This document shows positions 1 through 64,000 of a DNA stretch of 64,000 bases, one piece after another (positions within the stretch are counted from its first letter, which is position 1; every line of letters starts with the position of its first letter). The position numbers were made by a program, and so were the translations under genes. Below the pieces are notes generated by a model, which saw only the letters and a program-made list of their open reading frames with translations, did not search any database and was not told the origin of the DNA. Source of the stretch: Rhododendron vialii (lineage: Eukaryota > Streptophyta > Magnoliopsida > Ericales > Ericaceae); the NCBI RefSeq assembly GCF_030253575.1, contig NC_080567.1:14562501-14626500 (forward strand), written 5' to 3'.

Positions 1-95
1 ACCCTTAGGTGGTAGGAGCAAAAAAAAAAAAAAACCAAAGGAACTCATGAATTCAATTCCTATTCCAATGTGCTAATCTAAATTTTCTAAAACAC

Positions 96-416
96 TCAAT
101 CGAGGCCGTTGATTTTTGCTAAATGATTTGTAGTACCTTTTTGGGACGGATCGTGGGAGGAGAGGTAGAGAATGAGGAAGCAAACAACGGTGAGGATCGG
201 AATGACGTGGACGAATTTCTCGGGTTTCGGAGGCGGCGATTTGTGAGGCTTCTGTGACTTGTCGTTGTCTCCATCGGCGGCGGCGGGCGAAGACGGTTGG
301 TCCTTCCGCCTCTGGTCGTCTCCGGTCACGAGATTGATTTCCTTGGCCCCCATTAATGTTCCTCCATTAGTACTGTGGAGCTTTGAGTTTGGTGAGCCCA
401 GAGACTGTCTTTGCAT
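96..416 (-). CDS. small C-terminally anchored membrane protein, unknown function
   Basis: A 106-aa protein with a charged, Pro/Ser-rich N-terminal two thirds (runs of K/P such as KSPPPKPEK) and one hydrophobic segment near residues 70-88 (HVIPILTVVCFLILYL), followed by a short polar tail. The frame is open a further 64 codons upstream to 608, but that extension looks like translated 5'UTR with CT/GA-rich sequence, so the internal ATG at 414-416 (protein start MQRQSLGSP) was chosen. The layout suggests a type II or tail-anchored single-pass membrane protein. It resembles short uncharacterised plant proteins I recall with the same MQRQSLGSP start; that is memory, not a search. No catalytic motif is visible. 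Confidence 0.65.
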   Translation of the reverse strand: MQRQSLGSPNSKLHSTNGGTLMGAKEINLVTGDDQRRKDQPSSPAAADGDNDKSQKPHKSPPPKPEKFVHVIPILTVVCFLILYLSSHDPSQKGTTNHLAKINGLD

Positions 417-649
417 GTTCAATGTGGGGGAGAGAGAAAGAGGATAGATACAGATACAGAGTCGATTTGTAGAGAGAGAAACGGTTGGTATGACTATGAT
501 CCGTGAGTGAGTGAGAGAGAAGCTAATGGTTAAAAGCGTGGTTTGGTTGGGTACAGTCACCCTGTCATTTTTTTTAAAGTTGCTTATGGGATTGGATTCT
601 GATTTCAAAGAAAAAAAAAGAAGGGATTAGATTCTAAAATACATTACAT
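417..649 (-). promoter_or_regulatory. presumed 5'UTR and promoter of the 96-416 gene
   Basis: The sequence between the chosen ATG and the first transposon is rich in GA/CT runs around 425-520, typical of plant 5' leaders. No clear TATA box was identified. Placement is by position only. Confidence 0.3.
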
Positions 650-652
650 TAA

Positions 653-1076
653 GGGCTCGTTTGGATACGGGATAAAGATTGAAAGTATTATTTATGAAGG
701 AAATAAAATAATATGAGGTATTGGTTAATAAGGCGTGATTCACATTGATGTGATATTTATAAAGAAGATTAAATAATAGTTGGTTTGAATGATGCATTAA
801 AAATGGTGAGATAAAAAGAGATATGGTTGTTTTGTAGTTGAAATAGAGGAGGATGTGGTATTATTTCGGCCTTATTTAAAGATATTAACTAATAACACCC
901 CAAAATCTACTCATAAATAATACTACCGCAGGGGTCTTTACAGGTCTTACATAAAAGGGGGATAAACTAAAACCTTACCCATTTTAGCATTCCAAACCAA
1001 GTATTAGGCCTGGCCTCACAGCCTTAGAGGAGGTGTTAACTTATCCCCCTTCACAAGGAGCCATCCAAACGGGTCC
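653..1076. mobile_element. PIF/Harbinger-type MITE, copy 1
   Basis: Imperfect terminal inverted repeats read GGGCTCGTTTGGAT at the left and ATCCAAACGGGTCC at the right. TAA at 650-652 and at 1077-1079 forms the 3-bp target duplication typical of PIF/Harbinger. There is no coding capacity in 424 bp. The interior (wording such as CACATTGATGTGAT) is shared with the next element and with the sequence starting at 9207, so all three belong to one family. Confidence 0.85.
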
Positions 1077-1411
1077 TAAGGGCTCGTTTGGATGCGGAAT
1101 TAGATTTGGAGATATTATGTAAGAATGAGAGATTAGATAGTAGAGGGTATTGGTTAATATGTGATGGCCCACATTGATGTGATGTTTATGAAAGGGATAT
1201 TAAATAGTACTTGGCTTGGATGGAGGATTAATTTGGGGTATAAGAAAGGGGGATTGATGTAAAAAATTGTTAAATGACTTTTTTGCCCTTATACAGTGTT
1301 TATGACAAAATTTGTTAGTTTCGTTATAATTAGAATAAATACGTGCTTTTTTGAGCTTCAAGGGACAGAAAAAAGAAAAAAGTGCAAGGCTTGATTTTGG
1401 GGAAAGTTCAG

Positions 1412-1684
1412 AAAAAAATTAAGTGTTCCGAATTTCAATCCGTTTGAATGGGTGAAAAGATTTTATTTTTCTGATCATTTAATCTTAAAGGGTCATAATT
1501 AAATTTTGACTTTATGACTCTTGTTGGTCAGTCCTAAGATATTTAGTTGTACGACTTTCTTAGGGCTAATCAAAGAGAGTCCTAGAGTCAAAATTTAATT
1601 ATAACTATTTAGGATAAAATGATCAGAAAACTAAAATCTTTCTATCGGTTCAAACGGATTGAAATTTGGAGCACTTAATTTTTT
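1412..1684. repeat. inverted-repeat module A inside MITE copy 2
   Basis: The left arm (AATTAAGTGTTCCGAATTTC region) and right arm (GAAATTTGGAGCACTTAATT region) are complementary over about 120 bp, so the transcript would fold into a long imperfect hairpin. The same arm sequence occurs in module B and in the palindrome at 5920-6426. Confidence 0.8.
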
Positions 1685-1717
1685 AACCATATTTTTTAAT
1701 ATATAAACTGCATGTTG

Positions 1718-1990
1718 AAAAATTTAAGTGTTCCAAATTTCAATCTGTTTGAATGGGTGAGAAGATTTTCTTTTTCTGATCATTTAATTCTAAAGAGTCA
1801 TAATTAAATTTTGACTCTAGGGCTCTCGTTGGTTAGCCCTAAGATATTTGGTTGTACGACTTTCTTAGTGTTAATCAATAAGAGTCCTAGAGTCAAAATT
1901 TAATTATGACCATTTAGGATAAAATGATCAAAAAACTAAAATCTTTTCACCGATTCAAACGAATTGAAATTTGGAACGCTTAATTTTTTT
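1718..1990. repeat. inverted-repeat module B inside MITE copy 2
   Basis: A second copy of the module A hairpin, separated from it by about 33 bp of AT-rich spacer. The left arm starts AATTTAAGTGTTCC and the right arm ends GGAACGCTTAATT. Modules A and B are in direct orientation. Confidence 0.8.
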
Positions 1991-2279
1991 TGTTTTTGCT
2001 CATGAAATGGGTACTTGGGGTTGAAAAGGGGGATTACGATGGTACAATCGTCCGAAATGGAGGGGAATTAGGGGGTATTACACAATAACAGGTCAGATCC
2101 TGTCTATCGCTAAGACCCCCTCAGCCGGTCTTAACAAGTATTATGGAAGAGGGGCCAAAGATAAAACCCCCTCCAAATGGAGTTGCCAAACGGGTCCATA
2201 ACTGGGGCCCAGGTACTAAAAGGATGGATTGTGGTATCCCCCTTCACAATACCCCTTCCAAGCAGGCCCTAAGGGTATT

Positions 2280-2616
2280 TGTGATGCCCTGCCCCTAGGA
2301 GTTCTAGGTAGTGGTCGACCGACCCGAGGGTGGTGGGAACCTGTGCAGTTATCTGATCAGTGACCAGAGAGGTCAGTCGGGGATGGTCTCACATCGCTTA
2401 GTGAAATATAAGTTATGTGCTATAAAATAATACTAGATCGTCATCCTATTTAGTATAAGGCATTTTGAAGCCGTAAAGGCATCAAAGCCCATTAGAACTT
2501 CATAGTTAAACGTGCTCGCCCTAGATAATTTTGGAATTGGTGACCTCACTAAGAAGTCTAATGGGGTTTAGTGTTCAAACGAATAATATTGTATGGGGCA
2601 AGAGCGAGTCGTTACA
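2280..2616. mobile_element. Cassandra-type TRIM solo LTR (diverged)
   Basis: Starts TGTGATGCCC and ends GTCGTTACA, flanked by a perfect 5-bp target duplication GTATT (2275-2279 and 2617-2621). Around 2490-2560 it carries a 5S rRNA-like stretch with an intact box A (AGTTAAACGTGCT, 2504-2516) and a degraded box C (GGTGACC with an altered left half). A 5S-like core inside the LTR is the hallmark of Cassandra elements. The internal part and second LTR are missing, so this is a solo LTR from recombination. It lies 10 bp from MITE copy 2. Confidence 0.85.
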
Positions 2617-2814
2617 GTATTTGCATGAACCATTCTACAACCACAAGCCCTTTTGCATAAAGCAAATTCACAAATATTTACATAAATGTGTGAGCGTACT
2701 GAATCACTTGTGTGTGGAGGTCACATACTTGAGAAAATCTTGTTTACAGAGCAGTTGTAAACAAATGTTTACAGAACTCAATCTTGGCCTTCCAAAAGTG
2801 TTTTGGACGGTTCA

Positions 2815-3045
2815 GATTATAAAAAAATTATTCGCGCGAATAGTTTTTTTAAAATTCGGACCATTAATTGCCGAAACGGACAACTAAGATTGCACGGCTC
2901 CGTAAATAGACTGTTATGCACGGATTAATTAAAAAAACTATTCGCTTGAATAGTTTTTTTAAAATCCAGACCATTGATTGTCGAAACGAACGACTGAGAT
3001 TGCACGGCTCATAAATAGACTGTTATGCACAGATTAATTATGCAC
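2815..3045. repeat. tandem duplication of about 113 bp containing a short palindrome
   Basis: Two consecutive copies share the ATTCGC..GAATAGTTTTTTTAAAAT segment, a GATTGCACGGCTC segment and an ATAGACTGTTATGCAC segment, with scattered differences. A related palindromic sequence occurs at 8949-9085. The origin is unknown and no TIR or coding capacity was seen. Confidence 0.7.
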
Positions 3046-3117
3046 ACTTAAATTCGTTTAGATATACGAGTTATCTCACACCCTAGATATAATACTAGCG
3101 ACCGGGCTACGGGCTAA

Positions 3118-3729
3118 GGGCATACGTCGTGGAATAATCAAAACCAAATGGATGCTAAAGTTAGCAATGTTTGCTCAAAGAAGTCCTCACATTGAAATAA
3201 CTAAACTTACCAACCTCAACAACTTATCAAATTTTGTCATTTGGATAACAAAAACTAGCAAACTTTTTGCCAATAAGCAAATTTAGTGGTACTCATATTT
3301 TCTCAATCAAGTATACCAATTATTACACAAAAACATTCTCTTTTTTTCATTTTCTCTCTCCCTTTCTTTTTCAATAATGTTTCTAAGAAAGATATTTGCA
3401 AAAACTTTCTTTATGCGAAAACTATTTTTTATTAAAACTGTTTTTTCAAAACTTGTTTTGATTTTAAAACTTTTTCAAAAAACTATTTTGTATTCCTAAT
3501 AACCTGTTTCTACTAGTTTGAAAACTATTTAAATTTTTTTTTATGTTCACAATTTTTAGATTTTTATAGTTTGAAAATGTGATGTGGCATGCAAGTTTTG
3601 ATTATTCAATTTTGATTATGCTATTGTAAACCTCTACGTTGCTAACCTTAGCAACACCTTAATGAATAACCAAAAGATGGTGTGACAACTTTTGATTATC
3701 CACTTTTGGTTACTCCACCACGGATGCTC
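3118..3729. mobile_element. PIF/Harbinger-type MITE, second family
   Basis: The left end GGGCATACGTCGTGG and right end CCACCACGGATGCTC are imperfect inverted repeats. They are flanked by TAA at 3115-3117 and 3730-3732. The 612-bp interior is very AT-rich with T-runs and no ORF. Confidence 0.75.
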
Positions 3730-3732
3730 TAA

Positions 3733-4240
3733 ATCCCGTGGTTACAAAGCTTGTCTGTCAGTTATAATTTATGTACCACGGACACAGATACGGATTTGAA
3801 CACGGATACGGATACGGACACAAGACACAAATGTCTTAAAAATTGAGTGTACGTACGCAGCAGGGGACACGACAAAAATAAATAAATAAATTTTATTATA
3901 TACCAGTGAAAATATAGTTGTGTGTATCAGCTTGGAGCTTAAATATTTATAAACAAGTATCATATATACATCGTAAAACATAATATCTATTACAAAATAT
4001 ATGAAGCAACAAAAAATTGCATAATAAATTCTTGTCATCTCCCCATACGTGTTCCTCGTGTGTACTTACCATCTTCCCTTAAAAAAATTAATTAAATTTA
4101 TTGGACACAAACACAGGGACACGTCGGTCCCTAGGATTGTCGGTGCTACATAAGTTATAATATCCAGTTGTTTTAACCTTTTCTCCATGAAATACAAACT
4201 AAGTTCTGACATATATCAATTGATGCATTGGAGTAAAACA
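3733..4240. other. AT-rich spacer with an imperfect ACGGAT short repeat
   Basis: Positions about 3776-3835 repeat the words CACGGA and GATACGGA, which encode an artificial R/I-rich frame on the minus strand. A related GGACAC-rich stretch lies near 4104-4130. It looks like a decayed simple repeat. No gene was seen. Confidence 0.4.
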
Positions 4241-4244
4241 AAAT

Positions 4245-4345
4245 GCTATACCAAATCAAATCAAATTTTGTGTCCCAATCAGTTGGGGTTGACTACTTGA
4301 ATTCTATTTTTTCATTGAGCTCTGTTTATGGCTACTTGTAACGAT
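4245..4345 (-). mobile_element. LINE 3' tail fragment (minus strand)
   Basis: Read on the minus strand it has the order GCTCAATGA, then a GTAG..ACCCCAACTGATTGGGA motif, then TTTGATTTGATTTGG. This is the ending recognised at 24575-24880, where it follows decayed LINE coding sequence. Only the last roughly 100 bp are present, which fits 5' truncation. Confidence 0.5.
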
Positions 4346-5503
4346 TCAGATCCTGAAGCACCACGATGTACCAAGGCTTAACAAAATTGAAAGATTTGCG
4401 CCACCAACTCAATATAAACAGCAAACAATTATTGAAAACCATGGTCCACTTCCTTAAATATTTACATTATTTTTCATATGCACTTTCTACTCTTTTCTCT
4501 TCCACTCACCTTTCCCATCCTCTCATACCCCCTTCCTCTTTCCTTCGTTGCTTACCTTAATCCAACCAAGCTCCGGCCTTCCGCACCACCTTTTTTCCAA
4601 GCACCCAATCCTTACACTATCTCTTTAGATTAAGTGGTGTTCCAATTTTGCTCCTCAAAAAATAAGTACTTATTTGTAATTATCAAGTTTAAAAATTATA
4701 GACTTACTGAAATCAAAAGATATACAATATGGATCTTGATTAATAGATTTCAATGTAGATTTCAATGAGATCTATCAAATCCTTCAAAAAAAAAAAATTG
4801 AAAAATTATTTTCGTAAACCTATTATTTTTAAACTTGAAAATAGGTCTTTATTTTTTAAGTACTTATTTGAGAAAGTAGAACGGGCCTGTTACTCCAAAT
4901 TTTTTATTTTAGTGCTAGTTTTGTGTGTTAGTCTAACCACCAAAGAACAATTTGATATGTACACATATTCAAAAACCTCCATGTTTAATTAACTGAATAA
5001 TTCTTGCAAAAAATAAGCCAAGTTTGAACATTTCTCGGAAGCTTGTTAAAATTAACCAAAGCTCCAACAATTACTTCTTGGCTCATTGAGCTTAATTATG
5101 ATGTATAAAAAGTAAAGCTACAGAAATCAGCTCCTCTTTAGCTCGATAAAAGTTCGTTTGAGATCGACTAAACGAGCAAATCTTGTTTATCATTGATATA
5201 CACAACAAATCTTCATACTTGTTATTTTAGAATTCCATTTAGTCAAACGTTTCTTTTTATTTTCTTAGTTATATTAAAATCTTAAATATAATAACCCATG
5301 TCAACTATCTCATTCCATTGATCATATCACCAAAATCTTTTGGAATTTCAAATCCATGAAATTAAATACTTATTTTCATAATAAAATTGCATCCCTTTAG
5401 AACGTCTTTGCTTATATATATATATATATATACTACCTATTTATTTTTATACTAATAAAATCATTCAGAGGCTCCAGCTCCTCTCCAATCCTTAGATTGG
5501 ATA
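4346..5503. other. AT-rich intergenic stretch without a supported gene
   Basis: Short ORFs at 4366-4560 and 4765-4992 are low-complexity and frame-biased by A/T runs. A (TA)n microsatellite lies at about 5413-5431. Nothing else is supported. Confidence 0.5.
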
Positions 5504-5519
5504 TGTGACAGCCTACTCG

Positions 5520-5553
5520 TCGGGGGGGCGGGGGGGCAGGGGGGGCGGGGGGG
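5520..5553 (+). other. G-quadruplex-capable G-run cluster in the Cassandra LTR
   Basis: Four runs of seven or more G are separated by single C or CA spacers near the 5' end of the LTR. This meets the G-quadruplex pattern very strongly, and the older copy at 2280 lacks it. Confidence 0.85.
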
Positions 5554-5599
5554 CAATTTATAAGGAATGATCCATCCTACTTGTACAAGGCCTTTTAAA

Positions 5600-5705
5600 G
5601 CCGTGAGGGCGGGCCAAAGAACGTAGGGACTTCACAGTTAAACGTGCTCATCCTGGGGTAGTCCAGGGATGGGTGACCCTACTGGGAAGTCTACGGTCTT
5701 TGGGC
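5600..5705 (+). promoter_or_regulatory. 5S rRNA-like core with pol III internal control boxes, inside the Cassandra LTR
   Basis: Box A and box C keep the order and spacing of a plant 5S gene (about 20 bp between them). In Cassandra this region is known to fold like 5S and is thought to be read by RNA polymerase III. Both boxes here are close to 5S consensus, so promoter function is possible. The flanks are too diverged for it to be a working 5S rRNA gene. Confidence 0.7.
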
Positions 5706-5919
5706 GCCTAAAGCGGACAATATTGTATAAAGATGGATGGGATTGTCGTGGGCACGTGGCCGCACCGGCTTGGGCCCGCATAGGGCGCCGTGCGCGGGGC
5801 GGGGCGTGACAGGATAGAAAATATTTTAGCCAGAATTTTTTATTTGTGAGCCCATCTCAATGATCAAGGGTGTTCATTTTGTTTTTCTCGTTGTTAACAC
5901 TAAACATCAAGTTGATCAG

Positions 5920-6426
5920 GGATCCGGGGGCTCTGCTGCCCTGTGGGGGCAGTATCCCCTACCCAGACCCTTAAACGGCGTCGTTTACTTTAAAAAAAAA
6001 ATTCTAACCACCAATTTGCAATCCTATTGAGCAGAAACGTGATTATAAGAGCCCTAGAGACAAAATTTGATTATGTCTCTTTAGAATAATATGATCAGAA
6101 TAATAAGATCTTCACACCCATTCAAACGGATTAAAAATTGAAGCACTTAATTTTTTTTAGATCATTTATATATTAAAAAATATAGTTAAAAAATTAAGTG
6201 CTTCAATTTTTAATCCGTTTGAACGGATGTGAAGATCTTATTATTCTGATCATATTATTCTAAAGAGACATAATCAAATTTTGTCTCTAGGGCTCTCATA
6301 ATCACGTTTCTGCTCAATAGGATTGCAAATTGGAGGTTAAAATTTTTTTTTTTAAAGTAAACGACGCCGTTTAAGGGTCTGGGTAGGGGATACTGCCCCC
6401 ACAGGGGCAGCAGAGCCCCCGGATCC
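5920..6426. mobile_element. palindromic MULE-type MITE (507 bp)
   Basis: The two halves are near-perfect reverse complements: GGATCCGGGGGCTCTGC at the left and GCAGAGCCCCCGGATCC at the right, with complementarity continuing about 235 bp to an AT-rich loop near 6155-6190. A perfect 9-bp target duplication GTTGATCAG (5911-5919 and 6427-6435) points to Mutator-type transposition. The inner arm sequence is shared with modules A and B at 1412-1990. There is no coding capacity. Confidence 0.9.
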
Positions 6427-6435
6427 GTTGATCAG

Positions 6436-8051
6436 ACATCATTGATATGATTTTGGAACACCTTTATGTAGCAAAATATAAAATTGAAACACTGGATCAA
6501 AACCCATTTTAATCATTTTTTGAAATATAAAATTGTTCCAAAATCTTATCCAAATATATGCGTTAAGGGAGGCTCGGCTCGATTAAAGAGGCTTGTTTAG
6601 TAAATGACTAATTAAGCTCAGCTCGATAAGGCTCGAGTCAAGCTCAAGCTTAAGTTTTTGACTCGGCTCATTTGCAGCCCTAGTTATGAGTTTTGAGTAG
6701 CATTAAAAAAATTGGAGAAAACTTTAATGAGTTGTTATGTAAATTTTGTTTTCTACTGGAACCCAAAGAGCAAGGGGAAAAAAATAGTACTAATAAACTG
6801 ATCCAATAAAACATCAAGCCATATAAATCTGGCATAAATAATCCTTTAGATGATGATATGCATAGGCATGCTTGTCAATTTTTATGTTTTACCGTTTGAT
6901 GCATGCACACGTATGGAATCAAGACCAATATATAGTACATTGAAAACAATTTGATGGAGTTGTCAAAGAGGGGAGAGCATGGACCACCTGTGGTTCGGTT
7001 TTATTATTTTATACATAAAACAAAGACCAAATTAAAAATCTAGCGTTAGAAAATTTTATTAATGAATATTATATATTCGTTCTTTCTTTTTTTTAGTTCA
7101 AAACATTTTTATTTATCTTATTTTTGTGTGTTACCATAAATATTTTATTGCAATTGTATTAACATTTGTCCTCATTCATACAATTTTTGCTCCGCCGCTG
7201 ACAGCTGATAGGAATGCAGCATCATTATAATATTTTTTACTAATGAACTACTTCTACCCACACACTTTAAAGAAATAAAAGAATGTCATTAGGTTTATTG
7301 AGTTTTTATGTATGTGTTATTTTTTATTAATTCATTTTAGATGTTACATTACTCAAGATACAAAGTTGTTGGTTGAAGTTATATAATAAAAAATTTCATA
7401 CTGTATTTCTCCTGTTCAAAACTTCAAATATAAAATGCTGCATAGTTATGTAATCCCGTTTGGATCCATGCATTTACTACCGGAATCGTGAACATAAACT
7501 CGAAAACCAAACCATAATTACCACCATCTCTCATTTTCTAAACTTGGACCAAATTAGACAACTAGTCTGTTTTTGGACCGCTTTCAATCGGACCTGCGGT
7601 TTGACATAAGATCATATCCATGTTGCTTGATTCTCGTACCGGCAAGGGCATGTAGTTTTTTCTTCCCCTATTGCCGAAAGGGTCACCACTGGAAGAGAGT
7701 CGGTTGGCGGAAGGTGGGGATGGTTGGAGTACTGGGTTGACAAGAAGAGAGGATCAATAGTCGTTGGAGGTCGTCACCGGCCGGCCGACAAAGATGGTTG
7801 CTTCAATGTGACCAAAGTTGGAGGCTGGTAGAAGGAGTGATTGAAAAAAAATAAACGCTTTTTTTCCATTCCCTGTAAGTTGGGAAATTTGCAAAACCGC
7901 TAACCTTTTGATCCAAACATAAATAGGTACCGTACGTGCTTTTGAAGAGGGTAACCAAAGCCCACCGCAGCCGAATGTCGGCCCAAATGGTTGGGCCTTC
8001 TGGGCTGCTACAGTACTTCATTGGGTTACAAACGCACTACTCTATATATGA
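6436..8051. other. AT-rich intergenic stretch, no gene seen
   Basis: The 72-codon minus-strand frame at 7803-8021 has no recognisable domain and lies in ordinary spacer sequence. No structured repeat was found. Confidence 0.5.
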
Positions 8052-8060
8052 CTACAACCA

Positions 8061-8192
8061 GGGAAAATGACGGTCAATGACGTGTTTTGATAATTAATAT
8101 TCACTAAAGACATTTTCAGTATTAAAAATTGTTCTTAGTATGTCCTTGATGGGTATTAATTATCAAAACACGTCCTGGACCGTCATTTTCCC
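8061..8192. mobile_element. short palindromic MULE-type MITE (132 bp)
   Basis: The left arm GGGAAAATGACGGTCAATG and right arm ending CCGTCATTTTCCC are complementary, with the arms extending about 45 bp through ACGTGTTTTGATAATTAAT. The flanks CTACAACCA (8052-8060) and CTACAACTA (8193-8201) form a 9-bp duplication with one mismatch. Confidence 0.85.
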
Positions 8193-8559
8193 CTACAACT
8201 AACTCAGAAAATATTATTTTCCAACCCGTTTCCAAAACCACTAATAATAATAATATGTTCAAATTTTAAATAGCGATTATAAAAAAAGAAAAATATTACT
8301 AGTAAACACTTGCACCAAAAAATTTATGGCTTAGATGGGTGGTGAACTTAGAAATTCGCACTGCAAGAAACAAATATTACTGTAGTACTTATCTTGATTA
8401 TTATTATTATTATTTTTAACTTCGCCTGATTCGTGCCTAGAACTTTTTCTTTATTTCCTAGCCGGTCTCATGTCCAAATAAAGGAGAGTTGTGCAACTGA
8501 CAACCACTACGTAAAAAGCCCATCAGATTTTTATAACATGAATCCAAATATGATAACGG

Positions 8560-8655
8560 CTTTTGATAGAGCTCAATGAAAGAAAATGATTTATATAGCT
8601 GACCCCAAGTGATTGAGACATAAGGCTCGGTTTGATTTGGTTTGGTTTACTTATC
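8560..8655 (+). mobile_element. LINE 3' tail fragment (plus strand)
   Basis: Carries the order GATAGAGCTCAATG, then GCTGACCCCAAGTGATTGAGA, then TTTGATTTGGTTTGG, the same ending seen at 24575-24880. It is a 5'-truncated remnant. Confidence 0.55.
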
Positions 8656-8948
8656 TTGATATTTTTCCATAAGAAAAAGCGCAGTTAAGTTTACTTGATA
8701 TTTTGTAGACGTTAATATTACTGTAGTACTTATTTTGTAGACGTTAATTTTGTTGACTAATAGTTAATTTTGCATCGCATATGGTAAAAATTAATTTGAT
8801 GATAGCATTGAGTTAGTACCGGTCCTGACATTTTGGGGGTGTAAGTGAACTGAGCAAAAAGAAAAAAAAAAGATACAAGAGCCTTTTTCACTGAGGCTTA
8901 GTAAACAGAGCTTCCGCGCCGTCCCATCTCACAGTTCATCTCGTCAAT

Positions 8949-9085
8949 GGATGATCCAGATTTTAAAGAAACTATTTTCGCGAATAGGTTAACTGTTTAA
9001 ACTATTCACGAGAATAATTTTTTTAAAATCTGGACCGTCCAACACACATTTGAACGGCTAAGATTGATCCGCTCTGTAAACACCT
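8949..9085. repeat. palindromic repeat related to 2815-3045
   Basis: AAACTATTTTCGCGAATAG and CTATTCACGAGAATAATTT form a short inverted pair, followed by TTTAAAATCTGGACCGT and a GGCTAAGATTGATCCG segment parallel to the tandem units at 2815-3045. Confidence 0.55.
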
Positions 9086-9206
9086 AAATCACGTAGCCTC
9101 CGAAAATAGATTTTCTCAATTCCAATACCATACGTCTTGACAAAAATTTGTAATAGTAATTTGAAAATTGAATGAAATACTACTACATAGACCTATATAA
9201 TCTTGA

Positions 9207-9470
9207 GGGCCCGTTTGGATGCGGGAAAAAAATTGGAGGTAAAAAATATGAAGGGGGAATAAGATAATATGGGGTATTAATTTTGATGGGTTGGCCCACA
9301 TTGATTTGATGTATATGAAGGGGGGATAAAATAATACGTGGTTTGGATGGGGTATTAAAAATGGAGATAAAATTTAACTTCGTTTGGATGGTTTATAGAA
9401 TGGGGGGATAAGACGGGGTGGATGATGGGAAAAAATGTCAAATTACTATTTTGCCCATGTGCAGAGTTAT
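9207..9470 (+). mobile_element. left terminus of a PIF/Harbinger element (same family as the 653 and 1080 MITEs)
   Basis: Begins GGGCCCGTTTGGATGCGGG and keeps the internal wording of the two MITEs (CACATTGATTTGATGTATATGAAGG, then a second CGTTTGGATGG). The preceding three bases are TGA, not TAA. No matching right terminus was found out to 18 kb, so the far end is lost or too diverged. It may be the terminus of the element that carried the coding block to its right. Confidence 0.65.
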
Positions 9471-9889
9471 ATTTGATTATGTATTAAAACCAGTATATAA
9501 ATTTAAAAATCAATATATTTAAGCAATTTTGCACAATTGGAAGTATTAGAAAATGAATTTATTAAAAAAGGTATATTCTATAAAATTTATATTAAAAAAC
9601 GTTTTTAATATAAATTGTTCGTATTTATGTATGATTTTTTTTTTTTGGAAATTGTTTTTGTTTGTTTTAATGAAAAGACAAATTAGGATAGATTTGAATG
9701 GAATGTATGATTTTAGATTGAATGGAAAGTAAAAGTTGGTTGAATGGTGAATGGTGGATATATTATTGAATGGTGGATATGTAGTTGAATAGTTGTTGAA
9801 TTTTTGGTTATAAATAGCAAGCAAACTTGGTTCAAACTCATTCAATAATATCAATTACAAAAACTTGTGTCATATTTCTTTTTTGTTGT

Positions 9890-10421
9890 ATGGCTGGTCG
9901 TCCGCCTCCTCGTCACAATTGGGTCCAGGCTGAGGAGATGTTGTTGATTTCGGTACTGAAATCAATGGTGGTATCCCGATTGTGGACCACCAGGAGTGGA
10001 CACTTTCGTCCAAGTTACACGAGCTACTTGAAACGTTTCATGGACAATGATTTTCCCGATGCTAGCATTGAGGAATGGCATATTGAAGCGAAGATAAAGA
10101 AGTGGCGCCGTACTTGCTTCATCATTGTCAACCTACTTGAGCGTCCCGGGTTTGAATGGGATGCAAGTCAAAACATGGTGGTGGCTGAAGACGATGTTTG
10201 GAATGCATTCGTCCAAGTAAGACTTAATAAAGTGTTATAAATTTTTGTGAAATGTCAAGATATTTTTTGTTCTTAATTTTTTCATTTTGACTTAGCTTAA
10301 CAAACAAGCTAGGGAGGCAAGAGATGTTCAATTTCCACTGTTTGAAGATTGGCGTGTTTGCTTCATTCCTCCTCCCGAAGAGCCCGAGGACGAGGAGTAT
10401 GTCAAGATGGCGGAAAAATAA
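9890..10421 (+). CDS. short MYB/SANT-like DNA-binding domain protein (transposon-associated)
   Basis: Two exons are inferred: 9890-10216 and 10296-10421, with a GTAAG donor and CTTAG acceptor in phase 0, giving 150 aa. Exon 1 has the Myb_DNA-bind_3 pattern: W near residue 9, a central KIKKWRR helix, then GFEWDASQNMVVAEDDVW. Exon 2 adds FPLFEDW and an acidic tail. The intron sits at the same place (just after DDVW and a few residues) as in the MYB/SANT gene at 14003-15119, so the two are homologous. This copy lacks the long Ser/Thr/Pro and C-terminal part. In PIF/Harbinger elements such a protein acts with the transposase; here it probably belongs to the 9207 element. The start at 9890 was preferred over 9827 because the protein MAGRPPPRHNW begins there with family-like sequence. 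Confidence 0.65.
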
Positions 10422-10613
10422 ATAGCATTATTTATGGATGTTATGTCATTTGTTATCTCTGTTCATGATGTTCGAATATAATGTTAAAACGTCTTCATTT
10501 AAAATAAATTACAACTTGTCTCCGTTCATAACATGTGAATTTTACATAATATTGGAACGTCCAACTTCATTCGGAATGGAGAACAAGTGCCAACAAAATA
10601 CAACCTACGAAAC

Positions 10614-10895
10614 CTAAAAAAAACATAGAACAAACGACCAGCATCCATTGATTTCATGTTGAAGTCCCACCGCACTTGCAAATGTGGAACTTTTGGCTTC
10701 CAACTTTGTGAGCTCGTATCTCTTCTCGTGAAACTTGAGCAATGCTTCTTCGGCTCCATCGAATGTCTTGTATCTTTTCGCCATGCTTCCTGAGTATCCA
10801 TTAACTTGGAGTTGAGCTTCTCCCCAAGTTGTATAGATGCCCGGCTTACGCCCAACGAAAACCACCCAATAATAGTCTTTTTCTTCACCTGTCAT
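10614..10895 (-). CDS. viroplasmin / RNase H1 N-terminal-domain ORF
   Basis: 93 codons. Residues about 7-55 carry YYWVVFVGRKPGIYTTW and QVNGYSGSMAKRYKTFDGAEEA, the signature of the small domain found at the N terminus of eukaryotic RNase H1 and in caulimovirus P6. That domain binds RNA/DNA hybrids or RNA. No RNase H catalytic domain follows, and the C-terminal 35 residues look unrelated. It faces the short MYB/SANT gene tail-to-tail with about 190 bp between them. It could be one exon of a longer gene, a captured host fragment, or a real small transposon gene; the sequence does not decide. Translation start is uncertain. Confidence 0.55.
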   Translation of the reverse strand: MTGEEKDYYWVVFVGRKPGIYTTWGEAQLQVNGYSGSMAKRYKTFDGAEEALLKFHEKRYELTKLEAKSSTFASAVGLQHEINGCWSFVLCFF

Positions 10896-11250
10896 TGAAT
10901 AATCTATTCGAAAACAACATTATAAGTCACCACAAATGCATGAACCAAAATGCCTCTTAATCACTAATAAATAGTTGGAAAAAAAAACCCGCATTTGGCT
11001 CAAATTTCATCATCGCCAATTGACACATTTAGGACACAGACTACGACACAAGTAACAATGGTACCATATATAAGAGGACTTTTGTAGTCAAATAGTTGCA
11101 AACATGTAGCTCAGATATGTAGACATCTTTTGCAAGGACTAGGCTGCAACATGAGTTGCCAAATGACCCTCTCAAACATTGCCCCGCCTAAGTCCCCAAC
11201 GTGTCTTGTTAAATTTTCATCACAGCCACATACATAGATATACACACACA
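10896..11250. other. spacer between the viroplasmin-like ORF and the minisatellite
   Basis: AT-rich sequence without a supported ORF, TIR or tandem repeat. Confidence 0.4.
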
Positions 11251-13600
11251 AAGGTTTTGGCCTCTGTTTATGGGTTAAAGCTGCAGGTTTTTGGCTCAGT
11301 TTGTGGCTGCATGTTCATTGAGTATATACATGCAGGTTTCAGTTCAGTTCGTGGCTCAGAAAACTTTCATCATAACCACACAAAAATCTGAGCAAAAACT
11401 CTCAGTTTTAACTCAGGAATGTAGGCACAAAACTTAACCAAAGCCCCACAGTTTTCACACATACACAGAAGGCCACAAACCTGCAGGTATATACCCATAA
11501 ACTGAGTGACAATATAAAAATCCACACCTCCTCACCAAAACTGAACCAAAGGCACATAACAGAACCAACCAATGCAGTTTTCAAGCACAAATAGAACCAC
11601 AATACTAAACCAAAACCTGCAGGTTTTACTGAACCACAATCTGTGTGCAGAAAACTGAACCAAAACCATGGCAGAAAGTTGAGCAAAACATAACCATAGG
11701 CCACAAAACTGAACCAAATAGATAATCAAGAGAAGAAACTAAACGAAAACTAAACCAAACAGACAAGCAGAACCAAAATTGAACCAAAAGTGTAGCAGAC
11801 AGATGACGAGAGCCAAAACTGAACCAAAACTGTACCAGACAGACAAGGCCAACCAAAACAGAACCAAAACAGATAAGCACAACCAAAACTCAACAAAAAC
11901 TGAACCAAAACAGATAAGGATAACCAAAACTGTAGCAGACAGATGAGCAGAGCCAAAACTGAACCAAAACAGATCAGCACCGCTTAAATTGAACAAAAAC
12001 TGTAGCAGACACATGAGCAGAGCCAAAACTTAACCAAAACAGTACCAAAACAGATAAGCACAGCCAAAACTTAACCAAAACTGTAGCAGACAGATGAGCA
12101 GAGCCAAAACAGAACCAAAACAGATAAGCACCGCTCAAATTGAACAAAAACTGTAGCAGACACATGAGCAGAGCCAAAACTTAACCAAAACTGTACCAAA
12201 GCAGATAAGCACAGCCTAAACTTAACCAAAACTGTAGCAGACAGATGAGCAGAGCCAACACTGAACCAAAACTGAACCAAACAGACAAGCACAGCCAAAA
12301 CTGAACCAAACAGACACACACACACACAAACCAGTACTCACCGAAATCCCTCTGTCATTGGTCATGCATGAACCAATAGTGGCCAAAACTAGCAGTTTTA
12401 ACCCACCTACAGTGGCCAAAACTTGCAGCTTTAACCCGTAAATAAAGGCACAAAACTTTAACCAAAACCTGCTGCCATTGCCACACACACACACCCTGCT
12501 ATACTTTTAAACCTGCAACTTTAACCCTCAAATAGAGGCACAAGGAACTGATAAACAGAGGTCAAAAAACAAAAATATGTACTGATAAAGATGCCACAAC
12601 TTGCAGCATATAAATAGAGGCCAGAACCATAAGCATAACCCAAAACTTGATAAACTCACATATGGAGGCACAAAAACAGGACCAAATCCCTGCAGTTTTA
12701 ACACATTAACAGAGGCCATAAACCTGTAGTTTTGACACATACACGTAGGCCAAAAACCTGCAGAAACCAAGCTAAGTGCATAAACAACAGCACTAACAAA
12801 CCAAGCTAATAGAAAACTGCAGAAACCCACTTGGAGCATTTCCCAAATTTCCATAACAGAAACCAACCAACTAGGAAAACATCATGCTATTTTTTGCAGT
12901 CATCTATTCACAACACTACCTCAAAAATAGGTCAGAAAACATCATGCCCTGCAGTTTGCACACACACACACACACACATATAGCAGAACAGAAAACTGCA
13001 GAAACCAACTTGGTAGTGGACTATAGGTTTTGGCCTCTGTTTGTGGGTTAAAACTACAGGTTTTGGCTCAGTTTATGGATACATTTTCGTTCAGAATACA
13101 CATGCAAGTTTTGATTCAATTCGTGGCTCATAAAACTTTCATCATAGCCACCAAAATATCTGAACGATAACCCCCAGTTTTAACTCAGAAATGCAAGCAC
13201 CAAACATAACCAATCCCTAATTTTAAAGAACCAGAATCTGTATGCAGGAAACAGCCCAAAAATGCAGCAACAAAACATAAGCAAACCCTGCAGTTTCATC
13301 CACAGAACAGAACCAAATGATAGCCAAAAACATAGCCAACTATTTGAAAGGGTACTAACAAACAGAGGCCAAAACTTGCAGCATATAAACGGAGGCCAAA
13401 ACCACAACCATAACCCAAAACCTGATAAAACACACACACATCACCTGCAACAAATAAAAAGAACAAAAAGTAACACTCTGTACTGAAAAACAGAAGCCAA
13501 AACCTGCTCCAACAATGGCCAAAACCTGATAAACATAGGCCAAAACATACACAGGTAACCTGCAGTTGAAAGGGTACTAATGCCTGGATTGGGCTCAGAC
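11251..13600. repeat. purine-rich minisatellite block with an internal 190-bp direct repeat
   Basis: The core 11630-12330 is built from the words GAACCAAAACTG, GTAGCAGACAGATGAGCAGAGCC and CAGATAAGCAC in higher-order copies of roughly 50-150 bp. The flanks 12400-13560 repeat GAGGCCAAAACCTGCAG and AACCCACAAAC variants. A segment starting GGTTTTGGCCTCTGTTT at about 11253 recurs at about 13025 as an imperfect direct repeat of about 190 bp. The many overlapping minus-strand frames rich in F, W, L, V and S are the translation of this repeat and are not genes. Confidence 0.85.
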
Positions 13601-14002
13601 AATACATATCAATCATAAGGGTACTCATGGCTGCAACTAATGTTACCCCGCCAAGGTATCTACCTTAATTAATGTTCGAATTATTTTCATCATTGCCCAT
13701 AAACATAAGTAGAATGCATAGATAACCCAGATACCTGCATTGGACATCCCATTAACAAATCAAACTACATCCTCAAATACACGATTGTTTATGTTCAGTT
13801 TAATATAAGTACACCATCGTTTCATAAGTACAAACCATATTAGGAAGAAGAGCTTATGAACAAAAGCCTCTAACTATTACAAAATAAGGGACCACATGCA
13901 TATGAGTGATTTTCCGGCCACGTCAAAAAATGGGCCATATATGGTTAGGAGTTATAGATCGGCCAATTCAAAAACTTCAAGTCTACTTCTTCCCCCTCAT
14001 GC
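13601..14002. other. 3' flank of the Harbinger MYB gene
   Basis: No repeat or second gene is visible. It presumably includes the 3'UTR of the minus-strand MYB/SANT gene. Confidence 0.35.
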
Positions 14003-15119
14003 CTAAACGGGACCAAAGACTATACCATCTAGGACGGCCTCAGCCCAAGCTTGTTTCAAGTGATCACGAATGCCATAGAATTGGTCCAACCTGTCTTCAG
14101 CTGCACAAATGATGGCACTTAACTTAAATCTTTGGGTATCTGTCAAGTCAAGCTTTTCAAGCTCCTGCGGCACTTGCGTGCGGCGAGCAGATACGTCTTT
14201 CGAATACCCCATTGCATTGGTGATTTTCTCCATATGACTATCACTCTTCTCGAGCCATACCTCTATGCTAGCAGCAAGGGATCCCACATCACCCATTCGT
14301 GTCCTCTTTTTCCCCCTTTGAGTTCCAGCATTAGCCGGAGGTGTGGAGGTCCGAGGAGTGGACGTCGGGAGTGACGTACGACGTGTGGAGTGTGTAGACG
14401 TAGAGACCGGAGGTGTGGAGGCCGGAGGTGTCGAGCCCAAAGGAATTTCATTGGTCATCCCCGTGAGTCCACTTGTGGGGGTGCCATGAAATTCTTCACC
14501 GAAGTATGGATAGTAGCAATCCTCATCCTCCTCAATGTCTTCATTATGGGCTGCATTTTCATTTGTTTGCGATCGCGCCATTTTCGAATGAACCTCCGCC
14601 CCTTCTTCTTTGGCCCTATCCTTTCCAAATAGGAATTCCCAATCCTTAAAATAAGGGAAACGTTTCCCACCAACCTCTTTGGCCTTCCTAGGGTACGCCT
14701 ACACGAAGATTACAATCTTAGTACATCATCCCATGCCATAACATATGAATTAAAGCATTGGAAGTTACCTCTTCGTAAATTTTCCAAACGTCATCATCCA
14801 CTTCAATCCTTTTGTTAACATGGTCCCACCCAAACCCACTAAGTTTTAGAATGTCCATTATTTTGGCATAAGTTTGTCTCCAATACTTCACTTTCGAGTC
14901 AATGTGGGGGGAGGCCTTCAGTTTGCTCTCCGGCATGACCTTGTCCATCTCTTTCTCAAGTAGGGTGAAGAACCCAGGTTTGAACCCATTCTCCGCCCTC
15001 CATTTGTCACCGATTTTTGTGACCATGCATTTCATGAGGGCATCCTCTTCGGATTTCCTCCACACCCTACGCGTCTTTGAAGCCTTTCTTGTAGGCATAT
15101 CACCTTCTTGGGTATCCAT
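14003..15119 (-). CDS. PIF/Harbinger MYB/SANT-like partner protein
   Basis: Two exons are inferred: 15119-14769 and 14698-14003 (donor GTAACT, acceptor TGTAG, phase 0), giving 348 aa without interruption. Residues about 18-112 form a Myb_DNA-bind_3 domain (RRVWRKSEEDAL, KYWRQTYAKI, GFGWDHVNKRIEVDDDVW). A basic linker and FPYFKDWEFLFG follow across the splice, then an acidic stretch, a Ser/Thr/Pro-rich spacer with repeated STPP and STPR words, a basic GKKRTR nuclear-localisation-like patch, and a helical C terminus. In this transposon superfamily the MYB-like protein binds DNA and helps import the transposase. It lies 210 bp downstream of the transposase stop on the same strand. Nothing in the frame suggests decay. 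Confidence 0.82.
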
Positions 15120-15329
15120 TGCTGAAAATAGATTTTAAGGTCGACAACGAATGATTATATCACAAGTCTATTATGAACTACAAACCGAAAATTGAATTAC
15201 AATGAACTTACTACAATGTTTTTGAATTATAATGTTTACATCATAAAAGTTCTTCGAACCGCAATTAGAATGTTTACATCATAAAAAGTTCTTCAAATAC
15301 TTGAACACAAATACACTAAAGAAACTTCG

Positions 15330-15651
15330 TCATGGTGGGAAAACCTCTTGTCCCCCACCATTTCCTAGCCAATGGTTGTACATGGCTGTAGCCAACGCAT
15401 CCCTCTCCCCGGTCCATTGATTGGAAGTTTCTATGGTAGTGATGTGATCATCTGCCTCGACATCGTGTATGTGATCACGTTCCCATGTCGTGTATTCGTT
15501 CTCAATGGGATCGTTGGGCATCTCTCTTTTGATGAGGTTGTGGAGAAGACAACATGCTGTCAGGATAAGTGTTTGAGTCCTAATGGGGTAATAGGAGTGA
15601 GACCTCAATATTGCAAATCGCATCTTCAACACACCAAAGCTTCTCTCAATC

Positions 15652-15695
<44 letters not shown>

Positions 15696-16745
15696 CGTAG
15701 TAAGCATGTGACCTTGCCTCCAAATGTTAATGTGATATCGCTGGCCGCGGTACGGTGCTAGGAAACCCTCAGCATTTTGGTATCCGGCATCCACAAGGTA
15801 GTATTGTCCTGTTCCAAATGGAAGTTATGGCATTAAAGGAATGGTTCATACTAGGAATAGAGGGAAAGGAAGGTGAACTTAGGAATTGACACATACCACG
15901 GGGGACTCTCAAACCATCGGGTCTTGAAATGGCGTTCGCCAAGATCCTAGAGTCAGTGGCCAACCCTTCCCAACCAGACAAGACAAAGACAAACTTTAGG
16001 TCTCGACTACAAACACCTAAAACATTTGTGGCAATCTCACCCTTCCTTGACCTATAGCGTGGCCTGTCAACTGCCAGGGGATTAACTGGCACGTACGTCC
16101 CGTCCAATGCCCCGAGACAATTCTACGACAACATTTTAATATGACAAAATCAATACTACGTCCATATGGTAAGAGTAGAGAAAACCAAATAGGAGACTTA
16201 CAAACAATTCAAATGAACTTTACCTGAAACCAACTCCATCTACTGTCATCGTAGTTAGGAGGTACGGGCTCGGGCCTGACTAGGAGCATGTCGAAAAGGC
16301 GCAACACACCTTGGAGTATGACATTGAAATGTCTGCTTATAGTTTCAGTCGATCTCCAAAAGTGCAAATTTGTACGCCTCTGTTTTGTATGGTGACCGAG
16401 GATGAACAAAAAAATAGCTACCCTCTCCTCAAGATAAACATTTCGCGAGTCTCCTAACCCAACACCTCGAAGTAGACAGCACAACCTAAAAAATGTATGT
16501 CTATTTACCCTTAACTGCTCGTGGCAATCTACTTCATTACCATTGACAAGCCTATTGACGGCATCTACTTGGGTCTGGTAGTAGTTTGGATTAGGAGACA
16601 ACTCAGGACGGAGATAATGTGCCGTTGACACAATGAAGCAATACATCCGAAACACACCCATTGCAGCACGAATGTACATATTTAACGCAATAAATGCCTC
16701 TTCCTCTTCTCTTCTCCTTATTTCTGTTCTGTTTAATCTTGCCAT
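15330..16745 (-). CDS. PIF/Harbinger transposase (HARBI1-like, DDE_4), apparently intact
   Basis: Three exons are inferred: 16745-16224, 16122-15897 and 15808-15330, all with GT..AG borders. The joined frame is uninterrupted at 408 aa. The N-terminal part (residues 1-174) has the helix-turn-helix-like segment typical of the family ([38 protein letters not shown]). The DDE core shows D181 in ALDGTYV, D231 in GLATDSRIL and E304 in [20 protein letters not shown] and LVDAGYQN, also family landmarks, are present. The start was set at MARLNRTE because the 16 upstream residues look like leader sequence. With the neighbouring MYB/SANT gene it makes the complete gene pair of an autonomous element, although the terminal repeats of this copy were not found. 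Confidence 0.85.
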
Positions 16746-17200
16746 CGTAAAAAAAACCTCAAAAAGGCCTTCATGCAATTTAGAATACACCAAAAGTATA
16801 ACTTGTAATGTTATGTAATGGCTTTATTTATGAACTTTATGCTTTCAAATTTACTCCAAATGTCAAGTATCGAAAAGTCACTGCTTCTTTGTTTTGAAAT
16901 GCCAACTGGTTTTATAATTGCAACAAAACTTGTTACGCACTACCACAACGCAAAAAACCTGACAAAGAAAAACAACGAACCTAGAAAAAGTAATCCTAAT
17001 CTACAACTTGCACAAATATAAGTGGGCTTACACAACCTGCCAACAACAAAAAGAGGGCTTACACTACGCGAAAAAGAAACCCTAATTACAATGGTTCAGA
17101 AAATTAATCTACACAAATAAACTTTTACTACTCTTTTACAACAATATGCACAAATAATCTGCACAAATAATGATTCAATAAACCCTAATCAGTTTGCAAA
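16746..17200. other. 5' flank of the transposase gene
   Basis: AT-rich, with no other gene. It presumably contains the promoter and leader for minus-strand transcription of the transposase. No clear TATA box was assigned. Confidence 0.35.
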
Positions 17201-17204
17201 TTTA

Positions 17205-17530
17205 ACACATTTCTCAAATCCTAATCAGAAATATCAGTTCACAAAACCTTAATCAGAACAAATCTGTTCGCAAAACCCTAATCAGAATGATCACCTCGCA
17301 AAACCCTAATCAGAATAATCTGTTCGTAAAACCCTAATCAGAATAACAAGTTCGCAAAACCCTAATCAAAAAAATCTGTTCACAAAACCCTTATCAGAAA
17401 AATCTGTTTGACAAACGCTGGTCACAAAAATCAGTTTGCACAACCCTAATCTGAATAATCAGTTCGTAATCAAAAAAATCTGTTTGCAAATCCGTAATCA
17501 AAAAAATCTGTTCCAAAAATCCTAATCACA
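17205..17530. repeat. tandem repeat of about 27 bp carrying AAACCCTAAT (telo-box-like)
   Basis: Around ten degenerate copies of a unit with the words CGCAAAACCCTAATCAGAA and AATCTGTT run through this interval. The AAACCCTAA core equals the plant telo-box and most of the telomere repeat. The spacing is that of a minisatellite, so this is not a true interstitial telomere array. Confidence 0.75.
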
Positions 17531-18376
17531 AAAATCACCATAAACCGTATATCCCGTACGAAATATACACACAAACACAAACAGAGATAATGGCGTGATG
17601 AAGATGAGGGCTTGACAACCAAATCTCGTACACACAATCACACACACAAAAACAGATCTGAGAATCGATACATAGATCGTGTGACGAAGATGAGGGCGTG
17701 AGAAACATTACAGAACGAATTTTATGCCATACCTGAGTTCGCAAAAGGAGAAATCGACCAAATCGCCACCAAATCCTCTCCTCCACAGACCAGAAAAGGG
17801 CAGCACCACAAATGGTAAAGCGACGAGGCCTGGGGGTGGGAAAAAGGGATAACGAGGGGTATCTTCGTTCACAAAACCCCCTCCACAGCCGGATTAAATT
17901 TGGGGACCTCAGGAGGAGCCCAAAAGTAAGACCGGAGAAACCCTAGAACTCGCGAAAACGAAGAGGGGGTGGAAAATAAAAAGATCTGGTAATTGGCATG
18001 CCAAACGAAAGAAAAGGCGTGGGGCCCTCTCCATATACCCCTTCTAATATTTCCCCTCCTCTTTTTCCTTCATCCAAGCAAGGCCTGAAAACCTTTGAGG
18101 CGTCGATAAAATTTGCCCTGGATTTAATCGAGAACAGGTTGGAATATTCTGGGTGCCCGGAAAATGGGTTGGTGACTTGAGAGAGATGCTAAAACGAAAA
18201 CGTCGTAAACAGAAACGAAATCGAATCAAGAAGGGAGACCTCAACTTGAGGAAACAATAGAGAGGAGGAGAGATATCTGAAGAATATACATACTATAATG
18301 TACTACGATAGAGTAACACTGTAACATATATACAGAAGAGAGAGAGAGAGAGTTTTTTGGAGGGAGTGGGAAGAAA
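17531..18376 (+). promoter_or_regulatory. upstream region of the 18377 gene
   Basis: Contains a TATATA stretch near 18285-18330 and a (GA)n microsatellite (18334-18352) just ahead of the ATG, a usual plant 5'UTR feature. A CACA-rich part at 17560-17660 may belong to the Harbinger block. No ORF is supported. Confidence 0.35.
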
Positions 18377-21300
18377 ATGGTGCTATGGGAGATCACACTG
18401 GGAACGGCTTATTTTTTGGGCTTGAAACGGACTTACAGGCTTGCCCTCAAGATTCAACGTCGCCTTATTTTCCCTAAGTACCCTAAGATCCGTCAATTTC
18501 TTCAGAGGTATGCCCCTCCGTATCGCCAATCTCTCGCTTTTGTTGTTTCATTTTTTATTTCTCGTATTGTTTTTCGATGGGTTTCGAGCGACTGTGATCA
18601 CGTTTGAATTGCCGTGTTTAGGAATTGCATTTTCTATTGGTGATTGATACAAACGCACCTGAATAGTATACGCCTGTACGGAATGAAAATGGTCACGTTT
18701 TAATGATGCGGCCTTGAAGGGGGCTTTGTTTGTGGGTAAAGTCTATTGACATTTTTTGGGTTTTTGTTTTTCTCAATTCGAAATTGATGCTTGTGTAAGT
18801 GGAATTTAGGATTGCTACCGATCAGTTTTCGTGTATGAAGACCTGAGATCTATGATGATTTCCCGTAGTCAAGAAAGTTTAGGCTCATCTAGACCAGAAT
18901 GGTTGGTTGTTTTAGGGCTCCGCTCTGAGGAGTTCTAAATTTGGGCTAGGCGAATAGATACGTAATGAGGTATAAGATATTGTGGAACTTAGGCAGTGTG
19001 GGGCGTTGGAGGGTTTTGAGAAAGAAATGGAACGATCATTCATCATCGGTGCCCAAATGGAATGGCCATTATCTAAATAGTTGCATGGTGATTTTGAGAA
19101 AACAAAGGTTCGAATGAGCATTCTGAGGGAAGGACCTTTCCATTGCAGCTTCATTCCAGTGAACCCAATGATGAATGTTGACACAAAAGCTTTTATTCTC
19201 TCGTCTTAGCAAAAATATGTCGTGGCAAATGAGAGATGTAATAGATTTATATCCTATGACACAAGTGCAAGGAAATTTCAAACATACTCAAAATGCATTA
19301 ATCGGTGTATGATGATCGCATATTTGGTTTTAAAAAACAGTAGTGGTTACGATGATGCAATTTCAGGGTGTATAGCATAACTGTTAGTGATAATTGTGGA
19401 CATGATTTTTCTTACTTTTTACCCAATATAGAAATGATAACCGATAACCATGTTTTTTGTTTCAGAATTGCAAAAATTGGGCTTTAGAATGGTGCTTGGC
19501 GGCTTTTCCTTGTTTTCTATTCCTTCCAACCATTGTATTTTTTTATTATTAACAAGCCGTTCTGGAAATAGTTTTTTAATGAAATTATGAGTCCTAAATT
19601 TCTTGTGCATTAGTTCAAGGTTATTTACTGCTATAAACTTGTAGATTACAAATAAGGAAAGGGACAACTGGTTTTATGCTCAATTGTGTCAATTATAATT
19701 TCAAAGACATTGTAAGGAGATTCTTAGGTTGACCGTTGATGGGGACTGATTTTAAGTAGAGAATCCACTTCTTGGGTAAATTGCTGTCCTTTTGCAAACT
19801 TTTCTGTGAAAATAAATGAATTCAAGGTTTTTTTTTGTTTTTTTGTTTTTGTCCGTAATGGCTGTAATGGCCCGTTACCACTGTTACGTAACAACATATT
19901 TAGTTGCATGACACCGGCATATGGGTTGTTTCGGGATTTGGCCATCCACTGATAACATTATGTGATGGCCGGTAGTCTTACGTAATACTGATATTTCAGG
20001 CCATCATGATAGGAATGGGAATTGTTCTGGAACTCTGGATGTTTGGGTTCGCGGAATCAGATATAAGATAGGCTGCCTAATATGCTTTGAAAATGCTCTC
20101 CATTCTATCAAATCGTAACAGGAAGTGCATTGGTACCTCTCTAAAATTCTCCTCCTTTGCAACTTTAGATTAATGTTGGGTACCTCACTTACGTTTATGG
20201 TAAAGCAAGAGTATATTAAATGCCAACATCCATGTTCCTTCTCGGAATACAACCCTTAGCTATTGTGCTTTCTTCCCAAATTTCCAAATGTATTCCTTAT
20301 CAAAGTGGTAATCATGGTACCGAGTTCTTTATACATTGGCTCACTCTTTCTACTTAAAAGAAAATCCGATACTAATTCAGAAACTTTAGAATAATTGTAG
20401 GGATCTGAAATAAGGGTGAAGTCGGGGAAAACATTATGCTATAATGGGTTAATCTGACCCTCAAGGCTGATAACATTTGTCTAGTAATGAAGATAAAAAG
20501 GAAGAAAAAGCAAGCGTTGGTTTAAGTTGAAACTTGTTCTCAACATTATATTGCACTGGAAGGAAGATTTTGTAACGGCTTCCTATCTTCCTAGAGAAAG
20601 ACCAATGTAGATTACATTGGAAGAACTAAGTGTAGATACATAGTGCTCCAATGTAAAGATAAGACATGTGGTTTGATTGTGAACAAGTTTGCATTGATAG
20701 GCCCTAACAATAATATTAGGACTTAAGGTTATGACAGAATTTAATGTGCATGTATTTCTAGGTGCTTTTACATTTCAAGGTGAATGGAAAATTTTAATTG
20801 AGGTTCTTATTCTAAGGTAGACTGGTGGGTGATAAACGATCTATTCCAGGGATGCTATTTTGATGGAGATTTTTTGAGGTTTGTTGAATTTTTTGTTTGC
20901 TGCATTTTTGCATCTCATGTTCGATTGAAAAAAGAGATGAAAATAGACGCAAGAGAACTACCATGGGGAGGGATGGTGAAGAAATTCAAGTAGCTTGTGG
21001 TGGATTCGGATATGGTCTTCCTTTTGGAGGAAGGGTTTGGATTTGGAATTTTTTTTAGATTAGGTGTGGTTCAGAAAGTCGCTTTGTTGTTTTGCTTGGG
21101 AGTTTGACCGATGTCGAAATCTGTAGTTACCTGTTGTTCAGAAAGTGCCTTTTTCTTGTGAGTTTGATCAGTGTCAGAACTTGGAAATGAGCAGTGTCTG
21201 GTAATTCACAAGGGATTCGACTACGATGTGTGTCTCTGTCTTCATAGATGATTCAGAGGGGTAGGATGACTTCAACAGTAATTATTGATTTTAGGGTAGA

Positions 21301-23120
21301 ACGTGGAGGGAGGGTGTAATACCCCATGTTTGTGTCTCATGGCTGGGTTACAGGAAGCACGAGTACTCTCATCACACACTACTTCCAAAGAACTTGGGCC
21401 GAAGCATTTTGGGCCACTTGGTTAGGCTCTAACACTTTATTGGGCCTGTGAAGGGTGGGTCTTTACAAAAGGTCACTATTAGTGTCATTTATATTGTGGA
21501 GAAGATAGGTAGACTGATAGAGGTTATTATTCAAGGAATCAAGTGATAAACTTTTCTTCAGATTGTGATGGATAGGAAGGCATCAGTGTAGATGACCTTA
21601 CTAGGGTTTTCCGTCGCTTGTTTCTGGTTGATAAATGTATAGGATTGGGATAGGTTTTCTGTGGTTTGTCTGTCTCTTCATCTAATTTTTGTAATGTGCG
21701 TCAGTGCATGTTATAATTGTACAATCAAAATACATCAAGGCTCATGGCTTATGAGTGGGAAGTGTTTGCTATTGGAATGCATATACTACAACTTCAGCTG
21801 AAATAAGAGAATTGCTTGCTTATGCTTAATTATCTTATCTTACTGCTGCATATCCTTTGTTGTTCAAACAGACATTGAACTTGGTAAAGGGTCGCATCTT
21901 ATATTTGGTGGATTAGGTTGGTTTTCTGGTAATTGGGAAGATTGGTTATACTAACATCAATTGAAGTGTCCGATCATATTTAATGAAGTTACCTGACCTA
22001 TATACTGGAGCAGGATATTAGCAACTCAGCTCAAAGGAAGAAATTAGAAAATTATGGAAGGCTCTTTTCTTTACACACAGAATTTAATTTTTTCTTCAGA
22101 TTTCTAGAATAGGTTCTGACTGTATATGGATTGGAGCTCCGCAGAACTAATGCTTGAACTACTTTCACTCCAACACCTTCTTGACTTGATTGCCAGTTAC
22201 ACTTCATCTCATTAGGAGTTCCTTTTGTCTGCTATTTTCCATTTCTGGGAAAATTGTAACGTTTAAACCTTCAAATGCATTGGGATCTCTGTGGATCTCA
22301 AATGGAGCATCTTCCTGTTTCGCAGGTTTCCAATGATACAAATGTTGCCAATCTTTTTGCTCCATATCAAATTAGGGCTTGTATATTGTTCCTTTTCTTT
22401 AGTTGGTACCACTAAAAAACCGTACTGGATTTCTTTTTAACATATAATTGATGCTTTTCTATTTCTCTCCCAACTGTCACACATCCATACGTAAATGCTC
22501 AGACAAATTAGAACTAGCCACTTTTATTTCTGTCATTCCCCGCGATAGCACCCATGTCATATTTTGCTCTATTGTTTGGTTCTGCTATAATTCTAACACA
22601 TTTTGTGCATCCCTTTTAGAAACGTCATGTATCAATGCCCTTCTTCTTTGTGTAATGCAGAAGAACACGTGCTGCGTTTGATGTGGCACTAAAGGTCCAC
22701 CAGAACATACAACAAAGAGATATTGAAGTGGGTCGGAATCTTGGAAACTGGATCCTCCGTTGTCTTGATAAGATGAAGCCATCAGCTCAGATCCGTGGTA
22801 CCACTTGTGCAAAACCCCCGTCAAGTGGTAACTCTAGCACAAACATGACAAAACAGATATCCAATTCATCTCCCAACCAGAAGACTTCTAGTGGCTTCAA
22901 AAACTCTGATAGGCATCTGTTTACCTCATCAAGAAATACATGGTCGAGACCTTTTCCCACCATTGGAATGATGATGAGGCCAGCTAAGCCTGTTGGAACC
23001 AACACCACACACAGGTATTTGAGTTTCTATGGCACTGAAGCTTCAAGATTTCGCCAAGGAAGAGGGCGATTCGAGGGAGTGATCCGGAAAGACATAATGG
23101 AGTGGATGTTGCAGCACTAA
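18377..23120 (+). CDS. two-exon plant protein of unknown function (196 aa)
   Basis: Exon 1 is 18377-18507 and exon 2 is 22661-23120, with GTATG donor and TGCAG acceptor. The split AG/A codon restores a continuous frame (QRRTRAAFDVALK). The N terminus MVLWEITLGTAYFLGLKRTY is hydrophobic and could be a membrane anchor or signal. Residues 22-80 are basic and helical (LALKIQRRLIF, HQNIQQRDIEVGRNLGNWILRCLDK). The middle is Ser/Asn-rich and low in complexity, and the last 50 residues contain MMMRPAKPVG and end KDIMEWMLQH. I recall similar plant proteins with the same start but no assigned function. Both splice sites and the length of the joined frame support a real gene. The 4.15-kb intron is large for a coding gene of this size. 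Confidence 0.78.
18508..22660 (+). other. 4.15-kb intron of the 18377 gene
   Basis: T-rich, with many short frames and no coherent gene on either strand. No complete transposon with TIRs and target duplication was recognised. A possible LTR-like stretch (TGTAATACCCC at about 21317) lacks a duplication. The acceptor is preceded by a pyrimidine-rich tract (CTTCTTTGTGTAATGCAG). Confidence 0.7.
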
Positions 23121-24569
23121 GGCAGATGGATAGATTTGCCATTTGCCTTCGCTGTGGGATTTGTCCAGTGCTGGGCTCAATATCCAGACTATGCCATGTT
23201 AAGGCTGTATTTCAAAGAGATGGTATTTCAAAGAAGATGCGAACGGTCTCTAGAAAACTGCTGGCTTAACCTTGTTTTCTTTGTGGTTAATTATGTGCTC
23301 AAGTGAGACATAACCTTATATTTTCTGGGTCATGTAGTTTCTGGATAGGAGATGGTTTTACTGTTTGTTTAGTCGGTTGTATTTTCTAGACATGGGATGG
23401 TTTTACATGTAGCAAGAATAAGCGTAGCAATTGAAGATGTATCACAGATTCACAAATGAGTCGCAAAGAAATTCAGATTAGGAAATCCTGAAATCTTTTT
23501 ATCAACCATAATCACGCACGTATGGAAGCAGATGTCTTAATGCATTTCTGATAACTAGACACATATCTCCATAGAATGGCAAGTCAATACATAGAATGGC
23601 AAGTCAATACAAATGAATTCCATGTTTCTATACTGAAGGCCGTGAGAAATATGTAGAGGGAAAAACGTCGACAGGGCAACTGGAAGAATATTAACGTTGT
23701 TCACTTCATCATCCTCTTCGTTTTTACCTTCCCCTCTATAAATCCTTCCAACATCATTAATTGCAACGAAGCCGAATTCCAAGAACAAACAAACAGAAAC
23801 AATTTCAAGCACTACTACAACAGTAGCAACTTAACTCGCAGATCATGCACATTTATCGCACAACAAATAAAAAAAACCCATATTTCTACTCGAAATAGTT
23901 GGAACTTGGAAGTGAAGTTCAATCCACTTGTAATGAACTAAGAAGAATTGCAAAGTAATATCGGCTGAAGTAAATATCAGCATAATGTTTCTTCCTACCT
24001 ACTGGTTAAACAAGAAATCATTACAAAGGGAAAGACAATGCACAACCCCGAGAGCCAAGTCTTAAGCTCAGGTTCTGCTTTTCAGTTACTACATACTCAT
24101 AAACCAAGTATACAACATTGAGTCTGTATTCTCAGTTCTGCTTTTCAGCTACTACAAGTTCATAAACCAAGTATAACATGTAAACAACCATGGGTCCCAT
24201 GTATTGGGACATTGGGATGAGGCCAGAAAAAGAACATTCGTACATGAAGTCCGTCTTAAGATGCAAATCCTGACTCTTCCAGAAAAGTCATGTACGTGCT
24301 GTAAGGAATACCTCATGGATCATCAACAGTATTAGCAGAAAGCTACTTGTCAACTGAGTCACAGCTGCACCACCTCTGCCAATGTACACCCAGAAGCCAT
24401 CTGAAGCAGAACTGTTAAGGAAAGAGCTTCCGGTCCCAGTTCTTTTTTTTTATCAGTGCTTCCGGTGGTCCCTGTTCGGTATTGCTTCAGGAAAATATTG
24501 TCCTTGAAAACCGATAAAATTGTGAGATAGAATTTGAAACGAGAACATTCGCGGAATGGTAGGGGTAGA
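23121..24569. other. 3'UTR and intergenic spacer
   Basis: The first few hundred bases are probably the 3'UTR of the upstream gene. A partial duplication with GTTCTGCTTTTCAG lies at about 24071-24180. No gene was seen. Confidence 0.4.
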
Positions 24570-24574
24570 ACCAA

Positions 24575-24880
24575 TTGAAGATAGACGAAGAAAATAGATT
24601 AAGGTGGTTTGGATGTGTTTGTAGTAGATCGACTGATTCTGTAGTTAGAAAGAGCGATATCAGTACGATTGAGGGTAACACTAAAGGGAAGAGAAGACCA
24701 AAATTGACATTGGAGGTGGTAATTTGAAAGGATCTAGGATTTTTTGAATATTATGGAACTCGATGCTCTTGATAAAGCTCAATAGAGAGAGAGAGAGAAA
24801 AAAAAAAACAGATTTATGTAGCTGGCCCCAATTGATTGGGAGCTAGGCATTGTTTGATTTGGTTTGGTTTGAAACGTATA
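24575..24880 (+). mobile_element. decayed LINE (L1-type) 3' end
   Basis: The plus-strand translation, with stops, follows the C terminus of plant LINE reverse transcriptase ORFs: a WFG..H-like start, RKSDISTIEGNTKGRRRPK, LEVV, KDLG, then the 3' ending GCTGGCCCCAATTGATTGGGA and a TTTGATTTGGTTTGG tail. It is 5'-truncated, with several stops and a GA/A run inserted at 24785-24810. It is the most complete of three such tails in the window. Confidence 0.65.
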
Positions 24881-26736
24881 AAACAAAAGCAACTCAAAAA
24901 GTTTTCGTGAAACTGTTGCCAAAGTAGTATTTTGGAACATCTCCTAAAAACAGCACAATTTTCAGCATACTACAATGAGAGTTCCTGATAAGTGATTACA
25001 AATTCAAAAGAAAATGAAACAAACAGAAAACATAATCTCGTGCTTTCATCAATTTTATTTTTGAAAGTTCTGTATGTATAGTTTCATAGGTATGTTTTTG
25101 AAAGTTTCAGAAAGAAAAGAAGTGAAAAGGGTAATGGGAAAAAAATACCAAACAGGTCCTAGAAGTTCTGCAGTTGTCTCTAAGAGCAAAAGAGAAACGC
25201 ATAGGATTTGTAGGAGATTGTAACCTCAACAAGTTTGTTACCAATACAAGCAGCTTATAGCATGCCCTGGACCAATGCTGATTGTTTGCTAATTAGTGAC
25301 GATTCCTGGCCTGTCATAGCAAGTTTCCCATACCCAAATTGAAAGTACCTGCAAGAAGAGAATAACCTGATCAACATTTTATGAGCCAGACTAAGTCTGA
25401 AAAGATTTCAGGTTGAAGGTCACTTGAAACAAGTTGAATCTCAGATCTTATTGCTTAGTTTGTGGGACGCGTAAATTAGCTACGTCATCTTTACTTTGAT
25501 ACTCTACGGGTATAACATGAAAAGAACGTGGAAGCCCATTAGTCTGAATATCCATGAATCAGTCAATGCCCTAATGTTTACACCAGACCTGTTTTCCATC
25601 TCCCTCCATTGATCAACAGGAGATCCCAATCTGTTACATTATACACATTATCTCTTGTTAAAATAATCTCTCTTGAAAGCACCGTTCCTTGTTGAGCGCA
25701 AGGTGTTGGCAATTGGAAAATCTAAATAATGGTCAGAATACTTTGTAATGAAATATCAGGTTTCAGCTGTGCTTTCAATCCTTATCTACCCAATTACAAT
25801 CCAAAAACCATAAACCCCCGACCCTTAACCTTCGTTGTAATTTACTTTTTCACAAAAAAGAAAAAAGAAAAAAAGAAATGGAAGTATAACAAAAAGCACA
25901 TCTCATCCAATTTCTTTACTCGCACCCTAAAACTTCCTACGCAACGCTGTCGCCTCATTCCAGCATTGACCTAAGAAAAACAAGACGTCTTATGTGGAAA
26001 ACTTCTGAGTGAAAATAATTAAATTGGTCAATGGACTAATGCTGAACAATGGAAGGAACGGGTGGGAGAAGGGGCTGCAGGACGATCTTCTTCACATGCT
26101 CAAAGAACTACCAAATGCCATTCCAATCAAATAGGATGAGATAACCCAATCTCTATTCTTCTAACCAGAACAGTGTAAAACAAGAGCTTTATGACCAAAT
26201 AAGACCAAACCAAGACGTATAAAATGGAGATCCCAACGAAAGCCATTCATTAACCTACCTATCCAACAAAGCTCCACTGCTATCTCTTCCAGAAAGCTTA
26301 TAGCACCAGCTTGAAGCCCTTTGACAAGAAATTACCCCTGAGATCAAAATTCAAAATATGAGGTACAAAGCTACACGAGGGTCACCCAGAAAGAGGCCTT
26401 AAAATATTTAACTCTAACCATATATACACCATCAATCCACGATGAGAACTCAAAGCAATTGCAATGCAAATTAACAGATCATACAAAGACTCCTTGCAAG
26501 CCATTATGCACGAATCTTGTTGATAACACAGAAAAATAAATACGTGCACATAGCTAAAAAGCCCACCAAGAAGCAAATGAAGACATTTCATCAAGCCCGT
26601 ATTTCCATATCATATGGCTTGCACCACGTATTCACCGTGCCACTAAGAGTAGCCAAATTATTTCCAACTGAAGCAGCAAAAGCAAGATAGATTAAAAGTA
26701 ATTTAAAAAAAATACCAAGACAACATGTCAATTAGC
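24881..26736. other. intergenic spacer upstream of the F-box gene's 3' end
   Basis: AT-rich. Short frames at 25729-25974 and 26382-26594 show no domain. Part is probably the 3'UTR of the F-box gene. Confidence 0.4.
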
Positions 26737-27876
26737 TTACATATTCTTCTCCTCTTGTTCTTGCTGCTTCTTCGGATCAATTTCACTTCCATCAGTGAGA
26801 GGGACAAGGCTTCCCACCCACATCTCTACCTGCGAGAATCCTCGTAAACTACGCATCGTAACATTCTTGATTGCCTCCCGTTCTAAGGTGTACCAAAGAA
26901 ATCTCCTAGTGTCTTGTTCCAATAATATTTCCTCACCACTCTGTGAGTAAGCAATGGGCATCACATACTGGAAAGGCCCAATCACACCCGGTTGCACAAT
27001 CGAAATCAACTTACTCCACGATTCATTCACTCCGTACTCTTTCATCACCCATATATCAACCCTATCCAAGTAGTAATTGCAAATCAACGAAAGACATCCC
27101 CCCAAGCTCTGCAAATCCATAAAGAAATTCCCATCGGAATACACTGGCTGTGGCACTAATTTAAATTCCTCACGACCTAGATCAAACCCGATAATCAAAC
27201 CAGGATTAAAGGCCTCCGGTTCAGTTGTCACAACCCAGTGCAAAACACCACCAGCTAGCACCCCACCCGCCCTCTGCAAATTTGGGTATTGAGGGAACTT
27301 CTTAGCCCTATGCCACGAATTCGATCTCACACTATAAACCTTAACCTCGAAATCGAAACAACCATCATCAATCCCTTTGAGCACCACAATCCTCACCACC
27401 TTGTAATCAAGGCTAACCCTATCGTACCCGAATCCATAAACCCGACTCTCGTAGTACCTAGACAAGTTCTGGAACTCGATCGATGCGTAGGGCAACCTCC
27501 TCGACCTGCGCGTCGACGGGTTCCACAAGACCAGGGTATCCATCGTGTTGGACATGCACAGCAACCCATCGCAGGAGCCCCACACGTGGGTCCCGTAGTC
27601 CTGACACCACAAGGGGTGGTGGGTTATCTGCACGGCGTCGATCACCGCGGAGCCGTAAAGGGAGTCGAATTCCAGGGAGGAGAGGCGGTTGTCCTGCCTC
27701 AGTATGAGGCTGCGATTGGTTCTGGTTTGGATTGACCGGTTGAGATGCAAGTGAAAGAAATCAGAGCTGTCGATCAGGTCACGCCAGGACACGGAAACGC
27801 ACCTGAATTGGAGAAGGGTGGTCACCGGCAAACGGGAGAGTATGTCCGTGAGCACCTCCTCAGGCAGCTGGGACAT
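26737..27876 (-). CDS. F-box protein with FBA-type associated domain (CPR1/CPR30-like)
   Basis: An intronless 379-aa protein. Residues 2-45 form an F-box (LPEEVLTDILSRLPVTTLLQ, then FRCVSVSWRDLIDS). The rest matches the F-box-associated interaction domain: GSCDGLLCMS and LWNPSTRR near residues 100-125, YGFGYD about 148, YKVVRI, then VYSVRSNSWHR, GGVLHWV, FDLGREEF, LGGCLSLIC, and IWVMKEYGVNESWSKL about 275-290. Such proteins are substrate receptors of SCF ubiquitin ligases, binding SKP1/ASK through the F-box. In Arabidopsis CPR1 targets NLR immune receptors, but this large family is diverse and the substrate here cannot be read. The C-terminal tail is rich in K, Q and E. No lesion is seen. Confidence 0.9.
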   Translation of the reverse strand: MSQLPEEVLTDILSRLPVTTLLQFRCVSVSWRDLIDSSDFFHLHLNRSIQTRTNRSLILRQDNRLSSLEFDSLYGSAVIDAVQITHHPLWCQDYGTHVWGSCDGLLCMSNTMDTLVLWNPSTRRSRRLPYASIEFQNLSRYYESRVYGFGYDRVSLDYKVVRIVVLKGIDDGCFDFEVKVYSVRSNSWHRAKKFPQYPNLQRAGGVLAGGVLHWVVTTEPEAFNPGLIIGFDLGREEFKLVPQPVYSDGNFFMDLQSLGGCLSLICNYYLDRVDIWVMKEYGVNESWSKLISIVQPGVIGPFQYVMPIAYSQSGEEILLEQDTRRFLWYTLEREAIKNVTMRSLRGFSQVEMWVGSLVPLTDGSEIDPKKQQEQEEKNM

Positions 27877-28976
27877 GGGTTAGACTTAGAACTGTTTTTT
27901 TTTTTAAAAAAACTGAAGAGGAATTGACTGGATTTGTATACGTGTGAGATGTTTTTGTTTTGGGTAAGTGTGAGATGTTTAGGGTTCGGTATTGAGTTCA
28001 GTCTTCGGTTGTATTCAGTTGTGTGGCTAGGGTATGGATTTGGTTGAGAAATGGGAAGTGTCCAATGGGGAAGAAGAGGGCTTGAGGGAGAGTGAGCTCT
28101 ATATATATTACGTATTATTATTATGTGTTTGTGTGAGAAGTTTCGAGCCGCTTTCGGCTTTCCCCCAGTTTATAAAAACTGTCCAGTACCGTCAGGCAGT
28201 TTTTTACTGTTTCTCTGTATGTCGATGAAGTTCAGTTTAGGCCGTTTGTGAGTTTTTTTCCTAGTCTAACTTGATTTTTGACGGGGTCTGTATGCTCGAT
28301 GAGCTTTAAAAAGCTAAAACGGTTTCGATCATTATCATAGACCTGAAATTGGCCAACAACAGATCCAAATTGGAGCAGATTGGATGGAGCCCAAATTGTA
28401 TGGGAACCGAGTCGGGAAGAAAATTGAGTTTTAAATAAAAGACAATCGTCATAGTCATACTTGATAATTTCCTGAAATTTGTTGGAATATATTTTTAAAA
28501 GAGACTATTGAAAAAGTATGTATTAGATATTGATTTAGAAAAATGCTAAGGAGAACAAGACGTAAGAGTATTAGATGAGAATCTGACTAAAGTTGTAGAA
28601 AAATAACAAAATAGATTGACATTGACAATTATAACAATTAGTTTTATTCAAACGTAGTTTATGGATTCCGCTATAAAATCTTGTACATAAAACATCAACT
28701 CGATTAAAAAATGATATAGTTAAATGACCCTATAAAAGAGGGTTTTAGCTTATTTTCTTAGAATTCTTTATTTGGTGTTATTTTTGAATTATTTATTTCT
28801 CTTGACTCAAGGAACAAAAAAGAAAAAAATATGACTAAAAGTTTTAAAAAATTTACTGGAGATAATACCAATTCAAAACAAACATATTTTTTGAACAGTT
28901 TTTCTAAAACTTTTTTCAAGTTTGAGTTTTTTTTTTACCTTTCTTATTTTTCTCGTTAATTGACAGGAATAAATAG
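27877..28976. other. F-box gene 5' flank and spacer
   Basis: A T/A homopolymer run sits at 27895-27912, just ahead of the start codon. The ORF at 28034-28228 has no domain and probably lies in promoter sequence. CTATATATATTA near 28100 is a possible TATA box for minus-strand transcription. Confidence 0.35.
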
Positions 28977-28984
28977 TCCAAAAC

Positions 28985-29638
28985 CAGGACCGACCCAAGG
29001 AATTTGGGGGCCCGAGGCAACTCATTCAATGGCACCTTAAATTTTTGTCACAATTACATAATAATAAGAGATTATTTCATTATAAAAAAAATTAGACCAA
29101 ATTTAGACTCCGTTTGTTTCGATGTAAAATGTTTTACAATGTAAAATATTTTTTTCATAAAACAAATTTTAGACTTTTATTTTTCAATATTTGGTTGACA
29201 CTTGAAAAATATTTTCAGAAATCAACAAATTAGTGTAGAGAGAGAGGGGGAGGCTTAAAGAATGGAGAGATCTGAAAATATTGGAATTGAACATTGGTCA
29301 GGATTGACGATCAAGGAAATTGAGTAGTGAGAATTGCAGTAGAAAGCAGAGGATTCATTTCGAAAAATAACTTATGAAAGATTTAAGGGTAACTCATTTT
29401 CACCCAATTAATGAAAAATATTTTACATGTAAAATATTTTTCTCATTTTTACATAACCAAATACCGAAAAATAGATAAAATATCTTACCGAAAAATATTT
29501 TACGCCCAAACAAATGGAGCCTTAATAAAAAACATACTTTGATTTAGTGGTTTGGGTGTTTCTTCGTGTTCTCTTTTGGGCCAAAATTTGAGGCCCCAGG
29601 TAGGCCTCTCAAGTATTGCCGCCCACGGGCTGGGCCTG
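28985..29638. mobile_element. hAT-type non-autonomous element
   Basis: The ends CAGGACCGACCC and GGGCTGGGCCTG are imperfect inverted repeats with the CAGG..CCTG border usual for hAT miniatures. A perfect 8-bp target duplication TCCAAAAC lies at 28977-28984 and 29639-29646. No transposase is encoded. A second element (29106-29521) is nested in it. Confidence 0.88.
29106..29521. mobile_element. TTA-flanked MITE nested in the hAT element
   Basis: Inverted ends GACTCCGTTTGTTTCGATGT and its imperfect complement GCCCAAACAAATGGAGCC, with TTA at 29103-29105 and 29522-29524. This points to PIF/Harbinger (Tourist-like). The interior repeats GTAAAATATTTTTC words in both orientations. 416 bp, no ORF. 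Confidence 0.8.
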
Positions 29639-29813
29639 TCCAAAACATATCGACTCCAAACAAACTGAAATTCAAAATGAAAACAAAAAGAAATAAGTTA
29701 ACACAATGTCACAAACACCCTAGCATTTTTGTATGAAAAATGGCATATGAAGTTTCAAATCATATTTATGCTTTCATTTTTATTGTGTTTTGTAAAAATA
29801 TGATTCATCGATG

Positions 29814-29914
29814 GAGAAAGCTAAATTTTGCTGAAATCGTTTAGAGAAAGCTGAATTTTACTGAAGTAGTTTAGAGAAAGCTGAATTTTACTGAAGTAGT
29901 TTAGAGAAAGCTGA
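29814..29914. repeat. 30-bp tandem repeat, about 3.3 copies
   Basis: The unit GAGAAAGCTGAATTTTACTG plus AAGTAGTTTA is repeated. The first copy is the most diverged and the last two are identical. Confidence 0.9.
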
Positions 29915-30350
29915 TATGATTGATTCTTAGTCCCCTGTGGACATAGGGATGGTGCCGCTGCCCCACCGAGTGGGATTTGCTTGAGTCTCACTCTGATTGA
30001 TAAATGTTCACTTCATAAAACTTGTCTCATATAATAAATATGCAAAAAATCAGTTTGATCAGATATCATAAAGTGCTTGATCATAACACTTTTATTTTGA
30101 AAAGAATAGATCTGAAGTACTAGATCAAACCACTGTAACCCATTATTTGCAAGTTATATGTGTTCCGATCAAATACGTAATAATACTCGATTGAGCTGAT
30201 TTTTTGCATACATATTCTCCGTGATGAACTTTACAAAGTAAATATTTTCGATCAATTGAGACCGAATTGGGCCCCATTTGACTGGACAACACGGTACTGA
30301 CCTTTTGAGAGGGGCATGACTATCCCTCAGCATCAGTTACCTTTTTTTTA

Positions 30351-31725
30351 GGGCAAATTTCACTGACCTCCCCTGAGGTTTCTGACACGAACAGAAACCT
30401 CTCCTGAGGTTTCTAAAATAACACTGCCCTCCCATCCTTTACCTGAAAATACCAAAGGACCCCCTCTCCGTTAATTGAACGTTAAAAACGGATGGAAAAG
30501 ATTATTTCTCTGTCCACCCACTACTAAAACTAAACTAAACTCCCAACCAAACAAAACCGATGTCATTGTACTATATTTTTTACAATACCTATACTACCCT
30601 CACCAAACTCTTTACCCCTCTTATTTATAAAATATAAAATACAAAAATCACTACACTTTGTACCCGTTTCACTTTGAGATTTTGTCCTTATTTAAAAGGT
30701 TTCACATTTGCTAATTTTCTATCAAACTTTTTTGAATTATTCGTTCGTCTCGATAAGAGGAATTGAAAAAGTAAAAAAATTAAGACTTTTACCAAATATT
30801 TTGAGAAATTCAATATTTTGGATAAAAGTAACAATTTTATATTCTTTTGATTCCTCTCGTTGAGACAAACCAATGATCCACAAAAATTAACACAAAACTA
30901 GTAAATACAAAAAAAATTCAAATATGGACAAAAATAAAAAAGCCTAAAAATCCCACAAACAGGTCCGCATGAAAAAAATTCGAATATGAACAAAAACTAA
31001 AAAGCCTAAAAATTTCACAAACAAATCCCTTAAAAACCAAAAAACAAACTATTGGCAATGGAGGGTACGGGCTTGTTAGTGGGATTTTTAGGCTTTTTGA
31101 TTTTTACGGGGTTTGTTTGTAGGATTTTTAGGCTTTTTGATTTTTGTTCATATTTGAATTTTTTCGTATTTGCAAGTTTTGCGTTAAATTTTTGTGGATT
31201 ATTATTGGCTTATCTCAACAAGAGGAATTAAAATAGTACAAAATTATTATTTTTACCCAAAATATTGAATTTCTCAAAATATTTGGAAAAAATCTTAATT
31301 TTTTACTTTTTCAATTCCTCTTATCAAGACGAACTAATAATTCACAAAAATTTGATAGAAGATTAACAAATGTGAATCCTTTTAAATAAGGACAAAATCT
31401 CAAAATGAAACCGGTACAAAGTGTAGTGATTTTTGTATTTTATATTTTATAAATAAGAGGGGTAAAGAGTTTGGTGAGGGTAGTATAGGTATTGTAAAAA
31501 ATATAGTACAATAACATCGGTTTTGTTTGGTTGGGAGTTTAGTTTAGTTTTAGTAGTGGGTGGAGAGAGAAATAACCTTTTCCATCCGTTTTTAACGTCC
31601 AATTAACGGAGAGGGGGGTCCCTTGGTATTTTCAGGTAAAAGAGGAGGGCAGTGTTATTTCAGAAACCTCAGGGGAGGTTTCTGTTCGTGTCAGAAACCT
31701 CAGGGGAGGTCAGTGAAATTTGCCC
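30351..31725. mobile_element. large foldback element, MULE-type (1375 bp)
   Basis: The first and last 40 bp are mirror complements (GGGCAAATTTCACTGACC at the left, GGTCAGTGAAATTTGCCC at the right), and the arms stay complementary for roughly 560 bp each. The centre itself repeats the GGATTTTTAGGCTTTTTGATTTT words. The 9-bp target duplication TTTTTTTTA (30342-30350 and 31726-31734) matches MULE behaviour, although a homopolymer site is weak evidence. Within each arm the GAGGTTTCTGACACGAACAG end is doubled. No coding capacity was seen. Confidence 0.85.
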
Positions 31726-31734
31726 TTTTTTTTA

Positions 31735-32840
31735 TTATCAGAGATTCAGTCACCTTTATGAGACATAAGTGAGCTAAAATTGGATCCCAAGGGGTTTGAC
31801 AAGTTCAAATTTCATGAAAGTTAAATATTTCAAATTTTTGGGTTATAAAAGATTTGTTCCATCGTTAATTTTAGGATTCACAATTACTCTAGGTGCATAT
31901 AAGTTGACGCATAACCGGGAAAAAAAAATGAAAAAGAAAAGAACTACTACTAAAAAGGATTCAAAGTGAACGGGAACGGGAACGGGACCGGAGTCACTGG
32001 ACAAATACAAAAGTGGAGGGGAACCACATGAGATAAGTATGTATGGGTACTAGTATTGGCCTTGAGATCCCCTGTCCGACTCTTCCCGTTCGATCCGTCT
32101 ATCCACTTCTCTCGGCCGTTAATTTTGTAAATCAACGGCTGCGATGAACCAAGCATGTTTTGTTCTAAAATGATGTTGTTTTGAAAAAAAAATATTCGGC
32201 CTTTCTCAACCCTTTGATTTGCAAGATCAACGACCAAAATGGGTGGAGCAGGCAGGTCGAACAAGGGATTCGGACTCCTAGTATTCCACCGTGTTTTTCT
32301 TTTCCTTGTCTCGAAGCCATCAGCACCATTAACCAGATGACGTGTGGGGACTAATTAACCAGATGACGTGTGGGGACTACTTACCGTGTCAAAAAAGTTA
32401 GCCTATTTCGTCGAAAATAAGCTTTAAAAAGGTCGTACATGTCAAGAAAGTAGTTACTCAACCGAAAAGGGTTTGGCTAAATGGTTCTGAGAAAGTAATA
32501 AGTGTTTTTTTATGAGTTCACAGATTTTTACGGAAGCCAAACATTTCCAATCATGGAGGCATTGAGAGTTATATCCGGTCATTACTTTTACAACCCCAGA
32601 AGTAGACAAAATGTATGTAAATTAATCCGAACATCAAATTACCAAAAAGAAAAGGAAAATAAAAAAAAGTTGTTTCCTCCCCCCTGCAACCTCTACTTTC
32701 CTAAAAGTGAAAGCAACAATGGCGCACACAGCAAGTTGGTTGCACCCCCCGGAAGAAAAGAACATACTAACAACTTAACAAGCCTCTGCGTTTTAAATCA
32801 AGTCCTTTTTGGTCGTCTTTTTTTTCAATTTTTTTAATAC
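31735..32840. other. intergenic stretch with a 29-bp tandem pair
   Basis: At about 32326-32384 the sequence ATTAACCAGATGACGTGTGG plus GGACTA is present twice in tandem. The frames at 31950-32264 and 32502-32837 show no domain and are not called as genes. Confidence 0.4.
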
Positions 32841-33605
32841 TTTAAAATCACGTTCAGAATACATTGAGCGGCTCAAATTATCGAAATTTAATCGGGGAAG
32901 GGAGGTCCGCATTGGTCCGCATGTGAAAATTTCTGTATATATACACCAATAAAATCATTCTAAATCTCAATCTCATAGTTTTCGGTCAAATTTTTATGAT
33001 CCGAACCATTCAATGTATGCAGAATGTAATTTTAAGGGTGCAAGCATAAAATTAGCAAAAAATATTTTCAGAAAGTGCTTTTTTTAGCAGTTTTTAATTG
33101 AACTGTTCGTCAAATCTAAGCTAAAAATTACTCAGATCAAGCCATTTTCGATCATTTTTTTGCTGATTTCTCATGGTTATCCTTAAAATCACATTCTGAT
33201 CATGTTGAGCGGCTCGAATCATCAAAATTTAATTGAAAACTATGAGATGTTTCTTTGGTGTCCCCAAAACCGTCATGTGTGTGTGTGTATATATATATCA
33301 TTTTCCTATCCATACCCTCTAAAATTTGCACCTCCCTTTTTCTGATCGAATTTCGACGATCCAAACCGCTCAATGTGATTAGAACGTGATTTTAAGGGTG
33401 CTTGCGAGAAATCAGAAAAAAAATGACCGGAAAAGACTTTATTCAAACAGTTTTTATTAAACGGTTCAGTAAAAAAACTGCTCAAATCAAGCCCTTCCCG
33501 ATCATTTTTTTGTTGATTTCTCGCGAATACCCTTAAAATCATGTTCTGAACACATTGAACGGCTCGGATAGTCACAATTCGATCGGCAAAGGGAGGAGCG
33601 GATTT
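32841..33605. repeat. diverged repeated modules in both orientations
   Basis: Four segments (near 32845-32900, 32985-33050, 33180-33235 and 33340-33410/33525-33600) share the order ATCACGTTC, then GAGCGGCTC, then AAATTTAATC or their complements. They look like remnants of a palindromic element family that has been duplicated. Two GT-rich microsatellites lie at 33276-33298 and 33640-33662. Confidence 0.55.
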
Positions 33606-34313
33606 TATTTAAAATTAGGGATACGTGATAGAAAAATTGGTGTGTGTGTGTGTGTGTGTGTGTATTGTGATAATAAACACTCAATAATGCATATTCTTAG
33701 TGCTTAAATATTTAGTTTTATCATATTTAAGTTTATAAAATTAGTATTTTCTTTGATATTGCACGTAAGGTATGCTTTTAGTATTTTTAGGTAAATCGCG
33801 TGAATAAGGCATGTTTTAACACCATGGATGGCCCGAGTGCGTTTAAGTATCCGAGGAACCAAAGAGGACCCTGTCGGGCCCTTAAAATTTATCTAAGTAT
33901 GGAAAAATGATTTTTCGAAAAAGTACCGATTTTCGAGATAAAAAATTGCGGTAATTGATCCTTGAATTTTTCTAAGAGCAACTTTAAAATTGCAAGGTTT
34001 TATTCGAAAAGCAATGTCATGTTTTGAGTCATTTCTTCTATAGAAAAACGTGTTATTTTCTGTTTTACACTAAAAGCTGGGGGTCAACATTTTGATTAGA
34101 TATAAATCTCAAATTTCTGGTAATGCCATTGTTTCCAAATGGGGGATACTTTTTTATTTTCATTAAATAAATTAAAATAAAAAAAAGATAAAAGAAATGT
34201 TTAAAATGTAATCTTTACTTAAGTTTAGGAAATGAAAATAAGATGTTGTGAAAGCTGGTGGGTGTTGTGGAAGCTGCTGGGAGTTGTGAAGCTGAAGAAT
34301 CAGAGATAGTTGT

Positions 34314-34495
34314 TCGGTATCGATACAAGAAACCTCTGTATCGATACCCGTTTGTAAGCAGATTCTAGTGAGCTCGAAGCCATTGGGTAGCGATACAGCG
34401 TTTTGGTGTATTGATACTGAGAAGTTACGACGGCCAAGAGAAACTGTTCAAAACTGTTTGGTATCGATACAAGAAACCCTTGTATCGATACTGAG
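34314..34495. repeat. paired GTATCGATAC palindromes
   Basis: GTATCGATACAAGAAACC followed by TGTATCGATAC occurs twice (near 34316 and 34460), with a diverged copy between them. Each forms a short stem-loop. Confidence 0.65.
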
Positions 34496-34702
34496 GTGTT
34501 TCGTGGCAGTTTTTAGGACGTTTTGAAATATTTTATGAGAGAGAAATGGGCTTGTATAAATATCTCTTTATCTCACAAATATCAATGGGGAGGATAGATA
34601 GGCTACATTTTCTAAATCTAGATTAGATTTCTTTTCTTGTTGCTTACTCTTTTATTGTTCTTCATTTGTTCTTAGTTAATTCGCACTTTTCCATGTTAGT
34701 TA

Positions 34703-34988
34703 GGAGGTGTTTTCACTAACAAAAATCACAAAGAACTTAACACATTTTTTAATTTCGTTTCCACTAACAAAAAACTTTCAACATTTTCACATTTCGTTTC
34801 CAGTAACAAAAAATTTGTTAACAAAAACTGTTTTTGCTATTGTAACTCTACTCACAAACCATCAACAACTTATTCACTATCGGAAATAATTTGACATTTT
34901 TCAACAACTTATTAACTACCGGAAACACCTAATAACTTCTAAACCACAAATAAAAATTTACAAATTTTTCACTACCGGAAACACCCCC
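34703..34988. mobile_element. TTA-flanked MITE (286 bp)
   Basis: The left end GGAGGTGTTTTCACTA and right end CACTACCGGAAACACCCCC are imperfect inverted repeats, with TTA at 34700-34702 and 34989-34991. The interior repeats the words CAACTTATTAACTA and ACTAACAAAAA. No ORF. Confidence 0.7.
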
Positions 34989-36080
34989 TTAGTTGTCGTT
35001 TGTTATTGAACTCTTCATTAAAGTTGTAGCTGCACTATTGATTTATAAAAATCTCTAATTTAATTTGAATTCGGTTATGATTTTCATAATTAGCTTTATT
35101 GATTCAATTCCTAGCATGAGTGAATAGTTAATTAGACTTGGTCATGGGGTGGTTACCATGACTTGAATTGATCATGTTTTTTTCAATAAATCTTCATGTT
35201 TAGTTGAAATCTAGTTCGTGTTTGTCTATCAAAACTTGACAGTGTTAACCTCTTTGATTTTGCGTAGCAAAGAGAGAGTCTACTTGCCACGCATGATACT
35301 TAGAGTTATGTCATCCATTGTGTTTGCTAGATGAATACTAGAACTTGTTTGGTGTTTTGACTCATTTTCTAATAAAATGGGCATAATGATAAATCTTCCA
35401 GTTTGGAAGATTGTTGATGCGTATTTTAAACCGAGTAATTCAAGAGAAAAACTGGTTGATTCGAGTTATGAGTCTTGAAATCTCATAGAGCTAGCCGCTT
35501 AGTTTAAATAGTTTTTAAAACTTGTTCTTTATCGCACATTTTCTCCGTTTCAAACTACTCTTAAAGTTGGCCGTCTCAAGGCCGTGAATCTTACTTTTAC
35601 AAATCCAATCGAGCCGTGATGATATTCCCTTGGGTACGATACCCGGACTTCCAGATTATTATGTTTCAAATGACGTATTAGCCTTACGCTTGGAGCGATC
35701 ATATATATTGATATATTGACGGACGAAGCACTTGACCCAAGAAAAATTTGACTGGGCCCATGTCTTTGGGTTGACCCAATTTCATGGTCCATTTGGCCAA
35801 TTAAGTCAGCTCATCTTATTTTTAGTCTGGCCCACTTCTTTCAAATGATTGAGCCCATACTTTGGTGAGCCCAATATTTATTTGCAGACTTTGACCAACA
35901 TTTGACTTTAATTAATTAAAATTAATTGTTCTTTTTAATTAATCGGACGGCAATTAAGCTATGCCAAAATTTTAGTATCTACAAGTAGTACCAAAGAGAA
36001 GTGCGCATCTCCGAGTAAGCATAAAACGATGCCGAATGGACCAGCGTTTCTCACGGAGTCAAACCCATTTGATTTGATAA

Positions 36081-38851
36081 TGTAACGACCCGTAATTTTA
36101 TCATTTATAATATCATTTAAAAAGTAATATTCATAATAATAAAATTAATATCCTTATTAGATATATACTAATATAATTATCCTATCCTAATTATCTTACT
36201 TTTATATATATTTTTAAAAAAAATTGCATGCATGCATGCAACCTCTTTCCATCTCTCCATCTCCTACTCAGTCTTTACTTTCTCTCCCTGATCATACCTT
36301 CACCCTTATTTTCGTCCATCTCAAAGCCCAAGAGTTAGAGTCCTTATTAAACTCAATTTTATCAACTTCTTTAAAATTCTCCTATATATACCTCATTAAT
36401 CCGACCCTAGGTCATACCACAATATTCCCCACGCCCCACCAGTCCAGAAAGGAGAGAAAAATCGGAGAGAATGAAACTCCAATCCATGGAGTTTTAGAGA
36501 GAGAAAGTGAGAGAGAGAAAAGTGGATTTTGTACCAAGACCCAACCGAAACTCGATTCGACCGTTCCAATCTCTTCCTACAACCCTTAGCATCATCAAGC
36601 ATCGTCCAATTCAATCCCAAGGTCCCCCGATCAAGGAACCCGAAGTCTTCTTCCCCAAAATTCAAGATTCATTTTTAATTCAATCCCGATCCAATTCGAG
36701 GTATTATAATCCATTCCAACCTCTCCTCTAAATATATTAAGTGTTTTTATGTTTAACCCTATGTCCCGAATGGACCCATGCATCGAAACCATGACGAAAA
36801 GATGAAAAAACGAAATCTGGACGCGACCTTGCGGCCGCAACCTTCGGGCCGCAAGAACCAGGCCTGAGTTTGCGGTTAGATGCTTAGCCGCAAGGTTGAC
36901 TCGGTCAGACCTTGCGGCAGCTGTTGTTTTGGTTCGAATCAATTTTGCAACCTCCCGAATACCGTTTTTGACCCCCGAACTATTTTTCCTAGACTTTTTA
37001 TACCTCAAAGATCATAACTTGTTAAGGTCATTTTTTTATTTAATTATCTATTTATTAAATTATTTATTAGTTATCTTTCAAAGTTTACAAACGAAAAATA
37101 GTTACGACCTTCCAAACAACGTATTAACACCCAAACTATTTTTTTCTAGACTCCTTGCATCTCAAAGATGATAACTTGTTAATTTAATAATTTTTTTAAT
37201 TTATTATTTATTGTTATTTTTATAGTATTTCCAATCGAAATTACTTTACGACCTTATAAACCTTATTATTAACGCCCGAATAATTTTATTTAGACTCCAT
37301 ACATCCTGAAGATGAAACTTTGTTAATCTCAGCATATTTTTAATAGTAAATTATTTATTACTCCCTCCGCCCAAAATGATTGTCCGGCCCGCAAAACGGA
37401 GTGATAAAAATAATGCAATTTTTTCAAGAAAAAATTCAAACTTTTTACACAAATTAAAAATACTCATTGATATCTAGTAAGTTGTTAAAAAACTTTTGAT
37501 TTTTTCTTGCAAAAATTGTATTATTTTTAACACCCCGTTTTGCGGACCGGACAAACATTTTGGGACGGAGGGAGTATCTATTTACTTCACTTTCGGTCAC
37601 TTTATTTAACGCTTTCATTTAAATTAATTCCACGACCCTCCGAGCCCAACTTTTTTACACGCAACTGGTTGCATAGGACCTTTAGGACTCTTATTAAGGT
37701 CATGTTAATTATTCTAATATTTTTATCTAATTAATGTATTTAATTAGTTTTTAATAAATCTAATTACTTATAAATAATTAATGAGAGCCTAGAAAATATT
37801 TTATTAATTTTTTATAAAAATTCCACTTCATTATTGACATTGTACCATACAAGAATAAGGGCAATGACCCATTCATAAAAAGTTGTGTGATTGCATTGCT
37901 CGTTAATTATTTTAATTATTATTTGATTTAATTGTATATTGCACCGACACTTGATTTGAATGTTAGAATGGACCCTAGAAACATGGGGTGGTATGTGAAT
38001 AGAGTTCACTTAGACGATGCTAGGTAATGGATGAATTGGAAAGTTTTATTTTCTTTAGAATGCCTGCAAGCGGGATTTTGAGATGTGATGAGTTGGATGT
38101 GATGGTTTGAAACTGGCAAAGTAAGCCCAGTGATGAATTGATACTGGCAAAGTAAGCCCAGTGATGAATATGATGATTGTGATGTGGTGCAATAAGATAG
38201 GCGAACCCTAATTATTATTCGGGCATGATAAGCTTTCTTTTGTTGTAATGAGAGGGATACACACTGGGTACATAACTTAGGTGCAATCCGCGACAGCAAA
38301 AGAAAGTGAGCTCATGGGATAGGGCATAGCTAGCGGTTGGGGAGGAAAGATCCCGTGGAGGAGATCTTAGATTACACGTCAAGTTAATGGATAGTAATAA
38401 ACTGTTTATGTGGAACAAACTCTGTTTTACTTTTTCGCACTACTATTATCCTGCTGCTTGCTAACTATAAAGTAAGAGGGGTAGCTGGGTTGGATTATAC
38501 TACGGGGTGAACTCTTTCACTCAGGTACGGATTGCCTGGCTTCCGTGCCAGATTTTGTAGAAAATCAGGAAGAGACACAGAATTCCGAAAGTGAGCAATT
38601 CTATGCAGAGGAGAATCCAGAGATGGGAGTCGAGCCAGAATATGCTTGGGATCCATATCAAACCTAGAAGACGACTCGATTATTTTGTTTAGTTTATTAC
38701 TACAAAGACTAATTTCAGTATTTCTACTATGGTTTGTAATAGATGAATCTTTAGGATGAATTATCCGTTTTGGATTTTGAATTTAATTTAACTAATTTTC
38801 AAAAATTAATATTTTGTCTTCGATTTTATTCCCAAAAATTGGGGCGTCACA
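36081..38851 (+). repeat. 5' LTR of the outer gypsy element
   Basis: 2771 bp, of which 216 bp are the Stowaway insertion and its TA duplication. It contains a 31-bp tandem pair (ACTGGCAAAGTAAGCCCAG at 38112 and 38143) that is also in the 3' LTR copy. The two LTRs remain highly similar by eye. Confidence 0.9.
37361..37574. mobile_element. Stowaway (Tc1/mariner-type) MITE in the 5' LTR
   Basis: The termini CTCCCTCCG and CGGAGGGAG are the classic Stowaway ends, flanked by TA (37359-37360 and 37575-37576). The 3' LTR reads straight through at 57285 without the insert, giving an internal empty-site control. 214 bp, no ORF. Confidence 0.95.
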
Positions 38852-38854
38852 ACT

Positions 38855-38872
38855 TGGTATCAAAGCCTTAGG
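38855..38872 (+). promoter_or_regulatory. primer binding site of the outer gypsy element
   Basis: TGGTATCAAAGCC starts 3 bp after the LTR end. It matches the complement of the initiator tRNA-Met 3' end (TGGTATCAGAGCC) with one change, the usual primer for chromovirus-type and many other plant LTR elements. Confidence 0.85.
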
Positions 38873-39122
38873 TTCAAACCATCGGCCTTGGGTAGTTTGG
38901 GTAGATCACATTAGATTAAGTATTTCACTACAAGTTTAAAATGACACTGTTTGAAATATACCGAAACCTAACGATAAATATATTTTTCTTGCTTTTATAG
39001 ATGGACCCCATGTTTGCAGACCAACTAGCCGATGAATAGAGCAGATTGCAGGACTTCTTGGAAAACACCGTAGGATCCGACTTCTCTTTTCGAGACTTTA
39101 CGTACATACTGAGTTCCCAATT

Positions 39123-40538
39123 ATGTATGCTCAATATCAGCAGCTGATGGCGAATCCGCCAAACCAGAGGGAAGTATACACGGCTCAGCATCCAAGCCCA
39201 TGGAGAAGGGCTAACCTCGAGAAGGAAATCCATGATATTCTAGAAAGCATACCAGGCTTTGATATCAAGAGCGAACCCTATTACTCATATTATAGGGATA
39301 TGAATAACCAGCCTCCGATTCCCACCCCAGACCGGAACCATAACCCTCCCAATATTTAGGAGGAGGATGAGATGGCCCAGCTAACTGCGGAAGTAGAAAA
39401 CCTAAAGGCATTCATGACAGCCACCCCAGATTTTTCAATGGGAGATGATTATTTGGCAGGAATGTTCCCTACCCTATATCGGATGAGACAGGCTCACCGA
39501 AGGATTTCAGCTCTCGCCGACGCCGTCACCCGCTCCACCGTTGAAGACCATGAGATACGAGGCATACTAACCTACATCCTCGGAGTACAAGTGGGACCGC
39601 GAGGGAATCCCGAAGAACCCCCTGAGGAAGAGGGAGATCCTGAGGAACCCCCTGAGCAAGAAGAGGATCCCGAAGAACCCCCCGAGGAGGAAGAAGACCC
39701 AGAAGAGCCTCCATTTCCAGGATTAGACCACGACTACCATTTGGGCCCCTGGCAGCCAGAGCAGGAGGAGCCAATAGCACCAGAGGAAGGGCAAAACCAG
39801 GATGAAGAGATGGGCAATGATGAGCCAGAATTAGAAGAAGATGCAGAAAACAGCACTGACAGTGAAGATGGATTTTTGGCAGAACCGGAGATGGATGATT
39901 ATGGCTGGCTCTTACCCATAGATGCACCAAGAGATATGGATGCCGAGCTGCAGTGGTGGCTGACTAGCCAACGGCTCGAAATGCAGGAACCTCTACCTTC
40001 TCCAGTTCCCGTACCAATGGAAGAATCAGACAGTGAGTGTGAAGTCATAGATGCCGACCCTCCACCTCGTCCTAAGATGGCTTGACCCGCAGGAATTCCA
40101 TGGGTAGGACACCATTCTGACTATGGTCCAAACACTTGGGTCTATATACAGCTAGAACCGCTATACCCTTGCCCATTTAAGATCAGGGCACAATCAGCTT
40201 ACCTAGGGCTAGTAAAGATCCAAGCCCCATGTTATAATGGATACTATCTCATCGCTGTACCTCAAGGATTTCGGGAACACTACACCGACAACATCCATTA
40301 TTCACGAGTCGCAAGGTCCCGTCCCGAGCAGGAACATCGTATCATTTTAGAGAATGCCGACTTCACCGATCACATCACCTATGCAGAGATACCCATCCGC
40401 CTAGAACCTTATAACTACCCAAACCCCAACCAGCAGGAACCACTATGGCGAGTAACATGGCGTTGCTACGGGCTCACAGAGGACACCATCGAAAAGCAGA
40501 GTCTTCTAAGAGAGCATTTTCTAATGCTTTTCGATTGA
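39123..40538 (+). pseudogene. extra acidic ORF upstream of gag in the outer gypsy element
   Basis: One reading frame from 39123 to 40538 is broken only by TAG at 39357 and TGA at 40083. A further related stretch from 39001 is in another frame with its own stop. The first part has helical, polar sequence. The middle has an acidic Pro-Glu tandem repeat (DPEEPPEEE-type units, about 39606-39712) followed by a long Glu/Asp tract. The last 150 codons are a compact, aromatic-rich, non-repetitive region that looks like a folded domain. No known domain was recognised. It is distinct from gag, which starts 295 bp later. Extra ORFs before gag are known in a few Ty3/gypsy groups (for example Ogre), with unclear roles. 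Confidence 0.65.
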
Positions 40539-40832
40539 TCGATTTCTTTAGCACCTACTAGTTATTTATGCGCAGCATTTTTATTTATTTATTTTATTTT
40601 ATGTTTTGTTTCTTCCTAAGAGAACAATTGTGGTAGTGGGAATTATCTTGACTTTTAGTAGCTACACATCTGAGTAGTATATTTTAACATGATTGATGTG
40701 TTTGATTCGTTTTGTTAATAAAAGAAAAGTTTCTGATGATGTTCTGTTTTCATGTATTTAATAAATTTATACAAATATATATGTTCTCATAATAAACCCC
40801 CCCTTACTAAATTATAACATAACGATATCTAG

Positions 40833-43800
40833 ATGGAGGAAACGAGAGACAACCTGAATAACGAGCAAAACAATTGACAAAATGGAGCCCCTCAACTCAA
40901 CAACCAAATTGGGACTACCGAACTAGTCCAACTCATGCAAGCATTCATTACCGCTGGGACTGCAAATAACCAGAATCAGCGTGGAGCCCCGCACACACCT
41001 CGAGGACCAATGACCAGAAGTCAGGCACTAAATGAATTCTGCAAGCGTTGCCCTCCCTACTTTCAAGGAGAACCTAACCCCACAGCTGCGGAAGCTTGGT
41101 TGGAAGAAATCAAGAAAATTCTTGAAACCCTAGATATTCAAGAAGCCAGCAATCGAATTGCTCTAGCCACCTATCAGATGCAAGGTGAAGCTCAGCATTG
41201 GTGGAACCTGATGAAGAACACCAATGATGTGGGAACAATGACTTGGGAGAGGTTCGAGAAAATCTTCCTTGACAAGTACTTTCCAACACCCGTCAAACAA
41301 GCACTGGCCTTGGAATTCATGAACCTCGAGCATGGCACAATGACCGTGACCCAGTACGCATCACGATTTGAAGAACTGTCCCGTTATGGCACAACAATCA
41401 TACCTACTGATGACGACAAGGCAAGAAAATTTGAGTGGGGACTCAATGAGACACGCCGAGCAGTGATGGCGCAGACACTTCCCACCTACTCACAAGTGGT
41501 GCAATGCGCACTTAAGATAGAGAGAGAAAACGTGGATTTCAAGACAAGGCGTGAGCAAAAGAAGGCAATACCTGCAGTTGGAGGACCTATCCGCACCAAC
41601 CCTAACAAAAGGAGTGCCCCAACCTCCCAACCCTACCACCAAAACTACCCTCGCCCGCAACCATCACAATCCAACCCAGCTTGGAGGAACCCCAACCCAG
41701 GGTTCAATCGAAACCCTAACCCTAATCCAAACTAGATCCAAGTAATAAACCGAGGTCCAAACCCTAATCCTGGACCAAACCGCAACCTCTTTCCCCAGAA
41801 CCAATACCCAGTCCGTCGCTGTTATTTCTGCCATGAAGAAGGACAAATCCAGATCAACTGTCCCAAGTTGATCGGAGTTGGAAGCCAGGGGGGACAGCCG
41901 TCACAAAATCAAGTCAGGGCTGCAGGAATTGGGAATCAGAATCAAGCTAGACCAACTTGGAATAGTAACCAACCCGGAGAACAGAACTAGCCTCGCGGTG
42001 GGTGGAACCAACCGCCAACTCAGAACAGAGGATCGAACGGGCCAATCCAGCCCAATGCTGGAAGGGTGTTTGCGCTGCAAGGGACGGAAGAGGAGATGGA
42101 CCATGCAGTAATCCAAGGTACCCTTACTCTTTTTACTACATGCGTTCAAGCACTATTTGATTCTGGAGCTTCGCACTCATTCATATCTGCCACATGTGTA
42201 TCTATACTTGGATTAGAAACTGAACCTCTAAAGACAACTATGCATGTGACCTCACCACTAGGGGGTAAGATTCCGGTAGTACTAATCTGTAAAGGGTGCG
42301 AACTAGAAGTATCGAACTTGCGGTTAACATGCGACTTACGAGTAATCGAAATGACGGACTTTGACGTCATACTCGGGATGGACTGGTTGACTGCACACCG
42401 AGCTGTCATAGACTGCCATCGAAAGATGGTGACAGCCTATTCGCCAGATGGAACGTGTTTCAAGTTTAAGGGGGATAGACAAGACCCATCTGCACCCCAT
42501 GCGCACGAAACAAAGTGGCATAGGAAGCTCGTTGGATGGTTAGCGAGTCTCAAATTGGAGGAAACAGACCAAATGGAGTTGGGCCTCCCTCACGTCGTCT
42601 GCGAGTACGAGGACGTATTTCCAGAGGAATTACCAGGATTACCGCCACCAAGGGAATTGGATTTCACCATCGAGTTGCAACCCAGCACGGCTCCAATATC
42701 GATGGCCTCGTATCGAATGGCTCTAGCAGAGCTACGAGAGTTGAAGACACAGCTACAGGAACTCCTAGAAAAGGGTTTTATCTGACCTAGTACCTCACCA
42801 TGGGGAGCTCCAGCGCTATTTGTCAAAAAAAAAGAAGGAACACTCTGACTTTGTATCGACTACCGCCAACTCAACAAGGTCACCATCAAGAACAGATATC
42901 CTCTACCGAGAATAGACAACTTGTTCGACCAACTGAAAGGGTCAACTTGTTTCTCGAAGATTGATCTAAGATCTGGATATCACCAATTGCGAATTCGGGA
43001 TTGTGACATACTTAAGATGGCATTCCGCATGCGTTACGGACACTACGAGTTCATAGTCATGCCGTTCGGTCTAACCAATGCTCCTGCTATTTTCATGTGC
43101 CTGATGAACCAAATTTTCACGCTGTACTTGGACAAATTTGTGGTAGTGTTCATCGATGACATCCTTGTATACTCTCCAACGGAGAAAGAACACGAAAACC
43201 ACTTGAGAATTGTCCTCCAAGTACTTCGAGATAACCATTTGTATGCGAAGGCCAGCAAGTGCGAATTCTGGATGAAAGAAGTCAAATTCCTAGGACACGT
43301 GGTGTCAGAGAAAGGAATCTTAGTCGACGACAACAAAGTAGAAGCAGTCATGGACTGGAAAAGACCTTCTACGGTGTTCGAGATTAGAAGTTTCTTGGGA
43401 TTAGCCGGCTACTACAGAAGATTCATACAGGATTTCTCCATCTTGGGAAAACCATTGACGCGATTGACCCAAAAAGGGGTTAAGTTTGAATGGAACAAAG
43501 CATGTGAGAGATCCTTCCAAGAACTTAAGAAGAGGCTGACTAGCGCTCCTATATTGATCATACCTGAACGAGGCGCAGGGTATACCGTGTGCTGCGATGC
43601 ATCTAGAGATGGATTGGGAGCTGTACTCATGCAAAATGGAAAAATAGTTGCTTACGGATCCCGACAGTTGAGGCCGCATGAAAAGAACTATCCAACTCAC
43701 GATATGGAACTGGCAGCAGCAGTATTCGCCCTAAAGTCTTGGCGACACTATCTATACGGAGAGCAGTTCGAGGTATTTACGGACCACAAAACTTTGAAAT

Positions 43801-45215
43801 ACTTATTTACCCAGAAAGAGCTAAACATGAGACAAATGAGATGGGTGGAATACTTGGAGGATTTCAACTTCACAATATCTTATCATCCTGGAAAGGCAAA
43901 CGTAGTCGTTGATGTGCTGAGTCGCAAGAACCGAGGACAAGTGGCTAGTTTAGCCATAAGAGAGTGGAAAATGATGGAGGACCTTAACAGCTTCAAACTG
44001 CAACCAACCGCAGAAGGCACTGACGCGTGTCTCTTCGCCATAGTCACAACTCCAGCCTTGCACCGAGAACTTCTTTTAGCTCAAACCTTTGAACAAGAAT
44101 GCGACTTCATCCGGCATCAACTCTCAATTGGAACATCAGCAGCCGGGTGGGAGATCCACGCTGATAAGAGCCTCCGCTTCCGGGGAAGAATCTTTGTACC
44201 AGACATCGGTACCCTCCGGGAAGCAGTACTTAAGGAATTCCACCATTCCAACTTCGCCGTCCACCTAGGGAGCACCAAGATGTACCAAGACCTCCACCGA
44301 CAGTACTGGTGAGTTGGAATCAAGAGGGATGTGGCCAAATACGTCTCATAATGCCTCACTTGCTAGCAAGTAAAAGCGGAACATCAGAAACCCGGTGGGA
44401 CCCTACAACCATTACCTATACCTGGATGGAAGTGGGAACATATTGCCATGGATTTTGTGGCAGGATTGCCAAGGTCTCCACAATCAAACACCGCCATTTG
44501 GGTGATAATTGACCGTTTAACCAAATCCGCCCACTTTTTACCCATGAAGATGACGGATTCGATGGATTCCCTCAGCACGCTCTACATACGAGAAATCATG
44601 CGATTACACGGTGTACTCGTATCCATCGTGAGTGATCGAGATTCACGATTCACGTCGACCTTTTGGGGTAGCCTGCAGAAAGCTTTAGGAACCGACCTTC
44701 GTCTCAGCACCGCATTTCACCCACAGACGGACGGACAATCCGAAAGAACAATCCAAATCTTAGAAGACATGCTCCGCGCTTGTGTTTTGGACTTTAAAGG
44801 AAGTTGGGAACGACACCTACCCCTAGTTGAGTTCGCCTATAACAACAGCTATCAATCCAGCATAGACATGGCACCATACGAAGCTCTGTATGGGCGACCT
44901 TGTCGCTCGCCAGTTTGTTGGGCTGAATTGGGAGAAGCAAGCTTACTAGGACCAGAGTTAGTCCGAGAGACGACAGAAAAGATCCAAACCATTTGCCAAC
45001 GGCTCCTAACCGCGCAAAGTCGACAAAAGAGCTACGCTGACAAGAGGACCAGACCATTGACCTTTCAGGTTGGAGAACATGTGCTCTTGAAGATCAGACC
45101 ACAAAAAGGAGTTATCCGATTCAGAAAGAAATGAAAACTGTCACCACGATACATTGGCCCTTTTGAGATCCTCGAGAAAATTGGAGAAGTGGCGTACCGC
45201 CTAGCACTACCGCCA
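40833..45215 (+). pseudogene. gag-pol of the outer gypsy element (nine stop codons, no frameshift)
   Basis: A single frame runs from ATG 40833 to the deletion junction. Stops lie at 40875, 41733, 41988, 42783, 42846, 44310, 44349, 44364 and 45132. Domains in order: Retrotrans_gag (about 41040-41510); CCHC knuckle (41820-41865) whose His is replaced by Gln; protease with DSGA (42159); RT with the motif A Asp (42963) and FIDDIL; RNase H (about 43580-43920); integrase with a zinc-finger remnant (about 44240-44370) and a D..D..E core (about 44450-44900); and the start of the C-terminal domain ([11 protein letters not shown], to 45215). The rest, including any chromodomain, is deleted. Confidence 0.92.
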
Positions 45216-45552
45216 CAACTTCTTTAAAATTCTCCTATATATACCTCATTAATCCGACCCTAGTTCATACCACAATATTCCCCACGCCCCACTAGTCCAG
45301 AAAGGAGAGAAAAATCGGAGAGAATGAAACTCCAATCCATGGAGTTTTGAGAGAGAAAGTGAGAGAGAGAAAAGTGGATTCTGTACCAAGACCCAACCGA
45401 AACTCGATTCGACCGTTCCAATCTCTTCCTACAACCCGTAGCATCACCAAGCATCGTCCAATTCAATCCTAAGGTCCCCCGATCAAAGAACCCGAAGTCT
45501 TCTTCCCCAAAATTCAAGATTCGTTTTTAATTCAATCTGATCCAATTCTAGG
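45216..45552 (+). repeat. 3' LTR of the outer gypsy element, first piece (5'-truncated)
   Basis: Matches the 5' LTR from 36363 onward, so the first 282 bp of the LTR, the polypurine tract and the pol end are missing. The join shares CAACTTCT with the 5' LTR sequence. The piece ends at the Tat insertion with CTAGG. Confidence 0.9.
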
Positions 45553-46365
45553 TGTAGGGGGATGAAAACAATTGATGCTTCGGATCACCTTGGATTGCAA
45601 CGGCTTATTCGTGCCTTTTCATCGGAACCCTAATTCGTCGTCGGAACCCTAATCTGCAAAATAGACGGGGGGTGAATGCACCTCTGCCTCTTGTGGCAAA
45701 GGCCTTCCAATGGCAAAGTTAGTATCACGTACTTGTCAATAAACCCTAATTATCAGTAGGAAATATCAAATAATGCAACGTATTGCGTACCTTTCACCTT
45801 TAGGTTTACCTTATATTTATAGATTCATGGATGCTTGCTGCCCAATTTTTCCTGTTGCCCTAGGATTCCTATTTCGTATAGGAAACCCTGGATATCAAGG
45901 ACTCTCGTTCCTTAACTAGTTCATTACTTTAATCCTTGTAGGACTCTTTTCCATAACGGGCCGAACATCCCATTCCCGTTGGGTATCTTTTCTAGATCCT
46001 ACTCTCTCGGGATCTTATTCCTTAACGGAATACCACCGTTTCTGGACCCTTCCAGAGTGTTTCCTTTACTCCAACATCTGATTGGATTTCTTTCCCTGTT
46101 CGGCTGTCTCATCGCCAAACAGACTGTATAGACCAGTCACTTCACATGCAACTGGTTTTTATCGTTGTGTTTTGGACAAATGACCTCACATGTCTTCTGT
46201 CTTTATCAGCCGAATAGACTGCATGGATCAATGACTTCCCATATCATTGGTTCATATCGCCGTTCACCACATTGCCCGGTGATAAGTCCTGTCATACTTA
46301 CCGTGTGATCCCAAATATCACGTGTTCGGCAACTAGATGTATCTGTTCGGGAATACCTCCCTACA
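45553..46365 (-). repeat. 3' LTR of the nested Tat element
   Basis: 813 bp. In coding orientation this is the downstream LTR. It differs from the partner at 55812-56624 by scattered substitutions only. Confidence 0.93.
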
Positions 46366-46942
46366 ATTGCTCCCTAGCTTCATTTATCTGCCACTGTTCG
46401 GGGGCAATATATGAAGCTTAGAAACGAATGTTTAGACCAAAGTCTTCTGATCCCGTGCAGTCATTGTATTTAATACTTCATTGATGCTTTTGGCGCCTCT
46501 GTCATTATACCATTTCGGGGTAATGACTCCACGTGGCACGTTTTGTATGCCTAACATTAATTTCGAACTGACGTTCTTTCGAACGGCGTCAGAACGACAT
46601 TTGCTTTCCGTTACTTTTACTTGTAACGGCGTGAAACGAGATGGTTTCGTCTCCGTCTCTTTCACTTAAATCCCAAAGAGGATGTTTTTTGGATTTTTCT
46701 CCAAAGCTTGAGCCTTCTCTTTCTCTCTCTAAAACCAGGCGAATATATCCCGCCTCACATCCGCCATCGCCGTCGTCTGCAAATTCGATTGCGTTCCAGG
46801 GAACCACTGCAATAGTTTCGTAAGACTTCTTATTCTTGCTCCTTCTTGTGTCTTATTCTGAGATTCGATCCAAATTTTTGGTTTTTTAGGGTTTCGATTG
46901 CACCTAGTTTCCGATTCTATCCTGCTCATTTCTTTCGTATCC
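46366..46942 (+). promoter_or_regulatory. leader and presumed promoter of the antisense gene in the Tat element
   Basis: The 577 bp between the LTR and the ATG at 46943 carry a CT-rich tract (about 46711-46731), typical of a plant 5' leader. On the minus strand, the purine-rich AGCTAGGGAGCAA next to the LTR (46367-46379) may be the polypurine tract of the element. Confidence 0.45.
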
Positions 46943-48986
46943 ATGGCGGATGAAAATCTTCCAAAACCCAGTAAGTTTAGGAAACTCTGTGAAACCCCAA
47001 CTGCCATGGCGGCATTTAGGACTGAGTATAGCATTCTTGATAATGTGGGGCTCGAACTTGCCCCTCTAGGAGCAGATAGGGATGGTGGCTTATGGGATAG
47101 AATGTGTATCCCTATTGTGGCCATTGTTGAAGGTGGAGTCCGATTTCCTCTTCACCCATTACTCCGCCAGATCCTAAACTGGTACCGTCTCACCCCCATG
47201 CAAGTATCAACAAACGTTTTTAGGCTGATAATGGGAGTAGTAGCTTTGAATAGGATTCTGGGGACCCAGCTAGGAATTTGGGACATTCAGTGGTGGTACA
47301 GCATTGTACTAAACCCTGAATACAATACTTACTACTTCAAAGTTAGAAGGGCAGAAAAACGTCTCGTGCTAAACCTGCCAGACTCTGCTCGGGATCATGA
47401 AATCGATTTCCTCTACGTCACTGGAGGCTTTGAGCCACTAGGAGAGGATGGTCAGGTGATGGGCCTCTATTGCCCCCACATATGGGGATACCCACGTATG
47501 CTTCTCATTTTTCATTTATGCATTTTGCATTTTCCCTTGTTATTGTACTTCTGCTTATTTTAACCTCTGTTTATGCCTTGACCTACAGCGGAGAATGCTA
47601 ATAGGCGTCCAAGACGTGAACCAAGCTACATCCGAACAGCTGAGATTAACAGGGTTTTGAAGTATTCAGGTGAACCCAGCACCTCAACAGCTGGTCGGGG
47701 TCGGAACGCTGACGTGCTTTTGGGATACGATCCCTATTACAGAGGTGTTATCGATATAAGACTTGCAAACCCAAGTACCAGTGCTGCCTCAACTTCGACC
47801 ATTCCACAGCCGAGGAGTCTAAGATCTAGTGGTGGAGTGACAATCGCCGGGCAGTTGGGTGAAGTCCCTATTTCAGAAGGCGTTCCGCTACCTCGGGTAA
47901 GAGTTCGAAGACCCTTGCTGAGACAGGCTGCCTATCAACCACAGCCCGAACAGTCAGCTCCCAGCCGCGTGACCAGCCAATCCTCCTCTTCAGGTTATTC
48001 TCCATCTCCTCCACACTCAAGCACTATGACACGTCAGCCCTTAAACCTCAGCTCCTTTCTCACCGTCTCTTCTCGGGGACGTGGATCTGGTCGGGTAGCT
48101 TCTACTGGGAACGCTCCTCCCGTACCCCGTCGCAACAGAGGAGGTTCTACCTGCTCCCCTTCATCTACCCAAGGAGCGGATTCTGCTCTCGATGCTGGTG
48201 ACGCTCATCGAGATAAAAGGCCTAGATCCGAAGACCCAGCTAGTACTGCTTCTCAAGCAGATATAGAAACCCATCACCCCACGTCGCCAACTACTCAATT
48301 ACTTCCCCAGACATGGACTCCTCCATTCAGTAGGGGAGACCGTCCCGTTCACGTTGGAGACAGTGCTAGTTCGTCAGAAACAGCACTTGCCCTGGCTCAA
48401 GGGTTGTTACTCCCAGTTGATATGCAGAAAGAATTCGGATCCCCACCTGATCGCCTTGTAGCCACTGGTCTCGTCAGTGGTATTAAGGTAATAACAAAAA
48501 CTTTTCCTTAAACAAGTTTCAACCCTTGTGTTATACTTGATCATTAACTCTTTTGGTATTCCATTGTTCATTCAAAAAATGGTCGTATTGGGACAAAAAC
48601 TTTAAGAGATCGAGCAAGAGCGCAATAGGCTTTTGAAAGATAACACAAGGCAGCTTCAAACAATGACAAGACTGGAGAGAGAGAGAGACAAGGCAAAACT
48701 GGAAGCAGCAGGTACTAAGGAAAAGCTTGAAACTGCTGAGGAGAGTCTCAGCCAAGCACTGTCCGAAATTGATAGTACCAAAAAGGCGGCCTATGAAGAT
48801 GGATACCAGAAGGGCTTCGACGCCATAACAGCAAGTTATGTCGAACAGATGCCAGCCATACAGGACCAGATCTGGGTTGCCAGCTGGAAGGCTTGTCTGA
48901 CAAAAGTTGGTATCGCTGAAGACTCTCCTCTCTGGGTGGAAAATGATCTGCCGAGTAGACATTCTGCAGCAGCTTCTCAGGAATAA
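46943..48986 (+). CDS. antisense spliced gene of the Tat element, Transposase_28-like domain
   Basis: Three exons are inferred: 46943-47495, 47589-48487 and 48609-48986, all with GT..AG borders and a continuous frame of 609 aa. Residues about 55-160 (VRFPLHPLLRQILNWYRLTP, then LGIWDIQWWYSI) match the PF04195 Transposase_28 (putative gypsy-type transposon) pattern. Exon 2 then encodes a long Ser/Pro/Arg-rich disordered region, and exon 3 a coiled coil (LERERDKAKLEAA, KLETAEESLSQAL) followed by a compact tail. The frame continues for 73 more codons past the TAA at 48984 to 49205, so the stop may be a recent truncation. Antisense extra ORFs with this domain are known in Tat elements; the function is not known. 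It lies opposite to gag-pol and converges on pol. Confidence 0.75.
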
Positions 48987-49205
48987 AAGGAGTCCCCAGA
49001 GGTTGATGTTGAGCAGGAGATTGAAGATTTTGTTAATGCGAGGGAGGATACGCCAACTGACATTCATCCCATACAATCACCTGCTCGGGAATCAACCCTT
49101 GAACCCATTAATTTGGAGGAGAATGCAACTGAAGGTGATACAACTGCGGGAGCCAGTGGAGAGGTTCCAAATGTAACTCGTTCAGAAATCCAAAATTTAG
49201 ATTGA
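48987..49205 (+). pseudogene. in-frame continuation of the antisense gene after its stop
   Basis: Directly after the TAA the same frame stays open for 72 codons of acidic sequence (EIEDFVNAREDTP, LEPINLEENATEG) ending at TGA 49203-49205. The composition fits the upstream protein, which suggests the ancestral stop is here. Confidence 0.6.
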
Positions 49206-49379
49206 CTTGGTAAGTCTGCATAAAGAACTTTAAACAATGTTGGCTGGTCCTACGTGACCATGATATTCGAGCCCTGCGTGGCATCAATACTATTTGATAC
49301 TTTGCATGACACAGGTATTCGGCCCCTTGTGGCATAACTATATCATTTGCTCGGTTCCCCTCGTTTTTGCATCTGTTCG

Positions 49380-49885
49380 GATGCAAATAGTTTTATCTAA
49401 GTATTTCGTACTTGGATCCGTGTAATCACATGTTTGCTTGCATATAAGCATTCAGTATTTAGCAAATATTGTGAACATCATTCCACTTTTTGTTCTTTCT
49501 AAGTTTCTCGTACTTAAATGCTTTTCTAAGTCTCTTGTACTTTCAAGTTTCACGTACTTAAAAACCATACAAGTGTTGTATACTTGTATGTGTTTAACTT
49601 TTTAAGTTGCACGTACTTAAAAATCATACAAGTTTTCATACTTGTACTCGTTAAGTTTCACGTACTTAAAAATCATACAAGTTTTTCATACTTGTATTCG
49701 TACACCATTTAAGTTTCACGTACTTAAATGTATAGGTGTTTGTTTGAACTGAATTTAAGTTGCACGTACTTAAAAAAGTTCTAAGTTTCTTGTACTTAAA
49801 AACTTTCTGAATGTCACGTACTTTTGAACTGATTGTAAGTTTTACGTACTTAAAATCTTTCTAAGTTTCTCGTACTTCTTTTGAA
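49380..49885. repeat. short tandem repeats with AAGTTTCACGTACTTAAA units
   Basis: About a dozen copies of AAGTTTCACGTACTTAAA or its TCTCGTACTT variant lie at irregular spacing, interleaved with ATACAAGTTTTCATACTTGTA palindromic words. The block lies between the ends of the two convergent transcription units of the Tat element. Confidence 0.8.
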
Positions 49886-50124
49886 CGGAGTTGTCTGTTC
49901 CCTGCTCCCCAATACGAATGAGGGAAACCAAGCCCGTAGTTCGTATTTTTTAGACAAAAACCAAGAACGCAATATTTAAAAAGTGATTTTATTCATAATC
50001 TGCCAAACTCAAGAGGGCGTTATTCGTACCCCTTGCAACTAAAATAACAAAACTAGAACAAGGGAATTATATTCGTAACTCCCACATAAGCACGTAGTGC
50101 GATCTAAAACAGAACTTAATGCTT

Positions 50125-50480
50125 CTAAATAAAGAATTTTCGTAGATTATGGACATTCCAAGGCCTCGGAATTGGATTACCATCCAAATCTGCCAATTTA
50201 TAGGCCCCTATGCCTACAATCTCGGTTACTCGATATGGGCCTTCCCAGTTTGCCCCCAACTTGCCTTCGTTGGCCACCTTGGTGTTGCCGAGCATCTTTC
50301 GTAGTACTAGGTCTCCAACACCAAATTCTCGAGGATGAACGTGCTTATTATAGCTCTTCATCAACTGTTCCTAGTAGGACGCCAGATGGACCAAGGCACT
50401 TTCCCTCCTCTCCTCGGCGAGGTCAAGCTCAATTTCAAGGGCCTTATCATTGCCCCGCTTGCGACTAATGCGGTCCTATT
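50125..50480 (-). pseudogene. C-terminal end of Tat integrase, detached by a frameshift and a stop
   Basis: The frame encoding HPREFGVGDLVLRKML, NWEGPYRV and GAYKLADLDG is the usual integrase C-terminal end of this group. It is separated from the main pol frame by a 1-nt change near 50460 and by a TAG at 50371-50373. Confidence 0.85.
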
Positions 50481-53399
50481 GGTCAGAAGACCAACTTCCA
50501 GAGGTATGACAGCCTCTGTTCCATATGCCAATGAATAGGGGGTCTCTCCCGTAGACCTTCTAGGCGTTGTTCGGTGAGCCCATAGTACTAATGGTAACTC
50601 GTCAGGCCACTTCCCTTTGGCTTTGTCCAGCCTCTTCTTGATCCCGTCAAGGATAGTTTTATTAGACGCCTCTGTCTGCCCATTACTCTGAGGGCAAGTT
50701 GGGGTTGAATAATAATTTCGTATTCCGTACTGGACACAAAAAGCCTTAAATTTCTTCTGAAATTGGGATCCATTGTCTGTAATTAATGAGTAAGGGACCC
50801 CAAAGCGAGTGATGATGCTCTTCCACACGAACCTTTCTATCATAGGTTTAGTGATTTTGGCCAATGGTTCTGCCTCAATCCACTTAGTGAAATAGTCTGT
50901 TGCAACTAGCAGGAATTTTTGATTCCCAGTTGCTTTGTGTAGGGGACCCACGATGTCCATTCCCCATTGAGCAAATGGCCAAGGACTTGTCAAAGGCACC
51001 AGATCCTCGGCTGGTGTTCGAATCATTGGTGAGAATTTTTGACATTTTTCACAAATTTTCACATACACCTTTGCATCTTCCTGCATGTATGGCCACCAGT
51101 AGCCTTGGGTAATTGCTTGGTGGGCAATGGATCTGCCTCCAGCATGGCTCCCACATGTTCCCTCGTGGATTTCATGAAGAAATTTCTGCACCATCTCAGG
51201 ATGTACGCATAGCAAATACGGGCCTGTAAAGGATTTTCTGTATAACTTACCCTCTGGGGACAGCCAAAACCTAGCAGATTTGATCTTTATCTTATGAGCC
51301 TCCTTTTTGTCAGAAGGGAGTATCTCGTCTCGTAAGAACTCTATGATTGGGTCCATCCAACTTGGTCCTTGGTTCACATCCAAGACCAAGTCCACACTTC
51401 TCCCAATGCTCGACTCACTCAAATATTCTACTGCCACCTTCCTTTTGAACTCAGTTGGTACAGCTGTAGCCAACCAAGCTAACGAATCTGCTTGAGCATT
51501 TTGTCCGGAACTTATCTGTTCAATGTATGCCCTTTCGAAGGTATCAAGCAGGTCTTTGGCTGCCTGTACGTAGGCTTCCATCTTTTCACTTCGGGTTTCA
51601 TATTCCCCGGACAGCTGATTAACCACAAGTTGTGAATCACAATACACCCTAACCCGTTCTGCTTTTAGGGTTTTTGCACTCCTCAAGCCAGCTAAAAGTG
51701 CCTCGTACTCCGCCACATTGTTTGATGCACTAAAATCGAGTCGAACAGATAGTTCGATCAGTACTCCTTCAGGAGGAAAAAGGACAACCCCAATTCCTGA
51801 ACCAGTATTATATGCTGATCCATCAACAAATAACTTCCATTCCATAGGGTCCTGTTCGGCTGAGGGTTGAATCTTCATGGGTGATGTCTTAGTCGCCTGT
51901 TCCTTTCTCGTAGGAGGTAGGGGAGCCACCGTAGGAGAAAACTCTGCCACAAAATCTGCCAATACTTGGCCTTTGATTGCTGTGCGTGGCTGGTAATCGA
52001 GATCGTACTGACTTAACTCGACGGACCACGTCGAGATCCTTCCCGAAAAGTCTGCTTTTCGTAGTAGTGATTTCAATGGAAACTCAGTATAAACCACAAC
52101 CTTGTGGCTTTGGAAGTAGTGTGGCAGTTTCCTTGTGGCTGTTCTAAGTGCCAGGACAAGTTTTTCTAAGGGCAGATATCTCGTCTCTGCATCCAGTAGC
52201 GTCTTGCTAACATAATAAATAGGGATTTGTTCGATTCCCAAATCCCTCAACAGGACTGCACTTACTGCATGCTCAGAAACAGCTAAGTACAAAATTAAAG
52301 ACTCACCTGGCTGTGGAGTTGACAAAAGTGGGGGCTCGGCCAAATACTTTTTTAGGTCCTGGAAGGCATGTTCACACTCTGCTCCCCATTCGAATCCCTC
52401 CCTCTTTTTTAATAATTGAAAGAAGGGTATGCACTTGTCACTTGACCTGCTGATAAATCTATTAAGTGTTGCAGCCATTCCAGTCAACCTCTGGACTTCC
52501 TTAGTGGCTTTGGGACTTTGTAGCCTTTGTAGGGCTGCAATTTGATCAGCGTTAGCCTCAATCCCTCTCATGGTCACCAAATGGCCCAGGAACTTTCCAG
52601 AACCGACTCCAAACGCACATTTCGAGGCGTTGAGTTTCAGTTTGTACTCCCTCAGAATTTCAAAAGCTTCTTTTAAATCAGCTATATGCCCCCGTTTATC
52701 TTGACTTTTCACCACCATATCATCTATGTAAACTTCCATAGTCTTTCCAAGAAGCCTTTTGAACATAATGGTTGCAAGTCTTTGGTATGTTGCCCCAGCA
52801 TTCTTTAGCCCAAACGGCATAATACTATAGCAGTACAACCCTCGTGGTGTGATAAATGAAGTCTTCTCTTGATCAGGCCCAAACATAGCAATCTGATGAT
52901 ATCCTCGATATGCATTGAGAAAACTCATTCGCTCATAACCAGCGGTTGAGTCAACCAACTGGTCAATCCTTGGAAGAGGAAAACTATCTTTTGTACATGC
53001 CTTGTTTAGGTCTGTGAAGTCTACGCAGACACGCCACTTCCCATTCTTTTTCTTCACCACAACGATGTTGGATAACCACTCTAGGTAGTAGACTTCACGT
53101 ATTGCTTTGGCCTCCAGTAAACGATCGACCTCTTCAATTACTGCATCCAAATGCTGCACGGCTGCCCTCCATTTTTTCTGAATGATCGGCTTATGCTGAG
53201 GATCAATGTTTAAATGATGACAAATCACACCTGCATCTACTCCGGGCATTTCCTCTGGTACCCATGCAAATACATCAACATATTCTTTCAGAAATCTTAT
53301 TGATTCAGCCTTTTCGTCCGCTGGTAATGATTCTCTGATTAAGAAATATCTTTCAGGATCAGTCTCGTTGATCTGAATTTTCTCCAAGCCTTCAACCAC
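50361..53399 (-). CDS. Tat element pol: reverse transcriptase, RNase H, integrase
   Basis: A 1012-codon uninterrupted frame. RT is at about residues 60-330, with YIDD at 224-227. The motif A residue is Asn 162 (SFLNAYRGYHQI) where the family has Asp. A first RNase H follows, then a second RNase H-like domain starting KLFVDGSAYNTGSG, the dual arrangement common in Tat. The integrase has a zinc finger (HEGTCGSHAGG, then CEKCQKF) and core motifs (WGMDIVGPL, SLITDNGSQF, TEASNKTI). The natural N terminus lies upstream of the first Met. The frame differs from gag by one position, with a roughly 30-nt overlap at 53453-53486. The last 30 residues are out of frame with the family. Confidence 0.92.
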   Translation of the reverse strand: MVEGLEKIQINETDPERYFLIRESLPADEKAESIRFLKEYVDVFAWVPEEMPGVDAGVICHHLNIDPQHKPIIQKKWRAAVQHLDAVIEEVDRLLEAKAIREVYYLEWLSNIVVVKKKNGKWRVCVDFTDLNKACTKDSFPLPRIDQLVDSTAGYERMSFLNAYRGYHQIAMFGPDQEKTSFITPRGLYCYSIMPFGLKNAGATYQRLATIMFKRLLGKTMEVYIDDMVVKSQDKRGHIADLKEAFEILREYKLKLNASKCAFGVGSGKFLGHLVTMRGIEANADQIAALQRLQSPKATKEVQRLTGMAATLNRFISRSSDKCIPFFQLLKKREGFEWGAECEHAFQDLKKYLAEPPLLSTPQPGESLILYLAVSEHAVSAVLLRDLGIEQIPIYYVSKTLLDAETRYLPLEKLVLALRTATRKLPHYFQSHKVVVYTEFPLKSLLRKADFSGRISTWSVELSQYDLDYQPRTAIKGQVLADFVAEFSPTVAPLPPTRKEQATKTSPMKIQPSAEQDPMEWKLFVDGSAYNTGSGIGVVLFPPEGVLIELSVRLDFSASNNVAEYEALLAGLRSAKTLKAERVRVYCDSQLVVNQLSGEYETRSEKMEAYVQAAKDLLDTFERAYIEQISSGQNAQADSLAWLATAVPTEFKRKVAVEYLSESSIGRSVDLVLDVNQGPSWMDPIIEFLRDEILPSDKKEAHKIKIKSARFWLSPEGKLYRKSFTGPYLLCVHPEMVQKFLHEIHEGTCGSHAGGRSIAHQAITQGYWWPYMQEDAKVYVKICEKCQKFSPMIRTPAEDLVPLTSPWPFAQWGMDIVGPLHKATGNQKFLLVATDYFTKWIEAEPLAKITKPMIERFVWKSIITRFGVPYSLITDNGSQFQKKFKAFCVQYGIRNYYSTPTCPQSNGQTEASNKTILDGIKKRLDKAKGKWPDELPLVLWAHRTTPRRSTGETPYSLAYGTEAVIPLEVGLLTNRTALVASGAMIRPLKLSLTSPRRGGKVPWSIWRPTRNS

Positions 53400-53452
53400 C
53401 TTTTCAGCCGGACTTCTTCCAACATCCTCGATAGTTGGTTGATCTGGTATTT

Positions 53453-55810
53453 CTAATGTATGAATGTGGTGGGCCTTTGGGGCTCTTTAATGATGGAAAT
53501 TAAACATTGTTGGGCCACTTTCTGATTGCCTCTAAGTACCTCAACCCCATTCGATCCTAGAAATTTAACCATCTGGTGATAAGTCAAGGAGACTGCTCTC
53601 ATCTTGTGCAACCATGTCCTCCCTATAATCGCGTTATAGGAAGAAGGAACATCGATAACTAAAAAATTTGTCCTTAATACCACTGATCCAGCCCGAACAG
53701 GTAGTGTTACCTTTCCAAGAGGCCAGACTGCTCCTGCACCGAACCCAATCAAAGGTGTCGTAGATTGCTCTAAGTCTGTTTGGGTCAGCCCCAGCTTTTT
53801 GAACGCATCGTAGTACATCACCTCTGTACAACTTCCTGAGTCCACTAGAATCCTCTCAATGTCATATTCCCCAACTCGCAGGGTTATGACCAAAGCATCA
53901 TTGTGGGGTATTTGGACTTCTCCCAGGTCATCATCTGTGAATGCTATGCTATCATTGCACACATCATTCTCTCGCCCTCTCTTGTTTCCCAGTCGCATTA
54001 CATGCTGGTCGTGCTTGACTTGCCTTTGTAACAGCCTAACTTCATTTCTCGTATAAGGTGTGGCCAACCCATGTATCATGTGGATTACTCCTTTAGGATT
54101 TTGCTCGTAACCCAGTTCCATGGCTTTCCTTTTCTCCTTTGGATCCTCCTGGATAAATTCCTTGAGATAGCCCCGAGAGACCAAATCATCAAGGTGTCTC
54201 TTGTACATCTCACAATCCTCAGTCATATGGCCCCAATCTTTATGGTAACTGCAGTGCTGATTCGTAGCACGTTTTGCATCCTTGTCTCCGTCTAAACTCG
54301 GGGGCCATTTAAAATATGGCTGATTCTTTATTCGATAAAGAATCCTATAAATTGGTTCCTTCCAAGCCGTAGTGATAGAAAAGAAAGATTTGGGGTCAGG
54401 AGCTTGCTTATCCTTGTACGGCTCTTTCTTAGCCTGCCCATACTCCCTTCTCTCTCTATAAGTTTTGGGCTCTGGCTTATCCAATTTTTTGACAGGTGCC
54501 TTCGACTGTTCGGCAACAGTCCTGCCATCCTCACGGAGTATGTCATCCTCCATTCTGGCGTATTGCTCTATGCGTTCCATCAGTTTAGCCAACGTAGCTA
54601 CTGGATGTTTATTCAATGAGCGACGCAGCTCTCCCCGAACTGGCAAACCAGTCTTGAAGGTGGCAATTGCATACTCCTCACTGCAGCTTTCAATCTCGTT
54701 GAAAGTTTCCCAGTACTTCTTTGCATAATCCCTGATCTGCTCATTTTCCTCCTGCTTCATGGTGGAAAGACTTTCAAAAGTCTTTGGGGCTTTTCTGCTA
54801 GTCAAGAACCGAGCAGTGAATTCCTCAGCCAATTGCCTCCATCCTCGTATGGATCGTGGGGCCAGTTTATGAAACCAAGCTAATGCCACCTTGCCAAGAC
54901 TGAAGGGGAACATCTTGCATAAGATGGCATCATCCCCCTCATGCATGAACATAGCCTGTTGATAGTGCTGTATGTGAGCTACGGGATCCGTATTTGTCTC
55001 GTAAAGTACGAACGCACCGTGCTTCACTCTGCTCGGCAACCTAGCCTCCTGTAGCCTCCTTGCAAAGAGGGAGGCTGCAATATTACTTAGGGCCTTCCGC
55101 GCTGCTTCTCGTGCAGTTACTGTCCCATCCTCGAGCTCCTTTGACTTGTGAACCGTAGTCTTGACCCAATCAGCATTTGGCCTCTCGTACCTGTCCCGAT
55201 GATGCTTCCTTGTTTCCTCCTCTTCTGGGGTGGAACTTTGGTTTCTGCTCCTCCTTTTTTGTGAAGAAGCCCTTCTTTCCGGTGTTCGGCTTTTACTTCT
55301 GCTTCTCCTTTTTCGTGGAGAAGCTTCGTATTGCCCAATGATAGGACTCCTGCTCCTTCTCCCTCGTGAATGAGCCTGCTTATGGACTACCAAAGTCCGT
55401 CTGTCCTTTTGGGAATTCCTTCGAGAAAGTCCGGAGTCTTCTGGGTGCTCTCGTACCCGTTGCAATTCCTGTATCTCGTACTCTCGTTTTCTAATCAAAC
55501 GAGCGTACTCCTCGATTTTCCTTCTCTTTTTATCAAGGACATCATTATCATTGTGTATACTTCTTGAATGGGTGACTGACTCTTCTCTTCGATGAGATTT
55601 ACTCCTTCTCGTGGAGTCAGTAGCAGTTTTGTCTCCTTTTTCTTTGGAGTTATCTCTGCCATGTCTACCAGTGGGCTTTCTCGGAGCACTTGGTGGGGAT
55701 TTATCTCTTCCCCCATCCAACTGGTCCTTTGGACTAAACGGAGTAACTGAATCTTCTTCCATCATGATTATTTTTAAAAAAATTGGTTCGTTTCCCACAG
55801 ACGGCGCCAA
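53453..55810 (-). CDS. Tat element gag-protease
   Basis: A 785-codon open frame starting one base inside the LTR border. The real start may be the later Met of MMEEDSVTPFS. The first 210 residues are highly charged and Arg/Ser-rich (RRSRSRSKSR-like words). The gag core is at about residues 255-395 (FVLYETNTDPVAHIQHYQ, FPFSLGKVALAWF, FTARFLTSRKAPKTFESL). A zinc-knuckle-like CSYHKDWGHMTEDC is at about 519-532, and an aspartic protease with DSGS (D657) and IIGRTWLH near 710-720. The protein packages the element RNA and processes the polyprotein. No stop is present over the whole length. Confidence 0.92.
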   Translation of the reverse strand: MAPSVGNEPIFLKIIMMEEDSVTPFSPKDQLDGGRDKSPPSAPRKPTGRHGRDNSKEKGDKTATDSTRRSKSHRREESVTHSRSIHNDNDVLDKKRRKIEEYARLIRKREYEIQELQRVREHPEDSGLSRRNSQKDRRTLVVHKQAHSRGRRSRSPIIGQYEASPRKRRSRSKSRTPERRASSQKRRSRNQSSTPEEEETRKHHRDRYERPNADWVKTTVHKSKELEDGTVTAREAARKALSNIAASLFARRLQEARLPSRVKHGAFVLYETNTDPVAHIQHYQQAMFMHEGDDAILCKMFPFSLGKVALAWFHKLAPRSIRGWRQLAEEFTARFLTSRKAPKTFESLSTMKQEENEQIRDYAKKYWETFNEIESCSEEYAIATFKTGLPVRGELRRSLNKHPVATLAKLMERIEQYARMEDDILREDGRTVAEQSKAPVKKLDKPEPKTYRERREYGQAKKEPYKDKQAPDPKSFFSITTAWKEPIYRILYRIKNQPYFKWPPSLDGDKDAKRATNQHCSYHKDWGHMTEDCEMYKRHLDDLVSRGYLKEFIQEDPKEKRKAMELGYEQNPKGVIHMIHGLATPYTRNEVRLLQRQVKHDQHVMRLGNKRGRENDVCNDSIAFTDDDLGEVQIPHNDALVITLRVGEYDIERILVDSGSCTEVMYYDAFKKLGLTQTDLEQSTTPLIGFGAGAVWPLGKVTLPVRAGSVVLRTNFLVIDVPSSYNAIIGRTWLHKMRAVSLTYHQMVKFLGSNGVEVLRGNQKVAQQCLISIIKEPQRPTTFIH

Positions 55811-55811
55811 T
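55794..55811 (-). promoter_or_regulatory. primer binding site of the Tat element
   Basis: Read on the minus strand, TTGGCGCCGTCTGTGGG follows the LTR directly. TGGCGCC-type sites of this kind are the usual tRNA primer sites in Tat/Athila-related elements; the exact tRNA is not determined here. Confidence 0.65.
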
Positions 55812-56624
55812 TGTAGGGGGATGAAAACAATTGATGTTTCGGATCACCTTGGATTGCAACGGCTTATTCGTGCCTTTTCACCGGAACCCTAATTCGTCGT
55901 CAGAACCCTAATCTGCAAAATAGATGGGGGGTGAGTGCACCTCTGCCTCTCGTGGCAAAGGCCCTTCAATGGCAAAGTTAGTATCACGTATTTTTCAATA
56001 AACCCTAATTATCAGTAGGAAATATCAAATAATGTAACGTATTGCGTACCTTTCACATTTAGGTTTACCTTATATTTATAGATTCATGGATGCTTGCTGT
56101 CGAAGCTTTCCTGTTGCCCTAGGATTCCTATTTCGTATAGGAAACCCTGGATATCAAGGACTCTCGTTCCTTAACCAGTTCATTACTTTAATCCTTGTAG
56201 GACTCTTTTCCATAACGGGCCGAACATCCCATTCCCGTTGAGTATCTTTTCTAAATCCTACTCTCTCGGGATCTTATTCCTTAACGGAATACCACCGTTT
56301 CTGGACCCTTCCAGAGTGTTTCCTTTTCTCCAACATCTGATTGGATTTCTTTCCCTGTTCGGCTGTCTCATCGCCGAACAGACTGTATAGACCAGTCACT
56401 TCACATGCAACTGGTTTTTATCGTTGTGTTTTGGACAAATGACCTCACATGTCTTCTGTCTTTATCAGCTGAAAAGACTGCATGGATCAATGACTTTCCA
56501 TATCATTGGTTCATATCGCCGTTCACCACACTGCCCGGTGATAAGTCCTGTCATACTTACCGCGTGATCCCAAATATCACGTGTTCGGCAACTAGATGTA
56601 TCTGTTCGGGAATACCTCCCTACA
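55812..56624 (-). repeat. 5' LTR of the nested Tat element
   Basis: 813 bp, upstream LTR in coding orientation. Same length as the partner LTR, with TGTAGGG/CCCTACA ends. Confidence 0.93.
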
Positions 56625-58559
56625 CTAGGTATTATAATCCATTCCAACCTCTCCTCTAAGTATATTAAGTATTTTTATGCTTAACCCTATGCCCCGAATG
56701 GACCCATGCATCGAAACCATGACGAAAAAATGAAATCTGGACGCGACCTTGCGGCCGCAACCTTCGGGCCGCAAGAACCAGGCCTGAGTTTGCGGTTAGA
56801 TGCTTAGCCGCAAGGTTGACTCGGTCAGACCTTGCGGCAACTGTTGTTTTGGTTCGAATCGATTTTGCGACCTTCCGAATACTATTTTTGACCCCCAAAC
56901 TATTTTTTCTAGACTTTTTATATCTCAAAGATCATAACTTGTTAAGGTCATATTTTTTTTATTTAATTATCTATTTATTAAATTATTTATTAGTTATCTT
57001 TCAAAGTTTACAAACGAAAAATAGTTACGACCTTCCAAACAAGGCATTAACACCCAAACTATTTTTTTCTAGACTCCCTGCATCTCAAAGATGATAATTT
57101 GTTAATTTAATAATTTTTTTAATTTATTATTTATTGTTATTTTTATAGTATTTCCAATCGAAATTACTTTACGACCTTATAAACCTTATTATTAACGCCC
57201 GAGTAATTTTATTTAGACTCCATACATCCTGAAGATGAAACTTTGTTAATCTCAGCATATTTTTAATAGTAAATTATTTATTATCTATTTACTTCACTTT
57301 CGGTCACTTTATTTAACGCTTTCATTTAAATTAATTCCACGACTCTCCGAACCCAACTTTTTTACACGCAACTGGTTGCATAGGACCTTTAAGACTCTTA
57401 TTAAGGTCATGTTAATTATTCTAATATTTTTATTTAATTAATGTATTTAATTAGTTTTTAATAAATCTAATTACTTAGAAATAATTAATGTGAGCCTAGA
57501 AAATATTTTATTAATTTTTTTATAAAAATTCCACTTCATTATTGACATTGTACCATACAAGAATAAGGGTAACGACCCATTCATAAAAAGTTGTGTGATT
57601 GCATTGCTCGTTAATTATTTTAATTATTATTTGATTTAATTGTATATTGCACCGACACTTGATTTGAATGTTAGAATGGACCCTAGAGACATGGGGTGGT
57701 ATGCGAATAGAGTTCACTTAGACGATGCTAGGTAATGGATGAATTGGAAAGTTTTATTTTCTTTAGAATGTCTGCAAGCGGGATTTTGAGATGTGATGAG
57801 TTGGATGTGATGGTTTGAAACTGGCAAAGTAAGCCCAGTGATGAATTGATACTGGCAAAGTAAGCCCAGTGATGAATATGATGATTGTGATGTGATGCAA
57901 TAAGATAGGCGAACCCTAATTATTATTCGGGCATGATAAGCTTTCTTTTGTTGTAATGAGAGGGATACACACTGGGTACATAACTTAGGTGCAATCCGCG
58001 ACAGCAAAAGAAAGTGAGCTCATGGGACAGGGCATAGCTAGCGGTTGGGGAGGAAAGATCCCGCGGAGGAGATCTTAAATTACACGTCAAGTTAATGGAT
58101 AGTAATAAACTGTTTATGTGGAATAAACTCTGTTTTACTTTTTCGCATTACTATTATCCTGCTGCTTGCTAACTATAAAGTAAGAGGGGTAGTTGGGTTG
58201 GATTATACTACGGGGTGAACTCTTTCACTCAGGTACGGATTGCCTGGCTTCCGTGCCAGATTTTGCAGAAAATCAGGAAGAGACACAGAATGCCGAAAGT
58301 GAGCAATTCTATGCAGAGGAGAATCCAGAGGTGGGAGTCGAGCCAGAATATGCTTGGGATCCGTATCAAACCTAGAAGACGGCTCGATTATTTTGTTTAG
58401 TTTATTACTACAAAGACTAATTTCAGTATTTCTACTATGGTTTGTAATAGATGAATCTTTATGATGAATTATCCGTTTTGAATTTTGAATTTAATTTAAC
58501 TAATTTTCAAAAATTAATATTTTGTCTCCGATTTTATTTCCGAAAATAGGGGCGTCACA
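56625..58559 (+). repeat. 3' LTR of the outer gypsy element, second piece
   Basis: Resumes with the second CTAGG copy and matches the 5' LTR from about 36697 to its end GGGGCGTCACA. It lacks the Stowaway at the matching site (about 57285). Confidence 0.93.
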
Positions 58560-58564
58560 GATAA

Positions 58565-58960
58565 GTATCCTAAAATATCTGCATGTGCATAGCCTAGCCA
58601 TGAGACATGCCATCTCTGAACAAGAAAAGTCCCGTCTTCAACTAACGGACAGAAAACGGGTTCCCGCAACTCTAATCTTGACCAAACAACCATCATACAC
58701 TTTGGAACATCCAATTTAAAACCGGAACTGATATTTTAAATGAACCAATATTATGAATGAAAAGTCGTAAGAGTGGATCAAACACTTAAAGTTATCCCAT
58801 TGACCTATTTTTTTTAGGGTCACTCGAAAAAATATTTGTAAATTAATGAACGAGTGGAATTATTTTTGTGGGACGTCAAAGTGGGCTCCACAAAAATCTG
58901 TGCACAACCTGTGCATAAGTTATCTGTGTCAATAGAGTTTTCAATCATTAAACTATGCGG
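58565..58960. other. 3' flank of the retrotransposon stack
   Basis: An open frame of about 50 codons runs from the insertion point to TAA near 58720, and on the other side continues in frame from 36076 upstream (see findings). No domain was recognised. The rest is AT-rich spacer. Confidence 0.4.
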
Positions 58961-59308
58961 ATGAACTTAACTTAAATCTGAAAATTTTGTTCTTATTTAA
59001 ATTTTTATCGCATTTGTTAGTTTTGCGCCAAACTTTTAAGAGTTATTGACTCGTCTCGACAAGAGGAATCGAAAAAGTAATTTTTTTTTTTACTTTTACC
59101 CAAGTATTTTGAGAAATAACTACTTTTTTATTTTTTTCTTTTAAAACGTGGTTATTTCTCAAAATACTTGGGTAAAAGTAAAAAAAAAATACTTTTCCAA
59201 TTCTTTTTGTCGAGATGAATAAATAACTCACAAAAGTTTGATGCAAAACTAACAAATGCGAAAAAAATTCAAATAAGGGCAAAATTTTCATATTTAAGTT
59301 AAGTTCAT
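58961..59308. mobile_element. foldback element (348 bp) sharing its core with the 30351-31725 element
   Basis: The left end ATGAACTTAACTTAAA and right end TTTAAGTTAAGTTCAT are perfect complements, and the arms stay complementary to a loop near 59125. The inner arms carry TTGACTCGTCTCGACAAGAGG and TACCCAAGTATTTTGAGAAAT, which match the inner arms of the larger foldback at 30351. No clear target duplication was found. Confidence 0.75.
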
Positions 59309-60190
59309 AATTTTCAAGTTTTTTTTTTTTAAGAACAATGTTTAGAAAGGATATGATGCTCTAACCCTCACAGACACACCAAATGAGAGCACCAAATTTG
59401 ATGAGCCTTTGTCGTGCTTCGAATATGGTGATTGAACACACTCATCAATTAGTAGGTCCCTCCATTAAGTATAATTAATAATTTATTTTTTAATCAATTA
59501 TCATATTGGTCTTCTTGTGAAGCAGTTGCAACCACCATCTTCGATAAGTGATGGAAAACAACATATATCTCTTCTTCATATTTTAGTAGTTTCAATGTAA
59601 TCACTTTTTTTCGAGATTTGAATGAATAAGTGATTGAATATAGCTACGCATATTCTGTAGATGATTTTAGACTTAAATAATCATAACGGTGTTTGAAAAT
59701 TTCCTAGTAGATAAGTGATTGTACGTGTATGGTTCATGATTTTAAACTTCACATTTTTTAGGCTTGATCCATTCAAGGGTACCGTAGCAAAAAGGTTTTA
59801 AAAAAACCTAATAAATTAATAAAGTTTGAAGAATGGGTTGAGTCACAACTTTAAAAACAATTACAAAAAAAAAAATCAAATTGCAGCATAGGTCAACAAA
59901 AACTATGTTTGGTGTAAAAGTAAGAAGAGTGCGTGGGGATGCTCACAAGCAGATTTGTGGGTTGGTTAAGACTCAAGAGTCATAAGTTAAAGAGCCCATA
60001 TCCAGTAGTTACACAAGCCCATAGTTCAGAAATTAGGCCTGCTAATTAATTAACTCCCCTATTTTGTTCTGTTTCCAGTAGCGTGCAGTTAACTTGCTAA
60101 TGTTTGTCAGAAGAGGTGTTGGGTCAACTGTGTGCTAATGGGAGTTTTCTTCCCCCGTGTGGGGTTTCTGGTGTTCTTTTGACTATCTTT
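59309..60190. other. AT-rich spacer, no gene seen
   Basis: No ORF, TIR or tandem repeat of note. Confidence 0.4.
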
Positions 60191-60400
60191 GTCATAGTCG
60201 AAGGTCTGTGTTGCTCTCTTTGTTTAGAAGTCGGTCATGGCCGATTAGCTGGCAAAGCCGTTGCGAGGCTCTTGTGGGTGATTTTGGGTAGCTAGGCCTC
60301 TTGTTTGGTTATTTACTCCCCTTGGGACGAAACCCAACTTCGATGTATTCGGCGGTTTTCTGATATAATACAACTCATACCATTTTGGCAAAAAAAAAGC
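60191..60400 (+). mobile_element. possible LINE 3' tail with poly(A)
   Basis: The GC-richer stretch with a short coding-like frame (to 60295) is followed by GATGTATTCGGCGGTTTTCTG, then ATAATACAACTC, and an A-run at 60391-60399. This is the order of many plant LINE 3' ends. Weak evidence. Confidence 0.3.
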
Positions 60401-63120
60401 ATGCAAATTTAAATCATCACTGTTGTGGGTTTTTCGACTTCACATACGCTGCGCCTGTTGCTCTACTTCTATTGTTCATGCTTTGCTAGAGCCGTTCCGC
60501 TAAGGTTCTTATATTTTAAGTACTTATTTTCTATTTTACGAGATATGTCATTCTCTCACAATATATACATCACTTTTAATTCAAAGAATAAGTACTCATT
60601 TTTACTTATTTTTCTTAGCGGAAGAGAGTCATCATCTATTCCAAAATCTTCATCCCACTTTTGGATGACTTTGCACATCAAGATTACACAACACTAATTA
60701 CAACATGAAGCACAACTACATGATTACACTAGCCACAACTTAACTCACAAATTTGAGCTCTACCGTTTACATCTTTATCACATAACAATACCATTAACTC
60801 CAACTTTTTTTTTCATTCAACTTGATCCCGCATTTGGAGTTCTGATCACATTCTTCATAGGGCTCTTATATCTCTTCCTTGTTTTTGGGGGATTAGCTTA
60901 GATTTATTGATCATTATTGTAGATCAAAGTCCTTGCCTTGAAAACGCTGAGTTTTTTTGTTTGTTTTAATTTCCCCCCCTAAGAAATCAGTAAGAGGAGA
61001 TCAGTAGCTGGCGAAGATCAGATGGCAGCTTGTAGAGGTGAGACTCCACTCAAATTAAGTTATCGAGTAAACATGGCTTCACTGGATACCAAACCAAATA
61101 TCAAATATGCCCTGCCAAAATATCAAAATAGGTTTGTCGTCAAGAAAATCATCAACCAACCAAAGGAGCAGCAGTGTGTTTCTATGAAATGGTGGCTGAG
61201 ACATTCAAATCACTGAAGAGATCAAGTACACTGATGCTCTTATAAGAAAATTGAACTACCATGAAGGGAAAAAAAAAAAAAAAAAAACCCTCAAATCTCA
61301 CACCGAGGAGAACAAGAACAGTATCCCCATGAACGTTTAGCTCTTGCAATTTCTAAGATGCAAAATTGGGTTTGTGGCTTTGAGTAGAATGAGCACTAAC
61401 AATGTCAAGACTTTATGCATTTTTATGTGCTTGAACGATATATATACCGGCCAACAGACTTGGGACCATGATATGGTCTAACCTGTAAAAGAACAAATAA
61501 ACATCAAGTCAGGAATTTGTTTCACCACTGAGTCGTTTACGGAATTCTCAATTCACAATCACAATATTAATGTCAGGATCAATTAGAAGTTTATTTGCCA
61601 GGATGTCCTTGCTGTGCAAAGAAATCGAAAGACCCGAAATGCAAGTTTGTACAACGTAAATATGCGAATCTATCATACTTTCCTACTACGCCTTCTTCCA
61701 CCTCCACTCTTCTGAATGCTGTGGAATACAGGGGGCAAAAAGAACCACGCCTTGCAAATGCAAGTTTGGACATACCCCTCTCACAAGTAGGTCGTTCATC
61801 GATGTAAAATTTGTATCCATGGAGTTTGGTTAATTTGGTGAGGACACAGAAGTACTAAAAAAAACTACTACTATGATATTTAGTGCTAGTACAAAATTTG
61901 CGATTGATGTACTCATTGATACATTTGAACTAACCTAACCCCCATATATACACTGATTATATCGACGATATATCTAGTATTTTACGACTAACTTATCATT
62001 ATACCACGTTTGTATAGCCTGCTGCTATATCGCATAGTATTAGAGATATTTTAAACCTTGACATCAGCACTAATAAGCACTCCATTTATTCAAATTTATC
62101 AGAAAGAATTCAACTTTTCAAGGGGATATTCACTAGTCATTACACCTGGAAAACTTCAACTTTCTCAGAATTGCCGTTCAACGTTTTTAGCATTGGTACT
62201 TTTTGATAACAGGTGGCTAACTTACGCGCACATCGAGTAATCATGGGGACCATAAACTTACCGTCTCCTAGCAGGAGCACCACTTGAAACCGGAGCAAAT
62301 GCTTGATATGGACTGGCCCCAAAGGAGTTGGTATTTTAATTCAAAAGAGAAGCAGCAAAGCAATTTTTTTTTTTTTCTTTTTCCCCGGATTAGGTTTATT
62401 AATTAATTTGTCAAACTATAACAACAGGAATATTGCAAAACTCTTAAAAGTTTAGAAGCAGGTTAACCAACCAGACAGAATACAGATCACACTAGAAACA
62501 CACAGAATATTGACAAAGAGACCAAGAAACACTCTTAGAAAGGTTTTGTTTTGTATGAACATATTCAATTTCACCCGCCCAGTACCCACCCCAATACCCT
62601 TCTAAACGATACAATCAAATTGTACACCCAGTACCTTTGCCAAGAGTATGTCACAACACAAATACTGTATAAAAGAAAATTCCAAATAACAATTGGCTCC
62701 CGGACCCAAGAGAAATGATATGCATGTAATAATGTACCTAAATTTATACCTACCAATAAGAGCTCTACAATATGCATACAAAAGCTTATTTGATATAGGC
62801 TCGTTAACTAAACAGACAAAGGTTAAAGCATTTTAATTAAATCTCATAAAATTTTCAACAAAAAAGCTATAAACACCGATCAAAATGAGGACCGATTGTG
62901 CACATACCGGCATGCGAGGTCCACTCTGGGTCCCACACGAATAATCCGAGCTGTTCAATAATTTTAAAACAATTGGAACTTGTCTTGTGAACTACTCCTA
63001 ATATATGGAGTAGTTCAATTCAGAACGACTCGACTGATAAAAGATACTACTACTCCAGAAAACACAGAAAATTGGTCCATGTGAAAGCTAATAAAGGTAC
63101 CTGAGGATTCCAATAGTAGT
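60401..63120. other. intergenic region and CML gene 3' flank, no gene supported
   Basis: Short plus-strand frames at 61022-61216, 61595-61807 and 62058-62240 have no recognised domain. A-runs lie at 61268-61286 and a T-run at 62363-62380. The last few hundred bases are probably the 3'UTR of the calmodulin-like gene. Confidence 0.4.
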
Positions 63121-63609
63121 TCAAGCCCAAGAATTATCAAAAGCAGCAGAAGTAATCGCCTGAGAAAACTCCTGAAAGCTAATCCGACCATCCCCATCCG
63201 TATCCGCCTCTCTGATCATCCCCGTCAGCTCCTCCGCATTCAAAGCGTGCCCCAGCTTCGCCATCGAGTGAGCCAGCTCCGCCGCGGTGATGTACCCGTT
63301 CCCGTCGCGGTCGAACATCCGAAACAGCTGCACCAGTTGCTCCTCCGTGTAGGGGGACTTGGCCGGGAGGAGCTCTGGCGCCACCAGCGACACGAACTCC
63401 GAGAACTCCACCAGGCCGTTGCTGTTGGTGTCCGCTTTCTGTATCAGGGTTTCGAGCTGGTCGGGACTCGGTTTCAGACCCAGTGATCTGAGTAGGGATC
63501 CGAGTTCGAGCTGAGTTAGGCTACCATCGTTGTTCCGGTCGAACGACCGGAAGATTTCTCGCAACTCTGCCAGCTGCTCGTCGTCTAGTTTCACAGGTTC
63601 CTTGCTCAT
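63121..63609 (-). CDS. CML18: calmodulin-like protein, CML17/CML18 type, four EF-hands
   Basis: An intronless 162-aa protein. Four canonical EF-hand loops are visible: residues 24-35 (DRNNDGSLTQLE), 60-71 (DTNSNGLVEFSE), 100-111 (DRDGNGYITAAE) and 136-147 (DTDGDGRISFQE). Each has acidic residues at loop positions 1 and 12 and Gly at 6. It therefore should bind four Ca2+ ions and act as a Ca2+ sensor relaying to target proteins, probably soluble in cytosol or nucleus. The motifs EIFRSFD, LLRSLGLKPS, AAELAHSMAKLGHAL and the end QAITSAAFDN match the Arabidopsis CML17/CML18 (CAST) subgroup and its usual length. The CML17 versus CML18 assignment is uncertain. The start at 63609 is the only Met that keeps the full N-terminal helix. 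Confidence 0.93.
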   Translation of the reverse strand: MSKEPVKLDDEQLAELREIFRSFDRNNDGSLTQLELGSLLRSLGLKPSPDQLETLIQKADTNSNGLVEFSEFVSLVAPELLPAKSPYTEEQLVQLFRMFDRDGNGYITAAELAHSMAKLGHALNAEELTGMIREADTDGDGRISFQEFSQAITSAAFDNSWA

Positions 63610-64000
63610 TCTAAACAGCTACCTCTATATACCCCTCCCTCAGTATATATGAAATCTAATTATATCGGGTTTTAAAAGTCGATTTGAATGCAAAATCCAA
63701 AGTACAACAATAAATCTAGCTATTCTAATAATACTGGCTTTCGCCTATAAAAAATATTACGGCAGCAAATATGTAATGGTAGTTATATCGAGTTATTCAA
63801 TGCAAGATCGAGACTATAACAACAAATTCTAACAATGTTGACTTTTGCACGAATATGAGGGAAAATATGCAAGTTTAGCTCTGCTTTCTCGTTCGGGGAG
63901 CCGATCCAAGAAATTCGTAATATTTTCCTTTCTTTTCCCCAATTGGATCCGTTGATCGCCCAACATTCATTCCAATTCTCTCTCTCTCTCTCTCTCTCTC
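63610..64000 (-). promoter_or_regulatory. 5' flank of the CML17/18-like gene
   Basis: TATATA sequence near 63632-63648 lies about 25-40 bp upstream of the start codon on the minus strand, close for a TATA box. A (TC)n microsatellite runs from 63977 to the window end. Confidence 0.35.

Follow-up and report, generated by a model that had tools for sequence, protein, structure and literature searches.

A conserved extra open reading frame upstream of gag in Tekay-type retrotransposons of Rhododendron vialii, with a C-terminal module resembling the integrase end

Introduction

Tekay elements are an abundant class of plant retrotransposons. Reports of extra open reading frames (ORFs) on the 5′ side of their gag genes go back to at least 2012, with no agreement so far on a domain or a function. 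The window analysed here, a stretch of 64,000 nucleotides of the Rhododendron vialii genome (contig NC_080567.1, positions 14,562,501 to 14,626,500, forward strand), contains such a frame in the outer of two nested elements, and raises the question of whether the frame is, or was, a gene, to what its product is related, and what that product might do for the element. A link between this frame and the GPY/F-chromodomain end of the integrase, for which we argue below, gives one extra ORF a testable role and bears on target choice by type II chromodomains, which lack the aromatic cage.

The outer element and the inner element that splits it

The outer element is bounded by the target-site duplication GATAA, at 36076..36080 on the 5′ side and 58560..58564 on the 3′ side. 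Its 5′ LTR, which runs from TGTAACGACC to GGGGCGTCACA, lies at 36081..38851 on the plus strand and is followed at 38855..38867 (+) by the primer-binding site TGGTATCAAAGCC, read from the sequence, which we take to be of the initiator tRNA-Met type. Next on the plus strand come the extra ORF (39123..40538), a non-coding, A+T-rich spacer (40539..40832, 26.5% G+C) that separates it from gag, and the gag-pol frame from 40833 to about 45215, in which 9 stops fall within 1461 codons. The 3′ LTR, also on the plus strand, is a remnant of which the first part (45216..45553) and the remainder (56627..58559) are separated by the inner element. The two LTRs differ by 0.026 substitutions per site over 2265 sites. 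Near 45216 there is a deletion joint, at which the window copy has lost its integrase chromodomain, the beginning of the 3′ LTR and whatever was between the two; the integrase of the window copy (45132-45216 region) stops at this joint, and a chromodomain-like end is present in locus L031, the stretch downstream of the sister copy L019. By its motifs, the outer element presumably belongs to the Tekay clade, a clade other than that of Ogre.

The 5′ LTR carries an inverted-repeat, MITE-like insertion at about 37359-37576 that is not in the 3′ LTR. The inner element (about 45553-56624, with LTRs at 45553-46365 and 55812-56624) has its gag-pol on the minus strand, with an RNase H and a second RNase H-like domain (RVT_3) ahead of the integrase, and a plus-strand ORF at 46862 that gives a Transposase_28 match below cut-off (E 3.7e-5), the organisation reported for Retand elements that bear a 3′ ORF in antisense.

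The pre-gag frame is a decayed copy of a real gene

The original prediction described a frame of about 470 codons broken by just two stops, and this description holds: the frame at 39123-40538 (+) has 472 codons, with internal stops at 39357 (TAG) and 40083 (TGA) and a terminal TGA at 40536. When the region was shuffled with dinucleotide composition preserved, the best forward frame contained 19.2 stops on average, and none of 2000 shuffles had two or fewer. A codon-usage score trained on the gag-pol of the same element was 0.144 for this frame, against a shuffle mean of 0.025, and was equalled in 0 of 2000 shuffles; by piece, it was 0.195 in the second and 0.135 in the third piece, and 0.000 in the first 78 codons. 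The acidic tract opens frames by itself, its longest open run being 241 codons against a maximum of 238 in 1000 shuffles, and openness alone is therefore weaker evidence within this tract. Shuffles of the last 150 codons were stop-free in some frame in 7 of 2000 cases.

The compositional features that had first been remarked upon are likewise borne out. The Pro-Glu repeat, at 39601-39706, consists of 3.6 tandem copies of a 30-bp unit that encodes ten residues, and lies within an acidic linker at 39591..40082 (+); the middle piece of the ORF has a pI of 4.05 and 29.5% Asp plus Glu, and aromatic residues (Phe, Trp, Tyr) make up 14.7% of the last 150 codons. Between the repeat units, 11 of 14 minimal changes are at third codon positions (binomial P 7e-4; pN/pS 0.06), the fourth unit being cut at six codons, slightly beyond the end given by the repeat finder.

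One claim had to be revised, namely that the ORF starts at 39123. Among nine copies inspected, L018, L019 and L020 have an ORF of 507-508 codons that begins MDPTFAD... at the equivalent of position 39001, whereas the ORFs of L016 and L021 have other starts and 478 and 480 codons, respectively. In the window copy this ATG lies in another frame, and a stop at 39037 and a frame break stand upstream of 39123. Since the three intact copies read through in a single frame, the window copy is also N-terminally damaged, with 39001..39122 (+) as the damaged N-terminus.

With 2 internal stops in 471 codons, compared with 9 in 1461 for gag-pol, the extra frame has decayed no faster than gag-pol. Simulation from the LTR divergence gave expectations of 0.7 and 2.3 stops, respectively, both of which are exceeded by the observed counts. 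The frame at 39123-40538 is thus a decayed copy of a real gene.

Copies in the host genome and purifying selection

In the host's own genome (532.6 Mb, 13 contigs), at least 45 DNA matches to the extra frame and at least 93 protein matches to the 507-residue ORF were found, pieces being counted apart in both searches; among the viral contigs and plasmids searched, no relative of the extra ORF was found. Thirty loci were retrieved, L001 being the window copy, and the 27 that cover most of the frame were aligned. Of these 27, the window copy included, five are stop-free with indels in multiples of three bases only (L016, L018, L019, L020 and L021), and 22 have a stop or a frame-breaking indel; L014 is stop-free but has a one-base deletion. 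Relative to the window copy, 23 of the 43 distinct indels in the ORF have lengths divisible by three, compared with 11 of 54 in the spacer and 11 of 30 in gag, the last count taking in badly aligned divergent gags.

Pooled Nei-Gojobori dN/dS ratios were computed over chosen sets of the 351 pairs, with codons containing stops or indels excluded. The ratio was 0.22 for open against open copies (10 pairs; wrong frames 1.21 and 0.97), 0.24 for open against near copies (25 pairs; 1.29 and 1.02), 0.22 for open and near copies against L023-L026 (32 pairs; 0.99 and 0.98) and 0.27 for L029 against others (7 pairs; 0.79 and 0.95). For gag, the same four sets gave 0.21, 0.24, 0.24 and 0.36 in that order. 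The N-terminal, acidic and C-terminal thirds of the ORF each stayed below 0.45 in the four sets.

Within the near copies (L001-L011, 55 pairs), the ratio rose to 0.38 (wrong frames 0.69 and 0.75), with 0.56 in the acidic part (0.63 and 0.58) and 0.44 in the C-terminal part (0.48 and 0.83), so that in these two parts the frame signal is faint, little or none. Deep copies among themselves gave 0.34 (0.60 and 0.89). The raised ratios among near and deep copies are what neutral decay after insertion would add, and are still weak evidence. Taken together, the extra ORF has been conserved under purifying selection. The original prediction had pointed to relatives as the place where a spurious frame would betray itself, by unconstrained sequence, random indels or absence; the relatives instead number at least 45 DNA matches, the ratio among the five open copies is 0.22 in frame and 23 of 43 indels are in threes, so the prediction was not refuted.

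A second element family

A second family, at about 45% identity to the 507-residue ORF, was retrieved at seven loci (L063-L068 and L073), and in four of the seven (L063, L064, L065 and L067) a complete ORF of 368 codons is open. In 6 of 6 loci inspected (L063-L068) the ORF is followed by gag, with 53-59% protein identity to the window gag, after a spacer of about 335-360 bases where both ends are readable. Family 2 by itself gave a pooled dN/dS of 0.42 over six pairs, one of which reached 0.90. A third group (L069-L071) consists of pieces with the C-terminal part, and gag was not seen in the short stretches retrieved. At least two element families therefore carry the extra ORF at an equivalent position.

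The family-2 ORF has a single N-terminal domain and a short acidic linker, whereas in family 1 the domain is present twice, as A and A′. The second copy, A′, lies in the window at 39372..39597 (+), with approximate limits transferred from L018. Domain A of family 2 matches A′ of L018 at E 3.9e-6 (0 of 2000 shuffles), while A′ of family 1 matches its own A only at E 0.001 (13 of 2000 shuffles). Domain A could not be assigned to any known domain, and neither the N-terminal domain nor the middle matched gag or pol above shuffle level. The predicted product is composed of a helical N-terminal domain, an acidic Pro-Glu linker and a C-terminal module that resembles the end of an integrase.

The C-terminal module and the integrase end

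As a reference pol we used L031, in which the scanned frame contains RNase H, integrase and SH3_Tf2-1. The last approximately 135 residues of the extra ORF match the end of the element's integrase, i.e., the GPY/F-SH3 part plus the chromodomain. In Smith-Waterman comparisons with the integrase end, family 1 scored 116 against a shuffle maximum of 60 and family 2 scored 100 against 61 (0 of 5000 shuffles each); the local score of group 3 was 63 against 62 (0 of 5000), which is marginal alone. When eight comparisons were made with 150-residue blocks from elsewhere in pol, the scores remained at shuffle level, and in whole-protein BLASTP (E 7e-8 for L018, 7e-7 for L063) the integrase end was the sole significant region. 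HHalign of a 15-row profile against the integrase end gave a probability of 96.5 and E 1e-9 over 134 columns. At the level of sequence, these scores establish homology of the C-terminal module to the integrase end, of which it would be a diverged paralog. In the window, comparison with the integrase places the GPY/F-SH3-like part at 40131..40358 (+, limits approximate) and, together with the PDB comparisons, the chromodomain-like part at 40359..40535 (+), which includes the conserved Tyr 40380, Trp 40458 and Tyr 40467.

Searches of the PDB point in the same direction with less force. With the chromodomain part without the integrase row, CDYL2 chromodomains accounted for four of the five matches at E ≤ 10, the best E of 0.07 being not significant alone; with the integrase row included, 13 of 16 matches were chromodomain proteins (best E 0.0022, CDYL2), seven being so classed by name and the other six being MPP8 and DNA methyltransferase chains. 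The profile of the whole module returned an oxygenase first (E 0.13) and CDYL2 second (E 1.3). In Pfam, no family was above cut-off for the C-terminus in the six copies given, and Chromo (PF00385) gave no match; SH3_Tf2-1 appeared for L063 only, at E 0.17, below cut-off and level with a chance match at E 0.19. The integrase of L031 itself has SH3_Tf2-1 and a Chromo match of only E 0.15 for its own chromodomain.

The original prediction held that the terminal segment looks folded. Homology to the integrase makes this likely, but structure prediction does not confirm it. The AlphaFold2 model from 32 rows has a mean pLDDT of 43, with N-terminal helices, a long disordered middle, five strands at residues 235-304 (block means 41-71), chromodomain residues 311-348 below 50, the last 18 residues near 70 and, in the chromodomain part, one short strand and a terminal helix near 70; the last 150 codons modelled alone gave 36. 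Structure comparison was uninformative and covered the helical N-terminus only. With such low confidence, the model cannot confirm an SH3/chromodomain fold of the C-terminal module.

Aromatic cage positions

The segment V-T-W-R-C-Y-G of the extra ORF aligns without gaps with I-R-W-K-G-Y-G of CDYL2, placing Trp 40458 at W45 and Tyr 40467 at Y48 (cage numbering after PMC3350952). Trp is kept at W45 in 24 of 27 copies, with two of the three changed codons being stops, and Tyr at Y48 in 26 of 27. At these positions the L031 integrase carries W and R, i.e., the tryptophan only. All 27 copies have Tyr 40380; the integrase and 2m2l alignments disagree on the register and do not place Y24 there, although by the HP1 motif its spacing to the following Ile would fit Y24. 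As we understand one source, type II chromodomains have lost Y24 and Y48, and Tekay has kept W45 (PMC3350952). Two further sources state that only among Tcn1, Chlamyvir and Galadriel elements does a significant share have the cage motif (PMC6317226) and that group II chromodomains are without the aromatic residues (PMC12786077).

Mosaic copies: the extra ORF beside different gags

Three copies, L023, L024 and L025, have the LTR end, leader and ORF in common with family 1 (the ORF at 83-85% DNA identity to the window), with a gag protein that is only 43-53% identical to the window's over its main part. The partial locus L030 has the family-1 extra ORF and a similarly divergent gag, at 49%. In the gag tree, which leaves out L029, the branch that carries L023-L025 measures 0.84 substitutions per site; their gag is 41-44% identical to that of family 2 over the main pieces, and is thus not family 2's. 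The pol after L023, by comparison, is 82% identical in protein to the pol after L019. These four copies are a mosaic lineage in which gag was replaced by a third gag lineage. The presence of the extra protein beside different gags speaks against a tight partnership with Gag. Pol, where inspected (after L023), was retained.

Relation to known extra ORFs

The original prediction knew of no such protein in Del/Tekay-like elements. That statement was too broad, as the class is known, e.g., ORF0 of Retrosat2, RIRE3 and RIRE8 (PMC3485330) and the 5′aORF of sunflower (PMC11728184), and a class eORF-5′F is named for plant elements in the accessible part of a third source (PMC6317226). The present ORF has the marks of a Tekay-type 5′ additional ORF (ORF0, 5′aORF or eORF-5′F): it lies in sense orientation between primer-binding site and gag, exceeds the minimum length of 250 codons (507-508 codons here, 368 in family 2), and its protein is conserved over many copies, as judged from the match counts and dN/dS above. 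Thus, pre-gag extra ORFs in Tekay are known, and the integrase-end-like C-terminal module is new.

The grass ORF0 elements resemble the outer element in having an extra sense ORF between the 5′ LTR and gag-pol, in being of the Del/Tekay type and in their long LTRs, which end in TGTCACACCC...GGGCGTGACA compared with TGTAACGACC...GGGGCGTCACA here (PMC3485330). According to the accessible text, ORF0 of Retrosat2, FRetro3, RIRE3 and RIRE8 was found only in grasses, a role as a metabolic enzyme was proposed, and ORF0 changes faster than gag-pol, yet with a Ka of 0.26 well below a Ks of 1.65 (PMC3485330). Unlike the ORF reported here, ORF0 is described in that text without chromodomain or integrase homology, a comparison by description and not by sequence (PMC3485330). 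The 5′aORF of sunflower Tekay group 2, likewise from a eudicot Tekay element, has an equivalent position and was kept in 500 of 523 elements; its 402 residues are proline-rich and mostly disordered, with three helices, a helical C-terminal nuclear localisation signal and, in the part of the report accessible, no known domains (PMC11728184). Compared with it, again by description, ours has an acidic tandem repeat, an integrase-like C-terminus and a middle piece without a basic cluster.

To the C-terminus of the Tekay integrase (GPY/F plus type II chromodomain), the extra protein is homologous along some 135 residues, and the W45 block and an E-x-T-x-E stretch fall within this region. It differs in being a separate protein upstream of gag, in having V, L, I or M in place of the W of the integrase TWE motif, and in keeping an aromatic residue at Y48, which is reported as lost there (PMC3350952). 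Ogre ORF1 is likewise a pre-gag sense ORF. Its plant mobile domain, present in 57% of Ogre elements according to the accessible text (PMC6317226), has no counterpart in our ORF, for which no Pfam match was above cut-off, and the earlier view that the make-up is unlike that of Ogre therefore stands. In the literature searched, which lay largely outside subscription journals and supplements, no Tekay 5′ extra ORF was found to be reported with a part derived from, or similar to, an integrase or chromodomain.

Proposed role and alternatives

We propose, with a probability of roughly 0.6, that the product of the extra ORF is an accessory chromatin adaptor of a Tekay-type Ty3/gypsy element, with a C-terminal module that is a paralog of the integrase end. 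Gag and the extra ORF would be read from differently spliced RNAs, a suggestion based on both start codons (39001 and 40833) lying directly after acceptor-like TAG sites. The extra protein would then act as a separate chromatin adaptor, whose chromodomain-like end binds to nucleosomes or to some chromatin protein in a way that the integrase itself may no longer use, while its other parts may bridge to the integration complex or to the element's own chromatin; the integration site or silencing would be affected as a result. Binding to chromatin or histones had already been guessed from the acidic tract, and this guess fits the chromodomain-like C-terminus, although the best clue is the terminal domain and not the acidic tract. 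A bolder and still speculative extension, to which we give a limited chance of being correct, is that in some eudicot Tekay elements the chromatin-reading end of the integrase was duplicated onto a pre-gag protein, where the methyl-lysine cage was kept or regained while it was lost in the integrase, so that reader and integrase divide the labour. If true, this split would account for chromatin recognition by type II chromoviruses and would give at least this ORF a purpose.

VANC proteins act on VANDAL transposons. A comparable anti-silencing or transcription factor, acting on the element's own LTR or leader DNA with a chromodomain-like end that reads the silencing mark, is an alternative that we consider unlikely; Vandal aORF proteins are described as protecting against silencing in the accessible part of the sunflower report (PMC11728184). 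In favour of such a factor, LTR end, leader and extra ORF stay similar in L023-L025 though gag is replaced, so that the protein goes with the LTR end and leader and tolerates different gags. Against it, the shared pol, inspected after L023 only, means that this pattern may only mark a recombination point, and domain A contains no recognised known domain. The same mosaic copies bear on a role as a cofactor of Gag or the particle, in assembly or RNA packaging, with translation from genomic RNA. In both families the ORF immediately precedes gag and shares its orientation, which would suit this role, a role that we nevertheless judge improbable: the ORF is found beside at least three divergent gag lineages, at 43-59% protein identity to the window's or their own class, and its only recognised homology is to integrase, with the N-terminal domain and middle matching neither gag nor pol.

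The aORF proteins of grass Tekay elements have been suggested to suppress RNA silencing or to bind double-stranded RNA (PMC11728184, accessible part). Here, that role draws on analogy of position and on a DRBM protein among the weak PDB matches (E 0.89, integrase row included), a match that is far below the chromodomain matches and disappears without the integrase row; moreover, in the accessible text, TM-scores against a DRBM protein were just 0.35-0.37 for maize and sorghum, and sunflower gave no match (PMC11728184). We thus regard it as highly improbable. Lowest of all stands a chance or relic open frame without function, to which the two stops and N-terminal damage of the window copy and the stop or frame-breaking indel in 22 of 27 copies could be taken to point. 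It is refuted by the dN/dS, which is 0.22 in frame but close to 1 in the other frames; five open copies, the excess of indels in threes over the spacer (23/43 vs. 11/54) and a gag-pol that decays as fast in the window copy stand against it as well, leaving it a negligible chance.

Other features of the window

A near-palindrome of about 1.4 kb, 87% self-complementary, lies at 30350-31726, with short relatives at 58961-59308. Transposon remnants at 14003-16823, which we take to be Harbinger-like, include DDE_Tnp_4 at 15333-15824 (minus) and a Myb/SANT-like ORF at 14721-15134 (minus); a further Myb/SANT-like ORF is at 9818-10237. Two likely host genes are on the minus strand, one for an F-box protein with FBA_3 (26740-27879) and one for a calmodulin-like protein with four EF-hands (63124-63618).
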